Position numbers and translations under genes: made by a program
Notes under the pieces: generated by a model
The model's database searches: none
Seen by the model: the letters and a program-made list of their open reading frames with translations, nothing else
What the model was told of the DNA's origin: nothing
Shown here: positions 1-64,000 of the stretch, piece after piece
Layout of the letters: the number at the start of each line of letters is the position of its first letter
Position numbering within the stretch: position 1 is the first letter of the stretch
Virus record (IMG/VR): IMGVR_UViG_3300022934_003307
Coordinates: 1 to 64,000 of that record
Length of the DNA stretch: 64,000 bases
Source of the DNA: a virus
Strand: one strand, 5' to 3'

Positions 1-713
1 CAGCTGGTGGTGGCGCACAATTATCTTATTCTAGCGCGTTTACTGTTACTGCAGGAGAAAATTTAACCTTAACTATTGGAGGCGGAGGTCAAGGAGGGAC
101 TCGATCAGCAAACCCTAATGCCGGTAATGCGACTAACATTAAACGAGGTGCTACCGTTTTATTACAAGCTAATGGAGGAGGCGCCGGATTGACCAATGTT
201 ACTTCGGGCTCTGGAGGAACAGGTGGAAATGGAGGTACTGGAACAGAATATACTGGTGGAGGAAATGGTGGCAGTGGCGGAAGTGCAAGAAATAATGGTG
301 GAGGCGCTGGAGGCGGAGGAGCTGGAGGTTACAGCGGAAATGGTGGTAATGAATTGGGGACTGGTGTAGGTGGTGGAGGAGCCGGTGGACAAGCAAATAA
401 TGGAACTGCATCACGAAATGCTCAACAAAGTGGAGGTGGTACAGGATTATACGGCGAAGGAACTAGTGGGAGCGGAAGTTCAGAACTAACAAAAAATGGT
501 TCTGTGCTAGGTCCTAGTAGTGGAGTTGGTTCACAAACTATAGCAACTGCTTCTGGTTATTCAACATTTGGAGTGGCTGGTACATTTGGTGGAGGAGGTG
601 GAGCTATAGAAGACGATACTGCTTCATATGGTCATTCAGGCGGAAGTGGTGGAATTAGAATCATTTGGGGCGGAGGTAGATCATACCCTTCAACAAATAC
701 AGCAGATGCATAG
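1..713 (+). CDS. glycine-rich adhesin / tail-fibre-like protein, 5'-truncated
   Basis: The reading frame is open from the first base of the window (codons start at base 3) to the TAG at 711-713, so only the C-terminal part of the protein is present. It is dominated by Gly-Gly-Gly and Gly-Ala-Gly clusters with Ser, Thr and Asn, and it ends in a Gly/Ser-rich segment followed by 'GIRIIWGGGRSYPS'. This resembles the polyglycine sandwich domains of phage tail-fibre tips and adhesins such as the T-even gp38 class. A host-recognition or tail-tip role is inferred from composition only, and the N-terminal domain that would settle the family lies outside the window. Confidence 0.6.
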   Translation, partial: AGGGAQLSYSSAFTVTAGENLTLTIGGGGQGGTRSANPNAGNATNIKRGATVLLQANGGGAGLTNVTSGSGGTGGNGGTGTEYTGGGNGGSGGSARNNGGGAGGGGAGGYSGNGGNELGTGVGGGGAGGQANNGTASRNAQQSGGGTGLYGEGTSGSGSSELTKNGSVLGPSSGVGSQTIATASGYSTFGVAGTFGGGGGAIEDDTASYGHSGGSGGIRIIWGGGRSYPSTNTADA

Positions 714-722
714 GAATAACAA

Positions 723-866
723 ATGGCAGAAATAATTTGTACAAAGTGTAATCATCCTTGTCATTGCAAAGATGACGAAAATGAAGTTTGGTGTACTGAT
801 GGTGTTTTACAAGAAGATGGACACCATGAAGTTTGTAATTGTAAAGACTGTACACACGAAGATTAA
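723..866 (+). CDS. cysteine-rich miniprotein, probable metal binder
   Basis: This is a 47-residue protein with AGGA six bases before the ATG. Eight cysteines (6, 9, 13, 15, 24, 38, 40, 43) and several histidines are arranged as CxxC, CxC, CxC and CxxC, which suggests one or two zinc sites. The gene sits between the glycine-rich protein and the large glycosyltransferase. Its TAA overlaps a 14-base AT-rich motif also found after two other stop codons (see 11745-11756). The family is not recognised. It could also be a chance frame, but its acidic, cysteine-patterned composition and ribosome binding site argue for a real gene. Confidence 0.6.
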   Translation: MAEIICTKCNHPCHCKDDENEVWCTDGVLQEDGHHEVCNCKDCTHED

Positions 867-877
867 TATATAACTAT

Positions 878-3800
878 ATGATGAAAATTGCTATTATTGA
901 CCTTTTAGGTCTGACTTATGATGGAACTACATTAGAAAAACGTGGGTTAGGCGGATCTGAATCAGCTGTAATTCTTATGTCAAAAGAATTGGCGGCTTTA
1001 GGATTTAGTGTGACCGTTTACAACAATTGTATTGATTCTGAAGCGCAGCCAGGAATTTATAATGATGTAAAATTTATTGATCATAGCCAGTTTACAAAAC
1101 CCACTCAACCTCTTCCATTTGATGTAGAATATGATATAATAATATCATCTAGATCAGTTTATCCTTTCTTTTCAAATAACAAATATGGAGAGCTTTGCAG
1201 TAAAGCAAAATATAAAGTCGTGTGGATGCACGATACATTTTGTGAAGGTGATGAACATATAGAATCTATGCTCAATCAAGGAATAATTGATGAGCTATTT
1301 ACTTTATCAGATTTTCATACAAATTATATTTTAAACTGCGAGCATGGTGTTAAAAGAAATTTTGAAGTTTTAAAAAATAAAATTTTTCAGACTCGAAACG
1401 GTGCAGTAAAATATATTGATGAAGTAGACTTAAGCCAAAAAGATAAAAGTCATTTTGTCTATAATGCTTCAGTAACAAAGGGGCTTAATCCTTTACTACA
1501 AGATATTTGGCCAGAAGTAAAACGCCAAATTCCAAGTGCGCATCTCACTGTTATTGGTGGATTTTATAGATTTAGAGAAGGCGCTGAGCCTGATGCACAA
1601 GAAAAAGATCATCGTAAATATGTAGAAACATATCCAAAAGAATTAGATGTAACTTTTACTGGTGTTATACCACAAAAAGAGATAGCAGAAATATTATCTA
1701 ATGCGGGGTTTATGTTGTATCCAACTGAATTTCCAGAAACATTTGGTATTTCAGCATTAGAATCTTTATTATATAAAACTCCTCTTATTACTTCTCGTTT
1801 TGGTGCTCTTGAAGAAACAGCACTCGATCTGGCATGCTATAAACAAAACTATGCCAACTGCCCCAATGGTTTATTTCCTAGAATTGACAGAAATGAGCAA
1901 GCTAAATCATTTATTGATATGACAATACAAGCATATCACAACGATTATTTGTTACAACAAAAACAAAATTATTGCGATGTTATTGATGACATTTATGGAT
2001 GGGATACAGTTGCCTTACAATGGCAACAACATTTTTATCGTAAATTAAAAAAATATTTGCCCGTAAATCAATACAGAAAAGTATCATATATTAATGATAA
2101 AGTAAAAAGAATTTATGGAAGAAGATTTGAAAATCCCATAGAAAGATCTGAATATAGAACTACGCACCCAGAAAAAAGAATTGTAATAATTTCACCATTT
2201 CGAAATGCCGATGATTATATTGTTGATCATTGTTTATCAGTTGACCAACAAGATTATGATAATTATTTGCATATTGTTATTGATGATAATTCAGATAATG
2301 AAATTGAATTACCTTCTAATTCTAAAAGAATGATTATAAGAAATGATGAGAGATGCGGATGTATAGCTAATCAATTAAATTATATGCAACATGCAACAGA
2401 AGATGATATTATCATTCTTTTAGATGGTGATGATTTTTTAATTAATAATCCAACAATTTTTAAATACTATAATCAACTTTATCATGAAGGAATTGAATTT
2501 ACATATGGTTCTATGTGGAGTTTAGCCGATAATATTCCTCTTATTGCTCAAGACTATCCAAACAAAGTAAAGAAAGATAAATCTTATAGAAAGCATTTAT
2601 TTAATTGGAAAATTCCATATACTCACTTGCGAACCTTCCTTGGAAAATATGCTTATAAATTAAATCCTAGTAATTATAAAATTCCTGGTAAAGGTTTTAT
2701 GAAGAGTGGGGCTGATAATCCATTATTTTATGAATTAATAGAAATGGTGGCACCAGAAAAAATTAAAGCAGTAAAAGAAATTATGGTTCTTTATAATGAC
2801 ATTAATCCATTAAATGATTATAAAGTAAATCCTATTGAACAAAATCAAAACGCATATTCGTCATATAAATCTAAGGATGAAAATAAAATGAAACAAATTC
2901 TAATTGCAATTCCTACAAATGCAGGTATTGAACCTGAAACATTTAAATCGATTTATAATCTTGAAATGCCAGAAGGTGTAAAGACTCATTTTGAATTTTT
3001 CTATGGGTATCAAGTTGATCAAATTAGAAATTTAATTGCTGAATGGGGTAAAAATTATGACTATACATTTTGGGTTGACAGCGATATAATTTTACCAAAA
3101 GATGCTTTAATTAAATTATATGAATCAGATAAAGATATCATTTCTGGTGTGTATATGCAAAGAAAACACGATAAACAAATTTTAGAACTTTATAATGAAG
3201 GTGGAAACATTCCGCACAATGAATTAGAACATGGTTTAATGGAAGTAAAAGGATGTGGCTTTGGTTGTGTTCTAATAAAAGGCCATGTGCTTAATGAAAT
3301 GGAATATCCGCATTTTAAATATAAGTCTGCTTTGAATCATGATCATACATATTCTGAAGATGTTTATTTTTGTGATAGAGCAAGAGAAAAAGGATTTAAA
3401 ATTTGGGCAGACACAACTTTAATTTGTGAACATAAAGGTCATCATCTTTTTGTACCACAAATATCATATAAAGTTAATACTGTGTCGAAAGAAGTGAATC
3501 AGCATTTAATTGAAAGATCAAAGGAAGATGTAATGCTTCCATTTGTTAAAACATATTTAAATGATATGAAAATTAGATGGGATTTTCAACCTAAAGTAGT
3601 TTATGATATTGGTGCAAGTTGTTTACACTGGACAAACACGGCAAAACAAATTTGGCATGATACAAAGTTTATTGCCTTTGATGCTCTTGAAGAATATAAA
3701 GATGTATATGATTATTATGGTGTTGATTATGCTATCGCTTTATTAAGTAAAGAAAAAGAAATACGAACTTTCCATACAAATATAGAACATCCTGCTGGTG

Positions 3801-4150
3801 GAAGCATGTATATTGAAAAAGATCATAAACAATTATATCATGATCATCGACAAATGGGAGCAATGTCATTAGATGAATTAGTAAAACTAAATGATTTTCC
3901 TATGCCAGATATGATTAAAATAGATGTACAAGGTGCAGAAAAAGAAGTTTTACAAGGAGCGATAGAAACATTAAAAAGTGTTAAACATTTGATTATAGAA
4001 GTACAATCAGAAGAGTACAACGAAGGCGCTCCATTAAAAGAAGAAACGTTTGATTATCTTGATGAAATTGGTTTTAGATTCGTAGAAGAAATTGTTAATT
4101 ATGGCCCTGATGCAGATTATCATTTTATAAGAAAGAATTTATATAAATAG
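878..4150 (+). CDS. multi-domain glycosyltransferase with C-terminal FkbM-type methyltransferase
   Basis: This is a 1090-residue protein of four apparent modules. Residues 1-400 look like a GT-B (GT4-like) glycosyltransferase, with a GGSE loop near 28 and 'EFPETFGISALES' near 283. Residues 430-650 look like a GT-A (GT2-like) domain with an 'LDGDD' motif near 514. Residues 670-890 look like a second GT-A-like domain with 'WVDSDI' near 735. Residues 905-1085 match FkbM-family methyltransferases ('YDIGAS', 'IKIDVQGAE'). Related fused enzymes occur in marine T4-like phages near structural genes. The acceptor is unknown; virion glycoproteins or host surface glycans are possible. Two ATGs (878 and 881) are equivalent starts, and no good ribosome binding site is visible. 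Confidence 0.75.
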   Translation: MMKIAIIDLLGLTYDGTTLEKRGLGGSESAVILMSKELAALGFSVTVYNNCIDSEAQPGIYNDVKFIDHSQFTKPTQPLPFDVEYDIIISSRSVYPFFSNNKYGELCSKAKYKVVWMHDTFCEGDEHIESMLNQGIIDELFTLSDFHTNYILNCEHGVKRNFEVLKNKIFQTRNGAVKYIDEVDLSQKDKSHFVYNASVTKGLNPLLQDIWPEVKRQIPSAHLTVIGGFYRFREGAEPDAQEKDHRKYVETYPKELDVTFTGVIPQKEIAEILSNAGFMLYPTEFPETFGISALESLLYKTPLITSRFGALEETALDLACYKQNYANCPNGLFPRIDRNEQAKSFIDMTIQAYHNDYLLQQKQNYCDVIDDIYGWDTVALQWQQHFYRKLKKYLPVNQYRKVSYINDKVKRIYGRRFENPIERSEYRTTHPEKRIVIISPFRNADDYIVDHCLSVDQQDYDNYLHIVIDDNSDNEIELPSNSKRMIIRNDERCGCIANQLNYMQHATEDDIIILLDGDDFLINNPTIFKYYNQLYHEGIEFTYGSMWSLADNIPLIAQDYPNKVKKDKSYRKHLFNWKIPYTHLRTFLGKYAYKLNPSNYKIPGKGFMKSGADNPLFYELIEMVAPEKIKAVKEIMVLYNDINPLNDYKVNPIEQNQNAYSSYKSKDENKMKQILIAIPTNAGIEPETFKSIYNLEMPEGVKTHFEFFYGYQVDQIRNLIAEWGKNYDYTFWVDSDIILPKDALIKLYESDKDIISGVYMQRKHDKQILELYNEGGNIPHNELEHGLMEVKGCGFGCVLIKGHVLNEMEYPHFKYKSALNHDHTYSEDVYFCDRAREKGFKIWADTTLICEHKGHHLFVPQISYKVNTVSKEVNQHLIERSKEDVMLPFVKTYLNDMKIRWDFQPKVVYDIGASCLHWTNTAKQIWHDTKFIAFDALEEYKDVYDYYGVDYAIALLSKEKEIRTFHTNIEHPAGGSMYIEKDHKQLYHDHRQMGAMSLDELVKLNDFPMPDMIKIDVQGAEKEVLQGAIETLKSVKHLIIEVQSEEYNEGAPLKEETFDYLDEIGFRFVEEIVNYGPDADYHFIRKNLYK
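4142..4149 (+). promoter_or_regulatory. T4-late-type promoter box (TATAAATA)
   Basis: A perfect TATAAATA lies in the last codons of the glycosyltransferase, 31 bases before the gene 13 ATG. T4 late promoters consist of this octamer recognised by gp55, and a gp55 homologue is encoded at 20104-20697. It probably drives the neck and terminase genes. Confidence 0.6.
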
Positions 4151-4180
4151 TCATAGATTAATCAAAATGTGGAGATCTCT

Positions 4181-4936
4181 ATGGCTAATCCAACAACAAG
4201 AGAAGAACTCATAGAATATTGTAAAAGACGATTGGGTGATCCAGTTATTGAGATCAACGTCGATGATGATCAAGTAGAAGATCGTGTTGACGAAGCGTTA
4301 CAATACTATCAAGAGTTTCATTCTGATGCTACAGTAAAAACATATTTGAAACATCAAGTTACTTCAGCAGATGTTTCAAATGGTTATATTCCTATATCAT
4401 CAGATATTATTTACGTATCAAGATTATTTCCAATATCAAGTTCATTTAGTTATTCTCACAATTTTTTTGATATTAAATACCAAATGATGTTAAATGATAT
4501 TGCAGATTTACAGAATTTTGCTGGAGATCTTGCTTATTATGAACAAATGCAACAATACCTTTCTATATTAGATATGACTTTAAATGGTACACCACAAGTA
4601 ACATTTCAAAGACATGCAAATAGACTCCATATACATGGTGATTTTACAGATGAAGATATTAAAGTTGATGATTATGTAGTTGCTGAAGTTTTTCAAATTG
4701 TAGATCCAAATACACATACTTCTGTATATAATGATATGTGGTTAAAAGAATATACTACTGCCCTTATTAAAGAACAGTGGGGTCAAAATCTAATTAAGTT
4801 TGAAGGAATGCAGTTACCAGGCGGCGTAACTTTAAATGGTAGACAATTATATGAAGATGCTAAAACTGAAATTGAACAATTAAGAGAGAAAATTAGATTA
4901 GAACAAGAACTACCAGCAGATTTTTTTGTAGGTTAA
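4181..4936 (+). CDS. 13: neck protein, T4 gp13-like head completion
   Basis: This 251-residue protein matches the gp13 family of T4-like phages ('TTREELIEYCKRRLGDPVIE' at the N-terminus). It completes the DNA-filled head and forms the neck to which the tail docks. The ATG at 4181 is preferred over the GTG at 4169 because GGAG at 4171 then sits at proper spacing. Gene 14 follows after one base, and the gene order 13-14-15-16-17 supports the call. Confidence 0.9.
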   Translation: MANPTTREELIEYCKRRLGDPVIEINVDDDQVEDRVDEALQYYQEFHSDATVKTYLKHQVTSADVSNGYIPISSDIIYVSRLFPISSSFSYSHNFFDIKYQMMLNDIADLQNFAGDLAYYEQMQQYLSILDMTLNGTPQVTFQRHANRLHIHGDFTDEDIKVDDYVVAEVFQIVDPNTHTSVYNDMWLKEYTTALIKEQWGQNLIKFEGMQLPGGVTLNGRQLYEDAKTEIEQLREKIRLEQELPADFFVG

Positions 4937-4937
4937 T

Positions 4938-5819
4938 ATGCGCAATTTTTATTTCTCAGACAAAGTAAGATCAGAACAAAATCTCTATGAAGATATAATT
5001 ATAGAGTCATTAAAAATGTATGGGCAAGATGTATATTACTTACCCAGAGATACTGTCGGCGAAATTAAAGAATTGGGTGATGAAGTTCCAGCAAGATTTA
5101 ATTCTTCCCATAAAATAGAAATGTATATTGAAAATACTGAAGGATTTGATGGTGAAGGAGATTTGTTTACAAGATTTGGAGTTGAAATACGTGATGAAGC
5201 AACGTTTGTTGTTTCTAGGCGTAGATGGACACAACAAGTAAAACAATTTGATAGTGAAGTAACGGCCATAAGACCATTGGAAGGCGATTTAATTTATATT
5301 CCAATGACGAAAAAATTATTTGAAATAACACACGTTGAGCATGAACAACCATTTTATCAATTAAGCAATTTACCTGTTTATAAATTAAGAGCTCACTTAT
5401 ATGATTATAATGATGAAGATCTTGATACAGGTATTGATGAGATAGATAGTATTGAAAGAGATTATGCTTATACAACCAATATAACAGTTGATGCTGTTAA
5501 TAGATCAATTGTTTTTGCAATAGGTGATACTATTAGACAAAATACTTCTACAGGAATTCAAATAGACGGTGAAATAGCATCATGGAATAGTGTAACTGGA
5601 ATATTATCATTAATCCATGTATCAACAAGTGATGGAAAATATCACCAATATACTCCTGGTGAAGCGATATATCAAGAAGAAAGTTTAACATTTAATATTA
5701 CTTCAGTTGGAGAAGATATTAAACAAACTGCAACTGAGCAAAATGATTTATTTAGTACAGATAATTTAAGTTTCTTAGATTTTAGTGAAGACAACCCATT
5801 TGGAGATCCTGATGACTGA
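4938..5819 (+). CDS. 14: neck protein, T4 gp14-like head completion
   Basis: This 293-residue protein belongs to the gp14 family, with the N-terminal signature 'FYFSDKVRSEQNLYEDIIIE' and a conserved 'SRRRWTQQV' near residue 95. With gp13 it makes the head-tail connector at the portal vertex. It starts one base after the gene 13 stop and overlaps the next gene by 8 bases, so the genes are translationally coupled. Confidence 0.9.
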   Translation: MRNFYFSDKVRSEQNLYEDIIIESLKMYGQDVYYLPRDTVGEIKELGDEVPARFNSSHKIEMYIENTEGFDGEGDLFTRFGVEIRDEATFVVSRRRWTQQVKQFDSEVTAIRPLEGDLIYIPMTKKLFEITHVEHEQPFYQLSNLPVYKLRAHLYDYNDEDLDTGIDEIDSIERDYAYTTNITVDAVNRSIVFAIGDTIRQNTSTGIQIDGEIASWNSVTGILSLIHVSTSDGKYHQYTPGEAIYQEESLTFNITSVGEDIKQTATEQNDLFSTDNLSFLDFSEDNPFGDPDD

Positions 5820-6075
5820 TGATATTTTTGATTTTGGATTTACAGCTGTTGATGAAGAAGAATTACAAGCTGTACAAAAAACACAACAAGTAGCCGAAGA
5901 TGCTAAACAAGCATCTGCGAGCTATCAAGATAAATTAGATAGATTATACAATGCTATTGTTCCTCTTTTGAACAATCTAAAAAAGAATCCAGAGAAAGAG
6001 TATATTCTTTGGCCTGATAGATTAGCAAAAGTGGAAGCGTTTGAAACACATCTACAAAAAATATATAAAGGTTAA
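5812..6075 (+). CDS. small conserved protein between neck genes 14 and 15
   Basis: This is an 87-residue acidic, helical protein starting MTDDIFDFGF. The ATG at 5812 has GGAG ten bases upstream. An in-frame ATG at 5785 lies deep inside gene 14 and is unlikely. Residues 20-60 have heptad-like character (coiled coil). Small proteins of this type sit at the same place in marine T4-like phages; I know no assigned function. Its position implies a minor morphogenesis role. Confidence 0.7.
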   Translation: MTDDIFDFGFTAVDEEELQAVQKTQQVAEDAKQASASYQDKLDRLYNAIVPLLNNLKKNPEKEYILWPDRLAKVEAFETHLQKIYKG

Positions 6076-6077
6076 TC

Positions 6078-6866
6078 ATGTTTGGACAACATTTTTATCA
6101 CGAAAAAATCCGTAAATGTGTATCAATATTTGGTTCACTATTTAATAATATTTATGTTGTCCGTAAGTCAGGAGGAGGAACTAGTTCAAGCCAAATAAAA
6201 GTTCCTTTATCTTATGCACCAAAAAATAAGTATTTAGAAAGAATTAGAGAAGTACCAGATTTAGTTAATGATTCAAAAGTAGCTATAAAGCTTCCTCGTA
6301 TGTCATTTGAGATAGTTACATTTGCTTATGATAATGCCAGACAATTAACTAAAATAAGTAATTTTAATACAGTTGGTACTTCTGCACAAAATAGAAATCA
6401 ATTTTATTCGCCCGTTCCTTATAGTATAAATTTTCAATTAAATATTTATGCTAAAAATCAAGATGATGCTTTACAAATAGTTGAACAAATATTGCCAACA
6501 TTTAATCCTCAATATACTTTAACTATAAAACCATTTATTGACACGTATTCATCATTTAAAGAAGATATTCCGGTTATTATTCAAGGTTTATCATTTTCAG
6601 ATGATTTTGATGGACCTCAAGAATCTAGAAGAACAATTGTATATACATTAGATTTTGAAATGAAGGTCAATTTCTATGGACCAATTGCACCTAAAAGTGT
6701 TATTAGACAAGCCGATGCAAAAATATTTGATATTAATGCTGGATATAGGGATAGCGATAATTATGTAGAAACATTAAGAGTGGTGCCAGATCCAATTACT
6801 ACAATTGGTTTAGCTGATAGCGATTTTGGTTTTACCACAATTTATTTGGATAGTAATGATGTATGA
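6078..6866 (+). CDS. 15: tail sheath stabilizer and completion protein, gp15-like
   Basis: This 262-residue protein has the N-terminal signature of the gp15 family ('FGQHFYHEKIRKCVSIFGSL'). In T4, gp15 forms the hexameric ring that caps the contracted tail sheath and connects it to the neck. It lies in canonical order between genes 14 and 16, although a nuclease gene intervenes before gene 16. The stop overlaps the start of that nuclease gene. Confidence 0.9.
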   Translation: MFGQHFYHEKIRKCVSIFGSLFNNIYVVRKSGGGTSSSQIKVPLSYAPKNKYLERIREVPDLVNDSKVAIKLPRMSFEIVTFAYDNARQLTKISNFNTVGTSAQNRNQFYSPVPYSINFQLNIYAKNQDDALQIVEQILPTFNPQYTLTIKPFIDTYSSFKEDIPVIIQGLSFSDDFDGPQESRRTIVYTLDFEMKVNFYGPIAPKSVIRQADAKIFDINAGYRDSDNYVETLRVVPDPITTIGLADSDFGFTTIYLDSNDV

Positions 6867-7275
6867 ATATAGATGTAAACTTAGAAAAGTAATTGATGGT
6901 GATACAGTAGATGTTGATATTGATTTAGGATTTGGTGTATGGCTAAAAGATGAAAGAGTAAGATTGTCGGGAATTGATACTCCTGAATCAAGAACAAGTG
7001 ATAAAGTAGAAAAGAAATATGGATTAGCAGCGAAACATTATGTTGAAAGATTTACTGATGACGAATGGCTAATTCTTAAAACGAAAGAGTATGATGCTAA
7101 AGGTAAATTCGGTCGAATACTTGGAGAAATTTGGAGAACAAGCAGTTTTGCAGATAAATCTTTAAATGATTACCTTATTGAGAAACATCATGCGGTGTAT
7201 TATTATGGTCAAGCGAAACATATGGTGGAGGCCGAACATCTCAAAAATAGAGAGTTGGTAAGATTAGATGAATAA
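6856..7275 (+). CDS. staphylococcal-nuclease-like (thermonuclease) protein
   Basis: This is a 139-residue SNase-fold protein. It shows 'VIDGDTVDVDIDLGFG' and 'RLSGIDTPESR', the metal-binding Asp and catalytic Arg region of the family, and 'GKFGRILGEI' containing the second catalytic Arg. It hydrolyses DNA or RNA phosphodiesters in the known family. There is no signal peptide, so it acts in the cytoplasm. Two adjacent ATGs (6856, 6859) are possible, and the gene overlaps gene 15 by 11 bases and the small terminase gene by 8. SNase genes near the terminase are seen in other marine T4-like phages. Confidence 0.85.
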   Translation: MMYEYRCKLRKVIDGDTVDVDIDLGFGVWLKDERVRLSGIDTPESRTSDKVEKKYGLAAKHYVERFTDDEWLILKTKEYDAKGKFGRILGEIWRTSSFADKSLNDYLIEKHHAVYYYGQAKHMVEAEHLKNRELVRLDE

Positions 7276-7621
7276 GAAAATAAATGATGATTACGATTAT
7301 TCTCGTGAAACATACTATGAGCTTTTGGAAAAAGGTAAACAATCTTTAGATCTTATGATTGAAGTTGCTAGAGAATCTGAACATCCAAGAGCATTTGAAG
7401 TTTTATCTAATATGGTAAAAAATCTAGCTGATGTTAATGATAAATTGATGGATTTAAATAAGAAAAATAAAGAAATAACAAAAGAAGAACAAGAAAAAGT
7501 TAAACAAATAACTAATAATAATGTATTTTTGGGATCTACTGCTGAACTTCAAAAATTATTACAAAATGAAAGAAAAATTATAGATGCTGAACCCGCACGA
7601 AAGTTACCTAGGGAATCCTAA
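7268..7621 (+). CDS. 16: terminase small subunit, gp16-like
   Basis: This 117-residue, mostly helical protein has a central coiled coil (about residues 45-85). Its sequence and position match gp16 of T4-like phages. It recognises concatemeric DNA and stimulates the gp17 packaging motor. The last 38 bases overlap the gp17 gene in another frame. Confidence 0.85.
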   Translation: MNKKINDDYDYSRETYYELLEKGKQSLDLMIEVARESEHPRAFEVLSNMVKNLADVNDKLMDLNKKNKEITKEEQEKVKQITNNNVFLGSTAELQKLLQNERKIIDAEPARKLPRES

Positions 7622-9179
7622 TGTAAAACGCGATGGCGTTGTTCAGGACTGGAGCGAAGAGCAAGTTAAAGAATATGCTCGCTGTATGAACGATCCAGTT
7701 TATTTTGCACAAGAGTATTGTAAAGTTATTTCGCTTGATAAAGGATTAGTTCCATTTAAACTATATCCTTATCAGCAACAAATGTTTAAACAATTTCAGG
7801 AGAATAGGTTTAATGTCGTTCTCGCATGTCGTCAATCTGGTAAATCAATATCTGCCTGCGCGTACCTCTTATGGTTTGCATTATTCAATAGTGAAAAAAC
7901 TGTTGCAATTTTGGCCAATAAGGGAGCCGTTGCTAGAGAAATGTTATCACGCGTTACTCTTATGCTTGAAAATATTCCTTTCTTTTTACAACCTGGATCA
8001 AAGGCGGTTAATAAAGGTAGTCTTGAGTTTAGTAATAATTCAAGGATTCTTGCTGCTGCTACTTCTGGCTCTTCTATCAGGGGTCTTTCTGTTAACCTTC
8101 TTTACTTAGATGAATTTGCATTTGTGGAGAGAGCCAATGAATTCTACACCTCGACATACCCAGTTGTCTCCTCAGGAGAAGATACGAAAATTATCGTCAC
8201 GTCGACTGCGAATGGTATTGGCAATACATTTTATAAGATATGGGAGGGAGCGACACAAGGAGTTAACGAATTTACTCCGTTCAGAGTTGATTGGTGGGAC
8301 GTTCCAGGAAGAGATGACGCCTGGAAAGAACAAACTATCAATAATACATCGCAGTTACAATTCGATCAAGAATTTGGCAATACATTTTTTGGAACGGGTG
8401 ATACGCTCATTAACGCAGAAACGTTAATGAGTCTTAGGGCTAGAAACCCAAGAAGAACGATGGAAGGTGGAAAATTATTAATATACGAAGAACCAATTAA
8501 AAAACATGAATATATTATGACGGTTGACGTATCGAAGGGAAGAGGACAGGATTATTCTACGTTTAATTTACTCGATATTAGCACTCGCCCATTTCAACAG
8601 GTGGCTGTGTATCGCAATAACACTATATCTCCTTTACTCTTCCCTAATATTATATATAAGTACGCAAATTCTTATAATAAAGCATATGTAGTTATTGAAT
8701 CAAATGATCAAGGTTCTCTTGTAACAAATGGCCTTTATCATGATTTAGAGTATGAAAATATGCATGTTGAATCAGCTGTAAAGGCTAATGCATTAGGCAT
8801 AGAAATTACAAGAAAAACAAAAAGATTGGGATGTTCAGCAATCAAAGATTTGCTAGAAACTAAAAAATTAGAAGTAGTGGATGAACAAACTATTTTAGAA
8901 ATATCTACATTTGAAGCCAGAGGTCAATCATTTGAAGCTGCTAATGGTAATCATGATGATTTAATGATGAATTTAGTTTTATTTGGCTATTTTGTTTCTG
9001 GTAATTATTTTCAAGATATGACAGATATTAATTTAAAACAATTATTATTTGATCAAAGAATGAAAGAAATTGAAGAAGATGTGGTTCCATTTGGGTTTGT
9101 AGATGATGGTTCAGAATATATTCAAGTAATAGAACAGCCTGATAATGATTGGGCTATAGAATATGACCCTAATTTTTAA
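7584..9179 (+). CDS. 17: terminase large subunit, gp17-like packaging ATPase/nuclease
   Basis: This 531-residue protein has both terminase domains. The ATPase domain has Walker A 'CRQSGKS' near residue 82 and Walker B 'LLYLDEFAF' near 175. The RNase H-like nuclease domain has 'TVDVSKGRGQDYS' near 314, 'ESNDQG' near 372 and 'HDD' near 456 as acidic ligands. It cuts and translocates the genome into proheads through the portal. The ATG at 7584 lies inside gene 16, and no strong ribosome binding site is seen, so coupling is likely. Confidence 0.95.
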   Translation: MLNPHESYLGNPNVKRDGVVQDWSEEQVKEYARCMNDPVYFAQEYCKVISLDKGLVPFKLYPYQQQMFKQFQENRFNVVLACRQSGKSISACAYLLWFALFNSEKTVAILANKGAVAREMLSRVTLMLENIPFFLQPGSKAVNKGSLEFSNNSRILAAATSGSSIRGLSVNLLYLDEFAFVERANEFYTSTYPVVSSGEDTKIIVTSTANGIGNTFYKIWEGATQGVNEFTPFRVDWWDVPGRDDAWKEQTINNTSQLQFDQEFGNTFFGTGDTLINAETLMSLRARNPRRTMEGGKLLIYEEPIKKHEYIMTVDVSKGRGQDYSTFNLLDISTRPFQQVAVYRNNTISPLLFPNIIYKYANSYNKAYVVIESNDQGSLVTNGLYHDLEYENMHVESAVKANALGIEITRKTKRLGCSAIKDLLETKKLEVVDEQTILEISTFEARGQSFEAANGNHDDLMMNLVLFGYFVSGNYFQDMTDINLKQLLFDQRMKEIEEDVVPFGFVDDGSEYIQVIEQPDNDWAIEYDPNF

Positions 9180-9183
9180 AACA

Positions 9184-9191
9184 TATAAATA
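9184..9191 (+). promoter_or_regulatory. T4-late-type promoter box (TATAAATA)
   Basis: TATAAATA lies just after the gp17 stop and 61 bases before the sheath gene. It is the expected position for a strong late promoter serving the sheath and tube genes. The intervening leader carries GAGAGGAAA as ribosome binding site. Confidence 0.65.
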
Positions 9192-9252
9192 AAGTTAATT
9201 GAAGATAACCGTATTATGTTAGCATATAATTTATAACCGAGAGGAAAAATCA

Positions 9253-11196
9253 ATGGCACTATTCACACCATCAGAAAGTCCTGCGGTTGTCGTCAAAGAA
9301 ATTGATTTGACTGGTGGCGTTCCTAACGTTCAGTCAACTACTGGCGCAATTGTAGGTAACTTTAGATGGGGACCTGTTGAAGAAAGAACAAAAATCGCTA
9401 ATGAAACAGAATTAGTAGATACGTTCGCTTCACCAGACTCGTCTAATACGATTGATTTCCACAATGCTTCTTATTTCCTGCGATATTCAAGCAGTATGCA
9501 AGTAGTAAGGGCCATTGATGGATCAGCGGCAAACGCCTTCTCAACCACGAGGGCAACAGATACAACCGGTCAAGAAGTTCTTGATTCAGACCAATGGTCT
9601 GGAGGAGTTGGAGGTTCTTTAACACAAGGATCCAATGGAAATAGATCAGAACAAGCAAGGTTGAACCATCTGGCACAAGTTGTGGTTGTTAAAAACGAAA
9701 ATGACTTTAATGCTCAATTATCAGCATTATCAGATCTTACTAAATCACCAGTTTTATCGAGTGATAGCGATGGAGCAGGAAACCTTCTTGTTGACTCAGA
9801 CGCTTCAAATGCACTTGATCCTGGTAACCATACATGGATTGCTAGATATCCAGGCGCACTGGGTAATAGCTTAGAAGTTTCAATTTGTCCAGCTAATGCA
9901 ACTGCTTTTGCGGCATGGGATTATGAAAATGATTTCGATGCTGCACCTACAACTTCACAAACAACTGAAGCTAATGTAGGATTAGCATCTAATGATGAAG
10001 TTCACATTGTAATTGCAGATAAAAATGGTAAAATTACTGGAACCAAAGGTGCGGTTTTAGAAACATATCCATTCTTATCAGTAGTAAAAGGATCAACAAG
10101 AGATGGAGGAGTAACTAACTACGCTCTTGATGTGATCAATCAAAATTCAAAATATGTTTGGATGGCGAACTGGGATTCTGATTGGAGAGCCCTTGGAGCA
10201 GGTAATTATTTAGCTGACAGTGATAATAGCACTTTTAGTAAAGATAACACCGCAGCAACAACTTACGTTTTTGATAAAGGTGTAAATTCAGGTTCGCTTG
10301 GAATGAGCGAATTCGCTACAGGTCACGATCTTTTTGAAGATAAAGACCAAGTAGAAGTTGATTTCCTTATTGCACCAGGTCTTAGTGGTGATGCATGGAC
10401 AACTACTACAGGCGATCTTATTTCTACAGCTGAAAGTAGAAAAGATTGTGTAGTTGTATCATCTCCTCCACGCGATAAGGTTATTAACAGAACCAGTACA
10501 TCTGATATTGTAACTGATACAGTAGCAGCTGCTAATGGTTTAAGTAAAAGATCTTCATATCACTTTATGGATAATAACTATCTTAAAGTTTATGATAAAT
10601 ATAACGATCAGTATATTCAAATTCCGGCTGCATCATCTACTGCAGGTCTTATGGCCGCAACTGATCTAAACCGAGCCCCTTGGTTCTCACCAGCTGGTGC
10701 GCGAAGAGGTGGATACTTAGGTATTACTTCTATTGCTTACTCACCAACTAAAGGACAAAGAGATACACTCTACAAAGCAAGTGTTAACCCGGTTGCTAAT
10801 ATTCCTGGTCAAGGAACATTGCTATTCGGTGATAAGACTATGTTAACAAGATCTTCTGCATTTGACAGAATCAATGTACGTAGATTGTTCCTTATTCTTG
10901 AAAGAGCAATTGCAAGAGCTGCTGAACAAGTTCTGTTTGAGTTCAATGATGAATTTACTAGAGCAGAGTTTGTTAACATCATTGAGCCGGTCCTTAGAGA
11001 AATCAAAGGGAGAAGAGGTATCACTGACTTCCGTGTTGTAGCTGATGAAACTAATAACACACCAGAAGTTATTGATAGAAATGAATTCATCGCAAACATC
11101 TTCATCAAACCGGCAAGGTCCATTAACTACGTCACACTGAATTTTGTGGCAGTAAGAACCGGAGTCGATTTTGAAGAAGTAGTTGGCACGGTTTAA
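9253..11196 (+). CDS. 18: tail sheath protein, gp18-like
   Basis: This is a 647-residue contractile sheath subunit. The N-terminus 'FTPSESPAVVVKEIDLTGG' and the C-terminal segments 'SPAGARRGGYLGI' and 'RRLFLILERAIARAA' are typical of T4-like gp18. The conserved C-terminal domain packs around the tube and drives contraction. It is preceded by a late promoter box and a GAGAGG ribosome binding site, and the tube gene follows after 11 bases. Confidence 0.95.
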   Translation: MALFTPSESPAVVVKEIDLTGGVPNVQSTTGAIVGNFRWGPVEERTKIANETELVDTFASPDSSNTIDFHNASYFLRYSSSMQVVRAIDGSAANAFSTTRATDTTGQEVLDSDQWSGGVGGSLTQGSNGNRSEQARLNHLAQVVVVKNENDFNAQLSALSDLTKSPVLSSDSDGAGNLLVDSDASNALDPGNHTWIARYPGALGNSLEVSICPANATAFAAWDYENDFDAAPTTSQTTEANVGLASNDEVHIVIADKNGKITGTKGAVLETYPFLSVVKGSTRDGGVTNYALDVINQNSKYVWMANWDSDWRALGAGNYLADSDNSTFSKDNTAATTYVFDKGVNSGSLGMSEFATGHDLFEDKDQVEVDFLIAPGLSGDAWTTTTGDLISTAESRKDCVVVSSPPRDKVINRTSTSDIVTDTVAAANGLSKRSSYHFMDNNYLKVYDKYNDQYIQIPAASSTAGLMAATDLNRAPWFSPAGARRGGYLGITSIAYSPTKGQRDTLYKASVNPVANIPGQGTLLFGDKTMLTRSSAFDRINVRRLFLILERAIARAAEQVLFEFNDEFTRAEFVNIIEPVLREIKGRRGITDFRVVADETNNTPEVIDRNEFIANIFIKPARSINYVTLNFVAVRTGVDFEEVVGTV

Positions 11197-11207
11197 GGAG
11201 GTAGAAA

Positions 11208-11744
11208 ATGGCAGTTTTAGGCGTAGATGATTTTAAATCAAAATTAAGAGGTGGAGGCGCACGCCCTAATCTCTTTAAAGCCACTATCAACTTTCCTGCT
11301 TATGCGGGTGGTGATCCAGAACTAACATCGTTTTTATGTGAAGCTGCTCAGCTTCCCGGATCTACGATGGGAACCATTATTGTTCCTTTCCGTGGTAGAC
11401 AGTTAAAAATGGCAGGTGACAGAACATTCGCTGAATGGACTGTGACTATCATTAACGACACAGATTTCGCGGTAAGAAACTCAATGGAAAGATGGATGAA
11501 TGGTATTAATGCTCATTCAGCGAATACTGGGCTATCTTCACCAATTGCATATGAAGCAGATCTGAAAGTGGAGCAATTAGATCGAGAAGGAGCGAGTATT
11601 AAAGAATATGTCTTTAGAGGCTCATTCCCAACCGATGTAAGTGCAATTGATTTGAATTACGGAACTAACGATGACATCGAAAGATTCACTGTTACTTTCG
11701 CATATCAATATTTTGATAGTCGAAACGAAGATACGACTACATAA
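11208..11744 (+). CDS. 19: tail tube protein, gp19-like
   Basis: This 178-residue protein has the tube-fold pattern 'NLFKATINFP', 'FLCEAAQLPG' and 'WTVTIINDTDFAVRNSMERW'. It polymerises into the inner tail tube through which DNA passes. It has a strong AAGGAGG ribosome binding site. A paralogue with the same sequence pattern lies at 17083-17583. Confidence 0.95.
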   Translation: MAVLGVDDFKSKLRGGGARPNLFKATINFPAYAGGDPELTSFLCEAAQLPGSTMGTIIVPFRGRQLKMAGDRTFAEWTVTIINDTDFAVRNSMERWMNGINAHSANTGLSSPIAYEADLKVEQLDREGASIKEYVFRGSFPTDVSAIDLNYGTNDDIERFTVTFAYQYFDSRNEDTTT

Positions 11745-11756
11745 TATATAAACTAT
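11745..11756 (+). promoter_or_regulatory. TATATAAACTAT motif directly after a stop codon
   Basis: The gp19 stop codon is the start of TAATATATAAACTAT. The identical 15-mer occurs at the stop codon of the gene ending at 52258, and a 14-base variant occurs at 864-877. It resembles a late promoter box (TATAAACT for TATAAATA). Its function is inferred. Confidence 0.35.
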
Positions 11757-11759
11757 TAG

Positions 11760-11781
11760 CGGAGGGCCACGTGGCCCTCCG
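11760..11781 (+). terminator. perfect GC-rich palindrome between genes 19 and 20
   Basis: CGGAGGGCCAC pairs with GTGGCCCTCCG as a perfect 22-base palindrome. It lacks an immediate U-run and is followed by an A-rich stretch and the gene 20 ribosome binding site. It could be a terminator, a 3' mRNA stabiliser or a processing site separating abundant tube mRNA from portal mRNA. Confidence 0.6.
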
Positions 11782-11800
11782 TAAATAAAAGGATTTTTTA

Positions 11801-13321
11801 ATGGCAGAAAACGATAGAAGTATTTCATTATTTGGTTTTGAAATAAAAAGAAAAGGTACGGGAGATAAAAAACAACTTCCGTCTATTGTTCCGCCTATTG
11901 ATGATGATGGCGCGGGTTATGTAACCGCAGCTGGAACACATTATGGACAATATTTAAATATCGATGGTGATGATTCAAAAGATAATCACCAATTAATAAT
12001 GAAATATCGTGGATGTTCAATGCATCCAGAAGTAGACGCAGCTTTAGAAGATATTATTAATGAAGCAATTGCGGGTGGTTTGATGGAACAACCTGTAAAT
12101 ATTAATATGGATAAACTTGATCAATCACCATCTATTAAGAAAAAAATAAAAGAAGAATTTGATAATATTGTTGGTATGTTAAATTTTCATGAAAACGCTC
12201 ATGATATTTTCCGTAGATGGTATGTTGATGGAAGAATTTATCATCATTTAGTTGTGAATGAAGCAAACTTAAAAGCTGGTATTCAAGAAATTAGACCAAT
12301 TGATGCGGCAAAAATTCGTAAAGTAAAACAAGTTAAAAGAAAAAAAGATCCAAAGACTGGTGCTAATTTAGTTGAAAAGGTTGATGAATACTACATTTAT
12401 CAAGAAAAACCTGGCCAACAAACAGCTGGTGTAAAAATGAGTTTAGATTCAGTAAGCTATGTTACATCTGGGTTACTTGATGAGTCGCGCAAAAAGGTTG
12501 TATCTTATTTGCACAAAGCAATTAAACCTATTAATCAATTACGTATGATGGAAGATTCGCTGGTTATTTATAGACTAGCTAGAGCACCTGAACGTAGAAT
12601 TTTTTATATTGATGTTGGTAATTTACCACGAGGTAAGTCAGAACAATATATGAAAGATATTATGGCTAAGTACCGTAATAAACTTGTATATGATGCTAAG
12701 ACTGGTGAAATTAGAGATGATCGTAAACATCAATCTTTATTAGAAGATTTTTGGTTGCCAAGGCGTGAAGGCGGTAGAGGTACGGAAATTTCTACACTAC
12801 CTGGAGGTGAAAACCTTGGGCAAATTGATGATATTGTATATTTTCAAAAACGTATGTATCGTTCACTTAATGTTCCATTAAATAGATTAGAACAAGAACA
12901 ACAATTTAGCCTAGGTAGATCGACTGAAATTTCTAGAGATGAATTAAAATTTCAAAAATTTATTGATAGATTACGTAGAAAATTTTCACATTTATTCTAC
13001 GGCATTCTTAAAACACAACTAGTCTTAAAGGGAATTATTACTGAAGAAGATTGGGAATCAATTAAGAATGATATTGTCTGTGATTACGTAAGAGATAATC
13101 ACTTTACAGAATTAAAAGATGCCGAACTTTTAAGAGAAAAACTTCAAACTTTAGATTTACTACAGAATTATATTGGAGAATTCTTTTCTAAAGAATGGAT
13201 ATTTAAAAATGTGTTAGTCTTAGATGATGAAGAAATCACTAAGATGAAAGGCGAAATGAAAAGCGAAACCAATTCTGGTGAAATAGAACCTAAAGGAGAC
13301 AATGATGACAATGACAGATGA
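11801..13321 (+). CDS. 20: portal vertex protein, gp20-like
   Basis: This is a 506-residue portal protein of the T4 class. It shows conserved 'CSMHPEVDAALEDIINEAI' near residue 70, 'RLARAPERRIFYIDVGNLP' near 260 and 'LGRSTEISRDELKFQKFI' near 370. It forms the dodecameric ring at the head vertex that docks the packaging motor and later the neck. The acidic C-terminus overlaps the start of the gp67-like gene. Confidence 0.95.
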   Translation: MAENDRSISLFGFEIKRKGTGDKKQLPSIVPPIDDDGAGYVTAAGTHYGQYLNIDGDDSKDNHQLIMKYRGCSMHPEVDAALEDIINEAIAGGLMEQPVNINMDKLDQSPSIKKKIKEEFDNIVGMLNFHENAHDIFRRWYVDGRIYHHLVVNEANLKAGIQEIRPIDAAKIRKVKQVKRKKDPKTGANLVEKVDEYYIYQEKPGQQTAGVKMSLDSVSYVTSGLLDESRKKVVSYLHKAIKPINQLRMMEDSLVIYRLARAPERRIFYIDVGNLPRGKSEQYMKDIMAKYRNKLVYDAKTGEIRDDRKHQSLLEDFWLPRREGGRGTEISTLPGGENLGQIDDIVYFQKRMYRSLNVPLNRLEQEQQFSLGRSTEISRDELKFQKFIDRLRRKFSHLFYGILKTQLVLKGIITEEDWESIKNDIVCDYVRDNHFTELKDAELLREKLQTLDLLQNYIGEFFSKEWIFKNVLVLDDEEITKMKGEMKSETNSGEIEPKGDNDDNDR

Positions 13322-13628
13322 TATGATTCAACATGCTTTAAATAAAGATTATAATAAAGCTAATCAAATTTTTCAAGATATTATGGGCGCTAAAGTTAAT
13401 GATATGCTTGATCAAGAAAAAATTAGATTAGCCGATCAAATATATAATGGCGCTGAACCTGATGAAGAGCAATTGGAATTAGATTTAGAAGATGAAGAGG
13501 AGGATGATGAACAAGACATGGGACAAACACCAAGCGAAGCCGAGATGGGCGAAGAAGGAGTATCGGAGCCCGATAGTGATGTTGAAATCGGAGTGGGAGA
13601 CGAAGACGGAGACGACACAGAATCATAA
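13302..13628 (+). CDS. 67: acidic prohead core protein, gp67-like
   Basis: This 108-residue protein is extremely acidic in its C-terminal half (runs of Asp and Glu from residue 50). It lies between the portal and protease genes, exactly where T4 has genes 67 and 68. A scaffold-core role with proteolytic removal on maturation is inferred from position and composition. Of the in-frame ATGs at 13302, 13305 and 13311, the first best fits the upstream AAAGGAG. Confidence 0.7.
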   Translation: MMTMTDDMIQHALNKDYNKANQIFQDIMGAKVNDMLDQEKIRLADQIYNGAEPDEEQLELDLEDEEEDDEQDMGQTPSEAEMGEEGVSEPDSDVEIGVGDEDGDDTES

Positions 13629-13695
13629 AGGTGAAGTAAGTAATCGAACATATAGAGTACTTATTAACTTAGATGAAAGTCAAGATTCAGATTCG

Positions 13696-13703
13696 TATAA
13701 ATA
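13696..13703 (+). promoter_or_regulatory. T4-late-type promoter box (TATAAATA)
   Basis: TATAAATA ends 7 bases before the ATG of the 67-residue gene. If used like a T4 late promoter, transcription would begin close to that ATG, giving a leaderless or nearly leaderless mRNA for it and a late mRNA for the head genes downstream. Confidence 0.5.
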
Positions 13704-13710
13704 AATAAAA

Positions 13711-13914
13711 ATGACAAAAATGAAAAAGTTTAGTGCACTTAGGAAAACAAAATTACAAGGTAAAACTAAATCTTTTAAAGGGATTAAGATTACCGTGGCA
13801 CAAGAAGGCGGAAAGTATATTGCCTATGTAGATGGCGATAGACTAGACGTCTATAGAAATGAAAGAGAGGCTTTTAAAGCCGGCGAAGAATTTATTAAAC
13901 AGGTAAAAACATGA
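13711..13914 (+). CDS. small basic prohead-region protein (gp68 position)
   Basis: This is a 67-residue Lys-rich protein ('MTKMKKFSALRKTKLQGKTK'). It has beta-strand-like segments and a helical C-terminus ending FIKQVKT. It overlaps the protease gene by 4 bases. It lies where T4 has gene 68, but I see no sequence feature that proves homology. A late promoter box lies immediately upstream, and no ribosome binding site is visible. Confidence 0.65.
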   Translation: MTKMKKFSALRKTKLQGKTKSFKGIKITVAQEGGKYIAYVDGDRLDVYRNEREAFKAGEEFIKQVKT

Positions 13915-14570
13915 AATTAATTGCGGAATACACAGAAGACAATTTAGAAGTTTTAACTGAGGCCCGTAAAGACGGGTCAAAGAAGTATTCTATTGAAGGT
14001 GTCTTTATGTCCGCAGAACAGAAAAATAGGAACGGTAGAATATATCCGCGCGTAGTAATGGAAAACGCAGTAAATAAGTATGTTACTGAGCAAGTACAAA
14101 AAGGGCGCGCAGTTGGTGAATTAAATCACCCTGAAGGACCTACCGTAAACCTTGATAAGGTTTCACACAAAATTGAAAACCTCGAATGGTCGGGGAACAA
14201 TGTTGTGGGAAAAGCCACAGTATTGGAGACTCCTATGGGTAAGATCGTACAAGGTCTTCTCGAAGGCGGTGTTCAACTGGGCGTTTCGACTCGTGGTATG
14301 GGAAGCTTGCAGCGAACTAATGACGCAATGGTTGTCAAAGATGACTTTCTACTCAATGCAGTAGACATTGTTCAGGATCCCTCCGCACCTAGCGCTTTTG
14401 TTAATGGAATAATGGAAGGTGTTGAGTGGGTATGGAACAACGGCATTATTGAGCAAAGAGCAATTGAACAAATGGAGACTGAAATTAAGAATGCTCCACG
14501 CACCGATCTCTATGAGACACAAGTTCGTGAGTTTAAAAATTTCCTCTCGTTACTCAAAACTAAATTGTAA
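13911..14570 (+). CDS. 21: prohead core protein protease, gp21-like
   Basis: This is a 219-residue serine protease of the T4 gp21 (U9/S77-type) family. It has 'AEQKNRNGRIYPRVVM' near residue 36, 'GELNHPEGP' near 69 (catalytic His region) and 'GVSTRGMGSL' near 124 (catalytic Ser region). It matures the prohead by cutting the scaffold, core proteins and capsid N-terminus. It is coupled to the upstream gene by an ATGA overlap. Confidence 0.93.
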   Translation: MKLIAEYTEDNLEVLTEARKDGSKKYSIEGVFMSAEQKNRNGRIYPRVVMENAVNKYVTEQVQKGRAVGELNHPEGPTVNLDKVSHKIENLEWSGNNVVGKATVLETPMGKIVQGLLEGGVQLGVSTRGMGSLQRTNDAMVVKDDFLLNAVDIVQDPSAPSAFVNGIMEGVEWVWNNGIIEQRAIEQMETEIKNAPRTDLYETQVREFKNFLSLLKTKL

Positions 14571-14583
14571 AAGGAGTCAATAA

Positions 14584-15660
14584 ATGACTGATGAAAATCA
14601 AATTGAAGATCAAGAAATTGAACTCCACGATGATGAGAACGAAGTCGTGGAAGAAGCTCATGATCCAAAGAATGCTGAGGCCCAGTCCGTTGCATCTGTA
14701 GACGCTGCAGGTGACAAAGGACCAAAAGCTAAGGCACGTAAAGGTGATAAAGGTGGCAAGGACGCCATGCAAAAAGCTCCTGCAAGTCCAGTTCCTGGTA
14801 CGAAAGCTGGTATGATTAATGCTGCTTTCCAGCATATGTCAAAAATGACCAAAGCTGAAATGTCAGAACTATACGGAAAAATGTTTGCTGAAGGTATAGA
14901 AGAAGGCGAAGTGGTAGAAATGCCAGAAGCTGATATTGACTACCAAGCAGATTTTTCTGATGATCTCAATGCATTGATTGCTGATGAAGCAACTCTAAGC
15001 GAAGAGTTCAAGGATAAAGCAGGTGTTATTTTCGAAGCAGCTATCAAATCGAAGCTAGCAGAAGAAATTGATCGCCTTGAAGAAAAATACAACGAAGAAC
15101 TCGAAGCAGAAATTACTTCTACTAAAGAGGACTTAGTTGAAAAAGTAGACAACTACCTTAATTATGTAGTTGAAGGTTGGATGGAAGATAATAAAGTTGC
15201 TGTCCAATCTGGTCTACGTACAGAGATCGCTGAGAAGTTCATGAATAGCTTGAAAGATCTATTCACTGAATCTTATATCGAAGTACCAGAGTCTAAAGTC
15301 GACCTAGTTGACGAACTGGCTGAAACAGTTGAAGAATTAGAAGAAAAACTTAATTCACAAACTGGTTCATTGATTGAAATGACAGAAGAGTTAGAAGCCT
15401 ATAAGCGTGAAGCGGTTATCCGTGAAGCATCTAAAGACTTGGCCGAAACTCAAATTGAAAAACTAAAAAATCTAGTTGAAGATATTGATTTCGATGATGA
15501 AGAAACTTTTGCTAAAAAAGTCTCAACAATCAAAGAATCATACTTTAAACAAGGTAAATCTGAAACTGCAGATCTAGATCCAACAGATATTGATGACGGA
15601 ACAGAAGTAACATCCGGATCAATGGCTCAGTATCTAACTGCCTTACGTAACGTAAAATAA
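14584..15660 (+). CDS. 22: prohead scaffold core protein, gp22-like
   Basis: This is a 358-residue, very acidic, mostly helical protein with a Lys/Gly/Pro patch at residues 38-80 and long predicted coiled coils at about 130-180 and 235-300. Composition, length and location between protease and capsid genes match the T4 gp22 major scaffold. AAAGGAG precedes the ATG. Confidence 0.9.
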   Translation: MTDENQIEDQEIELHDDENEVVEEAHDPKNAEAQSVASVDAAGDKGPKAKARKGDKGGKDAMQKAPASPVPGTKAGMINAAFQHMSKMTKAEMSELYGKMFAEGIEEGEVVEMPEADIDYQADFSDDLNALIADEATLSEEFKDKAGVIFEAAIKSKLAEEIDRLEEKYNEELEAEITSTKEDLVEKVDNYLNYVVEGWMEDNKVAVQSGLRTEIAEKFMNSLKDLFTESYIEVPESKVDLVDELAETVEELEEKLNSQTGSLIEMTEELEAYKREAVIREASKDLAETQIEKLKNLVEDIDFDDEETFAKKVSTIKESYFKQGKSETADLDPTDIDDGTEVTSGSMAQYLTALRNVK

Positions 15661-15675
15661 ATTAGGAGTGTCCAA

Positions 15676-17010
15676 ATGGAAGTCGCATACGATAAACTCG
15701 TAGAAAAATGGGCCCCAGTTCTGAATGAAGAATCTGCAGGTTCCATTAAAGATAATCATAGAAAAGCAGTAACTGCTGCTATTCTTGAAAACCAAGAAAA
15801 AGCTCTCATTGAAGAGGGTATGATTAATGAAGCAGCCCCAACCATGAATACTGGTGCAGCTGCTAATTGGAATCCAATCCTTATCGCACTTGTAAGACGT
15901 GCAATGCCTAACCTTATGGCATACGATGTCTGCGGTGTTCAGCCAATGACTGGGCCAACTGGCTTGATCTTTGCAATGAGATCTCGCTATAAAACAGCTT
16001 CTAACGGTGTTTCTATCGATGATGAAGCATTGTTTAACGAAGCCGTAACTGGCTATTCAGGTGATTCCACCTTTACTCAACCATCAGGTACATCTGGTCT
16101 TGAAGGTCTGACTGACCTTGATGGCGATAGCACAATTGCTGACTCAGCAGTTACTGCTCTTGCAGGTGGAGGAATGCCAACAGCCGATGCTGAAGCACTC
16201 GGTGGTGGCGGTACTTCTGACTTCAACGAAATGGGTTTCACCATTGAAAAAGCAACTGTGACTGCAAAGTCCAGAGCACTGAAAGCAGAATACAGCTTAG
16301 AATTAGCACAAGACTTGAAAGCAATTCATGGTCTTGACGCTGAAACTGAGTTGGCAAATATTCTGTCAACAGAAATCATGGCTGAAATTAACCGTGAAGT
16401 TATTAGAACAATCAACTCACAAGCTAAAGTTGGTGCACTACAAAGCAACACAGCTATTAACGGTATCTTTAATGTTCAGTCTGATGCAGACGGCCGTTGG
16501 TCAGTTGAAAAGTTCAAAGGACTTATCCTTCAAATCGAAAGAGAGTCTAACGTAATTGCAAAAGAAACACGTAGAGGTAAAGGTAACTTCATTATCTGCT
16601 CTTCTGATGTAGCTTCTGCACTTTCTGCAGCTGGTATGTTGGATTATACTCCAGCATTGTCAACTAACCTCAATGTAGACGATACAGGCAACACCTTTGC
16701 TGGTGTTCTGAATGGTCGCACAAGAGTATACATCGATCCATATGCAACTGCTGACTATGTCACAGTTGGTTATAAGGGTACTAACCCATATGATGCCGGT
16801 GTATTCTATTGCCCATATGTACCACTAACTATGGTACGTGCAGTAGGTGAGAACACATTCCAGCCAAAAATCGGATTCAAAACTCGTTACGGTATGGTTT
16901 CAAACCCATTCGTAGACGTAGGAAGTATGTCCGGTAGAGATGGATTGGCAACTGCTAAGACTAACCAATACTACAGAATCTTCAGAGTAGATAATATTCT
17001 CGGAGCATAA
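15676..17010 (+). CDS. 23: major capsid protein, gp23-like
   Basis: This is a 444-residue HK97-fold capsid subunit of the T4 family. The recognisable blocks are 'NWNPILIALVRRAMPNLMAY' near residue 65, 'IFAMRSRY' near 99, 'TVTAKSRALKAEYSLELAQD' near 195 and 'NQYYRIFRVDNI' at the C-terminus. The N-terminal ~60 residues form the scaffold-binding delta-domain that the protease removes. A terminator follows directly. Confidence 0.96.
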   Translation: MEVAYDKLVEKWAPVLNEESAGSIKDNHRKAVTAAILENQEKALIEEGMINEAAPTMNTGAAANWNPILIALVRRAMPNLMAYDVCGVQPMTGPTGLIFAMRSRYKTASNGVSIDDEALFNEAVTGYSGDSTFTQPSGTSGLEGLTDLDGDSTIADSAVTALAGGGMPTADAEALGGGGTSDFNEMGFTIEKATVTAKSRALKAEYSLELAQDLKAIHGLDAETELANILSTEIMAEINREVIRTINSQAKVGALQSNTAINGIFNVQSDADGRWSVEKFKGLILQIERESNVIAKETRRGKGNFIICSSDVASALSAAGMLDYTPALSTNLNVDDTGNTFAGVLNGRTRVYIDPYATADYVTVGYKGTNPYDAGVFYCPYVPLTMVRAVGENTFQPKIGFKTRYGMVSNPFVDVGSMSGRDGLATAKTNQYYRIFRVDNILGA

Positions 17011-17032
17011 TAAGAGTTCTATCTCTAACTTT

Positions 17033-17058
17033 AGGGGGGCTTCGGCCCCTCTTTTTTT
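17033..17058 (+). terminator. intrinsic terminator after the capsid gene
   Basis: A GGGGC/GCCCC stem capped by a stable TTCG tetraloop is followed by CTCTTTTTTT. This is a classical rho-independent terminator for the abundant capsid mRNA. Confidence 0.9.
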
Positions 17059-17069
17059 CATTAAACTTG

Positions 17070-17077
17070 TATAAATA
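17070..17077 (+). promoter_or_regulatory. T4-late-type promoter box (TATAAATA)
   Basis: TATAAATA ends only 5 bases before the ATG of the tube-like gene at 17083. A start point typical for T4 late promoters would fall at the ATG, so the mRNA would be leaderless. It lies right after the capsid terminator, which supports a new transcription unit. Confidence 0.65.
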
Positions 17078-17082
17078 GATAC

Positions 17083-17583
17083 ATGGCAGAGTTAACTACA
17101 AATATAAATTATCTTCAACCTACGTCGTTTAAGATTACAATTGATCGGAAAAATTTTCCAAACTTGGAATTTTTCTGTCAGGATTTTACGCATCCTGGTA
17201 TGATTATGAACTCAGTTGAAGTTCCATATAAGAAAATACAAGCAATACCTTTTATTGGTGATAAATTAACATTTAATGAATTGCTTGCAAATATTATTTT
17301 AGATGAAAATATGGAAGCTTATAATGAAATGTATAATTGGATGAGAACTAATTTAGATAATAACGAAAATTCTAGATTAGAGAGTGAAGGATTAAGACCA
17401 CCTAGTGTTTCTGATATTACGTTATCAATTCTTTCGAGCCATAATAATCAGACAAAACAAGTTAGATATATAGATTGTATGCCAACAGCTTTAACTGATA
17501 TTCAATTTCAGTCAACTGCAAGTGGTACAGAATTTATAACATTTGGAGCATCATTTAGATTTAGTTATTTTGAATTAATATAG
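17083..17583 (+). CDS. tail-tube-fold structural protein (gp19 paralogue; gp3/gp54-type role possible)
   Basis: This 166-residue protein shares the tube pattern of gp19: 'FKITIDRKNFP', 'FFCQDFTHPG', 'VPYKK', 'GDKLTFNEL' and 'IILDENMEAYNEMYNWM'. It is therefore a tube-fold protein that could initiate or terminate the tube, like T4 gp54 or gp3. I cannot tell which from sequence alone. Marine T4-like phages carry a tail completion gene at this place between the capsid gene and uvsY. Confidence 0.75.
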   Translation: MAELTTNINYLQPTSFKITIDRKNFPNLEFFCQDFTHPGMIMNSVEVPYKKIQAIPFIGDKLTFNELLANIILDENMEAYNEMYNWMRTNLDNNENSRLESEGLRPPSVSDITLSILSSHNNQTKQVRYIDCMPTALTDIQFQSTASGTEFITFGASFRFSYFELI

Positions 17584-17590
17584 GTATATT

Positions 17591-18034
17591 ATGGATTTGG
17601 AAAAAATATTAGCTGAGTGGCGCAGTGAAAACGCCATTGATGAATATCATTTAGATGAAACATCAAGAGATACACCAATTCTTCATGGTAAGTATCTCGA
17701 ATATCTTTCTACCGCAAAATTACAATTAAAACGAGCAGAGTTTAAACAAAAAACTTTGTTAAAGCAAAAGTGGTTATATTATAACGGAAAGATGACCGAA
17801 GAAGAAATAAAAGAAACTGGATGGGCATTAGATCCTTTTAATGGCATGAAAATATTAAAAGGTGAAATGGAATATTATTATGACGCAGATCCAGAAATAC
17901 AAAAATCAGAAGAAAAAATTCTGTATTATAAGACAATGATTGAGACATTACAGGAGATTATAAATAATCTTAATTGGCGTCATCAGACTATAAGTAATAT
18001 GATTAAATGGAAACAGTTCGAGTCAGGAAATTAA
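17591..18034 (+). CDS. uvsY: recombination mediator UvsY
   Basis: This 147-residue protein matches UvsY of T4-like phages: the N-terminal 'DLEKILAEWRSENAID' motif and a C-terminal helical oligomerisation region rich in Lys and Glu. It loads the UvsX recombinase onto ssDNA covered by the single-strand binding protein. The C-terminus overlaps uvsW by 28 bases in another frame, as expected for this conserved pair. Confidence 0.9.
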   Translation: MDLEKILAEWRSENAIDEYHLDETSRDTPILHGKYLEYLSTAKLQLKRAEFKQKTLLKQKWLYYNGKMTEEEIKETGWALDPFNGMKILKGEMEYYYDADPEIQKSEEKILYYKTMIETLQEIINNLNWRHQTISNMIKWKQFESGN

Positions 18035-19485
18035 CTCACGCTAATTTACATGTAGAATGTAATAGTGGTATAGCAGCTGAATTGAGAGAATATTTCTCAT
18101 TCTATGTGCCTGGTTATAAATTTATGCCAGCATTTAAAAATAGAATGTGGGATGGCAAGATTCGTTTATTTGATTCTAATACTGGAGAATTGCCTGCTGG
18201 TTTATTTTTCCACTTGCAGGAATTTTGTAAACAACGCGCTTATATGCTTGGTAGTGAAACCACGAAATATGGTGGTCCTATCGATACGGTGCACATTAAT
18301 CCTAAACTCATTATGGAATGGATTGAAGGTTTAGGTTTACCATTTAAAGTGCGAGATTACCAATTCGATGCTTTATGTCATGCGTTACATAATAAAAGAA
18401 ATATTCTTGTATCTCCTACTGGTTCTGGTAAATCGTTAATTATATATTTGCTCGCAAAATTTTGGTTGCAAATGTTAACTGATGGAGTAGCATATCCAAA
18501 AGCCGGAAGAGTTTTAATTATTGTACCTACTACTTCTTTAGTTGAACAAATGCACAATGATCTTATAGAATATGGTCAAGGACCTAATGGTATACACCGT
18601 ATATATAGTGGTAAGGACAAAAAATTTGATGCTGCGATTTGTATATCTACATGGCAATCAATTTATAAATTGCCAAAAGCATGGTTCGATCAATTTGGAA
18701 TGGTAATTGGTGATGAATGTCATGGTTTTAAATCAAAATCATTGATGAATATTATGAATAAAGCCACAGAAGCTGGATTCAGATATGGTACAACAGGAAC
18801 ATTAGATGGCACACAAACCCACGAGCTCGTCCTTCAGGGACTTTTTGGTAAGATACACCGCGTCACTACCACAAGAGATCTCCAAAACAAAAAAACCCTC
18901 GCGGACCTCAGTATTGACAGGGTGGAGATTAATTATAAAGAAATTTCTAGCTTCGGCAAAAGGACTTACCAAGAAGAAATCGATTGGATTGTCAAGCATG
19001 ATTTACGTAATCGCTTTATTCGTAACTTGGCTTTGGCTTCTGTGGGCAATACTCTCGTCTTATACAACCTTGTGGATAATCATGGAAAACCACTCTTCAA
19101 TTTAATTAAAGATAAGGCAACTGAAGACAGAAAAATATTTTTTGTATCTGGACAAACACACACTGAAGATAGAGAAGCAATTCGTAAAATAGTGGAGAAA
19201 CAACATGGCGCTATTATTGTTGCAAGTCTTGGTACCTTTAGTACTGGTATTAATATTCGTAATCTGCATAATATCGTATTTGCTAGTCCGTCAAAATCCC
19301 AGATACGTGTTTTACAATCTATCGGAAGAGGACTCAGACAAAGTGAAGACGGATCAATAACTAAATTATATGATATTATAGATAATATTACAGGCAAAAA
19401 TTTTGCATTTACACATGGTGATGAAAGATTAAAAATTTATAATAATGAACAATTTAACTATAAAAATTATAAGGTTTATTTATGA
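18007..19485 (+). CDS. uvsW: UvsW-type superfamily 2 helicase
   Basis: This 492-residue SF2 helicase has an N-terminal nucleic-acid-binding domain (1-100), Walker A 'SPTGSGKS' near residue 137, motif II 'DECH' near 237, motif III 'TGTLDG' near 262 and motif VI 'QSIGRGLRQSED' near 438. In T4, UvsW unwinds branched intermediates and R-loops and switches origin-dependent to recombination-dependent replication. It sits between uvsY and gene 55 as in relatives. Confidence 0.93.
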   Translation: METVRVRKLTHANLHVECNSGIAAELREYFSFYVPGYKFMPAFKNRMWDGKIRLFDSNTGELPAGLFFHLQEFCKQRAYMLGSETTKYGGPIDTVHINPKLIMEWIEGLGLPFKVRDYQFDALCHALHNKRNILVSPTGSGKSLIIYLLAKFWLQMLTDGVAYPKAGRVLIIVPTTSLVEQMHNDLIEYGQGPNGIHRIYSGKDKKFDAAICISTWQSIYKLPKAWFDQFGMVIGDECHGFKSKSLMNIMNKATEAGFRYGTTGTLDGTQTHELVLQGLFGKIHRVTTTRDLQNKKTLADLSIDRVEINYKEISSFGKRTYQEEIDWIVKHDLRNRFIRNLALASVGNTLVLYNLVDNHGKPLFNLIKDKATEDRKIFFVSGQTHTEDREAIRKIVEKQHGAIIVASLGTFSTGINIRNLHNIVFASPSKSQIRVLQSIGRGLRQSEDGSITKLYDIIDNITGKNFAFTHGDERLKIYNNEQFNYKNYKVYL

Positions 19486-19952
19486 GTGATTTACAAATCA
19501 AGCATTTTAAATTAGCGAACAACGATGAAATTATATGCGAAGTTTTAGAGTGGAATTCTGAAAACGACGCAGCGCTAGTTATACGTTCTTGTTTAAAAAT
19601 CATTCAACTTGAAGATTTCCAACGTGGTGTTAGATTCTATGCATTTAGGCCATGGTTATCTTTTAATGATGATCCTGCTGAAATACATGTAATTAATTCA
19701 GATCATATTATTGCACAGTCAAATCCTTCTAATGAGCTTTTGGACCATTATGCTAAAACAATTGTGTCTATTAATAAATCATTAAATGATAGAAAGATAG
19801 ATATTCCTTTAGATGAAATGGCAGATAGATTAGAAAGTATGTCAGAAGAAGGATTTGAAAACTATATGGAAAGTTTAACTAAAAAATATAATGATGACGA
19901 TTCAAATTTTGAAAATGTTATTAGATTTCCCGATAAATCTAAATTACATTAA
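19482..19952 (+). CDS. conserved phage protein after uvsW, possible Sm-like fold
   Basis: This 156-residue acidic protein overlaps the uvsW stop by 4 bases. Its N-terminal 80 residues alternate hydrophobic strands ('HFKLANNDEIICEVLEW', 'RFYAFRPWLSFND', 'INSDHIIA') in a way that recalls short Sm/Hfq-like barrels. The C-terminal half is helical and acidic. Proteins at this position are conserved in marine T4-like phages without an assigned role. The Sm-like idea is pattern-based and weak. Confidence 0.7.
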   Translation: MSDLQIKHFKLANNDEIICEVLEWNSENDAALVIRSCLKIIQLEDFQRGVRFYAFRPWLSFNDDPAEIHVINSDHIIAQSNPSNELLDHYAKTIVSINKSLNDRKIDIPLDEMADRLESMSEEGFENYMESLTKKYNDDDSNFENVIRFPDKSKLH

Positions 19953-20051
19953 CGAGCGGTATTCCTCCCTCTCCCTAACTACAGTTAATTCTACCATATT
20001 TTTTACAGTTTGTACACCGTTATTTTTTTAACTTAAATGAAAGTTTATTTG

Positions 20052-20080
20052 TTTACAAAATTATATAAATTTGATAGAAT
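20052..20080 (+). promoter_or_regulatory. early/sigma70-type promoter for gene 55
   Basis: TTTACA (20052-20057) and TAGAAT (20075-20080) are separated by exactly 17 bases and preceded by G, as in T4 early promoters (GTTTAC ... TATAAT). The predicted start lies about 17 bases before the ATG and leaves a GGAG site in the leader. The 139-base gap before gene 55 otherwise shows only AT-rich sequence. Confidence 0.8.
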
Positions 20081-20103
20081 ATAATTATTGATTGGAGTAT
20101 ATT

Positions 20104-20697
20104 ATGCCAAGGAAAAAAAGTATCCATTACGTTAATAACGCTGATTTTTCACAAGCAGTAGTGGATTATGTTACGTTAGTAAATGAATCTAAATTAAATA
20201 ATGAATCTATACCTTTGGTTCCAGATTACATAGCACAATGTTTTTTAAGAATAGCACAAGGGTTATCTCATAAGTCTAATTTTATTAGATATACATATCG
20301 TGAAGAAATGGTTATGGACGCGGTAGAAAATTGTTTAAAAGCTATAGGTAATTATGATTTAGCAACCGCAACACGAACAGGTAAACCAAATGCATTTGCG
20401 TATTTTACTCAAATATCTTGGTATGCTTTCCTTAGGCGTATTGCTAAAGAAAAGAAACAACAAGACATTAAATTAAAATATTTGACTCAATCCGGTGTTG
20501 ATATGTTTATTGATGTCAGTGATGATGAGACTGCTAATTATGTGGCTGGAGCGTTTGTGGAAACATTGCGTGATCGTATCGATAAAGTACGACAAAGTGA
20601 TACTCAATTTAAAGAATATGCTAAAGAAGAAAAACAAAAAAATAAAAAGAAAAAAATGAATCATACAGATTCTGATTTAGATGAGTTTATGAAATGA
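20104..20697 (+). CDS. 55: late-transcription sigma factor, gp55-like
   Basis: This 197-residue protein has the gp55 signature region 'YREEMVMDAVENCLKAIGNY' (sigma region 2-like) and 'NAFAYFTQISWYAFLRRIAK' (region 2.3/2.4-like). It directs host RNA polymerase to TATAAATA late promoters, several of which are visible in this window. The ATG at 20104 is chosen over a TTG at 20092 because GGAG overlaps the latter. It overlaps the next gene by 4 bases. Confidence 0.93.
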   Translation: MPRKKSIHYVNNADFSQAVVDYVTLVNESKLNNESIPLVPDYIAQCFLRIAQGLSHKSNFIRYTYREEMVMDAVENCLKAIGNYDLATATRTGKPNAFAYFTQISWYAFLRRIAKEKKQQDIKLKYLTQSGVDMFIDVSDDETANYVAGAFVETLRDRIDKVRQSDTQFKEYAKEEKQKNKKKKMNHTDSDLDEFMK

Positions 20698-21158
20698 AAA
20701 TATTAGTCATGGGTTTACCAGGAAGCGGTAAAACCTGGTTAGCAAAAGGTTTACAATATCATTTAAAAGCAGGATGGATTAATGCTGATGTTGTAAGAAA
20801 AATGGCGAATGATTATGAATTTTCAGAACAAGCTAGAATTAGACAAGCATTAAGAATAAAAAACATTGCAGACTTTGAAATAGCTAATGGAAAAGATATT
20901 ATAGTTGCTGATTTTGTATGTCCTACTAAACTAACAAGATCTATATTTAATGCTCATTTTACAATATGGATGAATACTATTAGTCATAGTAAATATGAAG
21001 ATACTAATTTACTTTTTGAAAAACCAATTAATTATGATATAAGGATAGATGAATGGATTGGACCAGACCAACTGGGCAAATGCTTGGAAGATTTCAGCCG
21101 TGGCACGAAGGTCACTTATCACTCTTTAAAAGAATCCATGAAGATTCTGGGCAAGTAA
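20694..21158 (+). CDS. P-loop kinase (adenylylsulfate-kinase-like)
   Basis: This is a 154-residue P-loop protein with Walker A 'GLPGSGKTWLAK' at residues 7-18, 'INADVVRK' near 29 and 'DIIVADFVCPTK' near 69, a layout typical of APS kinase and gluconate/polynucleotide kinase folds. The domain appears to end near residue 126 ('DEWIGPDQ'). The last ~33 residues are encoded over the next gene's N-terminus in another frame and look like an out-of-frame shadow of it. The pair may derive from a fused kinase-nucleotidyltransferase. The substrate is unknown. Confidence 0.75.
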   Translation: MKILVMGLPGSGKTWLAKGLQYHLKAGWINADVVRKMANDYEFSEQARIRQALRIKNIADFEIANGKDIIVADFVCPTKLTRSIFNAHFTIWMNTISHSKYEDTNLLFEKPINYDIRIDEWIGPDQLGKCLEDFSRGTKVTYHSLKESMKILGK

Positions 21159-21409
21159 TTGTTCAAATAAGAAACGTTGAAATAGATGCCAATAACCCAT
21201 ACGATACTAATCAAATAGCATCATTTATATCCACTAATTTAAATTTAAATGGGTTTACAGCAGGCATAGATTATGAAATAATGATTGTACCTAATATTGT
21301 TAATATTGGTTATGGTAGAGATGTTGGATATAGTTTTACTAAATATTATTTAGGTGAAGATACAGAAAATATTTCAGCCACAAAAATTCGTGCCCAGGAA
21401 AATAAATGA
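21053..21409 (+). CDS. nucleotidyltransferase (NMNAT/cytidylyltransferase-like)
   Basis: This is a 118-residue HxGH-superfamily nucleotidyltransferase: 'MLGRFQPWHEGHLSLF' from residue 10 holds the HEGH motif, and 'ISATKIR' near 108 is the C-terminal ISxTxxR motif. Such enzymes transfer AMP or CMP to phosphorylated substrates (NMN, phosphopantetheine, glycerol phosphate). ATG 21053 has AAGGA seven bases upstream; an ATG at 21080 would also retain the catalytic core. It overlaps the kinase gene by 106 bases, an unusually long overlap that suggests a split fusion gene. It overlaps gene 47 by 4 bases. Confidence 0.8.
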   Translation: MDWTRPTGQMLGRFQPWHEGHLSLFKRIHEDSGQVIVQIRNVEIDANNPYDTNQIASFISTNLNLNGFTAGIDYEIMIVPNIVNIGYGRDVGYSFTKYYLGEDTENISATKIRAQENK

Positions 21410-22467
21410 AAATAGCTATATTAAATGATACCCATTGTGGTATTCGTAACTCATCAGAAATATTTTTAAAAAATGCGCAAGATTTTTATGATAATGTCTT
21501 TTTTCCAGAATGCGATAAACATGATATTAAGCAAATCGTTCACTTGGGCGATTACTATGATCATCGTAAGTTTGTTAATTTTAAAGCTCTCAATCATAAT
21601 CGTAAACATTTCTTAGATGAAATGAGAAATCGTGGTATGTCCATGGACATTATTCCAGGAAACCATGATGTGTTTTATAAAAATACAAATGATCTAAATG
21701 CATTAAAGGAGTGCTTAGGACATTATATGAATGAAATCCATATTATTATGGAACCTACTGTAATGGAATATGGATCCCTTAAAATGGCGTTACTACCTTG
21801 GATTACTCAAGATAATTATGATAAGTCTATGAATTTTATTCATGATTGTAAAGCAGATTGGCTTGGTTCACACCTTGAACTCACTGGTTTTGAAATGATG
21901 AGAGGTGTAACTAATCAGCATGGTATGGACCCAAAAATATTTAAAAAGTTTGAACAAGTACTTACTGGTCATTATCATGTAGGATCTAAAAAAGATAACA
22001 TTTGGTATCTTGGATCACAAATGGAATTTTTCTGGTCTGATGCTGGTGATAAAAAATATTTTCATATTCTTGATACTGAAACTCGTGAAATAACACGCAT
22101 TCATAATCCATATACATTATTTCATCGTATATTATATAATGATGACAAACAAGATTATACCAATTACGATGTGTCACAGCTTAATAATAAGTTTGTAAAA
22201 ATTGTTGTGATTTCAAAAAATGACGGGTTTACATTTGACCGATTTGTTGATAGAATACAAAATCAAGATATATATGAATTAAAGATCTCAGAAAACTTTA
22301 GTGAGTTTGTGGGTGAGAATGTAGATGATGATGGTTTACGTGTTGAAGAAACATCGGAGTTAGTTGATGACTATATTGATGGCGTTGATACTGAACTGGA
22401 TAAAGACAAAATTAAAATCCAAATGCGTGAATTAATGACAGAGGCACAGGCACTAGAATTAGCATGA
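21406..22467 (+). CDS. 47: recombination endonuclease subunit gp47 (Mre11/SbcD-like)
   Basis: This is a 353-residue metallophosphoesterase with the motif series 'NDTHCGIRN' (residue 7), 'HLGDYYDHR' (46), 'PGNHD' (83) and 'LTGHYH' (186). With gp46 it resects DNA ends for recombination-dependent replication. It is followed directly by gene 46 with a 4-base overlap. Confidence 0.95.
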   Translation: MKIAILNDTHCGIRNSSEIFLKNAQDFYDNVFFPECDKHDIKQIVHLGDYYDHRKFVNFKALNHNRKHFLDEMRNRGMSMDIIPGNHDVFYKNTNDLNALKECLGHYMNEIHIIMEPTVMEYGSLKMALLPWITQDNYDKSMNFIHDCKADWLGSHLELTGFEMMRGVTNQHGMDPKIFKKFEQVLTGHYHVGSKKDNIWYLGSQMEFFWSDAGDKKYFHILDTETREITRIHNPYTLFHRILYNDDKQDYTNYDVSQLNNKFVKIVVISKNDGFTFDRFVDRIQNQDIYELKISENFSEFVGENVDDDGLRVEETSELVDDYIDGVDTELDKDKIKIQMRELMTEAQALELA

Positions 22468-24176
22468 TATTATTTAAAGCTGTCCGGTGGAAGAACTTCC
22501 TTAGCACCGGAAACTCATTTACCGAAATTGATTTGCGTCGAGTAAAACATACACTTGTAGTAGGACATAATGGGTCTGGCAAATCTACAATGTTAGATGC
22601 AATCTCATTTGGGTTATTTGGCAAACCACATAGAAGTATTACTAAAAACCAATTAATCAACTCAATTAATCAAAAAGCTTGTATTGTTGAAGTTGAATTT
22701 GAAGTTGGTAATTCAGATTTCAAAGTTATTCGTGGTATTAAACCTAATACATTTGAAATTTGGCGTGATGGTACAATGATAAATCAATCATCACATGCTA
22801 AAGAATATCAGAAGATTCTCGAACAAAACATCCTTAAACTTAATCACAAAAGTTTTCATCAGGTAGTTGTTCTAGGCTCTTCTTCTTTCATTCCATTTAT
22901 GCAACTACCTGGTGGAATACGAAGAGATGTTATCGAGGATCTTCTTGATATAAATGTTTTTTCACGCATGAATTCTTTGTTAAAGGAAAAACAGTCCGCA
23001 TTGAAAGATAAAACAAAGGATGTGTCATACCAATTAGATTTGTTGAGGAATAAAATTGAAACTCAAACTAAATACATCAAAGACGTTAAATTGCTTACAG
23101 ACCAAGCAGTTGAAAAAAAGTCAGAACAGATTAAAAGTAATCAACGGGAAATTAACTCACTGCAAACCATTAACACAGACTTATCGGCGGAAGTTGAAAG
23201 TACTTCACAGGAAAACAGTAAAACCCTTAAAGAATTGCACGATAAAAAACAAGCCTTACTTCAATACGGCGGGCAATTTAGGCAGCAAATGGGACAAGTT
23301 GCGAAAGACGCAAAATTTTATGAAGATAATGAAAATTGCCCAACGTGTTCCCAAAATATTAGTGAAGAACTTAGACAATCCAAAATGGAAACCTCTAAAG
23401 AAAAAGCAAGAAATCTCAAATCGGCAATGGATAAGCTCACTGCAGAGTCGACTGATATTGAACAGAATATTGAAGTTGCAAACGCTAGAGCTGAAGAAAT
23501 TAGAGAAAAACAATCAACTATACATCATAACAATATCACGATTAGTAGGTTACAGAAAGAGATACGAAGTCTCGAAGATGATGTTTCAACCACAGCTGTG
23601 GCAGACCTCAATCAAGCGAAAGTAGATTTACAATCCTATAAGGAAAGTGAAACGGTATTGCTTGAAGAAAAACTTAAACTCATGGATCAAAATAACTATA
23701 ATAGCGTTATGAGTGAAATGTTAAAAGATACAGGAATTAAAACAAAAATAATAAAACAGTATCTTCCCGTTATAAATAAACTTACAAATCAGTACCTACA
23801 AGTCCTTGATTTCTTTGTCCACTTTAATTTGGATGAATCATTTCAGGAAACTATTAGGTCAAGACATCGTGATGAGTTTACTTATGACTCTTTTAGTGAA
23901 GGTGAAAAACAAAGAATCGATTTGTCATTGCTATTTACTTGGCGGCAAATAGCAAAGATGAAAAATTCAGTTGCTACTAATCTTCTCATATTAGACGAAA
24001 CTTTTGACTCATCTCTTGACATTGATGGTGTAGAAAATCTATTGAAGATTCTCTATACTTTAGGTGATGATACAAATGTATTCGTAATATCCCACAAAGG
24101 AGATATCCTTGATAACAAGTTTGAAGCTAAAATTGAATTTAAGAAAGAAAAGAATTTTAGTAAAATGGCAGCATAA
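22464..24176 (+). CDS. 46: recombination endonuclease subunit gp46 (Rad50/SbcC-like)
   Basis: This 570-residue SMC-like ATPase has Walker A 'GHNGSGKST' at residues 34-42, long coiled-coil arms (about 170-290 and 320-410) joined by a zinc hook 'CPTCSQ' near 293, the ABC signature 'FSEGEKQR' near 480 and Walker B 'LLILDETFD' near 508. It is the partner of gp47. Confidence 0.95.
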   Translation: MILFKAVRWKNFLSTGNSFTEIDLRRVKHTLVVGHNGSGKSTMLDAISFGLFGKPHRSITKNQLINSINQKACIVEVEFEVGNSDFKVIRGIKPNTFEIWRDGTMINQSSHAKEYQKILEQNILKLNHKSFHQVVVLGSSSFIPFMQLPGGIRRDVIEDLLDINVFSRMNSLLKEKQSALKDKTKDVSYQLDLLRNKIETQTKYIKDVKLLTDQAVEKKSEQIKSNQREINSLQTINTDLSAEVESTSQENSKTLKELHDKKQALLQYGGQFRQQMGQVAKDAKFYEDNENCPTCSQNISEELRQSKMETSKEKARNLKSAMDKLTAESTDIEQNIEVANARAEEIREKQSTIHHNNITISRLQKEIRSLEDDVSTTAVADLNQAKVDLQSYKESETVLLEEKLKLMDQNNYNSVMSEMLKDTGIKTKIIKQYLPVINKLTNQYLQVLDFFVHFNLDESFQETIRSRHRDEFTYDSFSEGEKQRIDLSLLFTWRQIAKMKNSVATNLLILDETFDSSLDIDGVENLLKILYTLGDDTNVFVISHKGDILDNKFEAKIEFKKEKNFSKMAA

Positions 24177-24179
24177 TGG

Positions 24180-24208
24180 TTTACAAATCGAGTAAAAAGT
24201 GTTATAAT
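24180..24208 (+). promoter_or_regulatory. early/sigma70-type promoter for gene 45
   Basis: TTTACA (24180-24185), a 17-base spacer and TATAAT (24203-24208) with upstream GG and TGT form a T4-early-like promoter. The leader keeps GGAG before the gene 45 ATG. Confidence 0.85.
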
Positions 24209-24236
24209 ATATTAATAATGAAACTGGAGCTATATA

Positions 24237-24914
24237 ATGGAACTATCTGAAAATACTCTAAATGTTATGAAAAATTTTTCTAGCATTAATTCAAATATTA
24301 TGATTCGCGCAGGCAATGTACTTAAATCTATGAGCGAAGCACGTAATGTATTATCGCGTGCTGAAGTTGCCGAATCATTTTCAAAAGATTTTGGAATTTA
24401 TGATCTTAATGAATTTATCAGCGTGCTTGGTTTAGTTGATGTACCTCGTCTAAATTTTGATGACGAATACGTAACTATTTCTGATTCTACTGGTAGATCC
24501 AAAGTAAAGTATTTCTTCTCACCTGAAGAAACTCTTACTACCCCACAAAAGGATGTTACTATGCCGGCTGTGGATGTTTCATTTGTTCTTACAAATGAAA
24601 CACTTAATAAGCTTAGACGAGCTTCATCAGCACTTGGTCATTCTGAAGTGTCCATTACTAATAATAATGGTGTTTTAAATTTATCAATTGTTGATACAAA
24701 AAACTCTACATCTAATACATTTTCAATTGATGTGGATGGCGAGTTTCCGCAAGACTCTAAATTTAATTTTATTTTAGGTATTGCTAATCTTAAAATTCTA
24801 CCTGGTGATTATCAAGTAGATATTTCTTCAAAATTAATCACGCAATTCAGCCATAAAGAAATGAACGTTCAATATTGGATTGCATTAGAAAAATCCTCAA
24901 CATATGGAGTATAA
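24237..24914 (+). CDS. 45: sliding clamp, gp45-like processivity factor
   Basis: This 225-residue protein matches the gp45 clamp: 'FSSINSNIMIRAGNVLKSMS' near the N-terminus and paired domains of repeated beta structure. As a trimeric ring it tethers gp43 to DNA. In T4 it also couples late transcription to replication by contacting gp55. It lies just upstream of clamp-loader genes 44 and 62 under its own promoter. Confidence 0.93.
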   Translation: MELSENTLNVMKNFSSINSNIMIRAGNVLKSMSEARNVLSRAEVAESFSKDFGIYDLNEFISVLGLVDVPRLNFDDEYVTISDSTGRSKVKYFFSPEETLTTPQKDVTMPAVDVSFVLTNETLNKLRRASSALGHSEVSITNNNGVLNLSIVDTKNSTSNTFSIDVDGEFPQDSKFNFILGIANLKILPGDYQVDISSKLITQFSHKEMNVQYWIALEKSSTYGV

Positions 24915-24917
24915 TCT

Positions 24918-25139
24918 ATGACGTCAGAACTATATATGCAGTTAAGAGACAATGCTAATAAAGCATCTCGTTCAACTGTAGCCGTAATTGATGCAATGAC
25001 TCAACGCGGCGCATTTAAGGGAGAAGAACTCTCAACCATTGGTCAATTGCGCGATCAATGTATTTTTATTATCCAAACTTCTGAGCAAATTGAGCAAGAA
25101 GAACAAATGGATGACGGTGAAGAAAAAGGTAAAAAATAA
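24918..25139 (+). CDS. small conserved protein between clamp and clamp loader
   Basis: This is a 73-residue protein of two helical segments ending in an acidic and then basic tail ('EQEEQMDDGEEKGKK'). It begins 3 bases after the gp45 stop. No motif is recognised. The location inside the replisome operon suggests an accessory role. The gene 44 promoter overlaps its stop region. Confidence 0.7.
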   Translation: MTSELYMQLRDNANKASRSTVAVIDAMTQRGAFKGEELSTIGQLRDQCIFIIQTSEQIEQEEQMDDGEEKGKK

Positions 25140-25168
25140 TTTACATTCCTGATTTTTTGTGATATAAT
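25140..25168 (+). promoter_or_regulatory. early/sigma70-type promoter for gene 44
   Basis: TTTACA (25140-25145), a 17-base spacer and TATAAT (25163-25168) lie between the small gene and gene 44. GGAG follows eight bases after the -10 box and serves the ATG at 25189. Confidence 0.85.
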
Positions 25169-25188
25169 TTTTATAATGGAGAATGTAA

Positions 25189-26127
25189 ATGAATACCGAA
25201 TTTCTATGGGTTGAAAAATATCGCCCACAAACTGTGGAAGACACTATACTTCCACAGTCACTTAAAGAAGATCTACAAGCTATTGTAGATAGTGGTGAAC
25301 TACCAAATATGCTATTCACTGGCACCGCTGGTCTTGGTAAAACAACAGCAGCGGTTGCCATGTGTAAGCAACTTGGATTAGACTATATTATTATAAACGC
25401 TTCTCAAAGTGGTAATATAGACACACTAAGAACTACCTTACAACAATTTGCTAGCACTGTTTCACTTCAAGGTGGATATAAAGTTATCATCTTAGATGAA
25501 GCAGATTATCTTAATGCTCAATCTACCCAACCGGCTCTTCGTGGTTTTATTGAAGAATTTTCAAATAATTGTAGATTTATTCTTACATGCAATTTTAAAA
25601 ATCGTATAATTGAACCATTGCATTCCCGATGTGCAGTGTTTGAATTTAATGTTTCAAAGAAAAACCTTCAACCTCTTTGTGCCAAATTTATGAAAAGACT
25701 TATATATATCCTTGACACCGAAGGTGTTGGATATGATCAACAGGCTATTGTAGATATGATCATGAGATATGCACCAGATTGGAGAAGAGTTTTAAATGAA
25801 TGCCAACGATTTTCTGCTACCGGTTCTATTCGTAGCATTTCTGGGTCAAGTATTGGCTCTAATTCATTTGACGATCTCATAACTTATTTGAAGTCAAAAG
25901 ACTTTAAGAAAATGAGAAAATGGGTTTCTGATAATATGGACATGGATGCATCAAGTATTTTCCGTGGTATCTATGATAATATGTATGAAAAAGTTTCTCC
26001 TCAATCTATTCCACAAATAGTTCTTATCCTTGCTGATTATCAATATAAGAATGCATTTGTTGCTGATCACGAACTTAATGTTGTTGCTTGTATGACAGAA
26101 ATTATGGCTAATGTGGAATTTGTATAA
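25189..26127 (+). CDS. 44: clamp loader large subunit, gp44-like AAA+ ATPase
   Basis: This is a 312-residue AAA+ protein: 'WVEKYRPQTVEDTILP' at the N-terminus, Walker A 'GTAGLGKTT' near residue 44, Walker B 'ILDEADYL' near 101 and the sensor region 'HSRCAVFEF' near 145. It loads gp45 onto primer-template junctions together with gp62. The downstream ATG follows its stop directly. Confidence 0.95.
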   Translation: MNTEFLWVEKYRPQTVEDTILPQSLKEDLQAIVDSGELPNMLFTGTAGLGKTTAAVAMCKQLGLDYIIINASQSGNIDTLRTTLQQFASTVSLQGGYKVIILDEADYLNAQSTQPALRGFIEEFSNNCRFILTCNFKNRIIEPLHSRCAVFEFNVSKKNLQPLCAKFMKRLIYILDTEGVGYDQQAIVDMIMRYAPDWRRVLNECQRFSATGSIRSISGSSIGSNSFDDLITYLKSKDFKKMRKWVSDNMDMDASSIFRGIYDNMYEKVSPQSIPQIVLILADYQYKNAFVADHELNVVACMTEIMANVEFV

Positions 26128-27117
26128 ATGCGTATTGAAGAAGATATTAAATTAGATTATAGTGATGTTTTAATTAGACCGAAGAGATCAACAATTTCTT
26201 CACGGTATGATGTTAAAATGACACGTACATATAAATTTAAACATTCTAAGAAAGAATGGACTGGCATTCCTATTATGGCTGCAAATATGGATACCGTTGG
26301 TACACCAGAAATGCATGAAGCTTTATCAGAATATGATATGATTACATGCCCAGCTAGACATTATCTTAAAAATAATCTTACAGCATTTGAAAGTAATAAT
26401 ACATGTATGATGGGCGGTTTAGATGATGTATCAACGCTTATTGCGCATAACTTAAAATGGGATTTTATTGGAATTGATGTTGCTAATGGATATACAATTT
26501 CAGTAATTGAAGCTGTTAAGTCTTTACGCCATCATGTTCCAGATGCAACAATAGTCGTAGGTAATGTTGTTACTGCTGAAATGACACAAGAGTTGATTCT
26601 TGCTGGTGCTGATATTATTAAAATTGGTGTTGGACCAGGCTCTGTGTGTACTACAAGAATTAAAACTGGTGTAGGTTATCCTCAATTATCTGCAGTAATG
26701 GAATGTGCGGATGCTGCTCATGGTATGGGTGCTCATATTATTGCTGATGGTGGATGTACTTCATCTGGAGATATAGTTAAAGCCTTTGCGGCTGGAGCTG
26801 ATTTCGTTATGATTGGTGGAATATTAGCTGGTCATGATGAATGCGATGGAGAAATTCTTGATGGTAAAATGAAATTTTATGGTATGGCTTCTGAATCAGC
26901 AATGGATAGACATAATATACCTCATAGAGAATATAGAGGTGTAGAAGGTAAAACGGTAGAAGTAGATTATAAAGGACCAGTTAAAAACACTATAATTGAT
27001 ATGTTATCAGGAATTAGATCGGCTTGTACTTATATCGGTGCAACAAAATTAAAATACCTATCTAAATGTAGTACATTCATTAAAGTAAATAATACACATA
27101 ATAGGATTTATGAATGA
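26128..27117 (+). CDS. guaC: GMP reductase
   Basis: This is a 329-residue TIM-barrel enzyme of the IMPDH/GMPR family. The loop '[20 protein letters not shown]' near residue 170 carries the catalytic Cys and Thr in the GMP-reductase form. 'IADGGC' near 206 and '[11 protein letters not shown]' near 230 are phosphate and substrate contacts. No CBS domains are present, and the length is close to bacterial GuaC. It deaminates GMP to IMP with NADPH and so diverts guanine nucleotides towards adenine. Its placement between clamp-loader genes 44 and 62, with zero and 4-base junctions, makes it part of the replication operon. Confidence 0.9.
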
Positions 27118-27491
27118 ATCCCTTTGATTTTTTAAATGAAATAAATTATGGAAAAAATAATATCATAGTTGATGATATTACTGAAGGTCAATATAATCCT
27201 TTTATGATTAATCGTGGTTTATCTTATTTTGCTGATACTGTTTTAATAGCAAATGAAATGAATCGTTATGCTCATCTTGACAATAAGTTACAAAACGACT
27301 TTTTTATAAATATAGTTAGAAAGAAAAAACGTTTCTCAAAATGGAATAAACCTGAGAACGAAAGTGACGTGGAAGTTGTCAAGGAATATTATGGTTATAA
27401 TAATGAAAAAGCAAGACAAGCCTTGACCCTTCTCACAAAAGAACAAATAAATGAATTGAGAAAAAAGGTGTATAAAGGTGGAAGAAAATAA
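27114..27491 (+). CDS. 62: clamp loader small subunit, gp62-like
   Basis: This 125-residue protein matches gp62 of marine T4-like phages ('[16 protein letters not shown]' at the start, 'FFINIVRKKKRFSKWNK' near 62). It completes the gp44/gp62 loader. It is shorter than T4 gp62 (187 residues), as I recall for marine relatives. It overlaps guaC by 4 bases and regA by 14. Confidence 0.85.
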   Translation: MNPFDFLNEINYGKNNIIVDDITEGQYNPFMINRGLSYFADTVLIANEMNRYAHLDNKLQNDFFINIVRKKKRFSKWNKPENESDVEVVKEYYGYNNEKARQALTLLTKEQINELRKKVYKGGRK

Positions 27492-27900
27492 ACTTATTGA
27501 GTGGTCTCCAGCAAGTATGTTGGAAATTACTTTAAATGAGCCAGATGATTTTCTTAAAGTAAAAGAAACATTAACTCGTATTGGTGTAGCATCCAGAAAA
27601 GATAATAAATTATATCAATCCTGTCATATTTTACATAAACAGGGAAGATACTTTATTGTTCATTTCAAAGAATTATTTTTATTAGATGGGAAAAAATCTA
27701 ATTTAGAAGAAAACGATTTAGCACGTAGAAATACCATTGCACAATTAATGAGTGATTGGGGCTTAATTTCAATTGAAAGAAAAAAAGTTGAACCATTAGC
27801 TCCATTAAGACAAATAAAAATTATTTCATATAAAGATAAGAATAATTGGGAACTTTGTCCAAAATATAATATAGGCAATAAAAGTGAGAAAGTGGCTTGA
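27478..27900 (+). CDS. regA: translational repressor RegA
   Basis: This 140-residue protein shows RegA features: 'LEITLNEPDDFLKVKETLTRIG' near the N-terminus and 'GRYFIVHFKELFLLDGK' near residue 58. RegA binds AU-rich start regions of early mRNAs and blocks translation. The start is a GTG with AAAGG upstream, overlapping gene 62. Its 3' end overlaps the radical SAM gene. Confidence 0.9.
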   Translation: MEENKLIEWSPASMLEITLNEPDDFLKVKETLTRIGVASRKDNKLYQSCHILHKQGRYFIVHFKELFLLDGKKSNLEENDLARRNTIAQLMSDWGLISIERKKVEPLAPLRQIKIISYKDKNNWELCPKYNIGNKSEKVA

Positions 27901-28513
27901 TCGTAATAGTATCAATTTAGATATATCAAACAAATGCACAATAGAATGTCCAAAATGTATAAGAAATATATTTTCTAATAAAAAAGATATTCCAGGTCAT
28001 TATATGACTAATAATGAATGGTATAATTATTTAAATCATTTTGATAATTTTGTATTTTCTGGTCAAATATCTGATCCTATTCTTCATCCCTCATTTGATA
28101 AAATATTAAATGATGTTTATAAAAGTAATAAGAAATGTAGTGTGCACGTTGCTTCAAGTCATAAACCTTCTAAATGGTTTGAAAAATGTTTTAAGGCCAA
28201 TCCAAATGCTAAATGGATTTTTGGAATAGATGGTTTACCAAAAGATTCTCATAAGTATAGAATAAATCAAGATGGTGAAAAACTTTTTGATATGATGTTA
28301 TTATCAAAAGCTTTTGTAAAAGAAACTGTATGGCAATATATTGTTTTTAAATATAATGAAAACAATATTAAAGAAGCTAATGAAATAGCAAGAAAAAATA
28401 ATATAACATTTTTACCTTTAATTACTAGTAGATTTACTGAAGATGATCCATATAAACCTTCACCTGAATATAGAATGAATCGAAATGACTGGCGAAAAAA
28501 AGTGGAATCCTAA
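27884..28513 (+). CDS. radical SAM protein, N-terminal part (frame broken at an A7 run)
   Basis: These are 209 residues from a GTG start. The radical SAM cluster motif is CTIECPKC (Cys 18, 22, 25), followed by barrel strands such as 'NFVFSGQISDPILHPSF' near 58 and 'WIFGIDGLPKDS' near 110. Translation ends with 'WRKKVES' after an AAAAAAA run at 28496-28502. Omitting one base there continues into the next frame, which encodes the expected C-terminal Cys-rich domain. The complete enzyme would be about 305 residues. It may be a real frameshift mutation, slippage expression or a sequencing error. The substrate is unknown. Confidence 0.7.
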   Translation: MRKWLDRNSINLDISNKCTIECPKCIRNIFSNKKDIPGHYMTNNEWYNYLNHFDNFVFSGQISDPILHPSFDKILNDVYKSNKKCSVHVASSHKPSKWFEKCFKANPNAKWIFGIDGLPKDSHKYRINQDGEKLFDMMLLSKAFVKETVWQYIVFKYNENNIKEANEIARKNNITFLPLITSRFTEDDPYKPSPEYRMNRNDWRKKVES

Positions 28514-28799
28514 ATGCTTAACAGAAAATAAACCATTTGCATCGACTGCTGATGGTTATCTTATTCCATGTTGTTGGTGTGATAAAGTTTCTCAACACCC
28601 CGACTTACCTAAAGATCCTTTATTAGCTGATTTATTTGATGAAGAATTAAAAACAGAACATAATAGTATTTCGCATATATTAAAAAGTAAACAATGGAAA
28701 CGATTTTATAAAGCTATAAAACTTGGTTATGAATATGCACCTAAAAGATGTCAATATTATTGTTATAGAATAAATGAAATGCAAAAAAAATCTTTATAG
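28485..28799 (+). CDS. radical SAM protein, C-terminal SPASM-like part
   Basis: These 104 residues contain 'PKCLTENKPFASTADGYLIP' followed by CCWC and a distal 'RCQYYC', the look of an auxiliary Fe-S (SPASM/Twitch-like) domain that normally ends a radical SAM enzyme. It is in the +1 frame relative to the upstream part and overlaps it by 29 bases. An ATG at 28485 exists, but no convincing ribosome binding site is seen, so separate translation is doubtful. Most likely it is the displaced C-terminus of the preceding gene. Confidence 0.6.
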   Translation: MTGEKKWNPKCLTENKPFASTADGYLIPCCWCDKVSQHPDLPKDPLLADLFDEELKTEHNSISHILKSKQWKRFYKAIKLGYEYAPKRCQYYCYRINEMQKKSL

Positions 28800-28889
28800 G
28801 CTATGTACTTTTCATAAACGATAATTATATATATTATATGGATGCCAATAGTGGGTCCATCTACAACCTTACTTAATAGGAGGTCAAAT

Positions 28890-29363
28890 ATGACTACTAA
28901 CTTTAGCTTCCCTCGTGGAGCATTCGTGGGTTTCGACCACATCTTTAACGAACTCGAGCAAATGACATTTGATCATAGGCACGGGAAATATCCCCCTCAC
29001 AACGTAGTAAAGAATACTGAAGACGAGTATCTCATTGAACTTGCTGTAGTTGGTTTTAAACAAACAGATATTGACATTACTATGCATGATGGTATTCTTA
29101 CTGTAAAAGGTGATAGAGAGAAACGTAGAAACCAAGAACTTTATGTCCACAAGGGCATTAGCGGTCGTAAATTCGAGAGGTCATTTAGGCTCTCTGAATT
29201 CGTAGAAGTCACAGGAGCTGATCTGGAAGATGGATTGCTTACAATTCACTTGGAGCGAATTCTTCCTGAAGAGAAGCGTCCCCGTAAAATTTCAATTAAC
29301 GGGGTATTAACAAATGACTCAACTAGTACTGGAAGTAAGCAACTTCTTAACGAAACCGCTTGA
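28890..29363 (+). CDS. hsp20: small heat shock protein, Hsp20 family
   Basis: This is a 157-residue alpha-crystallin-domain protein: 'EDEYLIELAVVGFKQTDIDI' near residue 47, 'GILTVKGDREKR' near 70 and 'FERSFRLSEFVEVTGADLED' near 95. It holds unfolding proteins in the cytoplasm. Hsp20 genes are common in marine T4-like phages and may aid capsid or host protein folding. ATG 28890 has a perfect AGGAGG, and the upstream in-frame ATG at 28842 lacks one. It overlaps the DUF1127 gene by 50 bases. Confidence 0.92.
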   Translation: MTTNFSFPRGAFVGFDHIFNELEQMTFDHRHGKYPPHNVVKNTEDEYLIELAVVGFKQTDIDITMHDGILTVKGDREKRRNQELYVHKGISGRKFERSFRLSEFVEVTGADLEDGLLTIHLERILPEEKRPRKISINGVLTNDSTSTGSKQLLNETA

Positions 29364-29565
29364 AGGTCTTTTCGATTTTCTTCAATCTTGGAACGCATAC
29401 GTAAAGCGTCAAAGAAAAATCAATGAAACTGTGAAAGAATTATCACGGTTAACTGATTATGAATTGAATGATATTGGAATTGCCAGAGGCGATATTTATT
29501 CAATCGCTAAAGGCGATACTGATATGAAAAGATCAGTAAACCAAAACTTGAAAGGATGGGTATAA
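29314..29565 (+). CDS. DUF1127-domain small protein
   Basis: These 83 residues contain the DUF1127 motif 'RLTDYELNDIGIARGDI' at about 45-61, after an N-terminal amphipathic helix and a basic linker. DUF1127 proteins are small, positively charged proteins typical of alpha- and gammaproteobacteria, some of which bind RNA and affect RNA turnover. The gene starts within hsp20 and ends in a TAATG overlap with the next small gene, so the three form one operon. Confidence 0.8.
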   Translation: MTQLVLEVSNFLTKPLEGLFDFLQSWNAYVKRQRKINETVKELSRLTDYELNDIGIARGDIYSIAKGDTDMKRSVNQNLKGWV

Positions 29566-29744
29566 TGACTGCATTAGTAATGAAATACACATTCGCACCT
29601 CTTCAAGGGTTTTGGTCCGGCTTTAATAATTTCTGTGAAATAGCAGGATATAGTAGAGCCGCAGCACATCTTGCTAATATGGGTTTGCACGAAGAAGCAA
29701 AACATTGTATGATGCAAGTAAAATCACTTAGAGGGGAGCGTTAA
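29565..29744 (+). CDS. small protein paired with DUF1127 gene
   Basis: This 60-residue protein starts at the ATG of the TAATG junction, with AAAGGA upstream. It is helical, with aromatic N-terminal residues ('MTALVMKYTFAPLQGFWSGF') and a His/Cys-containing C-terminus. No family is recognised. A GC-rich hairpin overlaps its stop codon. Confidence 0.65.
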   Translation: MTALVMKYTFAPLQGFWSGFNNFCEIAGYSRAAAHLANMGLHEEAKHCMMQVKSLRGER

Positions 29745-29753
29745 GCTCCTCTC
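29731..29753 (+). terminator. hairpin overlapping a stop codon (terminator or attenuator)
   Basis: GAGGGGAGC (29731-29739) pairs with GCTCCTCTC (29745-29753): nine pairs including one G-U, loop GTTAA containing the stop codon. No U-run follows, so mRNA stabilisation or partial termination is more likely than a strong terminator. Confidence 0.5.
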
Positions 29754-29779
29754 CTACACACAACACACAGGAGGCCAAA

Positions 29780-30016
29780 ATGGCAAATAACCCTTATCAA
29801 ATTCGTTACGACGTATTGAATATGGCAAAAGATATGCTTGATAAACAATACGATATTCAAATGGAAGTTGCTTATAAAGCAATGGACATGTATAAAGACA
29901 ATGCTGAACAAGCACTAGAAGCTTATAAAAATTATATTCCAAAGGCAATTACACCTGAGGAAATTAAAGCACAAGCAGATAAGCTTTATGAATTTGTCAC
30001 AACAAAAGAAAAATAA
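29780..30016 (+). CDS. small helical conserved protein
   Basis: This 78-residue, largely alpha-helical protein ('YDVLNMAKDMLDKQYDIQME' near 10) has a strong AGGAGG ribosome binding site. It is flanked by a hairpin upstream and an intrinsic terminator downstream, so it may be expressed at high level. No function is known to me. Similar proteins recur in marine T4-like phages. Confidence 0.7.
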   Translation: MANNPYQIRYDVLNMAKDMLDKQYDIQMEVAYKAMDMYKDNAEQALEAYKNYIPKAITPEEIKAQADKLYEFVTTKEK

Positions 30017-30018
30017 TG

Positions 30019-30043
30019 GAAAGGGGCTTTTGCCCCTTTTTTC
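30019..30043 (+). terminator. intrinsic terminator
   Basis: AAGGGGC (30021-30027), loop TTTT, GCCCCTT and a T-run form a standard rho-independent terminator ending the Hsp20-DUF1127 unit. Confidence 0.9.
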
Positions 30044-30049
30044 ATTTAA

Positions 30050-30057
30050 TATAAATA
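30050..30057 (+). promoter_or_regulatory. T4-late-type promoter box (TATAAATA)
   Basis: TATAAATA lies 30 bases before the endolysin ATG and directly after a terminator. Late expression of lysis genes fits. Confidence 0.65.
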
Positions 30058-30087
30058 TACATACTAGCAACAAAAAAGGAAAATACT

Positions 30088-30555
30088 ATGGGATTTAATT
30101 TATCTTCACGAAGCCGTTTAAAATTAGAGGGTGTACACCCTGATATGGTTTCCGTGGTTGAAAGAGCCATTGAATTAACAAAAGTAGATTTTGGTGTAAC
30201 ATATGGCGTACGCTCAGTTGAAGAACAAGAAAAACTTGTTGCTTCGGGTCGTTCTCAAACAATGAAATCAAAACATTTAATTCAAGATTCAGGTTATTCT
30301 CACGCAGTAGATGTAGTAGCATATGATGGATCAGATGTAGTTTGGGAGCTTAATGTATATGACGATATTTGTGATGCTTTCAAACAAGCCGCTGAAGAGC
30401 TTGGAGTAGCGATTAAGTGGGGAGCCGCTTGGTCAGAAGGAGATATTAGGGACTACCCTGGATCTGCCGAAGATGCTATGAACGCATATATAGATCTTCG
30501 TCGCAGTCAAGGTCGGAGGCCTTTTATCGATGGACCGCATTTCGAACTTATGTAA
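30088..30555 (+). CDS. endolysin, M15-family L-Ala-D-Glu endopeptidase
   Basis: This 155-residue protein of the M15/VanY-like peptidase fold shows 'VTYGVRSVEEQEKLVASGRS' near residue 37, the zinc region 'SGYSHAVDVVAYDG' near 70 (His and Asp ligands) and 'GPHFEL' at the C-terminus (last His ligand). It resembles the endolysins of T5 and marine phages that cut the peptide stem of peptidoglycan. There is no signal peptide, so it needs a holin. A late promoter and AAAAAAGGA precede it. Confidence 0.85.
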   Translation: MGFNLSSRSRLKLEGVHPDMVSVVERAIELTKVDFGVTYGVRSVEEQEKLVASGRSQTMKSKHLIQDSGYSHAVDVVAYDGSDVVWELNVYDDICDAFKQAAEELGVAIKWGAAWSEGDIRDYPGSAEDAMNAYIDLRRSQGRRPFIDGPHFELM

Positions 30556-30883
30556 AGTATTATTAACTACAATTATTTTTTCTTTAATAGCGTGTCATCC
30601 TGTTTTATCACAGGAAAGAATACCCAAAGGCGTTATTATTCCTAAGATGACAAATCTCGCCTGTGGTGATTTAGAAAGTCTTGTAAATTATCTTAACGAT
30701 TCAGGCCATGAAATGGTTTTTATGGGTGCTACTATTAGTTCAGGTATTTTTGATTCTTTATGGATACATCATGAAAACAAACAATATGTTATGATAAGAG
30801 CTACCCCTGACAAATTAGAAGGCTGTATGCTTAGTAATGGAGTAATTGTTCATAACGGATTTGAGAAAAAAACTTTACTTTAA
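30530..30883 (+). CDS. exported (probable lipo-)protein overlapping endolysin
   Basis: This 117-residue protein has an N-terminal hydrophobic segment ending in 'FSLIACHPVLSQ'. LIAC fits a lipobox, so Cys 22 could be lipidated. Cleavage after the AQ/SQ-like site is the alternative. The mature part has three further Cys but none of the proline-rich character of known outer-membrane spanins. It overlaps the endolysin by 26 bases, which points to a lysis or envelope role. Confidence 0.65.
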   Translation: MDRISNLCKVLLTTIIFSLIACHPVLSQERIPKGVIIPKMTNLACGDLESLVNYLNDSGHEMVFMGATISSGIFDSLWIHHENKQYVMIRATPDKLEGCMLSNGVIVHNGFEKKTLL

Positions 30884-30886
30884 CGG

Positions 30887-30915
30887 TTTACATTTCCTCA
30901 AAATTGTGGTAGAAT
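30887..30915 (+). promoter_or_regulatory. early promoter of DNA polymerase, leaderless geometry
   Basis: TTTACA (30887-30892), 17 bases, TGTGG then TAGAAT (30910-30915) match the T4 early consensus. Only 6 bases separate the -10 box from the gp43 ATG, so transcription should start at the ATG itself. Confidence 0.85.
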
Positions 30916-30921
30916 TATATT

Positions 30922-33411
30922 ATGTCAAAGTTTTATACATCTGTCGTGCGATACGGCAATTCAATGTTATACCGTGGTTACGATTACTCTCGCGAACCAG
31001 TTTATCGTAAAGATAAATTTAAACCAGAATTCTTTGTTGTTTCAGATAAAGATACTGGTTGGCGTGGTTTAGATGGACAACAAATCGGTGCTTTACCGTT
31101 TGATTCCATGCGTGATGCTAAAGGTTGGCTAGATCAAAATAAAGATGTAGCCAATCGTAAGATTTATGGTAATCCTAACTACATTCAACAATACATCACA
31201 TCAAAGTTTCCAAAAGATATAAAATTCAATCGCGAATGGATTAACGTTTGTACGATTGATATTGAAACTGAATATGATGATGGCTTCCCTCATCCGTCAC
31301 AAGCTGACCAACGTGTATTGGCTATTACTGTAAAGTCTAGTAAGTCTGAAAGATATATCGTTTGGGGTTATGGTGACTATGATGTAGATAAAGCTCTTAT
31401 CAAACCAGTCAAATATATCAAATGTGTCAACGAAGAAGATCTGTTCGAACAATTTATTGAATATTGGTCTAACCCTCGTAATACACCGGATGTGATTACG
31501 GGTTGGAATACTCGTTTCTTTGATATACCTTACCTCGTTAATCGTTGTGCTAAGATCCTCGGTTTGGAAGCTATTAAAAAGTTTTCGCCTTGGGGTATGA
31601 TCGATTATCGTAAGATTACTCGCCGCGGCCGTGAGGAAGATGTTTATGATATTAAAGGTATCCAAACGCTGGATTATCTTGAATTATTCCAAAAGTTTGG
31701 ATATACCTATGGACCACAAGAATCATACAAACTTGATCATATAGCTTATGTCGTTCTTGGCGAAAAGAAACTTTCGTACGAAGAATCTGGTTCATTGCGC
31801 AATCTGTATAAAGATGATTTCCAAAAGTACATTGACTATAACATGAAAGATGTGCAATTGGTTGATCGCCTTGAAGAAAAGCTTGGCCTTATCACATTGG
31901 CTATGACGATTGCGTATAAAGGCGGTGTCAATTATCAAGATACATTTGGCACTACTGCGATATGGGAATCAATCATATATCGTAAACTCAACTCTCAAAA
32001 AGTGGTTCCACCTGCATTTGTCCCTGAAGCTCATAAATCTAAGTTTGCTGGTGGCTATGTCAAAGAACCACAAACTGGTGCACATGACTGGGTGGTATCA
32101 TTTGATTTGAATTCTCTATATCCTAATCTTATTGTTCAATATAATATGTCACCTGAAACATTAGTCAATCAAAGTCAAATGAACAGTGTTGAATATTACC
32201 TCAGTGGTAATACAGTAACAGAAAATAAATTTGCGGTGGCAGCAAATGGTTCGACATATCGAAAAGATTTCGATGGTGTGATTCCTACTATTATTGAAGA
32301 TTATTATTCTGAACGTGCAGCTGTAAAGAAAATGCAGCTTGCTGCGGAAAAAGAATATCAACGGACTAAGAATGAAAGTCTTCAGTCTGAAATCAATACC
32401 CTTGGTAACCAACAGATGGCTATTAAAATTCTAATGAATAGTCTTTATGGTGCATTAGGCAATCAATATTTTAAGTATTTTGATCTCAGACTTGCTGAAG
32501 GTGTAACTTTGTCCGGTCAGCTCGCAATTCAGTGGGCTGAAAAAGCTATGAATATGGAGATGAACAATGTTCTCAAAACTGAAGACGTGGACTACGTTAT
32601 TGCGATTGATACTGATAGTTTGTATATTAATATGGGTCCTATTGTAAATAAATTCAAGCCTAAAGATCCTGTTAAATTCTTAGATAAAATATGTTCTGAA
32701 CATTTTGAACCGGCATTAGCAAAGTCTTATGATAAACTTTATTATAATATGAATGCTCATAAAAATCGTATGGTTATGGCTCGTGAAGTAATTGCTGATC
32801 GTGGAATATGGACCGCTAAGAAAAGATACATACTCAATGTGCATAACTCTGAAGGTGTACAATATGCTGAACCTAAACTAAAGATTATGGGAATTGAAGC
32901 TATTAAGTCATCTACACCTGAAGTAGTTCGCGACAAATTTAAAGAAGTATTTAAAATCATTTTATCTGGTTCAGAAGCTGAAACACAAAAATATATTGCT
33001 GACTTTAAACAACAATTTAGCAATCTACCACCAGAACAAGTAAGTTTTCCTCGATCAGTTTCAAACATTACAGATTGGATGGAACGTGGTTCATATAAGA
33101 AAGGTACACCTATTCATGTTCGTGGTTCTATTTTGTACAATAAATATCTCAAACAGAATAAGCTACAAAAGAAATATGAGCTTGCGGTAAATGGCGATAG
33201 AATTAAATTTACATATCTTCGTATGCCTAATCCAATTCATGAAAATATTATTGCATACCCTGATGTGTTACCTGAAGAATTTAAATTGCATAAGTACGTA
33301 GATTATGACAAGCAATTTGAAAAAACTTTCATTGAACCACTTAACTTCATACTTAATGCAGTTGGTTGGTCAGCTGAAGAACAAGCAACGTTAGAGGATT
33401 TTTTCGTATAA
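30922..33411 (+). CDS. 43: family B DNA polymerase, gp43-like
   Basis: This 829-residue replicative polymerase has a 3'-5' exonuclease with '[11 protein letters not shown]' (residue 111), '[11 protein letters not shown]' (195) and a third motif near 310. Polymerase motif A is '[11 protein letters not shown]' near 394, motif B '[13 protein letters not shown]' near 502 and motif C '[10 protein letters not shown]' near 562. It works with gp45, 44/62 and the gp41 helicase. No Shine-Dalgarno lies between the promoter -10 box and the ATG. Confidence 0.96.
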
Positions 33412-33415
33412 CGTA

Positions 33416-33444
33416 TTTACAATTAATGAAAAATGGAGTATAAT
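33416..33444 (+). promoter_or_regulatory. early promoter before small membrane gene and mazG
   Basis: TTTACA (33416-33421), 17 bases, TATAAT (33439-33444). Again exactly 6 bases separate the -10 box from an ATG (33451), as at gp43. Confidence 0.8.
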
Positions 33445-33450
33445 AGAATC

Positions 33451-33570
33451 ATGAAAAAAACATTGAAAGCGTTTAAAGACAAATATGGTGAAGGTACAGC
33501 GGCAGATTTAGACTATGGCAAATTAATTATTCTTGGTCTTTGTATTTACATCGCAGTACAGGTATCTTAA
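33451..33570 (+). CDS. 39-residue single-pass membrane protein
   Basis: The product starts MKKTLKAFKDKYGEGTAADL and ends in the hydrophobic segment 'LIILGLCIYIAVQV'. A charged N-terminal half followed by one membrane span is the visible structure. It lies immediately after a promoter with leaderless geometry and one base before mazG. GGAG exists upstream but falls before the predicted transcript start. Function unknown. Confidence 0.6.
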   Translation: MKKTLKAFKDKYGEGTAADLDYGKLIILGLCIYIAVQVS

Positions 33571-33571
33571 T

Positions 33572-33985
33572 ATGAGTGAAAATTGGGTAAAAGATATCAA
33601 TGAAATGCACCAGAAATATGGTGTACATGATTGGTTTGAAAATAACAAAGATAACAAAGATCTTATGAAAAAGTATCTTATGTTTCGTCTTTTGATGTGT
33701 AATGAGGAATTGCATGAAACAATGCAAGCAATTAATAATGGCGATCCCGAGGAAACCGTTGACGGTCTTATTGACCTTTGTGTTTTTGCTATCGGTACTC
33801 TCGACGTTTTTGGTGTAGATGCCAATAAAGCATGGGATGAAATTTATAAAGCAAATATGGCCAAAAAAGCAGGCGTAAAACCTGGTAGACCAAATCGCTT
33901 TGGTTTGCCTGATTTATTAAAACCTGGTGGATGGCAACCACCAAGTCATGAGGATAATCATGGAGATCTCTCTAACGCTCTTTAA
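33572..33985 (+). CDS. mazG: MazG-like nucleotide pyrophosphohydrolase
   Basis: This 137-residue all-alpha NTP-PPase has 'FRLLMCNEELHETMQAINNG' near residue 38 and 'ETVDGLIDLCVFAIGTLDVF' near 60, the EExxE ... ExxD metal-binding arrangement of MazG. It hydrolyses (d)NTPs or ppGpp-like nucleotides; in a phage with modified cytosine it could remove dCTP, but that is speculation. ATG 33572 is preferred to one at 33533 that lies within the small membrane gene. Confidence 0.85.
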   Translation: MSENWVKDINEMHQKYGVHDWFENNKDNKDLMKKYLMFRLLMCNEELHETMQAINNGDPEETVDGLIDLCVFAIGTLDVFGVDANKAWDEIYKANMAKKAGVKPGRPNRFGLPDLLKPGGWQPPSHEDNHGDLSNAL

Positions 33986-34886
33986 GAGTGTATTTGATAA
34001 TAAAACTCATCGTCGCATGGACTTATCTAGTTTTGATGAGTTTAAAGATCTGTTGTATAAATTGTCTAAGCAACCACTTGAGTCTAAAGAAGAAGCACAA
34101 TTAATATCTCCTGCCACTTACCAACCCAATACAACTCGAGCTAATGACAATGTAGTTGATTGGGGTGGTTGGTGTGCTATTGATGTTGATGACCACAAGT
34201 TTGAAGGAGATCTACAAAATGAGTTGGTTACCTTATATAATAAGTTCAGCTTTATTTGCTATAGTACTGCTAGCAGTCGAGAAGATTATCCTAAGTTTAG
34301 GCTTGTGTTCCCACTTACGAAAAGAGTTGAAGCAAATAACATCCGAGCTTTCTGGTACGCCCTCAATACCGAGATCGGTTCAATTGGAGATAAACAGACT
34401 AAAGATTATTCACGAATGTATTATATCCCTGGCACGTACAAGTCTGCTTTCAACTTTATTTTTGATCATACTGGTATACCTATAGATCCTGATGTTTTAA
34501 TGGCTAAACATCCAGCTCCAATTAAAACTGGAAATAATTTTTTTGATAGATTACCTCAAGCAATTCAAGATCAAATTGTAGAACATCGTAAATCAAAACT
34601 TGATAACACTAATATTAATTGGTCATCATACCGTGATTGTCCATTCTTTCCTAAAAATCTGGAATCTGAATATCGTTTAATTAATAATACTGGTTGGTAT
34701 CATAAGATGTATCAGATTATGGTTGCCATTGCTGGCAACGCAGTGAAAAACAATTATCCGATTACATGTCAAGAAATTACAACTCTTTGTAGAGAATTTG
34801 ATATGGAAACTGGTAATTGGTATGAAAATAGACCAATGGAAAAAGAAGCAGATAGAGCTTTAGAATATGTTTATAAAAATTTCTAA
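33960..34886 (+). CDS. primase-polymerase-like (AEP fold) protein
   Basis: This 308-residue protein resembles archaeo-eukaryotic primases of replicons and phages: 'WCAIDVDDHKF' (residues 66-76, DxD metal motif), 'CYSTASSREDYPKFRLVFPL' (97-116, the SxS/basic motif) and 'KDYSRMYYIPGTY' (147-159, the DxSRxxxxPG pattern). The C-terminal half (190-308) is helical and could be a PriCT-like domain. It may prime DNA synthesis for gp41/gp43, since no DnaG-type gp61 is seen in this window. ATG 33960 or an in-frame one at 33948. Confidence 0.6.
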   Translation: MEISLTLFKSVFDNKTHRRMDLSSFDEFKDLLYKLSKQPLESKEEAQLISPATYQPNTTRANDNVVDWGGWCAIDVDDHKFEGDLQNELVTLYNKFSFICYSTASSREDYPKFRLVFPLTKRVEANNIRAFWYALNTEIGSIGDKQTKDYSRMYYIPGTYKSAFNFIFDHTGIPIDPDVLMAKHPAPIKTGNNFFDRLPQAIQDQIVEHRKSKLDNTNINWSSYRDCPFFPKNLESEYRLINNTGWYHKMYQIMVAIAGNAVKNNYPITCQEITTLCREFDMETGNWYENRPMEKEADRALEYVYKNF

Positions 34887-34895
34887 GGAGTTACA

Positions 34896-35615
34896 ATGAA
34901 AGATTTAAATTACCATGTGGCTTTAAAAGGCGAGCTCGGTCATAATATTGAAGGTGATTTTTTATCGAGAGAAAAGCCCGAATGGTTTAAAAAGCATCCT
35001 ACATTAGTTGATGGAACTATTACAAGTCGTACTGATTTCTTGAGAAAAAATTGGGAAGGTATAATGAATGGATTATACAGTCCTCGTGCACTTGCAAATA
35101 TAAAAACATCTCGTACTTGTCCAGCTTTTAATACTTTATTTAAACATTCAGTTGCTATTAGATTTCCTTGTGATGTTATGATAGAAACAAGCGCCAATGG
35201 TGACTATAATTTTCAATATAAAAATCGATTTACTACTTTAAAAACAATATCACATCATACGCACGAACAAATGGGGGGAGATCTTGATAATTATATTGCC
35301 TTAAAGTTTGAATTCGATTGTACTATTAATGTTAAAGATACATTTGTTCAATATGTGGATCCAATTTTTTGGAATGATCAACCATATTTGGTTTCTCCAG
35401 GATTAGTTCCAGCTACACATTTGCCTTTAAATGTCATAGTATTTTTTCCTAAAGTAGATGAAAGATATGTTTTAGATTGCGGTTCAGTATGTGCAGTACT
35501 ATCTTTTTCAAATCCAATTAGAAAAATTGTAGAAAAAGATATGAGTAAAAGTATTATGAAAAGATTTTGGGAAATTGATAAACATTTCTTTAAATTGGGA
35601 AAATACAATGAATAG
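34896..35615 (+). CDS. conserved phage protein, unknown function
   Basis: This 239-residue protein is rich in predicted beta strands, with 'PEWFKKHPTLVDG' near 28, 'CPAFNTLFKHSVAIRFPCDV' near 75, 'GGDLDNYIALKFEF' near 128 and 'FFPKVDERYVLDCGSVCAVL' near 184. Similar proteins exist in marine T4-like phages, with no function known to me. AAGGAG precedes the ATG, and the stop overlaps the next gene by 8 bases. Confidence 0.7.
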   Translation: MKDLNYHVALKGELGHNIEGDFLSREKPEWFKKHPTLVDGTITSRTDFLRKNWEGIMNGLYSPRALANIKTSRTCPAFNTLFKHSVAIRFPCDVMIETSANGDYNFQYKNRFTTLKTISHHTHEQMGGDLDNYIALKFEFDCTINVKDTFVQYVDPIFWNDQPYLVSPGLVPATHLPLNVIVFFPKVDERYVLDCGSVCAVLSFSNPIRKIVEKDMSKSIMKRFWEIDKHFFKLGKYNE

Positions 35616-36066
35616 CATAGAAACATTTAATGTATCTTCAATAAATCCTGTTAAACTTAAAGAAAGAGCAGCTGCAGAATGCGATGCTATATGGAAATCT
35701 TCATATGATAATAAACAAGGCAGAACTAGAGATGATTTAATGATTGATTGTTTAAAAGGTCATGCTGCAGAATTACATCTTTTATCATGTGGCTATAAAG
35801 ATAATCCAAAAAAGTATATGGATGTATTTGATCTTGAAGGTGATACTGTAGATGTAAAAGCAATGATGAATATAAATTATGAATATACTCGTGTATCAAT
35901 TAAAAATACTTTAGAGCGTGCAAGAAAAAAGAAACTCTCTTCATTAACATCATCAACATATGAGTTTGCCAATAAGGTCTACATATATCTTATAGAAACT
36001 GATATAGCAGAATATAATTTGCAAGGCATTTATTGCTGGAATGGAGAAGAATTTATTAAGTCATGA
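35608..36066 (+). CDS. possible PD-(D/E)xK nuclease-fold protein
   Basis: This 152-residue protein has an acidic residue in a helix ('GHAAELHLLSCGYKDN' near 44-60), then 'MDVFDLEGDTVDVKAMM' near 65-81. That gives the E ... D ... (x)VxVK spacing of PD-(D/E)xK nucleases. The remaining C-terminal strands and helix would complete the fold. This is pattern recognition only; it could be a homing-free repair or restriction-like enzyme. ATG 35608 is used because upstream in-frame codons lie in the previous gene. Confidence 0.55.
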   Translation: MNSIETFNVSSINPVKLKERAAAECDAIWKSSYDNKQGRTRDDLMIDCLKGHAAELHLLSCGYKDNPKKYMDVFDLEGDTVDVKAMMNINYEYTRVSIKNTLERARKKKLSSLTSSTYEFANKVYIYLIETDIAEYNLQGIYCWNGEEFIKS

Positions 36067-36079
36067 GTATAGAACAAAA

Positions 36080-36099
36080 AAATGCATTTAAGCGCATTT
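36080..36099 (+). repeat. short inverted repeat upstream of a promoter
   Basis: AAATGC (36080-36085) and GCATTT (36094-36099) form a 6-bp hairpin immediately before the promoter. The same arrangement recurs at 48569-48589. It may be a weak terminator or a protein-binding site. Confidence 0.5.
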
Positions 36100-36104
36100 A
36101 ACGG

Positions 36105-36133
36105 TTTACATTTGCTGAAAACTGTGGTAGAAT
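36105..36133 (+). promoter_or_regulatory. early promoter cassette
   Basis: TTTACA (36105-36110), 17 bases, TGTGG and TAGAAT (36128-36133), followed by ATATCTAT. Nearly the same ~70 bases occur before the genes at 48655 and 59529, so this is a repeated early promoter and leader cassette. Confidence 0.88.
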
Positions 36134-36163
36134 ATATCTATTAAATGGAAAAGGAAAAGAAAC

Positions 36164-36433
36164 ATGAATGCTCTTAACACACTTATCGATCAAACTCAAT
36201 CTTACATGGTTGAAGCAAACAATAATGGTGATAAGGACATGGCTCACTGCTACCTTTGTGATTTATCAGACTTTGTCGAAATCCAACACCTTTTAACAAT
36301 AGGTGATACTAAGGTTGCTGCGAAACGTATCAATAACATGGATACTGCACCTCGTGAAGAATTTGTTGTTGCAGTTGCTAAAGACAAAGGTAATAATTGG
36401 GTAGCAGAAAACCTAGGATGGGAAGTAGCTTAA
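36164..36433 (+). CDS. small early protein, unknown
   Basis: This 89-residue protein starts MNALNTLIDQTQSYMVEANN; its N-terminal half is helical. It directly follows a strong early promoter and an AAAAGGAAAAG leader. No family motif is recognised. An early host-takeover function is plausible from the promoter type only. It ends in a TAATG overlap with the next gene. Confidence 0.7.
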   Translation: MNALNTLIDQTQSYMVEANNNGDKDMAHCYLCDLSDFVEIQHLLTIGDTKVAAKRINNMDTAPREEFVVAVAKDKGNNWVAENLGWEVA

Positions 36434-36609
36434 TGAAAACTGGATATGATATTCCATTACTAGCTCAACAAATCGAAAATGATATTCGTAATTGGGCTAT
36501 CAAAAAAGGCTATCGTAAAAATCATGATAGTCTTCTTAGTGTTTCTATAGTTGATGAATATTGGAGTGAAAAGCTTGACACTGAAAAAGCTTCAGAAATT
36601 ATTTCGTAA
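36433..36609 (+). CDS. small protein, unknown
   Basis: This 58-residue protein starts at the ATG of a TAATG junction and is charged and helical ('LAQQIENDIRNWAIKKGYRK' near 10). It is probably translationally coupled to the upstream gene. No function is recognised. Confidence 0.6.
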   Translation: MKTGYDIPLLAQQIENDIRNWAIKKGYRKNHDSLLSVSIVDEYWSEKLDTEKASEIIS

Positions 36610-36724
36610 AGAAAAAGTAGAATACATTATACGAAGCTATGATGGTAATGTATTAACAGTGTCACTATGGATAAAGGATAAAGATGTCAAAAGAATCTCT
36701 AAAAGTACTTCAGAAAGCAGCTGA
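36575..36724 (+). CDS. possible 49-residue protein overlapping both neighbours
   Basis: A TTG start with GGAG eight bases upstream opens a 49-residue basic protein ('RKEKVEYIIRSYDGNVLTVS' in the middle) that overlaps the upstream gene by 35 bases and the downstream one by 41. The composition looks protein-like in the non-overlapped middle part, and TTG starts occur elsewhere in this phage. It is weaker than its neighbours and could be chance. Confidence 0.35.
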   Translation: MTLKKLQKLFRKEKVEYIIRSYDGNVLTVSLWIKDKDVKRISKSTSESS

Positions 36725-37061
36725 AGTACAAACTAAAAAAGGTAATGATTACCAAAACCCAAACTCACGTGTAAAGCAAGCTGATTACTATCCACGTGGT
36801 TGTGCTACACTTCTTGATACAATGTATGCTAAAGTACTACGCATGCAGTCTGTACTTGAAGCAATGGAAAATGATCCTGACTATAAACCAAATTTTGAAT
36901 CGCTTGAAGACTCTTGCATTGATATTATCAATTATGCATCTTTCTTTGCTGCATATATGAAAAATGGTATTGATGGACAAGATCCTAATCGTGATTTTCT
37001 AAATAGGCCGAAAGCAAAAAATGTCAATACCTCACGTACGCAGGACAATGAATCCGCCTAA
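36684..37061 (+). CDS. DUF1599 / nucleotide-modification-associated domain 1 protein
   Basis: This 125-residue protein fits the NMAD1 (DUF1599) pattern: 'KKGNDYQNPNSRVKQADYYP' near residue 18, 'LDTMYAKVLRMQSVLEAM' near 44 and 'ESLEDSCIDIINYASFFAAY' near 72. The family is associated by genome context with modified-nucleotide phages. Here it starts a run of nucleotide and sugar genes that leads to dCMP hydroxymethylase and a DNA glucosyltransferase. It overlaps the next gene by 14 bases. Confidence 0.75.
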   Translation: MSKESLKVLQKAAEVQTKKGNDYQNPNSRVKQADYYPRGCATLLDTMYAKVLRMQSVLEAMENDPDYKPNFESLEDSCIDIINYASFFAAYMKNGIDGQDPNRDFLNRPKAKNVNTSRTQDNESA

Positions 37062-37758
37062 GAATTATATATTTGATGTAGATGGTACATTAACACCTAG
37101 CCGTGGCCGTATTGATGTAAACTTTTCTTGGTGGTTTGCTAAGTTTGTAGAAAATAATAATGTATATCTTGTAACTGGTAGCGATAGACCAAAAACTATT
37201 GAACAAATTGGTGAATACATTTATGGAAAATGTCAGCGCGTTTATCAATGCGCAGGTGCAGAAGTTTACAAAAATGAATTGTGTATTTCTAGAAGTGAGT
37301 GGATAGGTTCATCAGCTCTTATTGAAGCATGCGAAAAAGAACTTATATCTAATCAATTTCCTTTAAGAACCGGTAATCATATTGAGCAAAGAACGGGATT
37401 ATTAAATTTTAGTATTATTGGCCGGAATTGTACTCTTGGTGAAAGAAAACTTTATGTCAAATATGATGAAGAAAATAATGATCGTGAAAAAATAGCTAGA
37501 AGACTAAGAAAATCATTTCCAGATTTAGGATTTAAAGTTGCTGGTGAAACCGGTATTGATATTACACCTAAAGATTGCAATAAATCTCAAATTCTAAAAG
37601 ATTTTGGTTCTTATGATCATATATACTTTTTTGGAGATAAAACAGGTCCGGGAGGTAATGACTATGAAATATATGAAGCTATCAATGACATGCCATGTGG
37701 TAAAAGTTTTGCGGTAAACGGATGGAAAGAAACATGGAATACACTAAAAAGCTTGTAG
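37048..37758 (+). CDS. phosphomannomutase-like HAD enzyme (PMM2 type)
   Basis: This is a 236-residue HAD phosphomutase of the eukaryote-type PMM family: 'FDVDGTLTPSRGRID' (DxDxT nucleophile) near residue 9, 'EQRTGLLNFSIIGRNC' near 112, 'GFKVAGETGIDITPK' near 165 and 'FFGDKTGPGGNDYEIY' near 194. It interconverts mannose-6- and mannose-1-phosphate (or glucose phosphates) to feed NDP-sugar synthesis. The start has AGGA upstream and overlaps the previous gene. PMM2-type enzymes are uncommon in bacteria, so this phage copy is notable. Confidence 0.82.
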   Translation: MNPPKNYIFDVDGTLTPSRGRIDVNFSWWFAKFVENNNVYLVTGSDRPKTIEQIGEYIYGKCQRVYQCAGAEVYKNELCISRSEWIGSSALIEACEKELISNQFPLRTGNHIEQRTGLLNFSIIGRNCTLGERKLYVKYDEENNDREKIARRLRKSFPDLGFKVAGETGIDITPKDCNKSQILKDFGSYDHIYFFGDKTGPGGNDYEIYEAINDMPCGKSFAVNGWKETWNTLKSL

Positions 37759-38168
37759 GTTTTACTTGCAGTACTTTTGATTTATTACATGCTGGGCATG
37801 TAGCTATGTTACGTGAAGCTAAAGCGCAGTGTGATTATCTTATTGTTGGATTACAGGTGGATCCTTCAATAGATAGAAAAGAAAAAAATGCACCTGTTCA
37901 AACGATTGTCGAAAGGCAAGCTCAACTTTCTGCTATTAAATATGTAGACGAAGTTTTAGTTTATACCACAGAATCTGATTTGCTCGACATTCTTAATATG
38001 TATCCGATTGATATCCGTATACTCGGAGAAGAATATCGAGATAAAGAATTCACAGGAAAAGACCAATGCAGGAGACGAGGAATACAGTTATATTTCAACA
38101 AGAGAGATCACCGGTTTTCGACCAGCGATTTAAGGATGAGGGTTTCGGAATGTTCGAAAAGAAAATAG
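37734..38168 (+). CDS. cytidylyltransferase (glycerol-3-phosphate type)
   Basis: This 144-residue nucleotidyltransferase has 'GFTCSTFDLLHAGHVAML' (HAGH motif) near residue 8 and 'HRFSTSDLRMRV' near 124, the counterpart of the RxxxTSxL motif. Relatives (TagD/RfaE-C type) attach CMP or AMP to glycerol phosphate or sugar phosphates. It is embedded in a sugar-nucleotide cluster, overlapping PMM by 25 bases and UDP-glucose dehydrogenase by 19. Confidence 0.85.
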   Translation: MEYTKKLVGFTCSTFDLLHAGHVAMLREAKAQCDYLIVGLQVDPSIDRKEKNAPVQTIVERQAQLSAIKYVDEVLVYTTESDLLDILNMYPIDIRILGEEYRDKEFTGKDQCRRRGIQLYFNKRDHRFSTSDLRMRVSECSKRK

Positions 38169-38971
38169 CAATTGTTGGAATGGGCTTCGTAGGTAGCGCA
38201 GTTGCTTATGGATTTAATCATCCATTTGTAGAACAACAGCATATTGATCCAAAGTTAGGTAATAGCATCATGGATATCCATGATGATACAGATTTTATTT
38301 TTGTCTGTGTACCAACACCTATGGATGATTTTAGCATTGTTCGAGAAGTGATGGAAGAATTATATTCAAATGATTTTCCAGCGGTAATTATCTTAAAATC
38401 AACTGTGCCACCAAATATCATTGAAGAAATGATTCACCCAGACATGGTATATAATCCAGAATTTCTTACTGAGAAATCTGCGGCAGAGCAATTCATTAAT
38501 CCTAATTTCCATATTCTTGGTGGAAGTGATGATGCTATTGGAGATGTATTAGATTTATATGAAAGATATAGTCTATGTAATCCGGCACCGTTTTTTAATA
38601 TGACGGCTGAAGAAGCATCAATTGTAAAATATACAATCAATTCTTTCTTAGCAACTAAAGTCACATTCTTTAATCAGATGTATGATTTTTGTAAGCAATG
38701 GCAAGCAAATCCTTCTATAGTTTTTAATGCTGTAGGTGCTGATCCAAGAATTGGCCACGGTCACACTAAAGTTCCAGGCTTTGATAATAAACGAGGATTT
38801 GGTGGAGCGTGTTTCCCAAAAGACACAAAAGCAATTACAGATATTGCTGGCACAGGTGTACTATCTCTTATCGAGCATGTCATTAAAGTTAATAATGATT
38901 ATAGAAATCAATATGAAAGAGATGATAGAGAAAAAGAACAAAATATAGTTTACTTTCCAAAGGATGTATGA
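38150..38971 (+). CDS. UDP-glucose 6-dehydrogenase-like
   Basis: This 273-residue enzyme has the Rossmann motif 'IAIVGMGFVGSAVAYGF' at residues 6-22, 'PEFLTEKSA' near 105, the central 'NSFLATKVTFFNQM' helix near 165 and the catalytic Cys loop 'GFGGACFPKDTKAI' near 214. It oxidises UDP-glucose (or another NDP-hexose) to the uronate. It is shorter than full-length Ugd (about 390-440 residues) and lacks the C-terminal UDP-binding domain, as in some phage homologues. The start overlaps the cytidylyltransferase gene. Confidence 0.85.
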   Translation: MFEKKIAIVGMGFVGSAVAYGFNHPFVEQQHIDPKLGNSIMDIHDDTDFIFVCVPTPMDDFSIVREVMEELYSNDFPAVIILKSTVPPNIIEEMIHPDMVYNPEFLTEKSAAEQFINPNFHILGGSDDAIGDVLDLYERYSLCNPAPFFNMTAEEASIVKYTINSFLATKVTFFNQMYDFCKQWQANPSIVFNAVGADPRIGHGHTKVPGFDNKRGFGGACFPKDTKAITDIAGTGVLSLIEHVIKVNNDYRNQYERDDREKEQNIVYFPKDV

Positions 38972-38977
38972 TATAAT
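38949..38977 (+). promoter_or_regulatory. early promoter of dCMP hydroxymethylase, leaderless geometry
   Basis: TTTACT (38949-38954), 17 bases, TATAAT (38972-38977). The ATG at 38984 is 6 bases after the -10 box, the same spacing as at gp43, 33451 and thyX. Confidence 0.75.
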
Positions 38978-38983
38978 ATGCTT

Positions 38984-39673
38984 ATGTACAGTGTAAAAGA
39001 TATTAGAGAGTTTTTCATAGGTGAGCTAAAAGATGAAGCTTTTACCATGGATAAAACTGGTCAAAAAACAATTGAAATGATTGGTGCTTCATTTATAGCA
39101 AGTGAACCAGCTATTTTTGGTACGCCTAATCATGAATATATCGCAAAAGAACTTGCGTGGTATGAGTCACAATCAACAAACATTTATGATATTAATAAAG
39201 AGTCTGGCGCTGATGCTCCTACTGCTTGGAAATATACTGCAAATACTCACGGAGAAATCAATTCTAATTACGGAAAATTGATTTTCGATGATATATATTA
39301 TAACCAGTACGGAAACGTACTGGACGAGTTGATTAATAATCCAGATGGGCGTAGAGCTAGTATGATCTATAATCGTCCTTCTATTTGGGTTGAATATAAT
39401 GAAAACAATAAAAACGATTTTATTTGCACTAATAGTGTTACGTATTACATACGAGATAATCTTTTACATGCTGTAGTTCAAATGAGATCTAATGATGTTA
39501 TTTTTGGTTATAAAAACGATTATGCTTGGCAACGTTACGTAATGGATCGTTTAATAATGGATTATAATGGATTAAATATGTATGATAGCGGAGATAAAAT
39601 AGAGCTTGGTCACATTGTTTGGCAAGTTCAAAACTTACATGTTTATGAAAGGCATTTCCATCTTGTTAAATAA
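38984..39673 (+). CDS. 42: dCMP hydroxymethylase (thymidylate-synthase family, gp42-like)
   Basis: This 229-residue ThyA-fold enzyme has catalytic Cys 148 in 'FICTNSVTYYIRD'. The substrate loop reads 'MRSNDVIFGYKND', placing Asp 179 where thymidylate synthases have the Asn that selects dUMP. These positions equal the Cys148/Asp179 pair of T4 dCMP hydroxymethylase. It makes hydroxymethyl-dCMP for incorporation into DNA. A separate ThyX is encoded at 47851, consistent with this enzyme not serving dTMP synthesis. The ATG at 38984 is chosen from the promoter spacing; 38978 overlaps the promoter edge. Confidence 0.85.
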   Translation: MYSVKDIREFFIGELKDEAFTMDKTGQKTIEMIGASFIASEPAIFGTPNHEYIAKELAWYESQSTNIYDINKESGADAPTAWKYTANTHGEINSNYGKLIFDDIYYNQYGNVLDELINNPDGRRASMIYNRPSIWVEYNENNKNDFICTNSVTYYIRDNLLHAVVQMRSNDVIFGYKNDYAWQRYVMDRLIMDYNGLNMYDSGDKIELGHIVWQVQNLHVYERHFHLVK

Positions 39674-40100
39674 ATGGAAATATCGATATTTGGATTTAGC
39701 AGATCAAGTAGGTTCTTGGTCTAAAGATCCATCTCGTAAAATAGGAGCAATAGCAGTTGGTAAACATGGCCAAGTGTTAGCACAAGGTTATAACGGATTT
39801 CCTCGAGGTATTTCTGACATGGATGAACGTTATAATGATCGACAACTCAAATACAAATATGTAGTACATGCAGAAATGAACTGTATTTACAATGCAGCTG
39901 ATAATGGCGTATCATTAAGAGGTGCAGATTTGTACGTAACAGGTTTGCCAACCTGTTCAGATTGCGCGAAAGGAGTTATACAAGTTGGCATTAAGCGAGT
40001 CTTCATGCGAGCTGATGTTCCAGAAGCATGGATAGACTCATGGAAATTAACACAAAGTTTCTTTAATGAAGCAGGAGTCAAATATGAACTTATTGGATAA
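39645..40100 (+). CDS. cd: deoxycytidylate deaminase
   Basis: This 151-residue zinc deaminase has 'YVVHAEMNCIYNAA' (HAE motif) near residue 67 and 'GLPTCSDCAKGVI' (PCxxC-like PTCSDC) near 98. It converts dCMP to dUMP for dTTP synthesis. 'SKDPSRKIGAIAV' at the N-terminus is conserved in phage dCMP deaminases. The start lies inside the hydroxymethylase gene (ATG 39639 or 39645), and it overlaps the next small gene. Confidence 0.9.
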   Translation: MKGISILLNKWKYRYLDLADQVGSWSKDPSRKIGAIAVGKHGQVLAQGYNGFPRGISDMDERYNDRQLKYKYVVHAEMNCIYNAADNGVSLRGADLYVTGLPTCSDCAKGVIQVGIKRVFMRADVPEAWIDSWKLTQSFFNEAGVKYELIG

Positions 40101-40326
40101 AGTAAAAGCAAGTACCGAATCACCCGATGACGACAACTCATATACTCAAGAAAGATATTATGAATATATGTTAAGGCGTTATCGAGAAGAAAAAGAATCT
40201 CAAACTCCTATTAAATCTGATCTTCAACGAGAAGCTGAAATATCAGATTTAAAAGAAAGAATTAAAAAACTTGAAGTCGATATGGCTCATGTCCAATTAG
40301 AACAAAAAACAACTCTATATGGGTAA
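40084..40326 (+). CDS. small coiled-coil protein, unknown
   Basis: This 80-residue charged protein has a predicted coiled coil in residues 45-78 ('AEISDLKERIKKLEVDMAHV'). AGGAG is well placed before ATG 40084. It ends just before a strong terminator. No function is recognised. Confidence 0.65.
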   Translation: MNLLDKVKASTESPDDDNSYTQERYYEYMLRRYREEKESQTPIKSDLQREAEISDLKERIKKLEVDMAHVQLEQKTTLYG

Positions 40327-40334
40327 TTGATTAG

Positions 40335-40359
40335 GTGAGGGGAAATTTCCCCTCACTTT
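40335..40359 (+). terminator. perfect palindromic terminator
   Basis: GTGAGGGGAAA and TTTCCCCTCAC form an 11-bp perfect inverted repeat followed by TTTA. It separates the nucleotide-metabolism unit from the glucosyltransferase promoter and could act in both directions. Confidence 0.75.
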
Positions 40360-40371
40360 AAAACTTAACGG

Positions 40372-40400
40372 TGTACATTCTACTAAAAATTTGATAGAAT
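40372..40400 (+). promoter_or_regulatory. early promoter of the DNA glucosyltransferase
   Basis: TGTACA (40372-40377), 17 bases, TAGAAT (40395-40400) keep the exact spacing of the other early promoters; the -35 box has one change from TTTACA. A leader of about 20 bases with AGGA precedes the ATG. Confidence 0.75.
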
Positions 40401-40427
40401 AATAAAAATAACAGTTAGGACTATATT

Positions 40428-41705
40428 ATGAAAATTGGCGTAATTCTTGGCCGCGGTGTAGAAGGCGTTGGCCTTACTAAGAATGTAGTAGAATTTCAAA
40501 AATTATTTCCAGGCGTAGAAGTATTTGCCACAATTGATAAATTGTGGCCACGTATGAATTCTATGAATTTTAAAGTAAATTATTTTCGTGGATCTGATTG
40601 GGATACTATTAGTAAGCCTGCTAAAAAATTTCCCAATTTACTTACCTGTACTCAAGTAATTGATCGTATAAATGAATTAGATGCTTGTATTGTTTGGAGT
40701 GTACCTTCAAAATCTCATCCAGAAGATATGGTTGAAAATTTTATTAATTTACTTGATAAAATTAAAATACGTAAATCATTAGTTCAAGTTGATCATAAAA
40801 TTCATTCAATTAATCGTAATGCACGATTATCTGAAATTTGTTCTAAAATGAATGTTCTTATGTGTCATTCAATTGATAATCCATTTGGTCAATGGGTAAA
40901 GAAAAATAATATTAAAGTCCCTCTTACTAATATGGGTGTAGGATTTAATTTCAATAAAGATTATTGGAAACCAATTGAACAGCAAGATCCTCGTTATATT
41001 CGTTGGGTTGGTAGATCTGCCATGTGGAAAGGTCCAGATCTTATGATTGATTTACACAATGATTGGTTTCGTAAAAGCAATTTCATTACAGTATTAGAAG
41101 GTTTAGAAGCATCTATCCAATGGCCACTCATTGTATATAAAAATCCAAAAGAAATGTCTGATAGACGAGATGTGATTAATTATTTCAGACCTGAAAAAGG
41201 TATAGATGAAAATTCTTCTAGAGATCCACAATATGGTACTGAAAAAGAAAACTCAGGCGCTTATCTTTATACATCATATATTCATAGTGAAATGATGGAA
41301 CGTATGAGTCTTAGCGGGTTTGGTGCAGATTTGATGAACTTTAAAGAAAATGTATATGGTAATAATGTAGAATATTGTCATACTGATGCATTTGCTGCTG
41401 GTGTTATTCCATTATTCCATAAACACTTTTGTGATAATGTTATACACCGTAAACAAGGAAAACCAATTTCTGAGTGCATAAATACTGGTACGTTGGGTAT
41501 AGATAAAACTAATGCACGTGATGTATTTCAGACAATGATGAATCTTAAAAATGATAATGGACTTAGATCTGATATGCGAGAACAAATGTTTGAATTTTGG
41601 AAAGAACATTGCGATGCTGAAATAGTTTATAAAGACATTCTCGACAAAACACTTAATTTTAACGAGCTTGAAGAAGAAGCTACATTGGAGGAGTTTTTTG
41701 CATGA
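40428..41705 (+). CDS. agt: DNA alpha-glucosyltransferase-like (T4 AGT family)
   Basis: This 425-residue GT-B glycosyltransferase follows T4 alpha-glucosyltransferase closely in layout: 'GRGVEGVGLTKNVVEFQ' at residues 8-24, 'RWVGRSAMWKGPDLM' near 189, 'VLEGLEASIQ' near 223, 'SEMMERMSLSGFGADL' near 287 and 'EYCHTDAFAAGVIPLF' near 313. T4 AGT transfers glucose from UDP-glucose to 5-hydroxymethylcytosine in DNA. With the dCMP hydroxymethylase nearby this argues for glycosylated cytosines that resist restriction. The sugar actually used is unknown. Confidence 0.82.
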   Translation: MKIGVILGRGVEGVGLTKNVVEFQKLFPGVEVFATIDKLWPRMNSMNFKVNYFRGSDWDTISKPAKKFPNLLTCTQVIDRINELDACIVWSVPSKSHPEDMVENFINLLDKIKIRKSLVQVDHKIHSINRNARLSEICSKMNVLMCHSIDNPFGQWVKKNNIKVPLTNMGVGFNFNKDYWKPIEQQDPRYIRWVGRSAMWKGPDLMIDLHNDWFRKSNFITVLEGLEASIQWPLIVYKNPKEMSDRRDVINYFRPEKGIDENSSRDPQYGTEKENSGAYLYTSYIHSEMMERMSLSGFGADLMNFKENVYGNNVEYCHTDAFAAGVIPLFHKHFCDNVIHRKQGKPISECINTGTLGIDKTNARDVFQTMMNLKNDNGLRSDMREQMFEFWKEHCDAEIVYKDILDKTLNFNELEEEATLEEFFA

Positions 41706-42454
41706 AAATTGTAATTACTGGATCAAGAGGGTTTATTGGTTCCCATCTTAAAAATCATTATGAAAACAAACATCAAATTGTTGAATGGGATAGAAGTATT
41801 AAAAAAAACATTGAAGATTTTTCTTTGTCATCTGGTGTTGGTGCAGTAGTTCATTTAGCTGCACTTGCTGATGTAAGAAGAAGTATTGCTGAACCCGATT
41901 TATATTGGCAAAATAATGTAATAAATACTAAAAGAATACAGGATATGTGTGCAATGCATAACGTAAAGTTATTATATGCATCTTCATCATGTATTCACAA
42001 TTGGAGTTTATCACCGTATGGAACCTCAAAGAAAGTCAACGAAGCAACAGCTCATCCAGGCCAAGTTGGTCTCCGCTTTACCACTGTTTATGGCGATGGT
42101 GCTCGGGATACTATGTTTATGGGCCGGCTTCTTTCCGGTGATCTTCAGTATAGTACTAACCATATTCGTGATTTTATTCATGTTAGTGATGTTGTCTCAG
42201 CGATTGATTCAATTATTTTTTCTGAGCATGAACCCAAACATGGCGCTTATGATATTGGGACTGGAAATGGTAATCCTGTATCAGCTCTTGCTAAATTGGC
42301 TGGATATGATATTCCCGTAAAAGATGGGGATCCATGCGAAGCACAGGATAATACTGCAGATATTACACCAATGCAAGAAGAGTTTGGTTGGGAACCAAAG
42401 GTTGATGTAAAAAAATATATTATTAATCATCAATATGAAGGAACTCCTGTTTAA
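41702..42454 (+). CDS. NAD-dependent sugar epimerase/dehydratase-like
   Basis: This 250-residue extended SDR has 'MKIVITGSRGFIGSHL' (GxxGxxG) at the N-terminus, 'HLAALADVRRS' near 51, 'YASSSCIHNW' near 93 and the catalytic 'YGTSK' near 106. It resembles GalE/WcaG enzymes that epimerise or dehydrate NDP-sugars. It overlaps the glucosyltransferase by 4 bases and abuts the C5-methyltransferase, so it may tailor the donor sugar for the modification. It is shorter than typical GalE (about 330 residues). Confidence 0.85.
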   Translation: MKIVITGSRGFIGSHLKNHYENKHQIVEWDRSIKKNIEDFSLSSGVGAVVHLAALADVRRSIAEPDLYWQNNVINTKRIQDMCAMHNVKLLYASSSCIHNWSLSPYGTSKKVNEATAHPGQVGLRFTTVYGDGARDTMFMGRLLSGDLQYSTNHIRDFIHVSDVVSAIDSIIFSEHEPKHGAYDIGTGNGNPVSALAKLAGYDIPVKDGDPCEAQDNTADITPMQEEFGWEPKVDVKKYIINHQYEGTPV

Positions 42455-43644
42455 TGAATTATGCAAGTATAGTCCCGCTCATTGGTGGTGAGACTATCGC
42501 CATGGAGCGGGTCTTTAATAAAAAACCGGAGTATATTTTAAGTTATGAACCGTTTCAATCTAATGACGACCATTTGGTCAAATATTACAAATCAGTTCCC
42601 TACCATCTTATCGATGATGGTAGGGAACCTGTGTTTTCTAATGTCGATGTTATTAATACCGTATGTCCTTGTGCTGGTCTTAGCAGTTTATCTACTACAG
42701 CTAATTCTGATTCTGCTGCTAACGATTGGATGCGCACCACAGCTACTTATGTATTGGGTACACTCAAACCTAAAGTATTCTGGGGCGAAAACGCGCCAAG
42801 ACTTGCTTCTAAAATGGGACAACCGATTGTCGAAGATCTCAGACAAATTGGGAGAGATAACGGATACACTTTCTCAATATATAAGACGAAGTCTATCCTT
42901 CATGGATTAAGTCAAACTCGTGATAGAACTTTTTATTTTTTCTGGAAAGGTGAAAAAGTACCAAAATTCGAATATATAAAAAGGAAGCACGAGAAAATTG
43001 AGGATACGATACGTTCCGTGAAACGAGATCAAGCTGATCCAATGAACATCCTAACTAATGATCGTGTTCCAACTGAGAATGCTTATTATAAGTATATCCT
43101 TCAAGAAATTGAAGGTGGTATGGATCATGCTACATTTTCTTCTAAAATAGAAAAATCTACAAACGTATTAGATCATATTGAAAAACATACAACTTATGAC
43201 AAAGTAGCTAAATGGATGGCTAAAAATGGCTATCATAAAGAAGCTGATCGTTGTAATAAAATGTATGATAAATTAAAAGCCGGTTTTAATATTATGAGAA
43301 AAAATGTAGAAATTCCAAAAGATTATATTGGAGCATTTGTAGGACATTATCCAACACAACTTACTCATCCAGATGAAGATCGTTTTCTTACAATTCGTGA
43401 ATGTATGTCTATTATGAAATTACCTAATGACATGATATTACAAGGCGGTAAAAAAAATATAAATCATATTTGTCAAAACGTGCCCGTAACTACTGCTATG
43501 GATATGGCAGAGCATGTATTAAAATTTATTGATGGTAGATTATCAAATCAAATGATTGATACTGATTATGTAGTTCAATGTAATAAATCTCAAAAAATTC
43601 AATATCAGCAAAATAGTTTACAACTCGATGAATTTATGGTATAA
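42454..43644 (+). CDS. DNA (cytosine-5) methyltransferase-like
   Basis: This 396-residue protein carries C5-methylase motifs in order: a motif I region 'VPLIGGETIAMERVF' (7-21), a motif IV variant 'TVCPCAGLSSLS' (catalytic Cys 73; Ala replaces the usual Gln after Cys), motif VI 'WGENAPR' (120), motif VIII 'QTRDR' near 154, motif IX 'TIRECMSIMKLPNDM' near 310 and motif X 'NVPVTTAMDMAEH' near 340. It starts at the TAATG junction with the epimerase gene. The PCA variant and the predicted hydroxymethylcytosine content raise the question of its real substrate. Confidence 0.85.
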   Translation: MNYASIVPLIGGETIAMERVFNKKPEYILSYEPFQSNDDHLVKYYKSVPYHLIDDGREPVFSNVDVINTVCPCAGLSSLSTTANSDSAANDWMRTTATYVLGTLKPKVFWGENAPRLASKMGQPIVEDLRQIGRDNGYTFSIYKTKSILHGLSQTRDRTFYFFWKGEKVPKFEYIKRKHEKIEDTIRSVKRDQADPMNILTNDRVPTENAYYKYILQEIEGGMDHATFSSKIEKSTNVLDHIEKHTTYDKVAKWMAKNGYHKEADRCNKMYDKLKAGFNIMRKNVEIPKDYIGAFVGHYPTQLTHPDEDRFLTIRECMSIMKLPNDMILQGGKKNINHICQNVPVTTAMDMAEHVLKFIDGRLSNQMIDTDYVVQCNKSQKIQYQQNSLQLDEFMV

Positions 43645-43645
43645 T
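43617..43645 (+). promoter_or_regulatory. early promoter of uvsX inside the methyltransferase 3' end
   Basis: TTTACA (43617-43622), 17 bases, ATGG then TATAAT (43640-43645). It overlaps the stop region of the methyltransferase gene, and the leader carries AAAGGAG before the uvsX ATG. Confidence 0.82.
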
Positions 43646-43667
43646 AATAAAGTTAAAGGAGCAATAT

Positions 43668-44708
43668 ATGTCAATAATGGATAAATTGAAAAAGAATAGT
43701 AAAGTAGAATATACTAATGTTCTTGCAGATAGTAAATTTTTTACTGAAAAAGATATGGTACCAACAGATGTGCCAATGATTAATGTTGCATTATCGGGTT
43801 CAGTTGATGGCGGTGTTGCACCAGGTCTTACTGTATTAGCTGGTCCATCAAAACATTTTAAAACTTCATTTGGTCTTATTATGGCCTCAGCATATTTGAA
43901 AAAATATCCTGAAGCTGTATTATTATTTTATGATTCTGAATTTGGTTCACCACAATCATACTTTCAACAATACGATATTGATACAACTCGTGTTCTTCAT
44001 ACACCAATTACAAATGTAGAAGAACTTAAATTTGATGTTATATCACAACTTGAAGGTTTGGATAGAGAAGATAAAGTTATCATAATGATTGATTCAGTTG
44101 GTAACTTAGCATCGAAAAAAGAATTAGAAGATGCTATCAATGAAAAATCTGTAGCAGATATGTCAAGAGCAAAAGCTCTTAAAGGCTTATTTAGAATGGT
44201 AACACCATATTTAAATATGAAAGATATTCCTTTACTTGCTGTAAATCATACTTATATGGAAATTGGTTTATTTCCAAAAGCAGTGGTGTCTGGTGGAACG
44301 GGTATATACTATAGTGCGGATAATATTTGGATTCTTGGTAGACAACAAGATAAAAAAGGTACAGAAATTCAAGGTTACCATTTTGTAATTAATGTTGAGA
44401 AAAGTAGATATGTTAAAGAAAAGTCTAAGATTCCTATTACTGTTTCCTGGGACGGTGGTGTTCGCAATTACAGCGGCCTTCTTGATGTGGCTCTCGCTGG
44501 TGGCTACGTTACTAAACCTTCCAACGGCTGGTACGCTGAAGTTAATCAGGAAACTGGTGAAATTGGCTCAAAGGTTAGGTATGATCAAACTTTAGAGGAA
44601 GCCTTTTGGATACCAATTTTTGAAGACACAGATTTTAAAGAATTTTTGAAAAAGCAATATGCTATTGGTTATAAAGCAGAAGTGGAGCTAGATTTTGAAA
44701 CAGAATGA
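43668..44708 (+). CDS. uvsX: RecA-like recombinase UvsX
   Basis: This 346-residue RecA-fold protein has Walker A 'AGPSKHFKTSFG' near residue 58 (UvsX-type), Walker B 'IIMIDSVGNL' near 139 and an L2-like 'GGTGIYYSAD' near 207. It pairs ssDNA with homologous duplex in recombination-dependent replication, loaded by UvsY. The 3' end overlaps the next gene by 14 bases. Confidence 0.95.
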   Translation: MSIMDKLKKNSKVEYTNVLADSKFFTEKDMVPTDVPMINVALSGSVDGGVAPGLTVLAGPSKHFKTSFGLIMASAYLKKYPEAVLLFYDSEFGSPQSYFQQYDIDTTRVLHTPITNVEELKFDVISQLEGLDREDKVIIMIDSVGNLASKKELEDAINEKSVADMSRAKALKGLFRMVTPYLNMKDIPLLAVNHTYMEIGLFPKAVVSGGTGIYYSADNIWILGRQQDKKGTEIQGYHFVINVEKSRYVKEKSKIPITVSWDGGVRNYSGLLDVALAGGYVTKPSNGWYAEVNQETGEIGSKVRYDQTLEEAFWIPIFEDTDFKEFLKKQYAIGYKAEVELDFETE

Positions 44709-44961
44709 AGACTTTGAACTTATTCCTGATAATGATCCTGAATGGTGGAATGTCAGAATATTAAAAGGTGATTTTACTGAAACTGTTTTTCGTTTTGGTT
44801 CAATAGCTATTATGGAAGATTCTGAAACAATGTCATTTGATTTTAATATTCTAAGTAGTCCCATTGAAGGTTTAGTAGAAGAAGATTGCCAAGATGTAGT
44901 ATCTAAAATACTAGAAGCTGTTATGACAGATGCCATAAACAAGAAAATAAAAAATGAATGA
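44695..44961 (+). CDS. small conserved protein after uvsX
   Basis: This is an 88-residue acidic protein from a TTG start with GGAG seven bases upstream inside uvsX. It has beta-strand-like segments ('WWNVRILKGDF', 'VFRFGSIAIM') and a helical C-terminus. A gene of this kind follows uvsX in marine T4-like phages; the function is unknown to me. It overlaps the next gene by 8 bases. Confidence 0.7.
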   Translation: MKQNEDFELIPDNDPEWWNVRILKGDFTETVFRFGSIAIMEDSETMSFDFNILSSPIEGLVEEDCQDVVSKILEAVMTDAINKKIKNE

Positions 44962-45196
44962 GTTTAGAATTGGCATATTTAATCTTTTAAGAAAGATTAT
45001 AGGTGGAAGCAGTGTACTTCTAGCGGTCATATATACACTAGGTCATATAATTATTGCCATGACTTGCAACTACTTAATAACCGGAGCTAGATTAGATCTT
45101 GCTGCAATTGATGCACTTATAGAACCTATCATAAATGGATTTTGGTTTTATATTTTGCATAAGATTTGGAAAGGATTACAAAATGAAAGCAGGTAA
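44954..45196 (+). CDS. small membrane protein, DUF2061-like
   Basis: This 80-residue protein has two hydrophobic segments (about 20-40 and 52-68) and ends 'GFWFYILHKIWKGLQNESR', like the YYxHExxW ending of DUF2061 proteins. Inner-membrane location is likely. Its role is unknown. It overlaps both neighbours. Confidence 0.7.
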   Translation: MNEFRIGIFNLLRKIIGGSSVLLAVIYTLGHIIIAMTCNYLITGARLDLAAIDALIEPIINGFWFYILHKIWKGLQNESR

Positions 45197-45533
45197 AGTA
45201 TGGGGTACAACTGAGCTTATTGAAGCAAATGGTGCCTTAGAATTTCATCGCATTGAAATGAAAAAGAATGGAGTATGTTCTAAGCATCTTCATAAGTATA
45301 AATGGAACGGATTCTATGTAGAGTCAGGTAAAATGCGAGTAAAAGTTTGGCAAAAAGATTATGATTTAATTGATGAAACTATTATTGGTCCGGGTCAATA
45401 TACGAAAGTAAAACCAGGACTATACCACCAGTTTGAATGTCTTCAAGACGGCGTAGCGTATGAATTATATTGGGCAGAATTTAATCATAATGATATTGTG
45501 CGTGAAACAACTGGATTCTTAGGTAATCAATGA
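45183..45533 (+). CDS. cupin-fold protein
   Basis: This 116-residue single-domain cupin has 'CSKHLHKYKWNGFYVESGKM' near residue 31 (first cupin motif with His ligands) and 'GPGQYTKVKPGLYHQFE' near 70 (second motif). It resembles sugar-phosphate isomerase-type or metal cupins. It overlaps the membrane gene upstream by 14 bases and gene 41 by 4, so it belongs to the uvsX-41 operon. The substrate is unknown. Confidence 0.8.
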   Translation: MKAGKVWGTTELIEANGALEFHRIEMKKNGVCSKHLHKYKWNGFYVESGKMRVKVWQKDYDLIDETIIGPGQYTKVKPGLYHQFECLQDGVAYELYWAEFNHNDIVRETTGFLGNQ

Positions 45534-46894
45534 ATAATAAAATAGAACAAACTATACTTCGAAATTTGCTTAGCGATGAGAAGTATATGAGGCGTGTATT
45601 GCCTTTTATTAAACCTGAATACTTTGAAGGTCCATATCGTACTTTATTCAAAGAAGCTGGTAAGTATGTAGCAAAGTATAATAAATTGCCTACCGCTGAA
45701 TCATTTATGGTTGAGCTGAATAATTCAGATGTAAGTGGTGATGCTTACACCGCAGCATGTGAAATTGCTGAAACATTATTTGTTGGTGATTCAGTTGATG
45801 AACAATGGCTTATTGATAACACTGAAAAGTGGTGTCAAGATCGTGCAATCTATAATGCTGTAATGGAATCAATTACTATCATTGATGGTAAGCATGATAA
45901 ATTAACTAAGAATAGTCTTCCATCTCTTTTACAAGATGCACTAGCTGTAACATTCGATGCTTCAGTTGGACATGACTATACAGAAGATGCAGGATTAAGA
46001 TATGACTTTTATCACACTGAAGAAGATAGAATTCCTTTTGATTTGGAATACTTTAATAAAATTACTAAAGGAGGTGTACCTAATAAAACCCTCAACATTG
46101 CTTTGGCTGGGACTGGGGTTGGCAAATCTTTGTTTATGTGTCACGTTGCTGCTAACGCATTACTTGAAGGAAGGAACGTTCTTTACATAACAATGGAAAT
46201 GGCAGAAGAAAGAATAGCAGAACGTATTGATGCTAATTTACTTAATGTAGCCATTGATCAATTAGATAATTTATCTAAAGATATGTTTACAACTAAAGTT
46301 GCTGACCTTGCGCGTAAAACAACTGGTAAATTAATTATTAAAGAATATCCCACTGGTTCTGCACATGCTGGTCATTTTAGAGCATTATTAAATGAATTAA
46401 AATTAAAGAAACAATTCTTACCTGATATTATCTTTATTGATTATTTAAATATTTGTGCATCTAGTAGAATGAAAGGAATGGGCGGTGCTATCAATTCATA
46501 CAACTACATTAAAGCAATTGCTGAAGAACTACGAGGTCTTGCAGTGGAATACGACCTACCGATATTCTCTGCAACGCAAACGACTCGCAGTGGTTATAGC
46601 AACTCGGATGTTGGGCTTGAAGATACCTCTGAGTCTTTTGGATTACCCGCTACCGCAGACCTCATGTTCGCACTCATCTCAACCGAAGAACTTGAAAAAT
46701 CACGTCAAATTATGGTTAAGCAACTTAAAAATCGTTATAATGATCCTACTCATCATAAAAGATTTGTTATTGGTATTGATCGAAGTCGTATGCGCCTTTA
46801 TGATGTGGATGATTCCCAACAAACGTTAACTGATGATACACCAGTTTTTGATAAAACTCCAGCCGGTAAAAAGTTTGAAGATTTTAAATTATGA
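45530..46894 (+). CDS. 41: replicative DNA helicase, gp41-like
   Basis: This 454-residue DnaB-family helicase has an N-terminal helical domain (1-110), Walker A 'LAGTGVGKSLF' near residue 191, Walker B 'IIFIDYLNI' near 303 and 'SATQTTRSGY' near 344 (motif H3 region). It unwinds DNA 5' to 3' ahead of gp43. It overlaps the following glycosyltransferase gene by 4 bases. Confidence 0.94.
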   Translation: MNNKIEQTILRNLLSDEKYMRRVLPFIKPEYFEGPYRTLFKEAGKYVAKYNKLPTAESFMVELNNSDVSGDAYTAACEIAETLFVGDSVDEQWLIDNTEKWCQDRAIYNAVMESITIIDGKHDKLTKNSLPSLLQDALAVTFDASVGHDYTEDAGLRYDFYHTEEDRIPFDLEYFNKITKGGVPNKTLNIALAGTGVGKSLFMCHVAANALLEGRNVLYITMEMAEERIAERIDANLLNVAIDQLDNLSKDMFTTKVADLARKTTGKLIIKEYPTGSAHAGHFRALLNELKLKKQFLPDIIFIDYLNICASSRMKGMGGAINSYNYIKAIAEELRGLAVEYDLPIFSATQTTRSGYSNSDVGLEDTSESFGLPATADLMFALISTEELEKSRQIMVKQLKNRYNDPTHHKRFVIGIDRSRMRLYDVDDSQQTLTDDTPVFDKTPAGKKFEDFKL

Positions 46895-47826
46895 GATATT
46901 TATTAGTAGGTTCTACATTTGAAGAAGATAATAGCTATCCAGCTGTACAACTTCAAAATTATAAATTTGTATTTGATAATGCAGATATTGTAACTATAAG
47001 AAAACCAGAAGCAGATAAGAAAAATCCAATCTATTATAAAAAATTAATGGATGAATTTAATAAGTATAATTTAGATGATTATGATTTTGTTATTGGTGTC
47101 GGAGATTTTTATTGGTCCGGTTTAAATAAAGCTCATGGATTTCGTAAACCAAATACAACCGCTAAATTTGTAGAGTTTAATAATCGTCCAGAAATAATGA
47201 GTGATGTTCCTGATTATGTGTTATATCATTTAAATATACCTACAACAACATATGGCTGTAAATATGTAGGACAAGGATTAGATCCATATAAATTGTCTAT
47301 ATCTAATCCAGATAAAGACTTTTTGAGAGTTTTAGTAGATCATAGAATGAATAATAGAAATGATAATACAGATAATATTTTGTCATATCTTGAAGGCGTA
47401 TCTAAAAACATTCCTCTTAAAGTAATTCATCATTCGAATTCTGGATTGGTTGAAAATGCATTTATAGAATCAGATGAATCTAAACAATTACCAACTTATA
47501 AAAAATATCCATATTTAGATATGTGTAAACTATATAGCGAAATAGATATATTCTTTGCTACTCATAGAGAAACACAAGGATTAACTGGACTAGAAGTAGC
47601 AATGTGTGGTGGGCTTCCGATAATAGGATATAATATGTATCCACAAGAAATTAAAAATAAACTACCGCACTATGCATATGGGTCTTTAGGAGACATTAAT
47701 TGGACATCAGTAAAATCATTATGTTCTAATAAATTTAGAATAGAACGAAGAGAAAAAATTAAAAAACATTTTGGTTTAAATAAATTTAAAAAAAGAGTAT
47801 TAAATGCTCTTGAAATTTCACTTTAA
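46891..47826 (+). CDS. GT-B-type glycosyltransferase-like protein
   Basis: This 311-residue protein has a C-terminal part with the donor-binding look of GT4 enzymes: 'DIFFATHRETQGLTGLEVAM' near residue 224, followed by CGGLPIIGY. The N-terminal part has 'DYDFVIGVGDFYWSG' near 63. It is shorter than most GT-B enzymes. It could act on DNA, as a second sugar transfer, or on the envelope; neither is shown by the sequence. It is coupled to gene 41. Confidence 0.65.
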   Translation: MRYLLVGSTFEEDNSYPAVQLQNYKFVFDNADIVTIRKPEADKKNPIYYKKLMDEFNKYNLDDYDFVIGVGDFYWSGLNKAHGFRKPNTTAKFVEFNNRPEIMSDVPDYVLYHLNIPTTTYGCKYVGQGLDPYKLSISNPDKDFLRVLVDHRMNNRNDNTDNILSYLEGVSKNIPLKVIHHSNSGLVENAFIESDESKQLPTYKKYPYLDMCKLYSEIDIFFATHRETQGLTGLEVAMCGGLPIIGYNMYPQEIKNKLPHYAYGSLGDINWTSVKSLCSNKFRIERREKIKKHFGLNKFKKRVLNALEISL

Positions 47827-47838
47827 ATAAATAATAGG

Positions 47839-47844
47839 TATAAT
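47839..47844 (+). promoter_or_regulatory. probable extended -10 promoter of thyX
   Basis: AGGTATAAT ends exactly 6 bases before the thyX ATG, the leaderless spacing seen at gp43, 33451 and the hydroxymethylase. The -35 region (TTTCAC at 47816-47821) is poor, so this call is weaker. Confidence 0.5.
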
Positions 47845-47850
47845 AAAAAA

Positions 47851-48564
47851 ATGTCAGAAGGCAAACTATTGCAAAAAGTAAAATTAATTAGTTATTCCCA
47901 ACCAGTATCGGAAGGAGTTGATGTCGATGACGCTCAAGATCTCATCGCTTATTGCGCCCGTGTTTCCAATCCATCGAACCAATCTAATAAAAAGACAGCT
48001 GAAAGACTCTTGTCATACCTTGCCAAAGAAAACCACTGGTCACCGTTCGAAATGGTCTCAGCTTGCCTTGAAATCGAAACAACCCGTGACATCGCAAGAC
48101 AAATCTTAAGACATAGAAGTTTTAGCTTTCAAGAATTTAGTCAACGATATGCTGATCCTCTTAAAGATTTAGATATGGTTAAACGTGAAGCTCGTCTTCA
48201 AGACTATAGCAATCGTCAAAATTCTATTGAAATTGAAAATGATCCTTCTATTCAATTAGATTTAACAAAACAAAATTTGATTACTGAGTGGGGTCGTAGA
48301 CAACACGGAATTATGAATCAAGCTAGAGATGTATATCAATGGGCAATAGAAAATGGTATTGCTAAAGAACAAGCACGTTCTGTTTTACCAGAAGGAAATA
48401 CAGTATCAAGAATTTATATGAATGGTACTATTCGTTCTTGGATGCATTATATTGAATTAAGATCAGGTAATGGAACTCAAAAAGAACACCGTGAGGTTGC
48501 AATTGCTTGTGCTAAAGAATTGGAAAAGGTATTTCCAATCATACATAAATTCATAAAAAAATGA
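47851..48564 (+). CDS. thyX: flavin-dependent thymidylate synthase ThyX
   Basis: This 237-residue protein has the ThyX motif 'RHRSFSFQEFSQRY' near residue 87, 'SPFEMVSACLEIETTRDIAR' near 64, and the C-terminal 'LPEGNTVSRIYMNGTIRSWM' near 171 carrying nucleotide-binding Arg residues. It makes dTMP from dUMP using FAD and methylene-tetrahydrofolate. It complements the dCMP deaminase and frees the ThyA-fold enzyme for dCMP hydroxymethylation. Confidence 0.95.
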   Translation: MSEGKLLQKVKLISYSQPVSEGVDVDDAQDLIAYCARVSNPSNQSNKKTAERLLSYLAKENHWSPFEMVSACLEIETTRDIARQILRHRSFSFQEFSQRYADPLKDLDMVKREARLQDYSNRQNSIEIENDPSIQLDLTKQNLITEWGRRQHGIMNQARDVYQWAIENGIAKEQARSVLPEGNTVSRIYMNGTIRSWMHYIELRSGNGTQKEHREVAIACAKELEKVFPIIHKFIKK

Positions 48565-48568
48565 AAAA

Positions 48569-48589
48569 AAATGCACTTTAAACGCATTT
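48569..48589 (+). repeat. short inverted repeat upstream of a promoter
   Basis: AAATGC (48569-48574) and GCATTT (48584-48589) repeat the hairpin found before the promoter at 36105, at the same distance from the -35 box. Confidence 0.5.
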
Positions 48590-48594
48590 AACGG

Positions 48595-48623
48595 TTTACA
48601 TTTCCTCAAAACTGTGGTAGAAT
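48595..48623 (+). promoter_or_regulatory. early promoter cassette
   Basis: TTTACA (48595-48600), 17 bases, TGTGG and TAGAAT (48618-48623). This is a near copy of the cassettes at 36105 and 59460, with the same ATATCTAT after the -10 box and a GAGG-containing leader. Confidence 0.88.
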
Positions 48624-48654
48624 ATATCTATAAAATGGAAAAAGAGGAAAACAA

Positions 48655-48966
48655 ATGCAAGTTTTAGTTCAACACCAAGAATTCAATAACGACACTGGCG
48701 AAGTAATTGGTTTCACCGACGTAGCACGTGTTAATGTTTCCCCTATTGCTACATTTAATCAAGCGCTTGAGTATGCATGGCGTTATACAAATAATGTAAT
48801 GGGTAGCTGGTCTAAAAAAATCGGCGGAGATGCTAATGACGATGTTGAAGTTTTGTATCAGCGTGAAGATGGTATGGGACTTCGTTCATCTATGGTTGGT
48901 GATCGTTTTATCTTAGACGGTAAAACTTATAAAGTTGCATTTGCTGGATTTGAGGAGGTAGTATAA
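48655..48966 (+). CDS. small early protein, unknown
   Basis: This is a 103-residue protein with mixed strands and helices: 'FNQALEYAWRYTNNVMGSWS' near 36 and 'LDGKTYKVAFAGFEEVV' at the end. It is the first gene behind a strong early promoter. Family not recognised. It ends in a TAATG overlap with the next gene. Confidence 0.75.
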   Translation: MQVLVQHQEFNNDTGEVIGFTDVARVNVSPIATFNQALEYAWRYTNNVMGSWSKKIGGDANDDVEVLYQREDGMGLRSSMVGDRFILDGKTYKVAFAGFEEVV

Positions 48967-49319
48967 TGTATTGGGAACAACAAAAACTTTTTTCAAACAG
49001 CTGGGGTCTTAACTCAGGATTTAAAGACCTCGCAGATAAACTTAATGAATTGCTTCCAATGGAAGGTGCTTGCGAAAATCCAAGATCTAAAAACAAACAT
49101 CTTGAAAAATTTCGTAAAGCTCAAAATGCTGCTTACGATTTATTCAACAATGGTTTGTGGAATAGACGTGGTTTGTTTAAGCAGGTCTATGGTTGGGCTC
49201 CTACTTGCAGAGACTGTGATCATGCTTCACGCCGTCAGTGGGCATATTGGGAAGACCGTGTGGAAGAAGATTTCACACCTATCATTATTGCTGCGGCTAA
49301 AGAACAAGGAGTGAAGTAA
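48966..49319 (+). CDS. conserved early protein, unknown
   Basis: This 117-residue protein has several Trp and 'GWAPTCRDCDHASRRQWAYW' near 77, which contains a CxxC that could bind metal. It is coupled to both neighbours through TAATG-type overlaps. Function unknown; early expression follows from the promoter upstream. Confidence 0.7.
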   Translation: MYWEQQKLFSNSWGLNSGFKDLADKLNELLPMEGACENPRSKNKHLEKFRKAQNAAYDLFNNGLWNRRGLFKQVYGWAPTCRDCDHASRRQWAYWEDRVEEDFTPIIIAAAKEQGVK

Positions 49320-49540
49320 TGGCTATTGTACGTATAGAATCAAATGAATTGCCAGCTCATGGTTCACCTCAAGATCGTGGTAGCGCAGATCGTTATTATG
49401 GTCGAAGCTTTGATCCTCATTGGTGGCCTCACGGCACCGGTAAAGGTGATCGCATAGAAATGTCAGATATGACACCAGAAGAAATTGTCGAATACGCTTA
49501 TGGCTGGAATCACGAAGAAGATAGAAAGGATTGGGGCTAA
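49319..49540 (+). CDS. small early protein, unknown
   Basis: This 73-residue protein is rich in His, Asp and Gly in its first half ('GRSFDPHWWPHGTGKGDRIE' near 28), with an acidic helical C-terminus. It shares its stop/start bases with both neighbours. No family is recognised. Confidence 0.65.
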   Translation: MAIVRIESNELPAHGSPQDRGSADRYYGRSFDPHWWPHGTGKGDRIEMSDMTPEEIVEYAYGWNHEEDRKDWG

Positions 49541-50073
49541 TGTTTAAAACACTATTATCGGGCATACTTACGGGCTCAATGGTTTTAAGTAGCATTTATG
49601 TTTTTCCCGCATATGCTCAAATTCGTGAACAATCAAAATTTGATGCTAAAGAAATTGAATGTTTAGCCCTCAATATTTATTTTGAAACACGTGCGGCATC
49701 TTTAGCTGATGCTGCAGCAGTTTCAGATGTTGTATTAAATAGAGTAAAAAGCAATAGATATCCTAATACTATTTGCGAAGTTGTACAACAAGGTCATAAG
49801 CAGCCTTCTTGGAAAGATCCAAATAAGATGGTTATGGTAAGACATAAATGTCAATTTAGCTGGTATTGTGATGGCAAAGATGATACACCTCATGATGATG
49901 AAGCTTGGGAAAAATCGCGTAAGCATGCTCGTGATGTATATGTATATGGTATGTACACTGGAATTACAGAAGGTGCTACACATTATCATGCGACATGGAC
50001 GAAACCTTTTTGGGCTCCATCTTTAAATCGCGTAGCTCGTATTGGTGGTCATATATTTTATAGGAGTAAATAA
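49540..50073 (+). CDS. exported SleB-type cell wall hydrolase
   Basis: This is a 177-residue protein. Residues 1-27 form a signal peptide or signal anchor ending 'SIYVFPAYAQ'. The rest is a Hydrolase_2/SleB domain: 'EIECLALNIYFETRAAS' near 37 (catalytic Glu in YFE/IYFE) and 'QFSWYCDGKDD' near 105. It cleaves peptidoglycan in the periplasm after Sec export. With the M15 endolysin at 30088 the phage has two different wall hydrolases. It lies in an early-type operon, unusual for a lysin, so a role in superinfection control or wall remodelling is possible. Confidence 0.85.
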   Translation: MFKTLLSGILTGSMVLSSIYVFPAYAQIREQSKFDAKEIECLALNIYFETRAASLADAAAVSDVVLNRVKSNRYPNTICEVVQQGHKQPSWKDPNKMVMVRHKCQFSWYCDGKDDTPHDDEAWEKSRKHARDVYVYGMYTGITEGATHYHATWTKPFWAPSLNRVARIGGHIFYRSK

Positions 50074-50555
50074 TGGCTAAGAAAAAGAAAAAAGAATCGA
50101 TTGATGATGATGGATTCATTACGATCGATACTAGTAAATTTGCTTTTAGTGAAGGAGAAGGCGGAGGATCTACGTATGCTTATAATCCATATGCTATTGG
50201 TGTAGATATTGATCCTGATTGGCTAGGTGTTGCTAATCCAGATACCGCTACAGTTAATTCAGACGTCACTTTTACGATAGCTCAAAATATTGATTATAAA
50301 TTCAATGAAAAAGAAATTGTAAAGCAAATTCAAGAATATGTTGATGCTACATATACTCAACATTATGCTAAGAATAAATTTCAAGCAACTGAGTTTATTT
50401 TCGATAGTGGCCATGCAGAAGGCTTTTGCATGGGCAACATTATGAAGTACGCTCAACGTTATGGAAAAAAAGATGGTTATAATCGAAATGACTTAATGAA
50501 AGTTATTCATTATGCTATCATGGCTGTACACAACCATGATTTAAATCATCAATAA
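50073..50555 (+). CDS. DUF3310 / nucleotide-kinase-like protein
   Basis: This 160-residue protein has a C-terminal segment 'GFCMGNIMKYAQRYGKKDGY' near 116 and 'DLMKVIHYAIMAVHNH' near 140, the DUF3310 pattern (GNxxKYxxRxGxKxG...DLxKxxxY). The first 80 residues are low-complexity and variable. The family is common in phages, without proven activity that I know of. It overlaps the convergent gene at 50549 by 7 bases. Confidence 0.75.
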   Translation: MAKKKKKESIDDDGFITIDTSKFAFSEGEGGGSTYAYNPYAIGVDIDPDWLGVANPDTATVNSDVTFTIAQNIDYKFNEKEIVKQIQEYVDATYTQHYAKNKFQATEFIFDSGHAEGFCMGNIMKYAQRYGKKDGYNRNDLMKVIHYAIMAVHNHDLNHQ

Positions 50556-50761
50556 ACTTCTGGTTTTATTTTTGTAGTATCTACTAGTTTAGGTTTGCAA
50601 TAGGCAAATGGTGATTGTTCGTCAGGTATTTTTCCTCGGCCATATCTTTTCACCATTTGTCCAGCAAAATAATTACATCTTTCGATTGACCAAAAGTGCA
50701 TGTCTTGGCTTACTACATTACCATCTATCATAAGTATGAGAACAAACACATGTGCTAACAT
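50549..50761 (-). CDS. small protein with N-terminal hydrophobic segment
   Basis: This 70-residue protein on the minus strand has an N-terminus, 'MLAHVFVLILMIDGNVVSQD', that looks like a short signal or anchor. Cys and aromatic residues follow ('HFWSIERCNYFAGQMVKRYG'). It follows the 158-residue membrane protein with no gap and probably shares its late promoter. Function unknown. Confidence 0.65.
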   Translation of the reverse strand: MLAHVFVLILMIDGNVVSQDMHFWSIERCNYFAGQMVKRYGRGKIPDEQSPFAYCKPKLVDTTKIKPEVY

Positions 50762-51238
50762 TTACCAACGACCTTGACCTTTTCCTATTAACCAAAGTAC
50801 AAATCCAGTTATTGCGAGTCCAAATACAACAAGAAGAGTTCCTACTGTCCATTCTATAATTTTTTGTTTCATTTCTTCTTTAGCATAAATCGCTTCTTTT
50901 TGCTCTTTACGCATTTGTGCTTCAATTCTTATTATTTCATCCCAGGCAGATGGTCCATAATATAGACTGATGTAAGAGCGAAGTTCCTCGCGCATTTCTT
51001 GCGCCTTCTTTTTATGCATCCACACTTCCATCGCGTTGGCCTCTACACCACCGCCAAGTTTTTTATACCATGGAGGTTTCTCTGCTTTGTTATGTGCATA
51101 ATCTAAATCTGAAATGGCTTTTGACCATTGGCTGAGCTGCGAGCCCATATCTTGGATCTCTTTGCCCATACTTATAGCTTGTTTTATACCATTATAGGCC
51201 GTCGTAGCTAGGCCTATCGCTGTTACTGGATCTATCAT
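50762..51238 (-). CDS. coiled-coil membrane protein, unknown
   Basis: This 158-residue protein has a long charged helix (residues 75-130, 'AQMRKEQKEAIYAKEEMKQK') followed by one membrane span at about 130-150 ('LLVVFGLAITGFVLWLIG') and a short basic tail. The N-terminal 60 residues are helical and less charged. A minus-strand TATAAATA lies about 75 bases upstream, so it is probably late. It could be a virion or lysis-associated membrane protein. Confidence 0.7.
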   Translation of the reverse strand: MIDPVTAIGLATTAYNGIKQAISMGKEIQDMGSQLSQWSKAISDLDYAHNKAEKPPWYKKLGGGVEANAMEVWMHKKKAQEMREELRSYISLYYGPSAWDEIIRIEAQMRKEQKEAIYAKEEMKQKIIEWTVGTLLVVFGLAITGFVLWLIGKGQGRW

Positions 51239-51310
51239 TATGAACTCTTTTGTTTAAGTTAAGATAATAAAACTCAAAGTCTTAATGATATACTTTCGCC
51301 CTCTACAGTA

Positions 51311-51318
51311 TATTTATA
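51311..51318 (-). promoter_or_regulatory. T4-late-type promoter box, minus strand
   Basis: TATAAATA on the minus strand (TATTTATA as written) lies about 75 bases before the ATG of the 158-residue gene. It diverges from the tmRNA promoter at 51360 inside a 122-base intergenic region. Confidence 0.55.
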
Positions 51319-51359
51319 AACAGTGACACTTTTGTTTATATTAAATAAAAAATAAAGTG

Positions 51360-51388
51360 TTTACATTTCTTAAAAGTTTTGATATAAT
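51360..51388 (+). promoter_or_regulatory. early/sigma70-type promoter of the tmRNA locus
   Basis: TTTACA (51360-51365), 17 bases, TATAAT (51383-51388). The predicted start near 51395 coincides with the first base-paired segment of the acceptor RNA, which supports both calls. Confidence 0.82.
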
Positions 51389-51394
51389 ATATAG

Positions 51395-51451
51395 TATGGT
51401 AGATGTTAGAGGACAGACAGGACTCGGGGGCGGTACCCGACGCCTCCACCA
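51395..51451 (+). ncRNA. ssrA: two-piece permuted tmRNA, acceptor RNA piece
   Basis: This segment ends in CGCCTCC-A-CCA (51441-51451), an acceptor strand with encoded CCA. It pairs over 7 bp with GGGGGCG at 51712-51718 (one G-U). A T-arm-like hairpin TCGGG-(GGCGGTA)-CCCGA occupies 51424-51440, although the 7-base loop lacks the usual TTCRA bases. Upstream, CAGAC (51414-51418) pairs with GTTTG (51736-51740), and GTAGAT (51399-51404) pairs with GTCTAC (51742-51747), giving the tmRNA P2 helix. GGAC between P2 and the T stem also matches tmRNA. The order acceptor piece first, coding piece second, is the permuted arrangement of alphaproteobacteria. Confidence 0.88.
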
Positions 51452-51471
51452 TAAATACACTAGGAGTGATT

Positions 51472-51699
51472 ATGCCCGATGATGAAAACAAAAAAATTGT
51501 AGAAGTAAAAAACGAACCAAACTCATTTGAGTTAATGTTAAGAGTTTTAGGAAATGAGTTTATTGGAATTAGATTAGCATCAACAAATGCTAGTGGTAAA
51601 ATGATTTTATGGGCTATATTACTATTATTCTTTACTTTCATGATTATGGAAGTCTTTGGATTCAATCAGTATTTTACTGGAATTGATTATTACGAGTAG
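51472..51699 (+). CDS. membrane protein encoded inside the tmRNA intervening segment
   Basis: This 75-residue protein starts at ATG 51472 with TAGGAG six to ten bases upstream. The first 45 residues are charged ('MPDDENKKIVEVKNEPNSFE'). A single membrane span follows ('MILWAILLLFFTFMIMEVFG', about 46-65), with a short tail ending DYYE. It lies entirely between the acceptor RNA (ending 51451) and the coding RNA (starting 51712), so it is transcribed from the tmRNA promoter and would be released when the precursor is processed. No homologous family is recognised. Confidence 0.75.
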   Translation: MPDDENKKIVEVKNEPNSFELMLRVLGNEFIGIRLASTNASGKMILWAILLLFFTFMIMEVFGFNQYFTGIDYYE

Positions 51700-51711
51700 T
51701 GTATTTATGAT

Positions 51712-51845
51712 GGGGGCGAACTAGGATCGACTGATGTTTGAGTCTACGAAAAATAACTGCAAACGATAACTTTGCACCTTCAGATTACGCTTTAGCGGCA
51801 TAATGCTGACGGGTTGGGCACTTACCTTGGAACAGAAAAGTGTCA
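51712..51845 (+). ncRNA. ssrA: two-piece permuted tmRNA, coding RNA piece
   Basis: It begins GGGGGCGAACTAGGATCGAC, the typical tmRNA 5' acceptor strand and D-like region. The tag frame runs GCA (51759) to TAA (51801-51803) and encodes ANDNFAPSDYALAA, with the ANDNF start of alphaproteobacterial tags and the common ALAA degron end. ATAACT directly precedes the resume codon. After the tag, GGGT (51811-51814) with ACCT (51824-51827) and GGCACTT (51817-51823) with AAGTGTC (51838-51844) form an H-type pseudoknot, as expected at the 3' end of a coding RNA. Only 18 bases lie between P2 and the resume codon, so no PK1 pseudoknot is present. The exact 3' end is uncertain by several bases. Confidence 0.9.
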
Positions 51846-51874
51846 CCATTAATTTAAATCAAAGGAAGAAAAAT

Positions 51875-52258
51875 ATGAAAAATATTCTTGTAGCAGCTGC
51901 CCTTGTTGCAGTAAGCTCACTAGCCGCTAATGCAAATGAGCTAGGCGGTGGATTCAGTTGGAATTTAGAAACAACAGCTGAACATAACGTAGATACCGAA
52001 GTAAGTACATGGACAATCACGCCAGAATTAAATTATGACATGATGGGTTTGCTTAATTTAGAAGTATCTTCAAAACTTAATTTGTACGATGGTACAGATT
52101 GGGCATGGGATGAAACTACTCATCTTACAGAACCAACAATTAATTTTGAAGCTTCAAAAGAAGTTGTAGCAAATGCAGAAATTTATGCTAAAACTGGCTA
52201 TGACTTCAAAACAGATGATATGACAGATGTCACTGTTGGAGTTACTTGGAGCTGGTAA
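51875..52258 (+). CDS. outer-membrane beta-barrel-like protein
   Basis: This 127-residue protein has a Sec signal peptide ('MKNILVAAALVAVSSLAANA', cleavage near residue 20). The mature part has alternating polar and hydrophobic strands ('STWTITPELNYDM', 'LLNLEVSSKLNLYD', 'NAEIYAKTGYDFK') and ends in aromatic 'VTVGVTWSW', the C-terminal signature recognised by the Bam complex. It is small (about six to eight strands). It follows the tmRNA with AAAGGAAG before its ATG and no promoter of its own that I can see. It may alter the host surface, for example as superinfection exclusion; this is inference. Confidence 0.7.
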   Translation: MKNILVAAALVAVSSLAANANELGGGFSWNLETTAEHNVDTEVSTWTITPELNYDMMGLLNLEVSSKLNLYDGTDWAWDETTHLTEPTINFEASKEVVANAEIYAKTGYDFKTDDMTDVTVGVTWSW

Positions 52259-52270
52259 TATATAAACTAT
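52256..52270 (+). promoter_or_regulatory. TAATATATAAACTAT motif at a stop codon
   Basis: This 15-mer is identical to that at the gp19 stop (11742-11756) and again begins with the stop codon. It may be a late promoter variant for the radical SAM and oxygenase genes downstream, or a 3' processing element. A GC-rich hairpin follows in both places. Confidence 0.4.
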
Positions 52271-52294
52271 AGGGTCACTACTTAATAGGTGCGC

Positions 52295-52316
52295 GGTGGG
52301 CCACGGTTAGCCCACC
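52295..52316 (+). terminator. GC-rich hairpin before the radical SAM gene
   Basis: GGTGGGC (52295-52301) and GCCCACC (52310-52316) form a 7-bp stem with an 8-base loop. No U-run follows. With the motif at 52256 it mirrors the gene 19/20 junction, including a shared GGGCCACG. Confidence 0.5.
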
Positions 52317-52335
52317 ATCATATGCATGGATTAAT

Positions 52336-53268
52336 ATGAATTATTTTGAATTAAAACCTGAAGAAAACACATTTTCAAATATTGTAATAGATCTTACTCA
52401 TAGATGTAATATGGAGTGCGCTAATTGTTATATCCCAAATAGAGATATTCCAGATCTAAATAAAAATAAACTATATGAGTTTTTATCTAAACTTCCTCAT
52501 AGAACATATATAAGATTAATTGGTGCTGAACCAACAATGCGTGATGATTTGCCGGAAATTATATCTACGGTTAAAAAGCTTGGTCATCGCCCAAGTGTAA
52601 CTACTAATGGATTAAAACTAGCTAGAAGAGAATATGTAAAACAACTAAAAAATGCTGGTCTTAGATTATTACTTCATAGTATGAATGGTGCCGATGATGA
52701 TATGGCATATAAAGAATTGGATAATGGTAATTGGGCTACAGTTAAAGTAAGAGCATTAGATAATATATTTGCTGAAAGACTACCAATTAATACTGGTACT
52801 ATTATCGCTCGTGGTGTAAATGAATACATAATGAATAGACAAGTAGAAGTGTTTGCTGAAAGAGCAATAAAGTCTGGAATCAATTTTAATACTACTGCTC
52901 CATATAATAGAATTACACCAGTTTTAAGAATGAAATCTGTAGGTGCAATCGGTAGATATATGGAAGGAGTGTCTTATACAATTGATGAATTAATTGAAAT
53001 GGCAAGTTATAGATTAGGCGTAAATAAATCAGATATGATTCAAACATCTGCGGGTGTTGTTAAAGCTGGTCCATCAATGGAGGCTTTAACATCTTGGATG
53101 TTTCCATATGAAACAGAAGCTGGTAAAATATTAATTAGACTTATAGATTGGCAAACTGATGATGATGGTGTTATCGATCATGATAATCCAAATAGAGGTA
53201 GACTTACCGAAAATTTTACAGTAGCACCTTTCTTTGAACATGTTAAAGTAAATGAGAACAATTACTAA
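52336..53268 (+). CDS. radical SAM enzyme
   Basis: This 310-residue radical SAM protein has the cluster motif CNMECANC (Cys 24, 28, 31), a 'GAEPTMRDDL' loop near 65 (the GGEP SAM-binding motif with Ala for the second Gly), 'SVTTNGL' near 91 and 'LLLHSMNGADDD' near 115. The C-terminal third lacks an obvious Cys-rich SPASM domain. It heads the oxygenase cluster and overlaps the next gene by 17 bases, so it may act in the same modification pathway. The substrate is unknown. Confidence 0.85.
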   Translation: MNYFELKPEENTFSNIVIDLTHRCNMECANCYIPNRDIPDLNKNKLYEFLSKLPHRTYIRLIGAEPTMRDDLPEIISTVKKLGHRPSVTTNGLKLARREYVKQLKNAGLRLLLHSMNGADDDMAYKELDNGNWATVKVRALDNIFAERLPINTGTIIARGVNEYIMNRQVEVFAERAIKSGINFNTTAPYNRITPVLRMKSVGAIGRYMEGVSYTIDELIEMASYRLGVNKSDMIQTSAGVVKAGPSMEALTSWMFPYETEAGKILIRLIDWQTDDDGVIDHDNPNRGRLTENFTVAPFFEHVKVNENNY

Positions 53269-53758
53269 ATACGATAAACTTTGGTTTTATGCTTTAGATC
53301 AAATATTTGAAATGATTGAAAGAATACCAGATAACGATTATCTTAAAGAAAATTATTCTATAGATAATCTGCAATCTCATACATGGGAAGCAGTATCATA
53401 CGATAAAAATCAATTTTCTTCTATACTCCATAGAGATTTATGGGGTAACAATTGTAGAATTTTAAATAGATTCTATAAAACTCCAGAATCTAGATTCGAA
53501 AATTCAAAAGGGAAAATGTCTCAAGCTACTTTAGAAATGATTGATCAGCAATTAAAAGTTGCACATAAATTAGGATTTGATTGTGCATTTATGAGCAGAG
53601 AAAAAAATCATCAAGCATTTAGACACTATGTTAAACATTTACCACAAGATTGGTATATAGAAAATTCACCTTATCAAATGACAGAAACAAGTTGGCAACA
53701 TTTAATGTGGACACCAATAAATAGTAACATATTAATAATGGAGAATCAAAATGGTTAA
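53252..53758 (+). CDS. conserved protein in oxygenase cluster, unknown fold
   Basis: This 168-residue protein has 'CRILNRFYKTPESRFE' near 68, 'AHKLGFDCAFMSREKNHQAF' near 104 and 'HYVKHLPQDWYIENSPYQM' near 125. The spacing faintly recalls phage proteins with acetyltransferase-like folds, but I see no clear acyl-CoA motif. It is coupled to the radical SAM gene upstream and overlaps the first TauD-like gene by 8 bases. Confidence 0.65.
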   Translation: MRTITKYDKLWFYALDQIFEMIERIPDNDYLKENYSIDNLQSHTWEAVSYDKNQFSSILHRDLWGNNCRILNRFYKTPESRFENSKGKMSQATLEMIDQQLKVAHKLGFDCAFMSREKNHQAFRHYVKHLPQDWYIENSPYQMTETSWQHLMWTPINSNILIMENQNG

Positions 53759-54566
53759 AGTGATAGAAAATATTAATTATTCTATTGATGGCCCAAAAGT
53801 GGTAGAATATCTTGGCGATCATCGCACTGTAATTATTAAAAATAAACAACCAGTAGAACCTGAAACTCTTATAAGTTTTTATAAAACACTTGGTAATGTT
53901 ATTCAACAAAATGACAAAGTTACAGGAACTATTGCGACAGGTGAATTGGTTAAAGTTAGGCAAAACGGTTTATTTGCTGGTAAAGAAGATGGCGAATTAG
54001 AATGGCATTCAGCTGGAATGAATAGAACTGGTCATGATGATATCGTAGCAATGTATATGCATCAACCCGCTGAGAGTGGAGGTGATACTTATTTTACTGA
54101 TCATCAAACTGCTTGGAACGATCTTGATGAAGAAACAAAAAATATATGTCGCAGCGTAAAATCAAAAACAGTTACATATACATCTAAAATGAAATTAGAA
54201 AAAATGCACTATAAAAATGTATTTAGTGATGAACAAACTATGATGGAATTTAGAGATATAGATGGAAAAACTAGTTTTGAAAAACAAACACCTCGTAAAG
54301 ATTTAGTTACAAAACATCCTATTAATAATAAAGAAGGATTATATTATCCATGGAGTGTTATTAGAGGTTTTACTGGTTTAGATCGTGATCAACAACATTC
54401 TTTATATTATAAATTAAAAAGCCATACATTAAAATCAAAGTATGTTTATACGCATAAATGGGATAAATATGATATTGTTTTAAGCGACCAACATCATAGC
54501 TTACATAAACGTGATGCATATACCGGTGATCGTGAATTATGGAGGGCTGGAATATGCTTGAAATAG
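53751..54566 (+). CDS. TauD-like 2-oxoglutarate/Fe enzyme with HxA (halogenase-type) triad
   Basis: This 271-residue protein aligns over its length with TauD/TfdA: 'LEWHSAGMNR' (H86-S87-A88) sits where TauD has WHTD, followed by 'SGGDTYFTDHQTAW' as TauD 'TGGDTLWTS'. The distal His 252 lies in 'HHSLHKRDAY' and the 2-oxoglutarate Arg 265 in 'RELWRAGI'. The metal-binding Asp of HxD is Ala, the replacement known from SyrB2-type non-haem iron halogenases where chloride fills the site. It could be a halogenase, an enzyme with altered chemistry, or an inactive partner of the adjacent HxD paralogue. Confidence 0.8.
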   Translation: MVKVIENINYSIDGPKVVEYLGDHRTVIIKNKQPVEPETLISFYKTLGNVIQQNDKVTGTIATGELVKVRQNGLFAGKEDGELEWHSAGMNRTGHDDIVAMYMHQPAESGGDTYFTDHQTAWNDLDEETKNICRSVKSKTVTYTSKMKLEKMHYKNVFSDEQTMMEFRDIDGKTSFEKQTPRKDLVTKHPINNKEGLYYPWSVIRGFTGLDRDQQHSLYYKLKSHTLKSKYVYTHKWDKYDIVLSDQHHSLHKRDAYTGDRELWRAGICLK

Positions 54567-55282
54567 AATATAAAGATTATCATAAATTTAATCTTAAAGA
54601 AGAAGTATTATCTAATGGAATAGTTTGTATTAGAAATGCTGAGTTAACTATGCCTGAATTTGAAAAAATTGCTGAATCATTGGGTAAATTACTTAAAACA
54701 AATAAGCATGCTATAAATGAAAAAAGAAATATTCAAGAATTAAGTAATAATGAATTATTAAGAGATGGAGATGTTGATTGGCATAATGATTGGTCATATG
54801 GTAGAGGAAACTATTTTGGAACAATGCTGTATAATGTTAAGAATGCACACTTAAGTCCAACTTGGTTTGTTGATACTAGTAAAGTTCCATATTGGTTAAA
54901 GCTGCATTACATCGATTGTACAGGATATTATTGGTTGCCTCAGAAAAATAATGAAGTATATGCGTTTGGTACTGATTCTGAAATTAATAAATGCTTTACA
55001 GATAAACAATTAAAAATTTTAGAAAAGTATGTACAGAAAAGATCATTTGTAATGGATCATTTTAAAACAAATGAAGAACTTTTATATTGTAGTCTTGGCA
55101 CAATTCAAAAAATGGATAATGAAAAAGAATTAGATACATTTAGAGATTATTGTGAAAATAATAATTATAAACATGAATGGCAAGAAGGTGATATATTATT
55201 ATGGGATAATTTAAAAATGATTCATAAAAGAGTAGCTTTCGAAGGAGACCGTATTTTATGGAGGACTCAATTTTCAATATAG
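54554..55282 (+). CDS. TauD-like 2-oxoglutarate/Fe(II) dioxygenase
   Basis: This 242-residue protein has the complete triad: 'VDWHNDWSYG' (H77, D79), H224 in 'LKMIHKRVAF' and Arg 237 in 'RILWRTQF'. It is a divergent paralogue of the preceding gene, with the same C-terminal pattern (HKR ... DR..WR). It probably hydroxylates or desaturates a small molecule, peptide or nucleotide. ATG 54554 with GGAG nine bases before is used. It overlaps both neighbours. Confidence 0.82.
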   Translation: MLEIEYKDYHKFNLKEEVLSNGIVCIRNAELTMPEFEKIAESLGKLLKTNKHAINEKRNIQELSNNELLRDGDVDWHNDWSYGRGNYFGTMLYNVKNAHLSPTWFVDTSKVPYWLKLHYIDCTGYYWLPQKNNEVYAFGTDSEINKCFTDKQLKILEKYVQKRSFVMDHFKTNEELLYCSLGTIQKMDNEKELDTFRDYCENNNYKHEWQEGDILLWDNLKMIHKRVAFEGDRILWRTQFSI

Positions 55283-55701
55283 CTGTTATTAGTTTTCCAA
55301 GAACTGCTAGTAAATCATTAGCAGAATGGTATGGTAGAAAATATAATAAATCAGTTGCTCTTGGATCTTTACATACACCAGAATATCTAGGTGAAAATTT
55401 ATATGACACTAAAAAAATAGTGAAAGATAAAACAGACATATTGCATGGCCATTGGCATTCTCTTCATAAATTAGATACGGAAACTTTAGGTGATTTATTT
55501 CTTAATTATAAAATTGTAACATGTTATAGAAAAGAAGAATTAGTAAGAGCATCTATATTGAGAGTTACAGGAAAAGATTTATTTGATAAAACAATGCACC
55601 AAACATTGAGAGAAAAAGGTCGATGGAAAATATGGAAAGAACATATAGTTAACGGAGATCAAGTTGAAACTGTTAAAGGAATACCACACGGCTATTGCTA
55701 G
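55258..55701 (+). CDS. sulfotransferase-like P-loop protein, short
   Basis: This 147-residue protein has 'VISFPRTASKSLAEWY' at residues 10-25, matching the 5'-phosphosulfate loop of sulfotransferases, and 'VTCYRKEELVRASILR' near 87, like the 3'-phosphate-binding Arg/Ser segment. Only the first half of a normal sulfotransferase (about 250 residues) is present. The last 38 bases overlap the next gene in another frame. It could be a minimal or degenerate PAPS-dependent enzyme. Confidence 0.6.
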   Translation: MEDSIFNIAVISFPRTASKSLAEWYGRKYNKSVALGSLHTPEYLGENLYDTKKIVKDKTDILHGHWHSLHKLDTETLGDLFLNYKIVTCYRKEELVRASILRVTGKDLFDKTMHQTLREKGRWKIWKEHIVNGDQVETVKGIPHGYC

Positions 55702-56302
55702 TGATTATGTTCTTCAATTAAATTATGAAGAATATAATTTAAAGAAATTAGAACAATGTTTTTGGAATAAGTATTCTTATAAAGATCCTACGCCAAAAGG
55801 TTGGCATAGTCTTCGTGAATTTGATGATATAATTCTTAATTGCTTACCTAAAAAATTAATTCCTTATTTAGTTACTAAAGATTTATTTGTATTATATTTT
55901 CATAATAAAAGACCTCCACGTCAACTATCAGATGGATTAGAACGAACAGTTATTCATCGTGACGGTGGAGACGTTATGAAATGGTATGCTCAAATTAATT
56001 TACCAGTTTATAATTGTAATGAAAATAGTAAGACTATATTCTGGGACACAGTTGGAGAATATAAAGATTTACCAGGTTTTAAATCTACTATGCTTAAAGA
56101 AGGAAATTTAAAGAAATCAATAGAGTTTGCTATGACTGATAAACCAGTATTATTTAATAGTCGTAAATATCATTCAGTTGATTTACCTGATTTAAAGGTT
56201 GAAAGAGCATCTTTCACTATTAGATTTAAAGAAGAATATAGTTGGGAAGATGCTAAAAAATTATGTGGAGAATACATTGAAGATACTACATCAGCACCCT
56301 AA
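55664..56302 (+). CDS. phage 2OG-Fe(II) oxygenase family member A
   Basis: This is a 212-residue protein from a TTG start with GGAG and a six-base spacer. The double-stranded beta-helix motif is 'VIHRDGG' (H98, D100), 'QINLPVYNC' near 110, distal 'NSRKYHSV' (H170) and 'ERASFTIRF' with the 2OG-type Arg near 181-187. It shares 'DYV..LN' at the N-terminus and 'SWEDAKKLC' at the C-terminus with paralogues at 56277 and 56809, which supports the TTG start and shows it is not a continuation of the sulfotransferase. The substrate is unknown. Confidence 0.78.
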   Translation: MKLLKEYHTAIASDYVLQLNYEEYNLKKLEQCFWNKYSYKDPTPKGWHSLREFDDIILNCLPKKLIPYLVTKDLFVLYFHNKRPPRQLSDGLERTVIHRDGGDVMKWYAQINLPVYNCNENSKTIFWDTVGEYKDLPGFKSTMLKEGNLKKSIEFAMTDKPVLFNSRKYHSVDLPDLKVERASFTIRFKEEYSWEDAKKLCGEYIEDTTSAP

Positions 56303-56873
56303 TCATAAATCGCATGATTATGTTGTACCTTTAAATATTAATATATCAAAAGCAAAAGATGTTTTTTTCAAATATTATAATGAAAAGAAAAAAACATTTT
56401 TAAATAGTTTTCCTATGAATGAAGAAGCTTTATCTATTTTGCCTGAAGAACTTCATCCATGGATAGAATTAAATCAAATATGGATAGGATATTTTCATAG
56501 CAAAAGAAAAACTGGTGCATATATTCCAATTCATGTAGATAATCATAGATCAAATGTTAAATATCCATGCAGTATTAATATACCTTTAATTGGATGTTCA
56601 GAAAATATTACTACAAGTTTTTGGGAACCAGTTGGAGAAGTAAGAGGATTAGAAAAACCTAAAGCTGAATGGTATGATTATGGACAATTAAATCATGCAT
56701 TTGAATTTGCTCTAACAGATACTGCAGTACTATATAATAATCAAAAATGGCATAGTGTTTTTAATCCAATGCCTCAAGATCATGAAAGAGCAATTATGAT
56801 TTTTAAATTTAGTAATGAAGTTCCTCAATGGGAGGACTGTCGTCAATTAACCCATGCTCTTCACAAAGTTTAA
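56277..56873 (+). CDS. phage 2OG-Fe(II) oxygenase family member B
   Basis: This 198-residue protein starts at TTG 56277 with GGAG upstream, MKILHQHPNHKSHDYVVPLN aligning with member A. The triad is 'PIHVDNH' (H86, D88) and H159 in 'NNQKWHSV', with 'ERAIMIFKF' near the end. 'SINIPLIGCSEN' near 99 is the family's central strand. The 3' end overlaps the convergent member C by 65 bases. An ATG at 56250 is possible but lacks support. Confidence 0.78.
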   Translation: MKILHQHPNHKSHDYVVPLNINISKAKDVFFKYYNEKKKTFLNSFPMNEEALSILPEELHPWIELNQIWIGYFHSKRKTGAYIPIHVDNHRSNVKYPCSINIPLIGCSENITTSFWEPVGEVRGLEKPKAEWYDYGQLNHAFEFALTDTAVLYNNQKWHSVFNPMPQDHERAIMIFKFSNEVPQWEDCRQLTHALHKV

Positions 56874-57426
56874 TTGCATCTTCCCAACTAATTCCTGGTT
56901 TAAATCTCCAGCTTAATCCAATTCTTAAATCATCACTATTATTGTCTACGCTATGTGGCCATTCAGTTCGAAACAAAACTGCATGATCTTTCATTACAAA
57001 GCTTTCTTTAATTACTAAATCAGATTTATTTACTATATCTCTTGCTGGTATATTTAAATAGATATATTCTAAATCTCTATTATCTTCAAAATCCCAAAAA
57101 TGTGTAACTACTCGTTCATCACAATTTTTAACGGGTATATTAATTGAAACAGTATATGTATTTTCTGGTGTATTAGCCTGCCCATCAGCATGAATTGGTA
57201 TATTATATTTTGGAAATACATTTAACACGAGAACCACATCTCTTAAATATTCACTAATTGGACCAATTGTAGATATTAATTTTTTAGAAACTGGAATATG
57301 GTTATTCCATTTTTTCATTCGTTTTAGTAAATCTAAATCAGCATTTTTTAAAAAATTTTCATTAATATATTCATAATAAAAATCTTTAGGAATATGAAAT
57401 CCCTTGAGAGGAACTATATATTTCAT
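56809..57426 (-). CDS. phage 2OG-Fe(II) oxygenase family member C
   Basis: This 205-residue minus-strand protein has 'PIHADGQA' (H79, D81), 'VSINIPVKNC' near 93, H158 in 'TEWPHSVDN', Arg 168 and a C-terminal 'GISWEDAIKLCEEHG'. It is the same family as A and B on the other strand, arranged tail to tail with B. The coding ends overlap, so the WED motif region of B and the tail of C are read from complementary strands. It starts inside member D's 3' end. Confidence 0.78.
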   Translation of the reverse strand: MKYIVPLKGFHIPKDFYYEYINENFLKNADLDLLKRMKKWNNHIPVSKKLISTIGPISEYLRDVVLVLNVFPKYNIPIHADGQANTPENTYTVSINIPVKNCDERVVTHFWDFEDNRDLEYIYLNIPARDIVNKSDLVIKESFVMKDHAVLFRTEWPHSVDNNSDDLRIGLSWRFKPGISWEDAIKLCEEHGLIDDSPPIEELHY

Positions 57427-57877
57427 TTAATTCTCCAACCGTTTGAGTATAACTCAAACTCAATACAACTCTATTAAATGGACTGAGACTATTATCAACT
57501 CGATGAGGTATATCAACTCTCCAACATTTCGCAGTTTTTAAATCTATTGATTCAATCACTTCATCATTTTTCATATATTGAAACATACTAGTATGATGAA
57601 CTTTAATTGGTATGTTGATTGCAGTAATTCTTTGTTTTAATCCAGCTTCTGCAGCTTTATTATCAATATGTGTTTTACACACTGTTTTTGCTGGAACCAT
57701 AATGATAGATGCATATTCTGGTTTTGGTACATTTAAATATGATATTTTGTTTAAGTACTCTTCATTTAATCTAAATGGTCTTATAGACCAGTTTGGCTCT
57801 GTAATAACATCGCCGATTTTTAAAATCCATTGTTTATCATTGGGTTTTAAATTCGTTTTCACTTCAAACCATTTCAT
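57386..57877 (-). CDS. phage 2OG-Fe(II) oxygenase family member D, short
   Basis: This 163-residue minus-strand protein has 'CKTHIDNKA' (H70, D72), 'ITAINIPIKV' near 84, H125 in 'VDIPHRVDN' and Arg 136 in 'FNRVVLSLSY'. The core is intact, but the N-terminal lead and WEDA tail of A-C are missing or changed. It overlaps C by 41 bases and E by 14. Confidence 0.72.
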   Translation of the reverse strand: MKWFEVKTNLKPNDKQWILKIGDVITEPNWSIRPFRLNEEYLNKISYLNVPKPEYASIIMVPAKTVCKTHIDNKAAEAGLKQRITAINIPIKVHHTSMFQYMKNDEVIESIDLKTAKCWRVDIPHRVDNSLSPFNRVVLSLSYTQTVGELNEIYSSSQGISYS

Positions 57878-58328
57878 TAACTAATCCTACAATATGATAT
57901 CTTAATAATTCTTTTTCTCCATTTAAAGCTGTATGTGTTTTAGTTGTATCAACACAATAAGCTCTACCAGCATTTAATCTATAAACTTCATCATTTACTA
58001 CAAATAAACATTTATCACTTGTAATTAAAGGGAAATGAATTCTAGGGCTTACATCAGTATGAATAGTATAACATGTTTGAGGATGTAAACACATTAGTCG
58101 AGAAGTCGACATATTAAATTTAGCAAAAAGATAATTTAAATTTGGTAAATCGAAAGTAGGATCTTTCCCCTTTTGTAAAAAAACATTATTGCTTTTATCA
58201 AGGGGCCAATCTTCTTCTATTTTTTTATAACTGTTAGAAATTTCTGGCGTTAATAAAAATTTTACTTCATTTAAAATTTCATTTAAATTTATTTCACCTA
58301 AATCATTCACTATATTCTGTAAAGTCAT
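57864..58328 (-). CDS. aspartyl/asparaginyl beta-hydroxylase-like oxygenase (member E)
   Basis: This 154-residue minus-strand protein resembles the AspH domain: 'YTIHTDVSPRIHFPLIT' (H90, D92, R96), 'NAGRAYCVDTTKTHTALN' (H132, N136) and 'ELLRYHIVGLV' (Arg 143). AspH-type enzymes hydroxylate Asp, Asn or, in relatives, other residues of proteins and peptides. It differs from A-D and adds a third oxygenase type to the cluster. Confidence 0.78.
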   Translation of the reverse strand: MTLQNIVNDLGEINLNEILNEVKFLLTPEISNSYKKIEEDWPLDKSNNVFLQKGKDPTFDLPNLNYLFAKFNMSTSRLMCLHPQTCYTIHTDVSPRIHFPLITSDKCLFVVNDEVYRLNAGRAYCVDTTKTHTALNGEKELLRYHIVGLVNEMV

Positions 58329-58623
58329 ATTCTATCACTTCATCAACATGAGGTAAAGCTGTTAGTGTTGTTCGAATATCAGTTAAACTCATAATGTTTA
58401 AAAACTCATCAGCTTTAGTATCTGTCCATACTCTTTCAACTGTAAGAGTAAGGTTATCTTCTGATAAACTTGGTGGAATATTATCAACAATATGTCCAGT
58501 CATCATACCTTCAGCAACGTATTGTCTTAGAGCTAAATTAATATTAGTTCCGATTGACGCCATTGCAGCTTCAGCATCAGTTTGTGGATTAGTAAATCTA
58601 ACTACGTATCGCTGTTGTTTCAT
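58303..58623 (-). CDS. small acidic protein in minus-strand oxygenase operon
   Basis: This 106-residue protein has 'YVVRFTNPQTDAEAAMASIG' at the N-terminus and 'LTLTVERVWTDTKADEFLNI' near 58. Its alternating strands and helices could be a ferredoxin-like alpha/beta fold. No catalytic motif is seen. It overlaps member E by 26 bases, so it might be a partner or regulator of the enzymes. Confidence 0.65.
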   Translation of the reverse strand: MKQQRYVVRFTNPQTDAEAAMASIGTNINLALRQYVAEGMMTGHIVDNIPPSLSEDNLTLTVERVWTDTKADEFLNIMSLTDIRTTLTALPHVDEVIEYDFTEYSE

Positions 58624-58637
58624 TCTTTTTCTCCATT

Positions 58638-59402
58638 TTATTCTGCAAATTCTAACTGTGTCATTTCAATATGTAAAATATTTTGTTGACCTTTATATTC
58701 TTCCCATTCAAATTTACAAGGGTTAATCTTAAAATCTTCTATGCCATCTATAAGAGTTGATATAATCTCTTTCTTATTATATATGGTAACAAATTCTTCT
58801 ACATTATCCCAATACGTATTTCCTTCTTTATTTAATTTTTCATAAAATTGCGTAGACTGTACAATTTGATTATTAACCAAATACATTGCCATTGGATCTC
58901 CAAAAGATTCTTTTATAAGACTATCGCATTTTCCATATTTTTGTAATCTTTTATGTTGAAAATATTGTAACATGGGAATATTATCAAAAGTAACAAATGA
59001 TAATAATAATTCAATTTTTTCATAGCTTTTTTTATAACCAATTAATGAATTAATAATATCCATCATATTTTCTAAAGTAGTATGTGAAAATACACTATAA
59101 GCAACTATTCCTTTAATGAAGTATTTCTTTGGTAATACTGGTGGAAGATCAGCGCCATTTTTATTATATACGGGATTGTACATATTGAACCATGTAAACT
59201 CATAATCTGGAAAATTTTCTCTAGCTTTGTGAATATTATTAATATCTACATCAATTCCCAAGTAATTACTTGGATCTATTTTAAAGCTCCTAAGTAAATT
59301 ACCAGTACCACAGCCATAGTCTATGATTTTTTCTTCAGGTTTACAAGAAGAAATCATTTTCTTTAAGGCATTACTTTTGATTTTGTACTTTTCTGTATGC
59401 AT
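58638..59402 (-). CDS. class I SAM-dependent methyltransferase
   Basis: This 254-residue protein has motif I 'IIDYGCGTGNLLRSF' at residues 26-40, the acidic loop 'YLGIDVDINNIHKA' near 48, and 'GIVAYSVFSHTTLENMMDII' near 98 (motif IV/post-motif region). It is the first gene of the minus-strand oxygenase operon. A TATAAATA late box ends 5 bases before its ATG, implying a leaderless mRNA. The substrate is unknown; its context suggests it modifies the same target as the oxygenases. Confidence 0.82.
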   Translation of the reverse strand: MHTEKYKIKSNALKKMISSCKPEEKIIDYGCGTGNLLRSFKIDPSNYLGIDVDINNIHKARENFPDYEFTWFNMYNPVYNKNGADLPPVLPKKYFIKGIVAYSVFSHTTLENMMDIINSLIGYKKSYEKIELLLSFVTFDNIPMLQYFQHKRLQKYGKCDSLIKESFGDPMAMYLVNNQIVQSTQFYEKLNKEGNTYWDNVEEFVTIYNKKEIISTLIDGIEDFKINPCKFEWEEYKGQQNILHIEMTQLEFAE

Positions 59403-59407
59403 GTTTA

Positions 59408-59415
59408 TATTTATA
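59408..59415 (-). promoter_or_regulatory. T4-late-type promoter box, minus strand
   Basis: The minus strand reads TATAAATA here, 5 bases before the methyltransferase ATG. It would drive the minus-strand oxygenase genes late in infection, without a leader. It is AT-rich context, so chance occurrence is possible. Confidence 0.45.
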
Positions 59416-59459
59416 TCTTATTTTTTTGAAAAAAAATTGAAAAAAAGTGAAAAAAACGG

Positions 59460-59488
59460 TTTACATTTAAGTGAAACTATGGTAGAAT
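59460..59488 (+). promoter_or_regulatory. early promoter cassette
   Basis: TTTACA (59460-59465), 17 bases, ATGG and TAGAAT (59483-59488), then ATATCTATAAAATG as at 48595. It drives the 59529-61443 early operon. The hairpin seen at the other two cassettes is replaced by A-rich sequence. Confidence 0.88.
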
Positions 59489-59528
59489 ATATCTATAAAA
59501 TGAAAAAAGCCAAAGAGGAGATAATCAT

Positions 59529-59807
59529 ATGGCACTTACAACTAAACAATTTAGCGAAATCCAAGTTCTTTTTGCTAAAGCTTCTATATCAGATTTTAAT
59601 CAAATAGCTGATATGTTTAATACAACCCGTAGAATGGCTGAACGCTCAATCAAACAGAATTTTAATGTTGGTCAAAAGGTTCAGTGGACTGGTCGTAAAG
59701 GTTTTCAAACCGGTACGATTACCAAAATTAACCGTAAAAACATTGTAGTTGATGCCGGTCAAAACGGCATGTGGAATGTTGCACCTTCACTTTTATCAGC
59801 GGCTTAA
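59529..59807 (+). CDS. small early protein with SH3/KOW-like C-terminal half
   Basis: This 92-residue protein has a helical N-terminal half ('LTTKQFSEIQVLFAKASISD') and a C-terminal half, 'VGQKVQWTGRKGFQTGTITK' near 48, that looks like a KOW/Tudor-type small barrel which often binds nucleic acid. It is the first gene after an early promoter with GAGGAG. The function is unproven. Confidence 0.72.
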   Translation: MALTTKQFSEIQVLFAKASISDFNQIADMFNTTRRMAERSIKQNFNVGQKVQWTGRKGFQTGTITKINRKNIVVDAGQNGMWNVAPSLLSAA

Positions 59808-59819
59808 GGAGAATATATT

Positions 59820-60776
59820 ATGAGTCATGAAGTTGAAACAATGGCATACGCAGGAGAAGTTCCATGGCATGGTCTTGGAGTTCCTGTAAGTAACGATCTG
59901 ACACCAGCTCAGATGATGCAAAAAGCTGGATTGGATTGGAAAGTCCGTGAAGTAGAATCCTTTGTAGAATACAATGGACGAAAAATGCGTACAGGTCAAA
60001 AGTCTCTTATTCGCGAGACTGACGGCAAAATTCTTACTAATGTTGGTAAGGATTGGAAACCTTTACAAAATTCAGAGGCATTTGAATTCTTTGGTGAATA
60101 TGTAATGGCAGGTGATATGGAAATGCATACTGCTGGTTCACTAAAAGGTGGACAAATGGTATGGGCTTTAGCTAAAGTTAAAGATTCATTCGAATTGTTC
60201 AAAGGCGATCAGATTGATTCATATTTTCTTTTTGCCAATCCACATCTATATGGTAAGTCTATTGATATTCGTTTCACACCTATTCGTGTGGTATGTAAAA
60301 ATACACTTAGCCTTTCACTTAACTCAACATCTTCAAATGCTGTAACAGTTGGCCATCGTGCTCAATTTAATGCTGATGAAGTAAAAGAAGCTCTTGGCAT
60401 TGCTTCTGAGAAAATGCAAACTTATAAAGAGTATGCTCAATTTCTTGGATCTAAGCGTTTCTCAACTGAAAAGCTTATTGAATACTATAATGAAGTATTC
60501 CCACGTACTGCTGATAAGCGTGTACAAGATAAAAGTCTTTCTATTGAAACACTTTCAAGAAATGCAAAGCTTTGTTATGATGCGCTTGAAACTCAACCTG
60601 GTGCAAAATATGCTGAAGGCACTTGGTGGCAGGCATTTAATTCAGTGACATATATCACTGATCACCATCAGGGTCGTAACTCTGATAATCGGTTATATTC
60701 CTCATGGTGGGGTGGTAACCAAGTCCGTAAGCGTAATGCTTTAGAGGCAGCAATTGAATTCGCGGAAACTGCATAG
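59820..60776 (+). CDS. DUF932 family protein
   Basis: This 318-residue protein has the DUF932 start 'YAGEVPWHGLGVPVSNDLTP', 'VWALAKVKDSFEL' near 120, 'FTPIRVVCKNTLSLSLN' near 155 and 'TWWQAFNSVTYITDHHQGRN' near 267. DUF932 proteins are widespread in phages and plasmids and have been linked to single-strand or anti-defence contexts, without a settled biochemical role. AAGGAG precedes the ATG. Confidence 0.88.
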   Translation: MSHEVETMAYAGEVPWHGLGVPVSNDLTPAQMMQKAGLDWKVREVESFVEYNGRKMRTGQKSLIRETDGKILTNVGKDWKPLQNSEAFEFFGEYVMAGDMEMHTAGSLKGGQMVWALAKVKDSFELFKGDQIDSYFLFANPHLYGKSIDIRFTPIRVVCKNTLSLSLNSTSSNAVTVGHRAQFNADEVKEALGIASEKMQTYKEYAQFLGSKRFSTEKLIEYYNEVFPRTADKRVQDKSLSIETLSRNAKLCYDALETQPGAKYAEGTWWQAFNSVTYITDHHQGRNSDNRLYSSWWGGNQVRKRNALEAAIEFAETA

Positions 60777-60786
60777 GAGATATATT

Positions 60787-61050
60787 ATGAACCGCTATAC
60801 AACTCAAGAGCTTCGGGATATTATTGCCGAAGCTGAAGCTGAAATTAATCGTAGGGATGAACTTCCACATTTGATTTGTAATAAGGGTGGAATGTTCTTT
60901 AAGAATATGACATTTAAGAAGGCTAATAAGACTTCTGTTATCCATGAAGATAGTCAGGGTAATGAATATATTACTCGTACTACACGCTTTGAACGTGTAG
61001 GCGGTCAGCAGAAGTATAAGGAGAGACTTCCTATTACGAGGAATTGGTAA
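60787..61050 (+). CDS. small early protein, unknown
   Basis: This is an 87-residue protein: helical N-terminus ('TQELRDIIAEAEAEINRRDE'), then strands ('KGGMFFKNMTFKKANKTSVI'). GGAGATAT precedes ATG 60787. It shares its stop with the next start (TAATG). No family is recognised. Confidence 0.7.
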   Translation: MNRYTTQELRDIIAEAEAEINRRDELPHLICNKGGMFFKNMTFKKANKTSVIHEDSQGNEYITRTTRFERVGGQQKYKERLPITRNW

Positions 61051-61277
61051 TGGCAAAGTCTTATCTTCGTAGTGTAAATCGGGATACCCAAGCTATTGGC
61101 TTGGGTCTTCCTAGAGTTTTAGCTGAAATTAAACACCTTGAAAGCTTAAAGAAAAAAGATCGTTCAGTTAAGAAAAGACTCGAAAGACTTTATACTGCTA
61201 AACAACAAATTCAAAATTCTACACCAGAACAAAGAATTGATTTGGTGAAACAATTAAAGGAGATTAATAGTGGCTAA
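61050..61277 (+). CDS. small basic helical protein, unknown
   Basis: This 75-residue Lys/Arg-rich protein has a probable coiled coil at residues 22-70 ('LAEIKHLESLKKKDRSVKKR'). It may bind nucleic acid by charge. It is coupled to both neighbours. Confidence 0.65.
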   Translation: MAKSYLRSVNRDTQAIGLGLPRVLAEIKHLESLKKKDRSVKKRLERLYTAKQQIQNSTPEQRIDLVKQLKEINSG

Positions 61278-61443
61278 AAAGCACGATATTAACATGCTCC
61301 ATGCTTGGGCTAAAAGTTGGGGTATAAAAGGATATGAATATCTAGATCCTCAACTTAAAGAAAAGAACAAGCAACATGCATTAAAGCGTGCTTTATACCG
61401 TGAAAGACAAGAAGCAAGACAAAAATTCTTTAAGAAGAAATAA
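61270..61443 (+). CDS. small basic protein, unknown
   Basis: This 57-residue protein starts at GTG 61270 with AAGGAG eight bases upstream. It has a helical N-terminus ('NMLHAWAKSWGIKGYEYLD') and a strongly basic tail ending RQKFFKKK. It overlaps the preceding gene by 8 bases and is followed by a terminator. Confidence 0.6.
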   Translation: MAKKHDINMLHAWAKSWGIKGYEYLDPQLKEKNKQHALKRALYRERQEARQKFFKKK

Positions 61444-61474
61444 TTTAATATTTCTGTAACATTTCTTAAAACAT

Positions 61475-61503
61475 AAAAAGGGTATATAGTTTTATACCCT
61501 TTT
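61475..61503 (+). terminator. intrinsic terminator of the early operon
   Basis: AAAAGGGTATA (61476-61486) pairs with TATACCCTTTT (61493-61503) over 11 bp, with a flanking A-run and T-run, so it could terminate in either direction. Confidence 0.85.
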
Positions 61504-61525
61504 ATAAGATATAAGGATCCTATTA

Positions 61526-61999
61526 ATGTCGTCAACTAAACTCTGGAAAAAGGTAAAAACTATGGATCTAGGAAATCCCGTAATCACCGCTCTCGTTGGA
61601 CTGGTGATTTTTTACATTGGCCTCAAAACATTCTCAGGTGGAATGAAGTCAATGGGAAATATGGACCATCTACAATTTTTTTTAGGTAGTCCAATATACA
61701 TGTTCATTGGAGGAATCGTTATGACTCTCCTTTGGCAATCATCATCGTTATCAACAACAGCAATTATTGCTTTAGTTGCATCTGGAGCTTTACCACTTCC
61801 AGCAGCGGTTGCAGCAGTATTAGGCGCTAACATTGGTACGACAGGTACGATATGGTTAGCTGGCTTTTTCGTCTCAGATGGATGGCCGAAAGGTGATACT
61901 CTTCGAATAGCCATGGCCCATACGGGCATGAACTTATTGATGGCTCTATCGCTATTACCATTTGTAGGATATATAGCTAAATTCCTTGGTAGATTTTAA
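61526..61999 (+). CDS. half-size Na/phosphate cotransporter-like membrane protein
   Basis: This 157-residue protein has four hydrophobic segments. The motif 'WQSSSLSTTAIIALVASGAL' near residue 70, followed by 'VLGANIGTTGTIW' near 101, is the QSSS repeat signature of the Na/Pi cotransporter II (NptA) family. Normal members have two such repeats in about 300-550 residues; only one is present here, so the protein may dimerise. Uptake of phosphate during infection would support DNA synthesis, but transport is not proven. AAGGA precedes ATG 61526, and the gene is flanked by two terminators. Confidence 0.8.
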   Translation: MSSTKLWKKVKTMDLGNPVITALVGLVIFYIGLKTFSGGMKSMGNMDHLQFFLGSPIYMFIGGIVMTLLWQSSSLSTTAIIALVASGALPLPAAVAAVLGANIGTTGTIWLAGFFVSDGWPKGDTLRIAMAHTGMNLLMALSLLPFVGYIAKFLGRF

Positions 62000-62027
62000 A
62001 AAAGGGGAGGCTAAGGTCTCCCCTTTT
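61999..62027 (+). terminator. bidirectional intrinsic terminator
   Basis: AAAAGGGGAG and CTCCCCTTTT form a 10-bp stem with an 8-base loop, a T-run on the plus strand and an A-run upstream. It lies between the convergent transporter and the minus-strand small membrane gene. Confidence 0.88.
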
Positions 62028-62038
62028 CATTATGTGAT

Positions 62039-62269
62039 TTACTTATGATCCCAGATTTGGTATAATACCCATATAGCAATTAAGCCCATGAGTCCTTCTG
62101 CACCAAGACCGGCTAGCATTGCACTAACGTTTGATACAACACTTACATCTGGTAAGAATGGGATTTGATTTATGCCAAGCACTTCAGCAATAATCGATAG
62201 GGCTGCAATGGATACACCCATTTCCGCGAGCCCTTTTGCCCATCCTTTTACTGTATTTAATACTTCCAT
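62039..62269 (-). CDS. two-span small membrane protein, holin candidate
   Basis: This 76-residue minus-strand protein has a perfect AGGAGG before its ATG. There are two hydrophobic segments ('MGVSIAALSIIAEVLGI' near 17 and 'LGAEGLMGLIAIWVLYQIW' near 56) joined by a loop, and a charged DHK end. Size and topology fit class II holins, which would release the signal-less M15 endolysin. No family motif proves this. GATAAATA, one base from the late box, lies about 30 bases upstream. Confidence 0.5.
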   Translation of the reverse strand: MEVLNTVKGWAKGLAEMGVSIAALSIIAEVLGINQIPFLPDVSVVSNVSAMLAGLGAEGLMGLIAIWVLYQIWDHK

Positions 62270-62319
62270 TAATTCCCTCCTAATGGTTAAGTATCTAATA
62301 TTTATCAATTTTAAGTTAT

Positions 62320-62327
62320 TATAAATA
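62320..62327 (+). promoter_or_regulatory. T4-late-type promoter box (TATAAATA)
   Basis: TATAAATA lies 26 bases before the ATG of the 352-residue gene, with AAAAGGAG between them. It starts the structural region continuing past the window. Confidence 0.65.
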
Positions 62328-62353
62328 GAGTTATTAAAAGGAGCATAAGGCAA

Positions 62354-63412
62354 ATGGCATATACTTTTTTTCCTAAATCAACTGAGGAAATTCAAAATAC
62401 GTTAAGCAGCAAAGGATTCCCTCAGCCAAATGTTGAGGAAGTGAAACGGCTATTTAATTTCTTACGTAATAAAGATAAGTCTCCAATTAATTTAGACTTA
62501 GAGAAAAAAACAAACGTAAATGTATCTCGAACAATTGATGGCGATTATTCAATTGCTGATATTAAAAGAGGTGCAGACATTAGTATACTCAAGTTAAAAT
62601 TTGGAAATGGATCTTCAGGTAACCGCGGAGCAAATAACCGCGGTAATTTATTTGAACCTCAATTTGCTGATGCTTTACTTAAATGGTGGGCAGGCGAAGA
62701 TGTAACAGATAAAAAAATGCTTGCTGCAATTGAGGATATGAATAAGACTTATAAGATTGAAGATTCCAAAACATTTAAGGTTGATGTTGTTGGAGGTGAA
62801 AATACAAGACGACCATTAGTATTTACTCCAAACATTCAACTTACAAATCCGAAAGGACGTGGGTACGATGTTGGTCAGTCTGTTACTGATATTACGGTTA
62901 CTACGGACAAAGGTCCGATCTTTCTTTCGTTGAAACTTGGTGGAACTACTACGTTCTTTAATGTTGGTGTAAAAACTATTTTGACTAAAAAAGAAATAGA
63001 AAATATGAGTATTACAAATCCAAATGGAAAGAAGCTTCTTAAACTATTTGGAATTGATGAAACCAAATTTTGTGAAGTCTTTAATGGTACACATAAAGGA
63101 TCTGTAGATCGTAGACCTAAGTTTGATAAATCTGGTATGGTAAGACTACTTCAATCTGGAATTGGATTCAATTATCATATTATACATAAACTAACCGGTA
63201 AAATTTTATCCAAACAAATGGATGAAAAAGCCATGAAACGAGCAGCCACTGTAAATGCTCCAATAATTTATTACGGTGGTAAAGGCGGTAAGGGTAAACG
63301 CATTGATATTGAAATGCAATCGCCAACATATACATTTAAACTTAATTTAAGAGATACGCAAGGCAAGGATGGTTATCCAACTCGTCTTATGTGTGATTTC
63401 AAATATAGGTAA
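62354..63412 (+). CDS. conserved late phage protein, possible nuclease fold
   Basis: This 352-residue protein has 'NRGNLFEPQFADALLKWW' near 95 and 'GQSVTDITVTTDKGPIFLSL' followed by KLG near 175-198. An early Glu plus D ... (S/L)xK on adjacent strands fits the PD-(D/E)xK core, but this is only a pattern. The C-terminal part has Gly/Lys-rich 'YYGGKGGKGKRIDIEM' near 310. Its late promoter and neighbouring structural gene suggest a virion or packaging-linked role. Confidence 0.6.
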   Translation: MAYTFFPKSTEEIQNTLSSKGFPQPNVEEVKRLFNFLRNKDKSPINLDLEKKTNVNVSRTIDGDYSIADIKRGADISILKLKFGNGSSGNRGANNRGNLFEPQFADALLKWWAGEDVTDKKMLAAIEDMNKTYKIEDSKTFKVDVVGGENTRRPLVFTPNIQLTNPKGRGYDVGQSVTDITVTTDKGPIFLSLKLGGTTTFFNVGVKTILTKKEIENMSITNPNGKKLLKLFGIDETKFCEVFNGTHKGSVDRRPKFDKSGMVRLLQSGIGFNYHIIHKLTGKILSKQMDEKAMKRAATVNAPIIYYGGKGGKGKRIDIEMQSPTYTFKLNLRDTQGKDGYPTRLMCDFKYR

Positions 63413-63415
63413 ACC

Positions 63416-64000
63416 ATGCCAATACAAAGACATTTTGCAAATTCTGATTTAGCCGAAATGGTTGACATTTCTAATGGAATGGTAATTAATACCGATTTCA
63501 TTCATAAGTTTGGTCGTAATCCAAATATAGGTGGTGCACCTGAAACTATTTGGATGAACGGTGGAATTTATACATATTTGGATGCTCCTTCTACTGTTTA
63601 TGTTACAAGTAATAGTGCTGATGATGCTGCTGCTGGAACTGGAGCAAGAACCGTTACAGTCCAAGGATTAGATAATAATTATGAACAAGTAGAGGAAACG
63701 CTAACAGTAGGTGGACCTGTTTCAACAATAGAATTTTTAAGAATATTTAGAGCTTTTGTTGAAACGGCAGGATCTATTAAAACAAATGTTGGTAATGTGA
63801 AAATTACAACAGGAGCTGGTGGAACTGGAACAGTATTAGCAGATATTGGCATTATAGGAACTGGAACAACTTTTGGATTGGGCCAAACACAACTTGCTTT
63901 ATATACAATTCCAGCACATTGTACTGGATATTTAACACGATGGAATAATGGAGTTGGAGCTTATAACTCTTCAGCAACCATAACACTTCTTACAAGACAA
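63416..64000 (+). CDS. virion structural protein, 3'-truncated by window
   Basis: The frame is open from ATG 63416 to the window end (195 codons). The protein starts MPIQRHFANSDLAEMVDISN and has beta-rich repeats with Gly/Ala/Thr, such as 'TVYVTSNSADDAAAGTGART' near 61. This resembles beta-rich tail or baseplate-decorating proteins of marine T4-like phages. The assignment to a structure is inferred from composition and position. No clear ribosome binding site is seen, so translation may be coupled to the gene ending four bases upstream. Confidence 0.6.
   Translation, partial: MPIQRHFANSDLAEMVDISNGMVINTDFIHKFGRNPNIGGAPETIWMNGGIYTYLDAPSTVYVTSNSADDAAAGTGARTVTVQGLDNNYEQVEETLTVGGPVSTIEFLRIFRAFVETAGSIKTNVGNVKITTGAGGTGTVLADIGIIGTGTTFGLGQTQLALYTIPAHCTGYLTRWNNGVGAYNSSATITLLTRQ

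Follow-up and report, generated by a model that had tools for sequence, protein, structure and literature searches.

A T4-type island predicted to glycosylate hydroxymethylcytosine, with a divergent C5-cytosine-methyltransferase homologue, in a marine T4-like virus

We found that a marine, T4-like virus carries an island for which the best reading, judged from sequence, is that cytosine in the virus DNA is replaced by a sugar-tagged form, namely glycosylated hydroxymethylcytosine (hmC). Glucosylation of hmC in T4 is the textbook phage DNA disguise. The DNA analysed (henceforth the window) comprises 64,000 nt, positions 1–64,000 of the 68.4-kb record IMGVR_UViG_3300022934_003307; coordinates below refer to the window and all genes given are on the + strand. 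We consider it fairly likely that the whole represents a T4-type glycosylated-hmC island in which an epimerase provides a galacto-configured donor and a C5-cytosine-methyltransferase homologue (henceforth C5 homologue) acts in the same pathway. In the proposed scheme, a PRA-PH nucleotidase would lower dCTP, a gp42-type enzyme would convert dCMP to hm-dCMP, some kinase would phosphorylate hm-dCMP for incorporation into DNA by gp43, and a glycosyltransferase of the T4 AGT family would put a sugar on hmC in DNA. The coupled epimerase would remodel the donor, so that AGT most likely receives a galacto-configured UDP-sugar, either UDP-galactose or UDP-galacturonate, instead of plain UDP-glucose. 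dCMP deaminase and ThyX would form a separate dTMP route, and the C5 homologue would target cytosine or hmC in DNA with a reaction that is probably not ordinary SAM methylation.

The core of this scheme consists of two genes. The ThyA-fold protein (38,978–39,673) is, by homology and residues, a dCMP hydroxymethylase of the T4 gp42 type, predicted to convert dCMP to hm-dCMP: it matched PDB 1b49 with E=7e-71 and thymidylate synthase (TS) only distantly (1e-5), is 52% identical to T4 gp42, and has the Cys148 nucleophile together with Asp179 where TS has Asn177. Members of the same superfamily do make 5-hydroxy-dCMP (PMC13390438), as in RB69 and its relatives, and the sugar would then sit directly on the C5 oxygen; however, the window enzyme is 23% identical to that of RB69, and it keeps T4 Glu60, Ser94 and Tyr96, all of which are changed in RB69. 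On these grounds we rejected an RB69-type 5-hydroxy-dCMP synthase, and consider such chemistry very improbable here. The second gene (40,428–41,705) encodes a DNA alpha-glycosyltransferase of the T4 AGT family (PF11440, E=8e-30, 104.6 bits against a cut-off of 25), for which the closest structure was T4 AGT itself (1xv5, E=1.5e-35); T4 AGT residues Asp115 (catalytic), His116, Arg204 and Glu306 are aligned and conserved. The gene order 43-42-GT-uvsX is syntenic with T4, and the UvsX recombinase gene (43,668–44,708; synteny and blastn to T4-like uvsX) forms the right border as in T4. The first-pass annotation had reported both genes, with Cys148 and Asp179 placed as in T4, as part of a complete-looking cytosine hypermodification pathway yielding glycosylated hmC. 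The core of that observation holds, and glycosylated hmC as the predicted product is well supported because of the gp42 and AGT homology, the residues, the T4 synteny, and the presence of a PRA-PH nucleotidase and a dCMP deaminase of the kinds that MetaGPA found with such TS genes in modified contigs (PMC8670742).

A PRA-PH/MazG-like nucleotide pyrophosphohydrolase (33,572–33,985; PF01503, E=2e-9; ORF 33,533–33,985, likely start ATG at 33,572) is a candidate dCTPase: all 6 related long records that have gp42 also carry it, the 3 that lack gp42 do not, and in rearranged relatives it travels with gp42. The dCMP deaminase (39,606–40,100; PF00383, E=6e-18; PHROG 174) was, like the nucleotidase, missing from the first-pass annotation. 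ThyX (47,851–48,564; PF02511, E=3e-44) provides a separate dTMP source. The gene previously called NMAD1 (36,684–37,061; DUF1599) had a weak match to PF07659 (E=0.0095; 16.7 bits against a gathering score of 25, hence below the Pfam cut-off); it adjoins gp42 in most relatives and was found in 4/6 long records with gp42 and 0/3 without. Against the main explanation, neither the T4 gp1-type dNMP kinase family (PF21448) nor thymidylate kinase (PF02223) was found in the 68.4-kb record or its longer relatives, all of which may be fragments. Because no hm-dCMP kinase was found, the earlier description of the pathway as complete was not borne out.

The donor sugar cannot be read off the AGT residues, and we considered it from gene context only. 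A compact (250 aa) NAD-dependent nucleotide-sugar epimerase (41,702–42,454; PF01370, E=1e-22) is coupled to AGT by a 4-bp ATGA overlap. In relatives it sits directly or closely downstream of the window's AGT clade, which it always accompanies, and the type of epimerase shifts with the AGT clade. It is a credible donor-making partner of AGT and suggests a galacto-configured donor. If AGT instead used host UDP-glucose to give alpha-glucosyl-hmC, as in plain T4 chemistry, with the epimerase serving something else, this would agree with the characterised PF11440 members, which are all T4-type glucosyltransferases (about 30% identical to the window AGT), and with most hosts supplying UDP-glucose; the translational coupling, the constant companionship and the way in which epimerase type follows AGT clade argue against this, and we regard it as rather unlikely. 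The galacto donor itself is weakened by the epimerase being compact and reaching no equivalog cut-off (the best, GalE, scored 74.4 bits against 262.3), and by a signature partly like that of UDP-GlcA 4-epimerases. Specifically, the Thr and Arg of the TVYG...R stretch, which are carboxylate-binding positions in those enzymes (PMC12338863), are kept, while the RFFTVYGP.GRPDM signature is absent and the Arg is shifted in some relatives. A uronic acid route, close to what had been proposed before, would run from UDP-glucose/GDP-mannose dehydrogenase-like protein (UGD) to UDP-GlcA, through the epimerase to UDP-GalA, and through AGT to uronosyl-hmC. Beyond these carboxylate-binding residues, it draws on the presence of UGD in the window, on MoeE5 as the solved structure nearest to the epimerase, and on a second AGT clade in which UGD and a canonical UDP-GlcA 4-epimerase adjoin AGT. 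We nevertheless find it unlikely, given how few loci of the window's AGT clade show UGD, its absence with the compact epimerase from the downstream slot (0/25), and the pairing of the compact epimerase elsewhere in relatives with UDP-galactopyranose mutase and a T4-BGT-like fold. UDP-GlcA decarboxylases carry their catalytic Glu in a TSE motif; since this Glu is replaced by Cys in the window epimerase (SSSC), a decarboxylase role was rejected.

The first-pass annotation had also suggested that local enzymes make a sugar other than glucose, a claim that remains credible for the epimerase but is not supported for the three genes upstream of gp42. The phosphomannomutase, cytidylyltransferase, UGD, epimerase and ThyX that it named are indeed present. 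The three comprise a HAD-type phosphomannomutase-like gene (PMM; 37,021–37,758; PF03332, E=7e-33), a HIGH-type, HldE C-domain-like nucleotidyltransferase (37,722–38,168; PF01467, E=1e-13; TIGR02199, E=4e-23, below the equivalog cut-off) and UGD (38,150–38,971; ORF 38,066–38,971, likely start ATG at 38,150), which matched PF03721 and PF00984 but not the C-terminal UDP-binding domain, and whose nearest solved relative was 4a7p (E=5e-25, with GGxCFPKD kept). They are poor evidence for the sugar because they are rare near the same AGT and occur in phages without gp42. None of them was nearby in most loci with this AGT, and of 43 loci that pair AGT with the compact epimerase, 3 (on 2 contigs or more, window excluded) showed UGD in the available sequence; some loci are short, but L007 and L033 span 10 kb each side. 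Such sugar genes occurred without detectable gp42 in records of 177 kb and 82 kb and in the complete phage C48C1, and the PMM-like gene did so in the G006/G007 loci. We thus treat the three as an adjoining sugar module, not specific to the hmC pathway. A literature search for links between UGD, epimerase or cytosine methyltransferase and hmC phages returned none.

The real novelty, and the most unusual part of the island, is the C5 homologue (42,454–43,644; PF00145, E=1e-16), which overlaps the epimerase gene by 1 bp; although it lies within the interval of the first-pass annotation, it was not listed there. All dereplicated AGT islands contain it (24/24), and gp42 was nearby in 28 of the 29 loci anchored on it; this linkage suggests a role in the hmC pathway, with cytosine or hmC in DNA as the substrate. 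Isolated phages with relatives of the C5 homologue include Pseudoalteromonas phage vB_Psh_XG4 and the cyanophage S-TIM5 group. Its predicted model has the C5-methyltransferase fold, and all cytosine-chemistry residues are kept (motifs IV, VI and VIII, with Cys73, Glu112-Asn113, Arg156 and Arg158 invariant in the family). By contrast, SAM motif I FxGxGG is replaced by (V/I)PL(I/V)GG, with Gly20 changed to Leu, the motif X Asn304 is an invariant Gln (Gln341), and the acidic residue of motif II is not conserved, whereas ordinary homologues keep Gly20 and Asn304 in 30/30. This rewritten pocket argues that ordinary SAM-dependent methylation is probably not its reaction, although divergence is not proof against SAM use. 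That the protein is an ordinary 5mC methyltransferase shielding leftover cytosines is conceivable but less likely than not: fold and catalytic cytosine-binding residues fit, and a diverged pocket may still bind SAM, but the family-wide Leu and Gln and the non-conserved motif II acid do not fit well, and neither does the almost constant linkage to gp42, whose presence should leave few plain cytosines. A more tentative and somewhat doubtful proposal is a new DNA-modifying enzyme that has kept cytosine activation and lost canonical SAM use, and that hydroxymethylates leftover DNA cytosines or modifies hmC. In vitro, M.HhaI hydroxymethylates cytosine in DNA with formaldehyde and engineered M.SssI joins thiols to hmC (PMC7176277). 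If this proposal is true, the cytosines would carry more than a sugar, or full replacement would be reached post-replication; a C5 enzyme able to modify hmC independently of SAM would also be a useful DNA-labelling tool. CmoX of Synechococcus phage S-B43, which carboxymethylates DNA cytosine at C5 (PMC12783734), was examined because its structure (8YF3) ranked first in Foldseek, while VIA-align ranked ordinary methylases equal or higher. We rejected this identity, as the window protein has VCPC instead of SPPC and Gln341 instead of Arg at the Asn304 position (definition from PMC12783734).

Compared with T4 (gp42, AGT, BGT, gp56 and gp1), the island has the same gp42 type, AGT family, 43-to-uvsX position and dCMP deaminase. 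It differs in having AGT rather than BGT beside gp42, a PRA-PH nucleotidase rather than a gp56-family dCTPase, no gp1 kinase found in the 68.4-kb record, a dedicated epimerase, the C5 homologue, and, in its group, exchangeable cassettes. In the arabinosyl- or pentosyl-cytosine modules of RB69/Mosigvirus and Thanatos, gene 43 and uvsX likewise flank sugar genes and the gene of a TS-like enzyme, but that enzyme makes 5-hydroxy-dCMP (PMC13390438), the sugar genes are of other families, and the C5 homologue had no match in these modules. CmoX is likewise a C5-methyltransferase homologue from a phage, with the same fold and an altered Asn304-position residue, but is linked to CmoA/CmoY rather than gp42. 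The MetaGPA 5-carbamoyloxymethyl-cytosine contigs (PMC8670742), also from modified-cytosine phages, share an Asp177-type TS, PRA-PH and dCMP deaminase; their last step is carbamoylation, unlike the glycosylation predicted here.

Among relatives, whole cassettes are swapped at the island site: AGT-epimerase or AGT-epimerase-UGD, a BGT-like fold with UDP-galactopyranose mutase, TAGT, inositol-phosphate synthase, and PLP-type enzymes. Pfam searches of c18, c21, c56 and the 331-aa protein of L043 gave no match. If the glycosylated-hmC reading is true, many uncultured marine T4-like phages share an hmC base with interchangeable decorating cassettes, whose exchange would explain a varied DNA surface against restriction and CRISPR; the chemical predictions would be galacto-configured sugars, and galactofuranose in the mutase cassette.

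AGT had additionally been assigned its own promoter. The 101-bp gap 5' of AGT does contain a hairpin (GTGAGGGG-aaatt-CCCCTCAC) and a TGTACA-17-TAGAAT site, but promoter-like sites in the region were not above chance in our promoter scan (41 observed vs. 48.5 in shuffles).

The 64-kb window, taken from a T4-like phage's 68.4-kb IMG/VR record, was annotated using ORFs, Pfam, PHROGs and NCBIfam. After DNA polymerase gp43, its predicted cytosine-modification island encodes a PRA-PH nucleotidase, a primase, two unknown genes, an NMAD1-like protein, PMM, an HldE-C-like nucleotidyltransferase, UDP-glucose dehydrogenase (UGD), dCMP hydroxymethylase (gp42; 38978-39673, +), dCMP deaminase, a small ORF, a T4 AGT-like glycosyltransferase (AGT; 40428-41705, +), a compact epimerase (41702-42454, +) and a C5-cytosine-methyltransferase homologue (C5 homologue, PF00145; 42454-43644, +), followed by uvsX, gp41 and ThyX. 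Since T4 has the same relative order (43-imm-42-bgt-uvsX), the island is, judging from gene order, an enlarged version of the T4 5-hydroxymethylcytosine (hmC) locus.

We found that the window gp42 matched T4 gp42 (1b49) at 7e-71 in phmmer searches of solved structures, where thymidylate synthases (TS) scored no better than about 1e-5. Aligned to the T4 and RB69 enzymes and to relatives, it was 52% identical to T4 gp42 and 23% to RB69 ORF048c, and it shared Cys148 and Asp179 with the former, as the first-pass annotation had stated, as well as Glu60, Ser94 and Tyr96, the three positions at which RB69 ORF048c departs from T4. This distinction matters because RB69 relatives are now reported to form 5-hydroxy-dCMP rather than hm-dCMP (PMC13390438); the T4-like residues thus favour hmC. 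The proposed AGT was likewise borne out (PF11440, E=8e-30; T4 AGT structures, 1.5e-35), with T4 positions Asp115, His116, Arg204, Glu306 and others kept in two clades of relatives. The phage DNA therefore likely carries glycosylated hmC, although the pathway can no longer be called complete: candidate hm-dCMP kinase families (PF21448, PF02223) were absent from the 68.4-kb record and from longer relatives, records which may be fragments. Elsewhere in the window, a second glycosyltransferase-like protein (46891-47826; PHROG 2518, GT-B-like motif by eye) lies between gp41 and thyX and had no match among the relatives fetched, and a radical SAM protein (52336-53268) and a TauD-type dioxygenase (53751-54566) lie downstream of the replication genes.

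A non-glucose sugar made by PMM, the nucleotidyltransferase, UGD and the epimerase had also been suggested, of which only the epimerase's contribution appears probable. Of six long records from relatives (69 to 220 kb) that carry gp42, all encode a PRA-PH protein and four an NMAD1-like one; neither protein occurs in a 177-kb record, an 82-kb record or complete phage C48C1, where gp42 was not detectable. At the corresponding site these three nevertheless have genes for UGD and an epimerase, accompanied in the 177-kb and 82-kb records by PMM, a cupin and a nucleotidyltransferase. In rearranged relatives, PRA-PH and gp42, usually with NMAD1 and dCMP deaminase, are grouped beyond thyX, while the nucleotidyltransferase and UGD remain beside uvsX. 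PMM, nucleotidyltransferase and UGD thus look like a separate sugar module. Relatives also have KDO-8-phosphate synthase (above the equivalog cut-off in the nearest) and a CMP-KDO synthetase-like gene, there right after uvsX (L043:15197-16598). PRA-PH (33572-33985) and NMAD1-like (36684-37061) match separate parts of one profile (PHROG 18404), a pattern expected if the two were fused in some phages and a hint that they function together.

Among 43 loci with AGT and compact epimerase, UGD was found only in L035, L076 and L077, with L035 and L076 being one contig, many loci being short, and the window's own locus (L001) ending before the window UGD. The best equivalog of the compact epimerase was GalE, below cut-off (NCBIfam), and its best solved relative was MoeE5, counted among UDP-GlcA 4-epimerases (PMC12338863). 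It retains Thr and Arg at the positions holding the carboxylate in these enzymes (Arg185; PMC12338863), but elsewhere it pairs with UDP-galactopyranose mutase, usually without UGD alongside. We thus predict a galacto-configured AGT donor, UDP-Gal or UDP-GalA, so that the sugar on hmC is probably galacto-configured; for the second AGT clade, with a canonical epimerase signature and adjoining UGD, UDP-GalA is the better guess.

More interesting than glycosylated hmC itself is that the island has exchangeable cassettes and, tied to it, a pocket-altered C5 enzyme. We collected relative loci via AGT, gp42 and uvsX, clustered their ORFs and listed the architectures. The slot downstream of gp42-dCMP deaminase is occupied by one of several cassettes, depending on the phage: AGT-compact epimerase-C5 homologue (window); AGT-UDP-GlcA-4-epimerase-like-UGD-C5 homologue; TAGT (PF20691)-C5 homologue; and cassettes built on protein clusters c56, c18 and c21. 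In many relatives, dCMP deaminase and AGT are separated by a small protein resembling uracil-DNA glycosylase (PF03167, below cut-off at E=2e-4; L022:191-568 and related ORFs, a cluster of 59), which the window lacks.

The c56 cassette combines c56, UDP-galactopyranose mutase (PF03275, E=4e-51) and compact epimerase, with or without C5 homologue; it adjoins gp42 at L089:7241-9369 and recurs in L083, L090, L116, L120, L161, L166, L169 and L183. Since the c56 model (pLDDT 73) was nearest to T4 BGT (Foldseek 9e-6; VIA Z 15.6, 294 aligned, rmsd 4.8, other GT-B enzymes close behind), c56 is probably another DNA glycosyltransferase, and the cassette predicts galactofuranosyl-hmC. Myo-inositol-1-phosphate synthase, with a distant c18 and C5 homologue, adjoins gp42 at L058:11323-12618 (the synthase also in L105, L214, L215, L243, L247, L252, L268 and L279), making an inositol-based cytosine decoration possible. 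The third type, c18-PLP-type protein (PHROG threonine dehydratase)-c21, takes the place of AGT (L043:9276-13100, L047, L056 and others), mostly has UGD and epimerase alongside, and does not co-occur with the C5 homologue; c18 and c21 had no Pfam match, and the cassette may link hmC to an amino compound. L043 and L047, whose gp42 is 87% and 73% identical, respectively, to that of the window, retain NMAD1-PMM-nucleotidyltransferase-UGD-gp42-dCMP deaminase with the c18/c21 cassette where the window has AGT, which indicates exchange as a unit; L043, whose locus extends to uvsX, has no C5 homologue.

Removing islands with gp42 at least 95% identical left 57, whose shared ancestry means that the following p-values overstate independence. 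All 24 islands with AGT had the C5 homologue, compared with 9 of the 33 lacking AGT (p=7e-9); none of the 20 islands with c21 had it, compared with 33 of the 37 lacking c21 (p=9e-12). UDP-galactopyranose mutase was accompanied by c56 in 8/8 islands; downstream-slot UGD occurred with the UDP-GlcA-4-epimerase type in 22/25 and with the compact type in 0/25. Conversely, 28 of 29 loci anchored on the C5 homologue (with at least 4.5 kb upstream) contained gp42.

The AlphaFold model of the C5 homologue (pLDDT 85) has a C5-methyltransferase fold (Z-scores: M.HaeIII 21.8, M.HhaI about 21, CmoX 20.4). Cys73, Glu112, Asn113, Arg156 and Arg158 are invariant in the family, while motif I reads (V/I)PL(I/V)GG instead of FxGxGG and the acidic residue of motif II is variable. 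The position of Asn304, which adjoins the transferred group, is Gln341 in all 64 relatives, and also Gln in Pseudoalteromonas phage XG4, cyanophage S-TIM54 and phage G gp301; CmoX by contrast has Arg there, for carboxy-SAM (PMC12783734). Thirty ordinary C5 enzymes, top-scoring and from one bacterial phylum, hence biased to canonical enzymes, had Gly20 (30/30), Asn304 (30/30) and Phe18 (28/30). Given that C5 methyltransferases can, in vitro, use formaldehyde to convert C to hmC and join thiols to hmC (PMC7176277), and that they apparently also remove the hydroxymethyl group (PMC11347137), a SAM-independent role would be chemically plausible.

In XG4 (vB_Psh_XG4), gp42, two glycosyltransferase-like ORFs and the C5 homologue stand in one unannotated run (L203:100-6580), together with HAD-like and nucleotidyltransferase-like ORFs. 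In S-TIM54, a member of the C5-homologue family lies near an annotated ThyA (L202:9117-9959) whose residue at the dCMP-selecting TS Asn177 position is Asp, so that this ThyA may act on dCMP; an AGT is encoded elsewhere in the genome. The link between C5 homologue, dCMP-type TS and glycosyltransferases thus recurs in three phage lineages. As XG4 is an isolated phage, the predicted modification could be tested there.

Follow-up and report, generated by a model that had tools for sequence, protein, structure and literature searches.

The DNA analysed here (the window) is a stretch of 64,000 nucleotides and forms part of a virus record of 68,410 bp. The source virus looks like a T4-like marine phage, with T4-type structural and replication genes recognised by eye, and profile searches identified thyX, cell-wall hydrolase, radical SAM and TauD genes. 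Positions 51399–51849 of the window are an alpha-type circularly permuted tmRNA gene, all parts of which lie on the plus strand. The acceptor piece (51399–51451) includes the outer helix strand GTAGA (51399–51403), the T arm (51424–51440), the acceptor 3′ strand CGCCTCC (51441–51447) and ACCA (51448–51451). It is separated by an intervening segment (IVS, or spacer) of 260 nt (51452–51711) from the coding piece (51712–51849), which opens with the acceptor 5′ strand GGGGGCG. The tag frame, ANDNFAPSDYALAA, occupies 51759–51800 in the alignment to RF01849 and is followed by a TAA stop codon (51801–51803) and by a predicted pseudoknot strand pair, GGCACTT (51817–51823) and AAGTGTC (51838–51844). 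The IVS contains a gene of family F1 at 51472–51699 (+). Its product of 75 aa reads MPDDENKK...FGFNQYFTGIDYYE, the stop codon is TAG (51697–51699), and a Shine-Dalgarno (SD) sequence AGGAG (51462–51466) is found five nt before the ATG. The CCA end at 51451, the limits of the open reading frame (ORF), the start of the coding piece and the tag had all been called from the letters of the DNA, and each was borne out.

The proposal that the region is a permuted two-piece tmRNA, together with the suggestion that Rfam covariance models be searched, was upheld by matches to RF04321 (51399–51803; 67.5 bits, cut-off 47) and RF01849 (51356–51847; 60.3 bits, cut-off 50), both of which exceed the curated cut-off. 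The boundaries of the two pieces given above are supported by these models and by covariation. The order of elements is the permuted one, with the TΨC arm and CCA preceding the IVS and the acceptor 5′ strand and tag frame following it. ARAGORN misses the tmRNA of the window; a general blindness of this program to long spacers was considered and found to be wrong, as it finds spacers of up to 247 nt.

Eighteen tmRNAs of the window type were aligned to examine covariation. The acceptor stem, the T arm, the outer helix GTAGA/TCTAC (51399–51403/51743–51747) and the inner helix CAG/CTG (51418–51420/51731–51733) were paired in 100% of cells, and both the outer and the inner helix covary. For the whole structure 96.7% of cells were paired, falling to 38–48% when the partner strand was slid. 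The compensatory changes anticipated in relatives are present, with 44 double-change cells, a number reached in 0 of 500 shuffles. Three long-range pairings between the pieces had been put forward; the acceptor stem and the outer helix stand, and covary, and GTTTG/CAGAC is weakly supported, its tested columns being paired in 64% of cells.

These data bear on whether the tmRNA might be degenerate or a decoy, with the locus retained for the ORF alone. In favour of decay, the RF04321 score of 67.5 bits is below the ~145–167 bits of the best bacterial tmRNAs listed, and SmpB was not found in the 68-kb record, so that tmRNA activity would depend on the host. Against it stand the compensatory changes in the acceptor, T-arm and outer helices, the intact CCA, and the 7-bp acceptor stem with its G3-U70 pair, a G-U column (52/61) that is invariant. 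The tag frame retains an Ala-rich end, and many relatives have a tmRNA with a short, ORF-free spacer. A degenerate or decoy tmRNA is very improbable.

A further helix was missed by the sequence-only reading. A 12-bp stem formed by ATAAATACACTA (51451–51462) and TAGTGTATTTAT (51697–51708), the second strand including the stop codon of the F1 ORF, closes the spacer and continues the acceptor stem in the precursor. This predicted stem is strongly supported by covariation. Among 146 distinct phage tmRNAs with a spacer of at least 30 nt, 90.2% of cells were paired in the true register vs 38–57% in slid registers, and 455 double-change cells were counted vs no more than 177 in any of 300 shuffles. 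Restricting the set to spacers of at least 100 nt gave 88.9% paired cells. Both the acceptor and the closing stem are present in the MFE and centroid folds predicted for the precursor (z = −3.8). The closing stem is absent from the displayed Rfam consensus. Good pairing of the spacer ends is seen in bacteria too (6.4 of 8 positions in the best register, a value for which no baseline was computed), and such a stem is therefore probably a feature of permuted tmRNA at large. Since the spacer ends pair, the F1 ORF sits in the loop, with its SD sequence just inside and its stop codon within the stem. In several other insert families the SD sequence lies within the closing stem, where it could impose a block on translation of the folded precursor.

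The F1 ORF exceeds the ORFs found in dinucleotide shuffles of the IVS (p ~0.002). Relatives were found at 35 viral loci with one query and in at least 449 viral stretches with an alignment query. The search for the same insert in other phages, proposed with the original reading, placed F1 in the tmRNA spacer of 16 other viral contigs (L002–L013 and L029–L032); the F1 locus of L035 is cut by the contig end, and in L001, L016, L017, L024 and others a tmRNA is nearby with the F1 ORF outside its spacer. In-spacer copies have a pN/pS of 0.21, with pN < pS in 40 of 40 pairs, indicating purifying selection. The small size of the ORF and the lack of a Pfam or PHROG match would suit a chance open sequence in a long spacer, but the selection test contradicts this explanation, as do the shuffle test and the number of relatives, and it is scarcely credible. 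The claim that the IVS holds a genuine protein gene is therefore confirmed by selection, by its conserved place and by free-standing homologues in other phages.

Three changes of the in-spacer label are needed on the F1 tree, and well-supported branches force at least two of them; the window type and the L029 type are separate. The tree was built on few columns and its deeper order is unsure. The longest F1 spacer, of 443 nt, is that of L002 (2797–3240; also in L003) and contains two ORFs, the first being a DUF6356 relative. F1 extends 30 nt into the coding piece in these two contigs.

The F1 product is predicted to be a small membrane protein of 75 aa. Its structural model is of moderate confidence (pLDDT 69) and has helices at residues 18–36, 40–62 (hydrophobic) and 64–69. 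The product gave no Pfam, PHROG or BFVD match and no significant PDB match, the model gave no structural relative, and neither F1 nor its consensus matched the named phage collection. No homology to known holins, antiholins or spanins was seen. Endolysin or cell-wall hydrolase genes flank 34 of 75 free-standing and 21 of 23 in-spacer F1 copies, and because of this proximity a role in lysis is perhaps a reasonable guess, and no more. A 158-aa gene at 50762–51238 (−) of the window belongs to phrog_32327. In many phages its relatives, on one strand or the other, are neighbours of free-standing F1; it is possibly a functional partner of F1.

The promoter of the locus is sigma70-like, TTTACA-17-TATAAT with TG before the −10 element (51360–51388, +). 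It matches the consensus at 11 of 12 positions and lies directly upstream of the acceptor piece, in agreement with the strong promoter reported there from the sequence. Of 220 phage tmRNAs, 163 have an exact T4-type late box, TATAAATA, at 15–75 nt upstream of the acceptor core, vs 1 of 220 in a control interval. In 12 of 19 tmRNAs of the window type, 5–6 nt separate the end of this box from the first paired base, and it often overlaps TATAAT; in the window itself TATAAT is kept and the late box is degenerate, TATATAGT. Expression of the locus may have early and late timing. The distance from CCA to the F1 ATG is 20 nt, a leader that fits no separate promoter, and hence the ORF would have to use the tmRNA promoter or readthrough. 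The postulated single precursor for the tmRNA and F1 is supported by this gap and by the only good promoter being located upstream of the acceptor piece.

Viral and bacterial sets were collected with a tmRNA pattern that takes no account of what the spacer contains. A spacer of 100 nt or more was found in 40 of 108 viral vs 1 of 102 bacterial tmRNAs (Fisher p ~1e-12), one false pair having been removed from the bacterial set (L250). L250, which seemed to carry smpB in its spacer, has a one-piece tmRNA next to smpB, the upstream match having arisen by chance. RF04321 matched 359 of 385 alphaproteobacterial genomes in an independent sample taken across the class; among the matches listed the spans were mostly 185–250 nt vs 405 for the window. 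No spacer ORF was seen in G113, G122 and G311, which have longer spans and in which the pattern paired the wrong acceptor piece. In the long viral spacers, a sense ORF beyond shuffles (p < 0.05) was found in 25 of 39 and an antisense ORF in 3 of 39. SD-like sites precede 17 of those 25 sense ORFs vs 40 of 191 of all ATGs in IVS.

At least four protein families unrelated to F1 occupy the spacer slot. F2 was in the spacer at 63 of 80 loci, F9 at 52 of 76, F3 at 11 of 79 and F6 at 15 of 15; these loci were fetched by ORF similarity with near-copies included, so that the counts are not independent events. At least four of eight F2 loci scored as lacking a tmRNA have the coding piece when read. The pN/pS values are 0.26 for F2, 0.28 for F9, 0.24 for F3 and 0.32 for F6, giving a range of 0.24–0.32. 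The F2 spacers of L127, L095, L113 and L129 have two overlapping short ORFs in different frames, for an LGDSDEEP peptide and a membrane peptide, the first SD lying within the closing stem. The window gene at 50549–50761 (−), considered by eye as an F3 relative, was dropped (BLASTP E = 1.3).

In a permuted tmRNA the spacer forms no part of the mature RNA, and it is generally short. Permuted two-piece tmRNA in alphaproteobacteria is said to have been described by Keiler et al. in 2000. The window shares with that type the order of acceptor piece, IVS and coding piece, the tRNA-like domain, the tag frame and the expected processing by RNase P and at the 3′ end. It differs in its coding spacer of 260 nt, bacterial spacers being short (median 31 nt) with no protein gene seen in them. 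Processing by RNase P and by the tRNA 3′ pathway is expected of permuted precursors in general (PMC3985003). A survey of 97,179 tmRNAs reports homing-endonuclease ORFs in group I introns of tmRNA genes (PMC11915505). These are likewise protein ORFs within a tmRNA precursor, but they lie in a self-splicing T-loop intron, whereas the ORF of the window lies in a spacer predicted to be processed; the T arm is intact and no Rfam intron family matched in the window. Single cases of permuted tmRNA with tRNA-Ala or a repeat in the IVS (PMC11915505) have extra content there, as in the window, but not protein genes.

The cultured Methylophilales phage Melnitz (L036, MZ577097.1), like the window, combines an alpha-type permuted tmRNA with a T4-like marine phage. 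The published passages on its tmRNA report a two-piece molecule and a glutamine riboswitch and do not mention a spacer ORF (PMC9004378). An unannotated ORF of 54 codons, of the F6 family, is present in the Melnitz spacer at ~46096–46260. Its product reads MFKWLSKTRLVVITRDYF..., and it extends 42 nt into the coding piece; an F3 gene is found directly before the tmRNA. The sequence-only reading held that a protein gene in this position was not known to be described, and searches of open-access papers turned up no account of protein-coding inserts in permuted tmRNA spacers. The present analysis adds the generality of spacer genes and the exchange of inserts.

Taken together, it is likely that the phage two-piece tmRNA is functional and that its spacer is used as a site for protein genes. 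Transcription would begin on or beside the first paired base of the acceptor piece, giving one transcript in which the acceptor and closing stems unite the tmRNA halves and leave the ORF, from SD to stop, in the loop. The F1 ORF would be translated either from the precursor or from the excised spacer. RNase P is expected to cut at 51711/51712, generating the 5′ end of the coding piece at GGGG, and tRNA 3′-end processing would trim the CCA end; the released pieces would then rescue ribosomes with host SmpB. The spacer would be a tolerant, exchangeable slot in which small phage genes have been placed repeatedly, to be co-expressed with the tmRNA. The F1 stop codon of the window would remain in the spacer after excision, 12 nt ahead of the expected RNase P cut, so that cleavage need not affect F1 translation.

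The spacer arrangement is recurrent, with exchangeable inserts, and is not a single curiosity. Grouping of tmRNA bodies by single linkage at 88% identity or above gave ten clusters with differing spacer contents, for example F1 or F9; F9 or 24–29 nt; F2 or 32 nt; and F3, a 75-aa ORF or 30 nt. Such exchange among near-identical tmRNAs would be expected if the slot were neutral and selfishly used, entered by recombination or homing and translated incidentally, with no functional link to the tmRNA; this is compatible with the anatomy proposed above. An HNH/endonuclease VII-like ORF fills the tmRNA spacer of L367 (2740–3314; also in L369), preceded by a TATAAATA box. It has a PHROG endonuclease match (E 7e-20), F2 genes lie just upstream of this tmRNA, and the ORF is a possible homing driver of insert exchange. 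The L065 insert has a homologue in L031, where it is a free gene next to the tmRNA (E 9e-36). From these examples and Melnitz, neighbourhood genes occur both in and beside the slot, as do F1 and F3 genes. Against this, the ORF remains inside the spacer, at a conserved spacing, in every one of the 15 F6 loci and in most of the F2 and F9 loci examined, and its start codon usually follows shortly after CCA. Placement therefore looks maintained, although this does not prove a link to ribosome rescue. A neutral slot is less likely than not, but a fair possibility.

The sequence-only reading had also suggested that processing couples rescue to expression of the protein. RNase P cleavage would then end the IVS mRNA or make it non-stop, so that tmRNA and protein production would be mutually exclusive, somewhat as in arfA, a regulatory circuit that we regard as rather unlikely. 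There is no homology to arfA (PMC3989581; PMC10107115), and the parallel is not applicable to the window ORF, which keeps its stop codon. Coupling is most plausible for F9, the stop of which would lie inside the mature tmRNA. All 32 distinct F9 ORFs enter the coding piece and stop 13–59 nt past its first base, so that cleavage would create a non-stop mRNA. Several free-standing F9 proteins share a similar MGxx tail; hence the C terminus of F9 appears to be authentic, and its stop codon would be lost on RNase P cleavage. F2 and F3 stop exactly 1 nt before the RNase P site. On the other hand, the window family, with the exception of one lineage (L002/L003), has its stop within the spacer, 7–12 nt before the site. 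The stops are supplied by the terminal TGAT and GAAATAG motifs of the tmRNA gene itself, and the overlap may therefore be opportunistic.

Carried further, coupling would give the transcripts of these loci a dual function, with translation of the nested message and maturation of the tmRNA shutting each other out in a self-adjusting switch, a tentative idea to which we give limited weight. F9-type and many F6-type stops lie in the coding piece, and a cleaved message might conceivably become a substrate of its own tmRNA. With similar reserve, the window locus might be a milder form that shares only one precursor.

In the preferred reading, that of a functional tmRNA with a spacer used for protein genes, the marine-phage spacer appears to be a recurrent, exchangeable gene slot in which an mRNA is overlaid on a housekeeping RNA gene. 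This reading predicts numerous small, conserved phage proteins under tmRNA features, where annotation may skip them, one of them in a cultured phage. It also offers a well-defined setting for two questions: the reason for tmRNA carriage by phages, and the possible regulation of a nested message through processing of the structured RNA around it.

A perfect 11-nt inverted repeat flanks the locus, GTGACACTTTT at 51323–51333 and AAAAGTGTCAC at 51837–51847. The downstream arm overlaps a pseudoknot strand and the upstream arm precedes the promoter, and an att-like or closing role, which was considered, was set aside on these grounds. Downstream of the tmRNA, at 52336–58328, radical SAM and TauD-type genes are followed by several small genes that look oxygenase-like by eye.

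Follow-up and report, generated by a model that had tools for sequence, protein, structure and literature searches.

A mobile-looking gene cassette of marine viruses with seven Fe(II)/2-oxoglutarate oxygenase-like genes includes a conserved TauD-type protein with His-x-Ala at its iron site

The new point to come from this analysis is a TauD-type protein, TauD1, that has His-x-Ala in place of the usual His-x-Asp, is under purifying selection and belongs to a carboxylate-free TauD clade. We consider this motif the most informative feature of the gene cassette in which it lies, which was found in a 64,000-nucleotide stretch of DNA (the window) from a marine virus of bacteria. Our favoured reading, at a probability of about 0.55, is that the locus is one mobile tailoring cassette, a pathway acting on a shared molecule, and that TauD1 is an active Fe(II)/2-oxoglutarate (2OG) enzyme.

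The original prediction of seven Fe(II)/2OG-oxygenase-like genes at 53751-58328 was borne out by an ORF check of the window; all seven reading frames are present and overlap tightly with their neighbours. Sulfotransferase-, radical-SAM- and methyltransferase-like genes accompany them. Four of the oxygenase genes are on the plus strand and three on the minus strand, in two convergent operons with a tail-to-tail overlap of 65 bp, so that the co-orientation claimed earlier applies within each operon but not overall. No further members of the cassette's oxygenase families were found elsewhere in the record. The genes are as follows.

52336..53268, plus strand: radical SAM enzyme (rSAM), a constant core gene, with CNMECANC and GAEPT motifs (Pfam Radical_SAM, 1.4e-14)
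53252..53758, plus strand: ORF2, a GNAT-like acyltransferase (weak assignment), a constant core gene found at 12/12 loci
53751..54566, plus strand: TauD1, a TauD/TfdA-fold Fe/2OG enzyme with HxA (Pfam TauD, PF02668, 3.3e-29)
54539..55282 (likely start 54554), plus strand: TauD2, a canonical HxD TauD-like oxygenase (PF02668, 6.7e-22)
55258..55701, plus strand: Sulf, a short sulfotransferase-like protein with an SFPRTASK loop (assigned by motif alone)
55664..56302, plus strand: OxA, a 2OG-oxygenase-fold protein with H98/D100/H170/R181 (AF2 model, fold match, invariant triad)
56199..56873 (likely start 56277, from start context), plus strand: OxB, a paralogue of OxA (BLAST 4e-28 to OxA)
56809..57426, minus strand: OxC, a paralogue of OxA and OxB in the convergent operon (BLAST 3e-13 to OxA)
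57386..57877, minus strand: OxD, a related short oxygenase (HxD/H/R invariant)
57864..58328, minus strand: AspH-like (Asp_Arg_Hydrox) oxygenase with HTD...H...R (Pfam PF05118, 1.4e-9)
58303..58623, minus strand: ORF11, a small protein that adjoins AspH in several relatives
58638..59402, minus strand: SAM-dependent methyltransferase-like protein (Methyltransf_12, Methyltransf_23), present in one relative only

The start of TauD2 at 54554 has a better SD than that at 54539. The methyltransferase-like protein scored 28.8 bits (2e-6) with Methyltransf_12 against a cut-off of 30 and 27.2 bits with Methyltransf_23 against a cut-off of 27.

Both TauD proteins belong to the Pfam TauD family (103 bits for TauD1 and 79 for TauD2, cut-off 27). 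TauD2 has the 2-His-1-carboxylate triad, seen as WHND/WHHD followed by the distal His and Arg, whereas TauD1 fails it: H86 and A88 make His-x-Ala (WHSA where the TfdA family has WHSD), with T113, H252 and R265 kept. HxD and HxA had been treated as interchangeable; the HxA site is real, but among the window oxygenases it is confined to TauD1. The expected conservation of the metal triad in relatives was found for OxA, OxB and OxC (OxABC), OxD, the AspH-like protein and TauD2 but not for TauD1. Besides the window, 17 further loci have the His-x-Ala form, which is invariant throughout its clade, and these relatives keep the two iron histidines as well as the Thr and Arg of the 2OG site. TauD2 comes after TauD1 at every HxA locus. 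Selection on TauD1 is strongly purifying (dN/dS of 0.04-0.06 in close pairs), and TauD1 is in general more conserved than TauD2. In trees TauD1 groups with a His-x-Asn clade of pelagiphages with support of 100/99, and the carboxylate-free TauD clade has a single origin.

Profile searches of the PDB and fold searches with TauD1 returned TauD/TfdA-type enzymes throughout, the solved members being 11-19% identical to it; no known halogenase was among the listed sequence or fold matches, which leaves room for a relation. The predicted structure of TauD1 has a TauD-like fold and is poor at residues 53-95, the stretch that carries H86 and A88. Peptide patterns of TauD1 found no relative in cellular genome contigs, and a search of 289 genomes of one bacterial class, run without a positive control, gave no match at E 1e-25.

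TauD1 and TauD2 share the common fold, the distal His and the 2OG Thr and Arg with TauD/TfdA dioxygenases such as AAD-2 (5bke) and TauD (3pvj). TauD2 also shares the full HxD triad, while TauD1 differs in having HxA, and its pelagiphage cousins HxN, where HxD is expected. The hallmark of Fe/2OG halogenases is the replacement of HxD/E by HxA/G, with the iron histidines and 2OG binding kept (PMC11186838, PMC12871659). TauD1 fits this rule, having HxA, both histidines and the 2OG Arg, and in this respect resembles SyrB2, WelO5, BesD and AdaV; its sister clade, with HxN, differs from them. Human AspH is a carboxylate-free hydroxylase with HxG that holds iron on two histidines only (PMC10947486). 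It thus shares a two-His iron site, predicted in the case of TauD1, with a protein of a different family, and the AspH-like protein of the window differs from it in keeping HxD. Because AspH-type hydroxylases also lack the carboxylate, halogenation by TauD1 is only a possibility, and because the HxN sister clade leaves no obvious room for a halide, loss of the carboxylate need not mean halogenation. Halogenase chemistry in a marine virus is represented by a viral flavin halogenase (Gkotsi 2019, as cited in PMC10452541), which, going by that citation, is a flavin enzyme with a fold unrelated to that of TauD1. That TauD1 founds a so far phage-only clade of TauD-type Fe(II)/2OG halogenases, in a mobile natural-product pathway of marine viruses, is a tentative idea to which we give rather less than even odds.

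The other oxygenases look conventional at their metal sites. The original grouping of two TauD proteins, one AspH and four members of one family held in Pfam for TauD and AspH; the family of four is better described as three plus one, since OxA, OxB and OxC are clear paralogues (BLAST 4e-28 for OxA-OxB and 3e-13 for OxA-OxC) and OxD is a more distant relative. His, Asp and His are invariant in OxABC, with Arg at 95% (22 sequences); His/Asp/His/Arg are invariant in OxD (12 sequences); and the AspH-like family has His at 99%, Asp at 97% and His at 97% (67 sequences). OxA-D matched nothing meaningful in Pfam, and PDB sequences gave no match to profiles of OxABC or of fam14, another small oxygenase family of these cassettes. 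OxA nevertheless has a confidently predicted double-stranded beta-helix (AF2, pLDDT 86, pTM 0.87), and the model resembles 2OG hydroxylases (Z of 11.1 against 7v4m and 10.9 against PHD2 by VIA); structure prediction thus upheld the expected fold for OxA, with TauD1 TauD-like outside its poorly modelled active site. The AspH-like protein scored 38.4 bits with PF05118 (gathering score 22.6), and the nearest solved relative of its family is Cpz10 (7v4f; profile match 2e-19). Orthologues of OxC lie on the minus strand at four other loci (L004, L005, L009, L012).

Among the partners, the rSAM scored 55 bits with Pfam Radical_SAM (cut-off 29.5). Its CNMECANC motif is invariant in a 12-row alignment of mean identity 81%, no SPASM domain was found, and its nearest solved relatives are the tetraether synthase Tes (3e-15) and MoaA (1e-10). 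As a candidate prokaryotic viperin (pVip) it was rejected (38.6 bits against an NCBIfam cut-off of 180). The cassette was not classed as a defence system because the PADLOC matches were partial (pVip, residues 18-107 only) or weak (mad2). Acetyltransf_1 was matched by 2/18 members of the GNAT-like family (best 2.7e-5), ORF2 of the window had no Pfam match of its own, and in the PDB the family profile hit nothing but unrelated proteins, either designed or helical. The sulfotransferase-like protein, with no match in Pfam or NCBIfam, has a PRT.S motif that is invariant in 12 relatives.

Co-occurrence in related phages, proposed as a check, was found: the order rSAM-GNAT-like-TauD1-TauD2 is kept at 12/12 dereplicated loci, on 12 other marine viral contigs, mostly followed by Sulf, OxABC, OxD and AspH. 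Since gene order and motifs are kept in these contigs, the array exceeds what chance would give. The outer genes (OxABC, fam14, AspH, extra TauDs) vary among loci. The rSAM family has 125 viral relatives. Starting from a search with rSAM only, at least one cassette-family oxygenase lay within 6 kb of 45/55 non-redundant rSAM genes (raw counts), at least two near 30 and at least five near nine; AspH-like genes neighboured 39 of the 55, GNAT-like genes 29 and TauD genes 23. Many contigs are fragments, so that absences of genes carry little weight. The cassette is carried by T4-like phages, one of them a 146 kb relative, and also by a phage of 376 kb and by one of 155 kb in which no T4-like polymerase or capsid match was found. 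This presence in distinct phage backbones suggests that its genes travel together. A bacterial MAG contig, chromosomal in appearance, has rSAM-TauD(HxD)-HlyC-type acyltransferase; the L049 query matched only itself.

A distant cousin occurs in Mosig EXVC030M (MT647606, 55-69 kb), an isolated pelagiphage that grows on Pelagibacter HTCC1062. One region encodes rSAM, TauD, GNAT-like, two AspH-like and OxABC-like proteins homologous to those of the window, together with aminotransferases, a carbamoyltransferase and methyltransferases. It differs in its HxN TauD, its many added enzymes, its adjoining tail fibres and an rSAM only distantly akin to that of the window (8e-36); no HxD TauD is present in the 24.6 kb region examined. 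Among the isolated phages searched, rSAM, OxA and fam14 had no match, and TauD1 and AspH had only distant ones, in Mosig. The host-recognition region of pelagimyophages has rSAM gene cassettes (PMC7029224) that, likewise, are gained and lost in marine T4-like phages; the text of that paper does not contain the word oxygenase and assigns them no function.

In the pathway that we favour, the constant core (rSAM, the GNAT-like protein and one or two TauD-type enzymes) would build or modify one molecule. Small 2OG oxygenases in varying combination (OxA-D, AspH-like, fam14) and the sulfotransferase-like protein would then decorate it, sometimes joined by methyl-, carbamoyl- or glycosyltransferase-like proteins. 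Ordinary hydroxylation at a 2-His-1-carboxylate site would fall to TauD2, OxA-D and the AspH-like protein. Judging from its sequence, TauD1 would be an active Fe/2OG enzyme holding iron on two histidines only, where the Ala at the carboxylate position may let water or halide bind the iron; it might then either chlorinate or brominate the shared intermediate or perform an AspH-like carboxylate-free oxidation. We infer a single shared substrate, an order of steps and halide binding by TauD1. The earlier proposal of a multi-step pathway on one substrate thus gains inferential support from the core kept at all 12 loci and from the unrelated phage backbones, while the proposal of diversifying hydroxylases against host targets fits the variable outer genes but not the conserved core. 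We guess that the pathway acts on a small molecule resembling a nucleoside, an amino acid or a sugar rather than on DNA. Caprazamycin, a nucleoside antibiotic, is made by a pathway with both Cpz10 and a second 2OG enzyme, Cpz15 (PMC9814697); this and related clusters resemble the cassette in their kinds of enzyme, with no homology of the gene clusters shown.

Two other readings deserve weight, each of them a minority view. The cassette might modify a protein or peptide (a tail fibre or other virion protein, a host protein or a RiPP-like precursor), with the rSAM step, AspH/PHD-like hydroxylation, acylation, sulfation and methylation all post-translational. The likeness of OxA to the prolyl hydroxylase PHD2, the AspH-like proteins, the HlyC-type protein acyltransferase of the bacterial version, the tail-fibre genes that adjoin the cassettes of Mosig and L016 and the host-recognition setting of pelagimyophage rSAM cassettes all point that way. 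Against it, the overlapping genes of the window leave no room between them for a precursor-size ORF, no tail-fibre gene was recognised beside the window cassette, and Cpz10 acts on a small molecule. About equally unlikely, and rivalling only one part of the favoured reading, TauD1 could be a pseudoenzyme that partners or regulates TauD2 without catalysis of its own, as the HxD protein always following it and the loss of FIH activity upon an Asp to Ala change (PMC10947486) would suggest. Its invariant iron histidines and 2OG-site Thr and Arg, and conservation generally above that of TauD2, speak for catalysis, and the HxN TauD of Mosig, with no HxD TauD nearby, indicates that carboxylate-free members need no such partner.

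The remaining explanations fare worse. A hypervariable region that collects unrelated auxiliary oxygenase genes with no common pathway would account for the differing outer genes and agree with the commonness of such genes in marine phages, but it is improbable given overlapping reading frames, a core order fixed across distinct phages and the recurrence of oxygenases around the same rSAM family. DNA-acting 2OG enzymes exist, namely TET/JBP, and the window encodes an alpha-glucosyltransferase, a cytosine-C5 methylase and proteins of the thymidylate synthase family (one possibly a dCMP hydroxymethylase), to which hypermodification of DNA bases could be tied. In 13 further records that carry the cassette, one of them the 146 kb T4-like relative, the alpha-glucosyltransferase did not turn up, and OxA-D had no TET/JBP match in Pfam at E 1, a result compatible with distant relation; hypermodification is accordingly very improbable, and DNA glucosylation is disfavoured as the role of the cassette.

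Marine phages commonly carry 2OG oxygenases as auxiliary genes that have lacked an explanation (PMC11561400). Defined partners (rSAM, acyltransferase), a core that is conserved and, in Mosig, a cousin available in culture now make their role testable in this instance. In the carboxylate-free TauD clade, nature has itself experimented with the chemistry of the iron site; the clade would yield a halogenase scaffold of a new kind or else a further case of carboxylate-free oxidation, and the cassette may represent a viral pathway for making or decorating a molecule.

ORF calling bore out the original prediction of seven oxygenase-like genes on both strands at 53751-58328, returning seven ORFs with those exact coordinates. 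They form two convergent operons, with four oxygenases on the + strand, preceded by a radical SAM gene (rSAM) and a GNAT-like gene (ORF2), and three on the - strand, which follow a small ORF and a methyltransferase-like gene. Most adjacent frames overlap by 8-104 bp, and the operons overlap tail to tail by 65 bp. Directly upstream of rSAM lies a gene whose relatives occur in five other cassette loci:

51803-52258, + strand, small secreted, possibly beta-barrel protein

Pfam backed the TauD-like Fe(II)/2-oxoglutarate (2OG) oxygenases TauD1 and TauD2, rSAM and the AspH-like protein; searches with the small oxygenases OxA-D returned nothing meaningful. OxA, OxB and OxC (OxABC) are paralogues and OxD is their remote relative. 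The predicted structure of OxA was a confident beta-helix matching 2OG hydroxylases, and the HxD...H triad is retained among relatives of the OxABC, OxD and AspH-like families. The expected beta-helix and conserved triad were thus both found for OxA; for OxD and the AspH-like protein the check covered the triads, which are conserved. A further HxD...H...R family (fam14) occurs in several rSAM-family cassettes. Despite an only fair model (pLDDT 65; residues 53-95 below 50), the predicted fold of TauD1 is clearly that of TauD.

Viral contigs with TauD1 relatives numbered 12 by TauD1 search, plus one by TauD1 profile. The rSAM-ORF2-TauD1-TauD2 block was present in 12/12 dereplicated loci, about three of them having an extra gene between TauD1 and TauD2; the sulfotransferase-like gene, OxABC, OxD and AspH follow this core in most. 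The rSAM search, which is blind to neighbours, gave 125 viral relatives, 80 of which were retained. With family profiles seeded from the window cassette, at least one cassette-family oxygenase lay within 6 kb of 45 of the 55 non-redundant rSAM genes (a raw count with no background rate), and at least five in 9/55. The cassette is transferred between phage lineages, since it is found in a T4-like relative of 146 kb (polymerase 54%, capsid 74% identical), a 155 kb record in which neither matched, and a 376 kb record. On an apparent bacterial chromosome (Geminicoccaceae MAG, L017 7929-10112), rSAM, TauD (HxD) and HlyC-type acyltransferase genes have an ABC exporter and a C39-type peptidase close by. 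This bacterial version is a possible cellular source.

The first iron motif of TauD1 is His-Ser/Cys-Ala, and in alignment to TfdA-family enzymes the Ala falls on the Asp ligand column. Ala occupies this position in the window and in 17/17 other loci (two near-duplicates), and an HxD TauD2 follows in every HxA locus. H86, T113, H252 and R265, which we take from established TauD structures to be iron and 2OG positions, are invariant, and dN/dS between close pairs is 0.04-0.06. A search from the TauD of Mosig, an isolated pelagiphage, gave 42 loci, and the TauDs aligned from these carry HxN. In a 64-row tree, to be read with a long-branch warning (L049 and others), HxD TauDs lie on one side (100/99) and HxN and HxA on the other, so the carboxylate was probably lost a single time. 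The HxA TauDs form one group (99/98); the tree does not resolve the HxN TauDs as one. One joins the HxA clade weakly (90/66):

L049 14232-15344, very divergent lone HxN TauD, 370 aa

TauD1 shares HxA/G, the accepted signature of Fe/2OG halogenases (PMC11186838, PMC12871659), a motif whose false positives have been warned of (PMC12871659). With two His and an HxG motif, human AspH is still a hydroxylase (PMC10947486), so a carboxylate-free site need not mean a halogenase, and the HxN of the sister clade argues against a simple 'room for chloride' account there. TauD1 is probably an active carboxylate-free Fe/2OG enzyme (probability about 0.7); within that share, halogenation is possible but less likely than not. 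That TauD1 is a pseudoenzyme partner seems unlikely.

The source record is a virus fragment of 68.4 kb whose portal, capsid, sheath, DNA polymerase and helicase genes are T4-like. A permuted, alphaproteobacterial-type tmRNA at 51356-51847 (+), with tag-like sequence ANDNFAPSDYALAA, was not called by ARAGORN; its type hints at an alphaproteobacterial host. Other features are:

878-4150, + strand, 1090-residue multidomain protein, glycosyltransferase-like regions and one methyltransferase-like region
27884-28513, + strand, very weak second rSAM-like ORF (E 3e-4 against the cassette-rSAM profile; no Pfam match)
38066-44708, sugar/DNA-modification block: UDP-glucose dehydrogenase, thymidylate-synthase-family protein (possibly a dCMP hydroxymethylase), alpha-glucosyltransferase, nucleotide-sugar epimerase, cytosine-C5 methylase
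61526-61999, + strand, short membrane protein carrying the motifs QSSS and GANIGTTGT, by sequence reading like half a Na/phosphate symporter

That phages carry 2OG oxygenases is well established (PMC11561400), and rSAM cassettes were noted, without a function, in the host-recognition region of pelagimyophages, which is variable (PMC7029224). Our open-access literature search found no paper on a window-type cassette or a viral Fe/2OG halogenase.

A link between the cassette and DNA glucosylation is disfavoured because none of 13 other cassette records gave a match to the alpha-glucosyltransferase, in a search that had no positive control among those records. The main rival to a tailoring pathway of the natural-product kind is a protein or peptide substrate, favoured by the PHD/AspH-like enzymes, the HlyC-type acyltransferase of the Geminicoccaceae version and the tail-fibre genes beside the cassettes of Mosig and another locus (L016). 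The closest solved relative of the AspH-like family is Cpz10 of caprazamycin (PMC9814697). The cassette encodes rSAM, a GNAT-like acyltransferase, a sulfotransferase-like protein and several predicted hydroxylases, and relatives add a carbamoyltransferase, aminotransferases and methyltransferases, a repertoire that resembles natural-product tailoring. A single pathway is suggested by genes that are inherited together and overlap, and by the mobility of the set.
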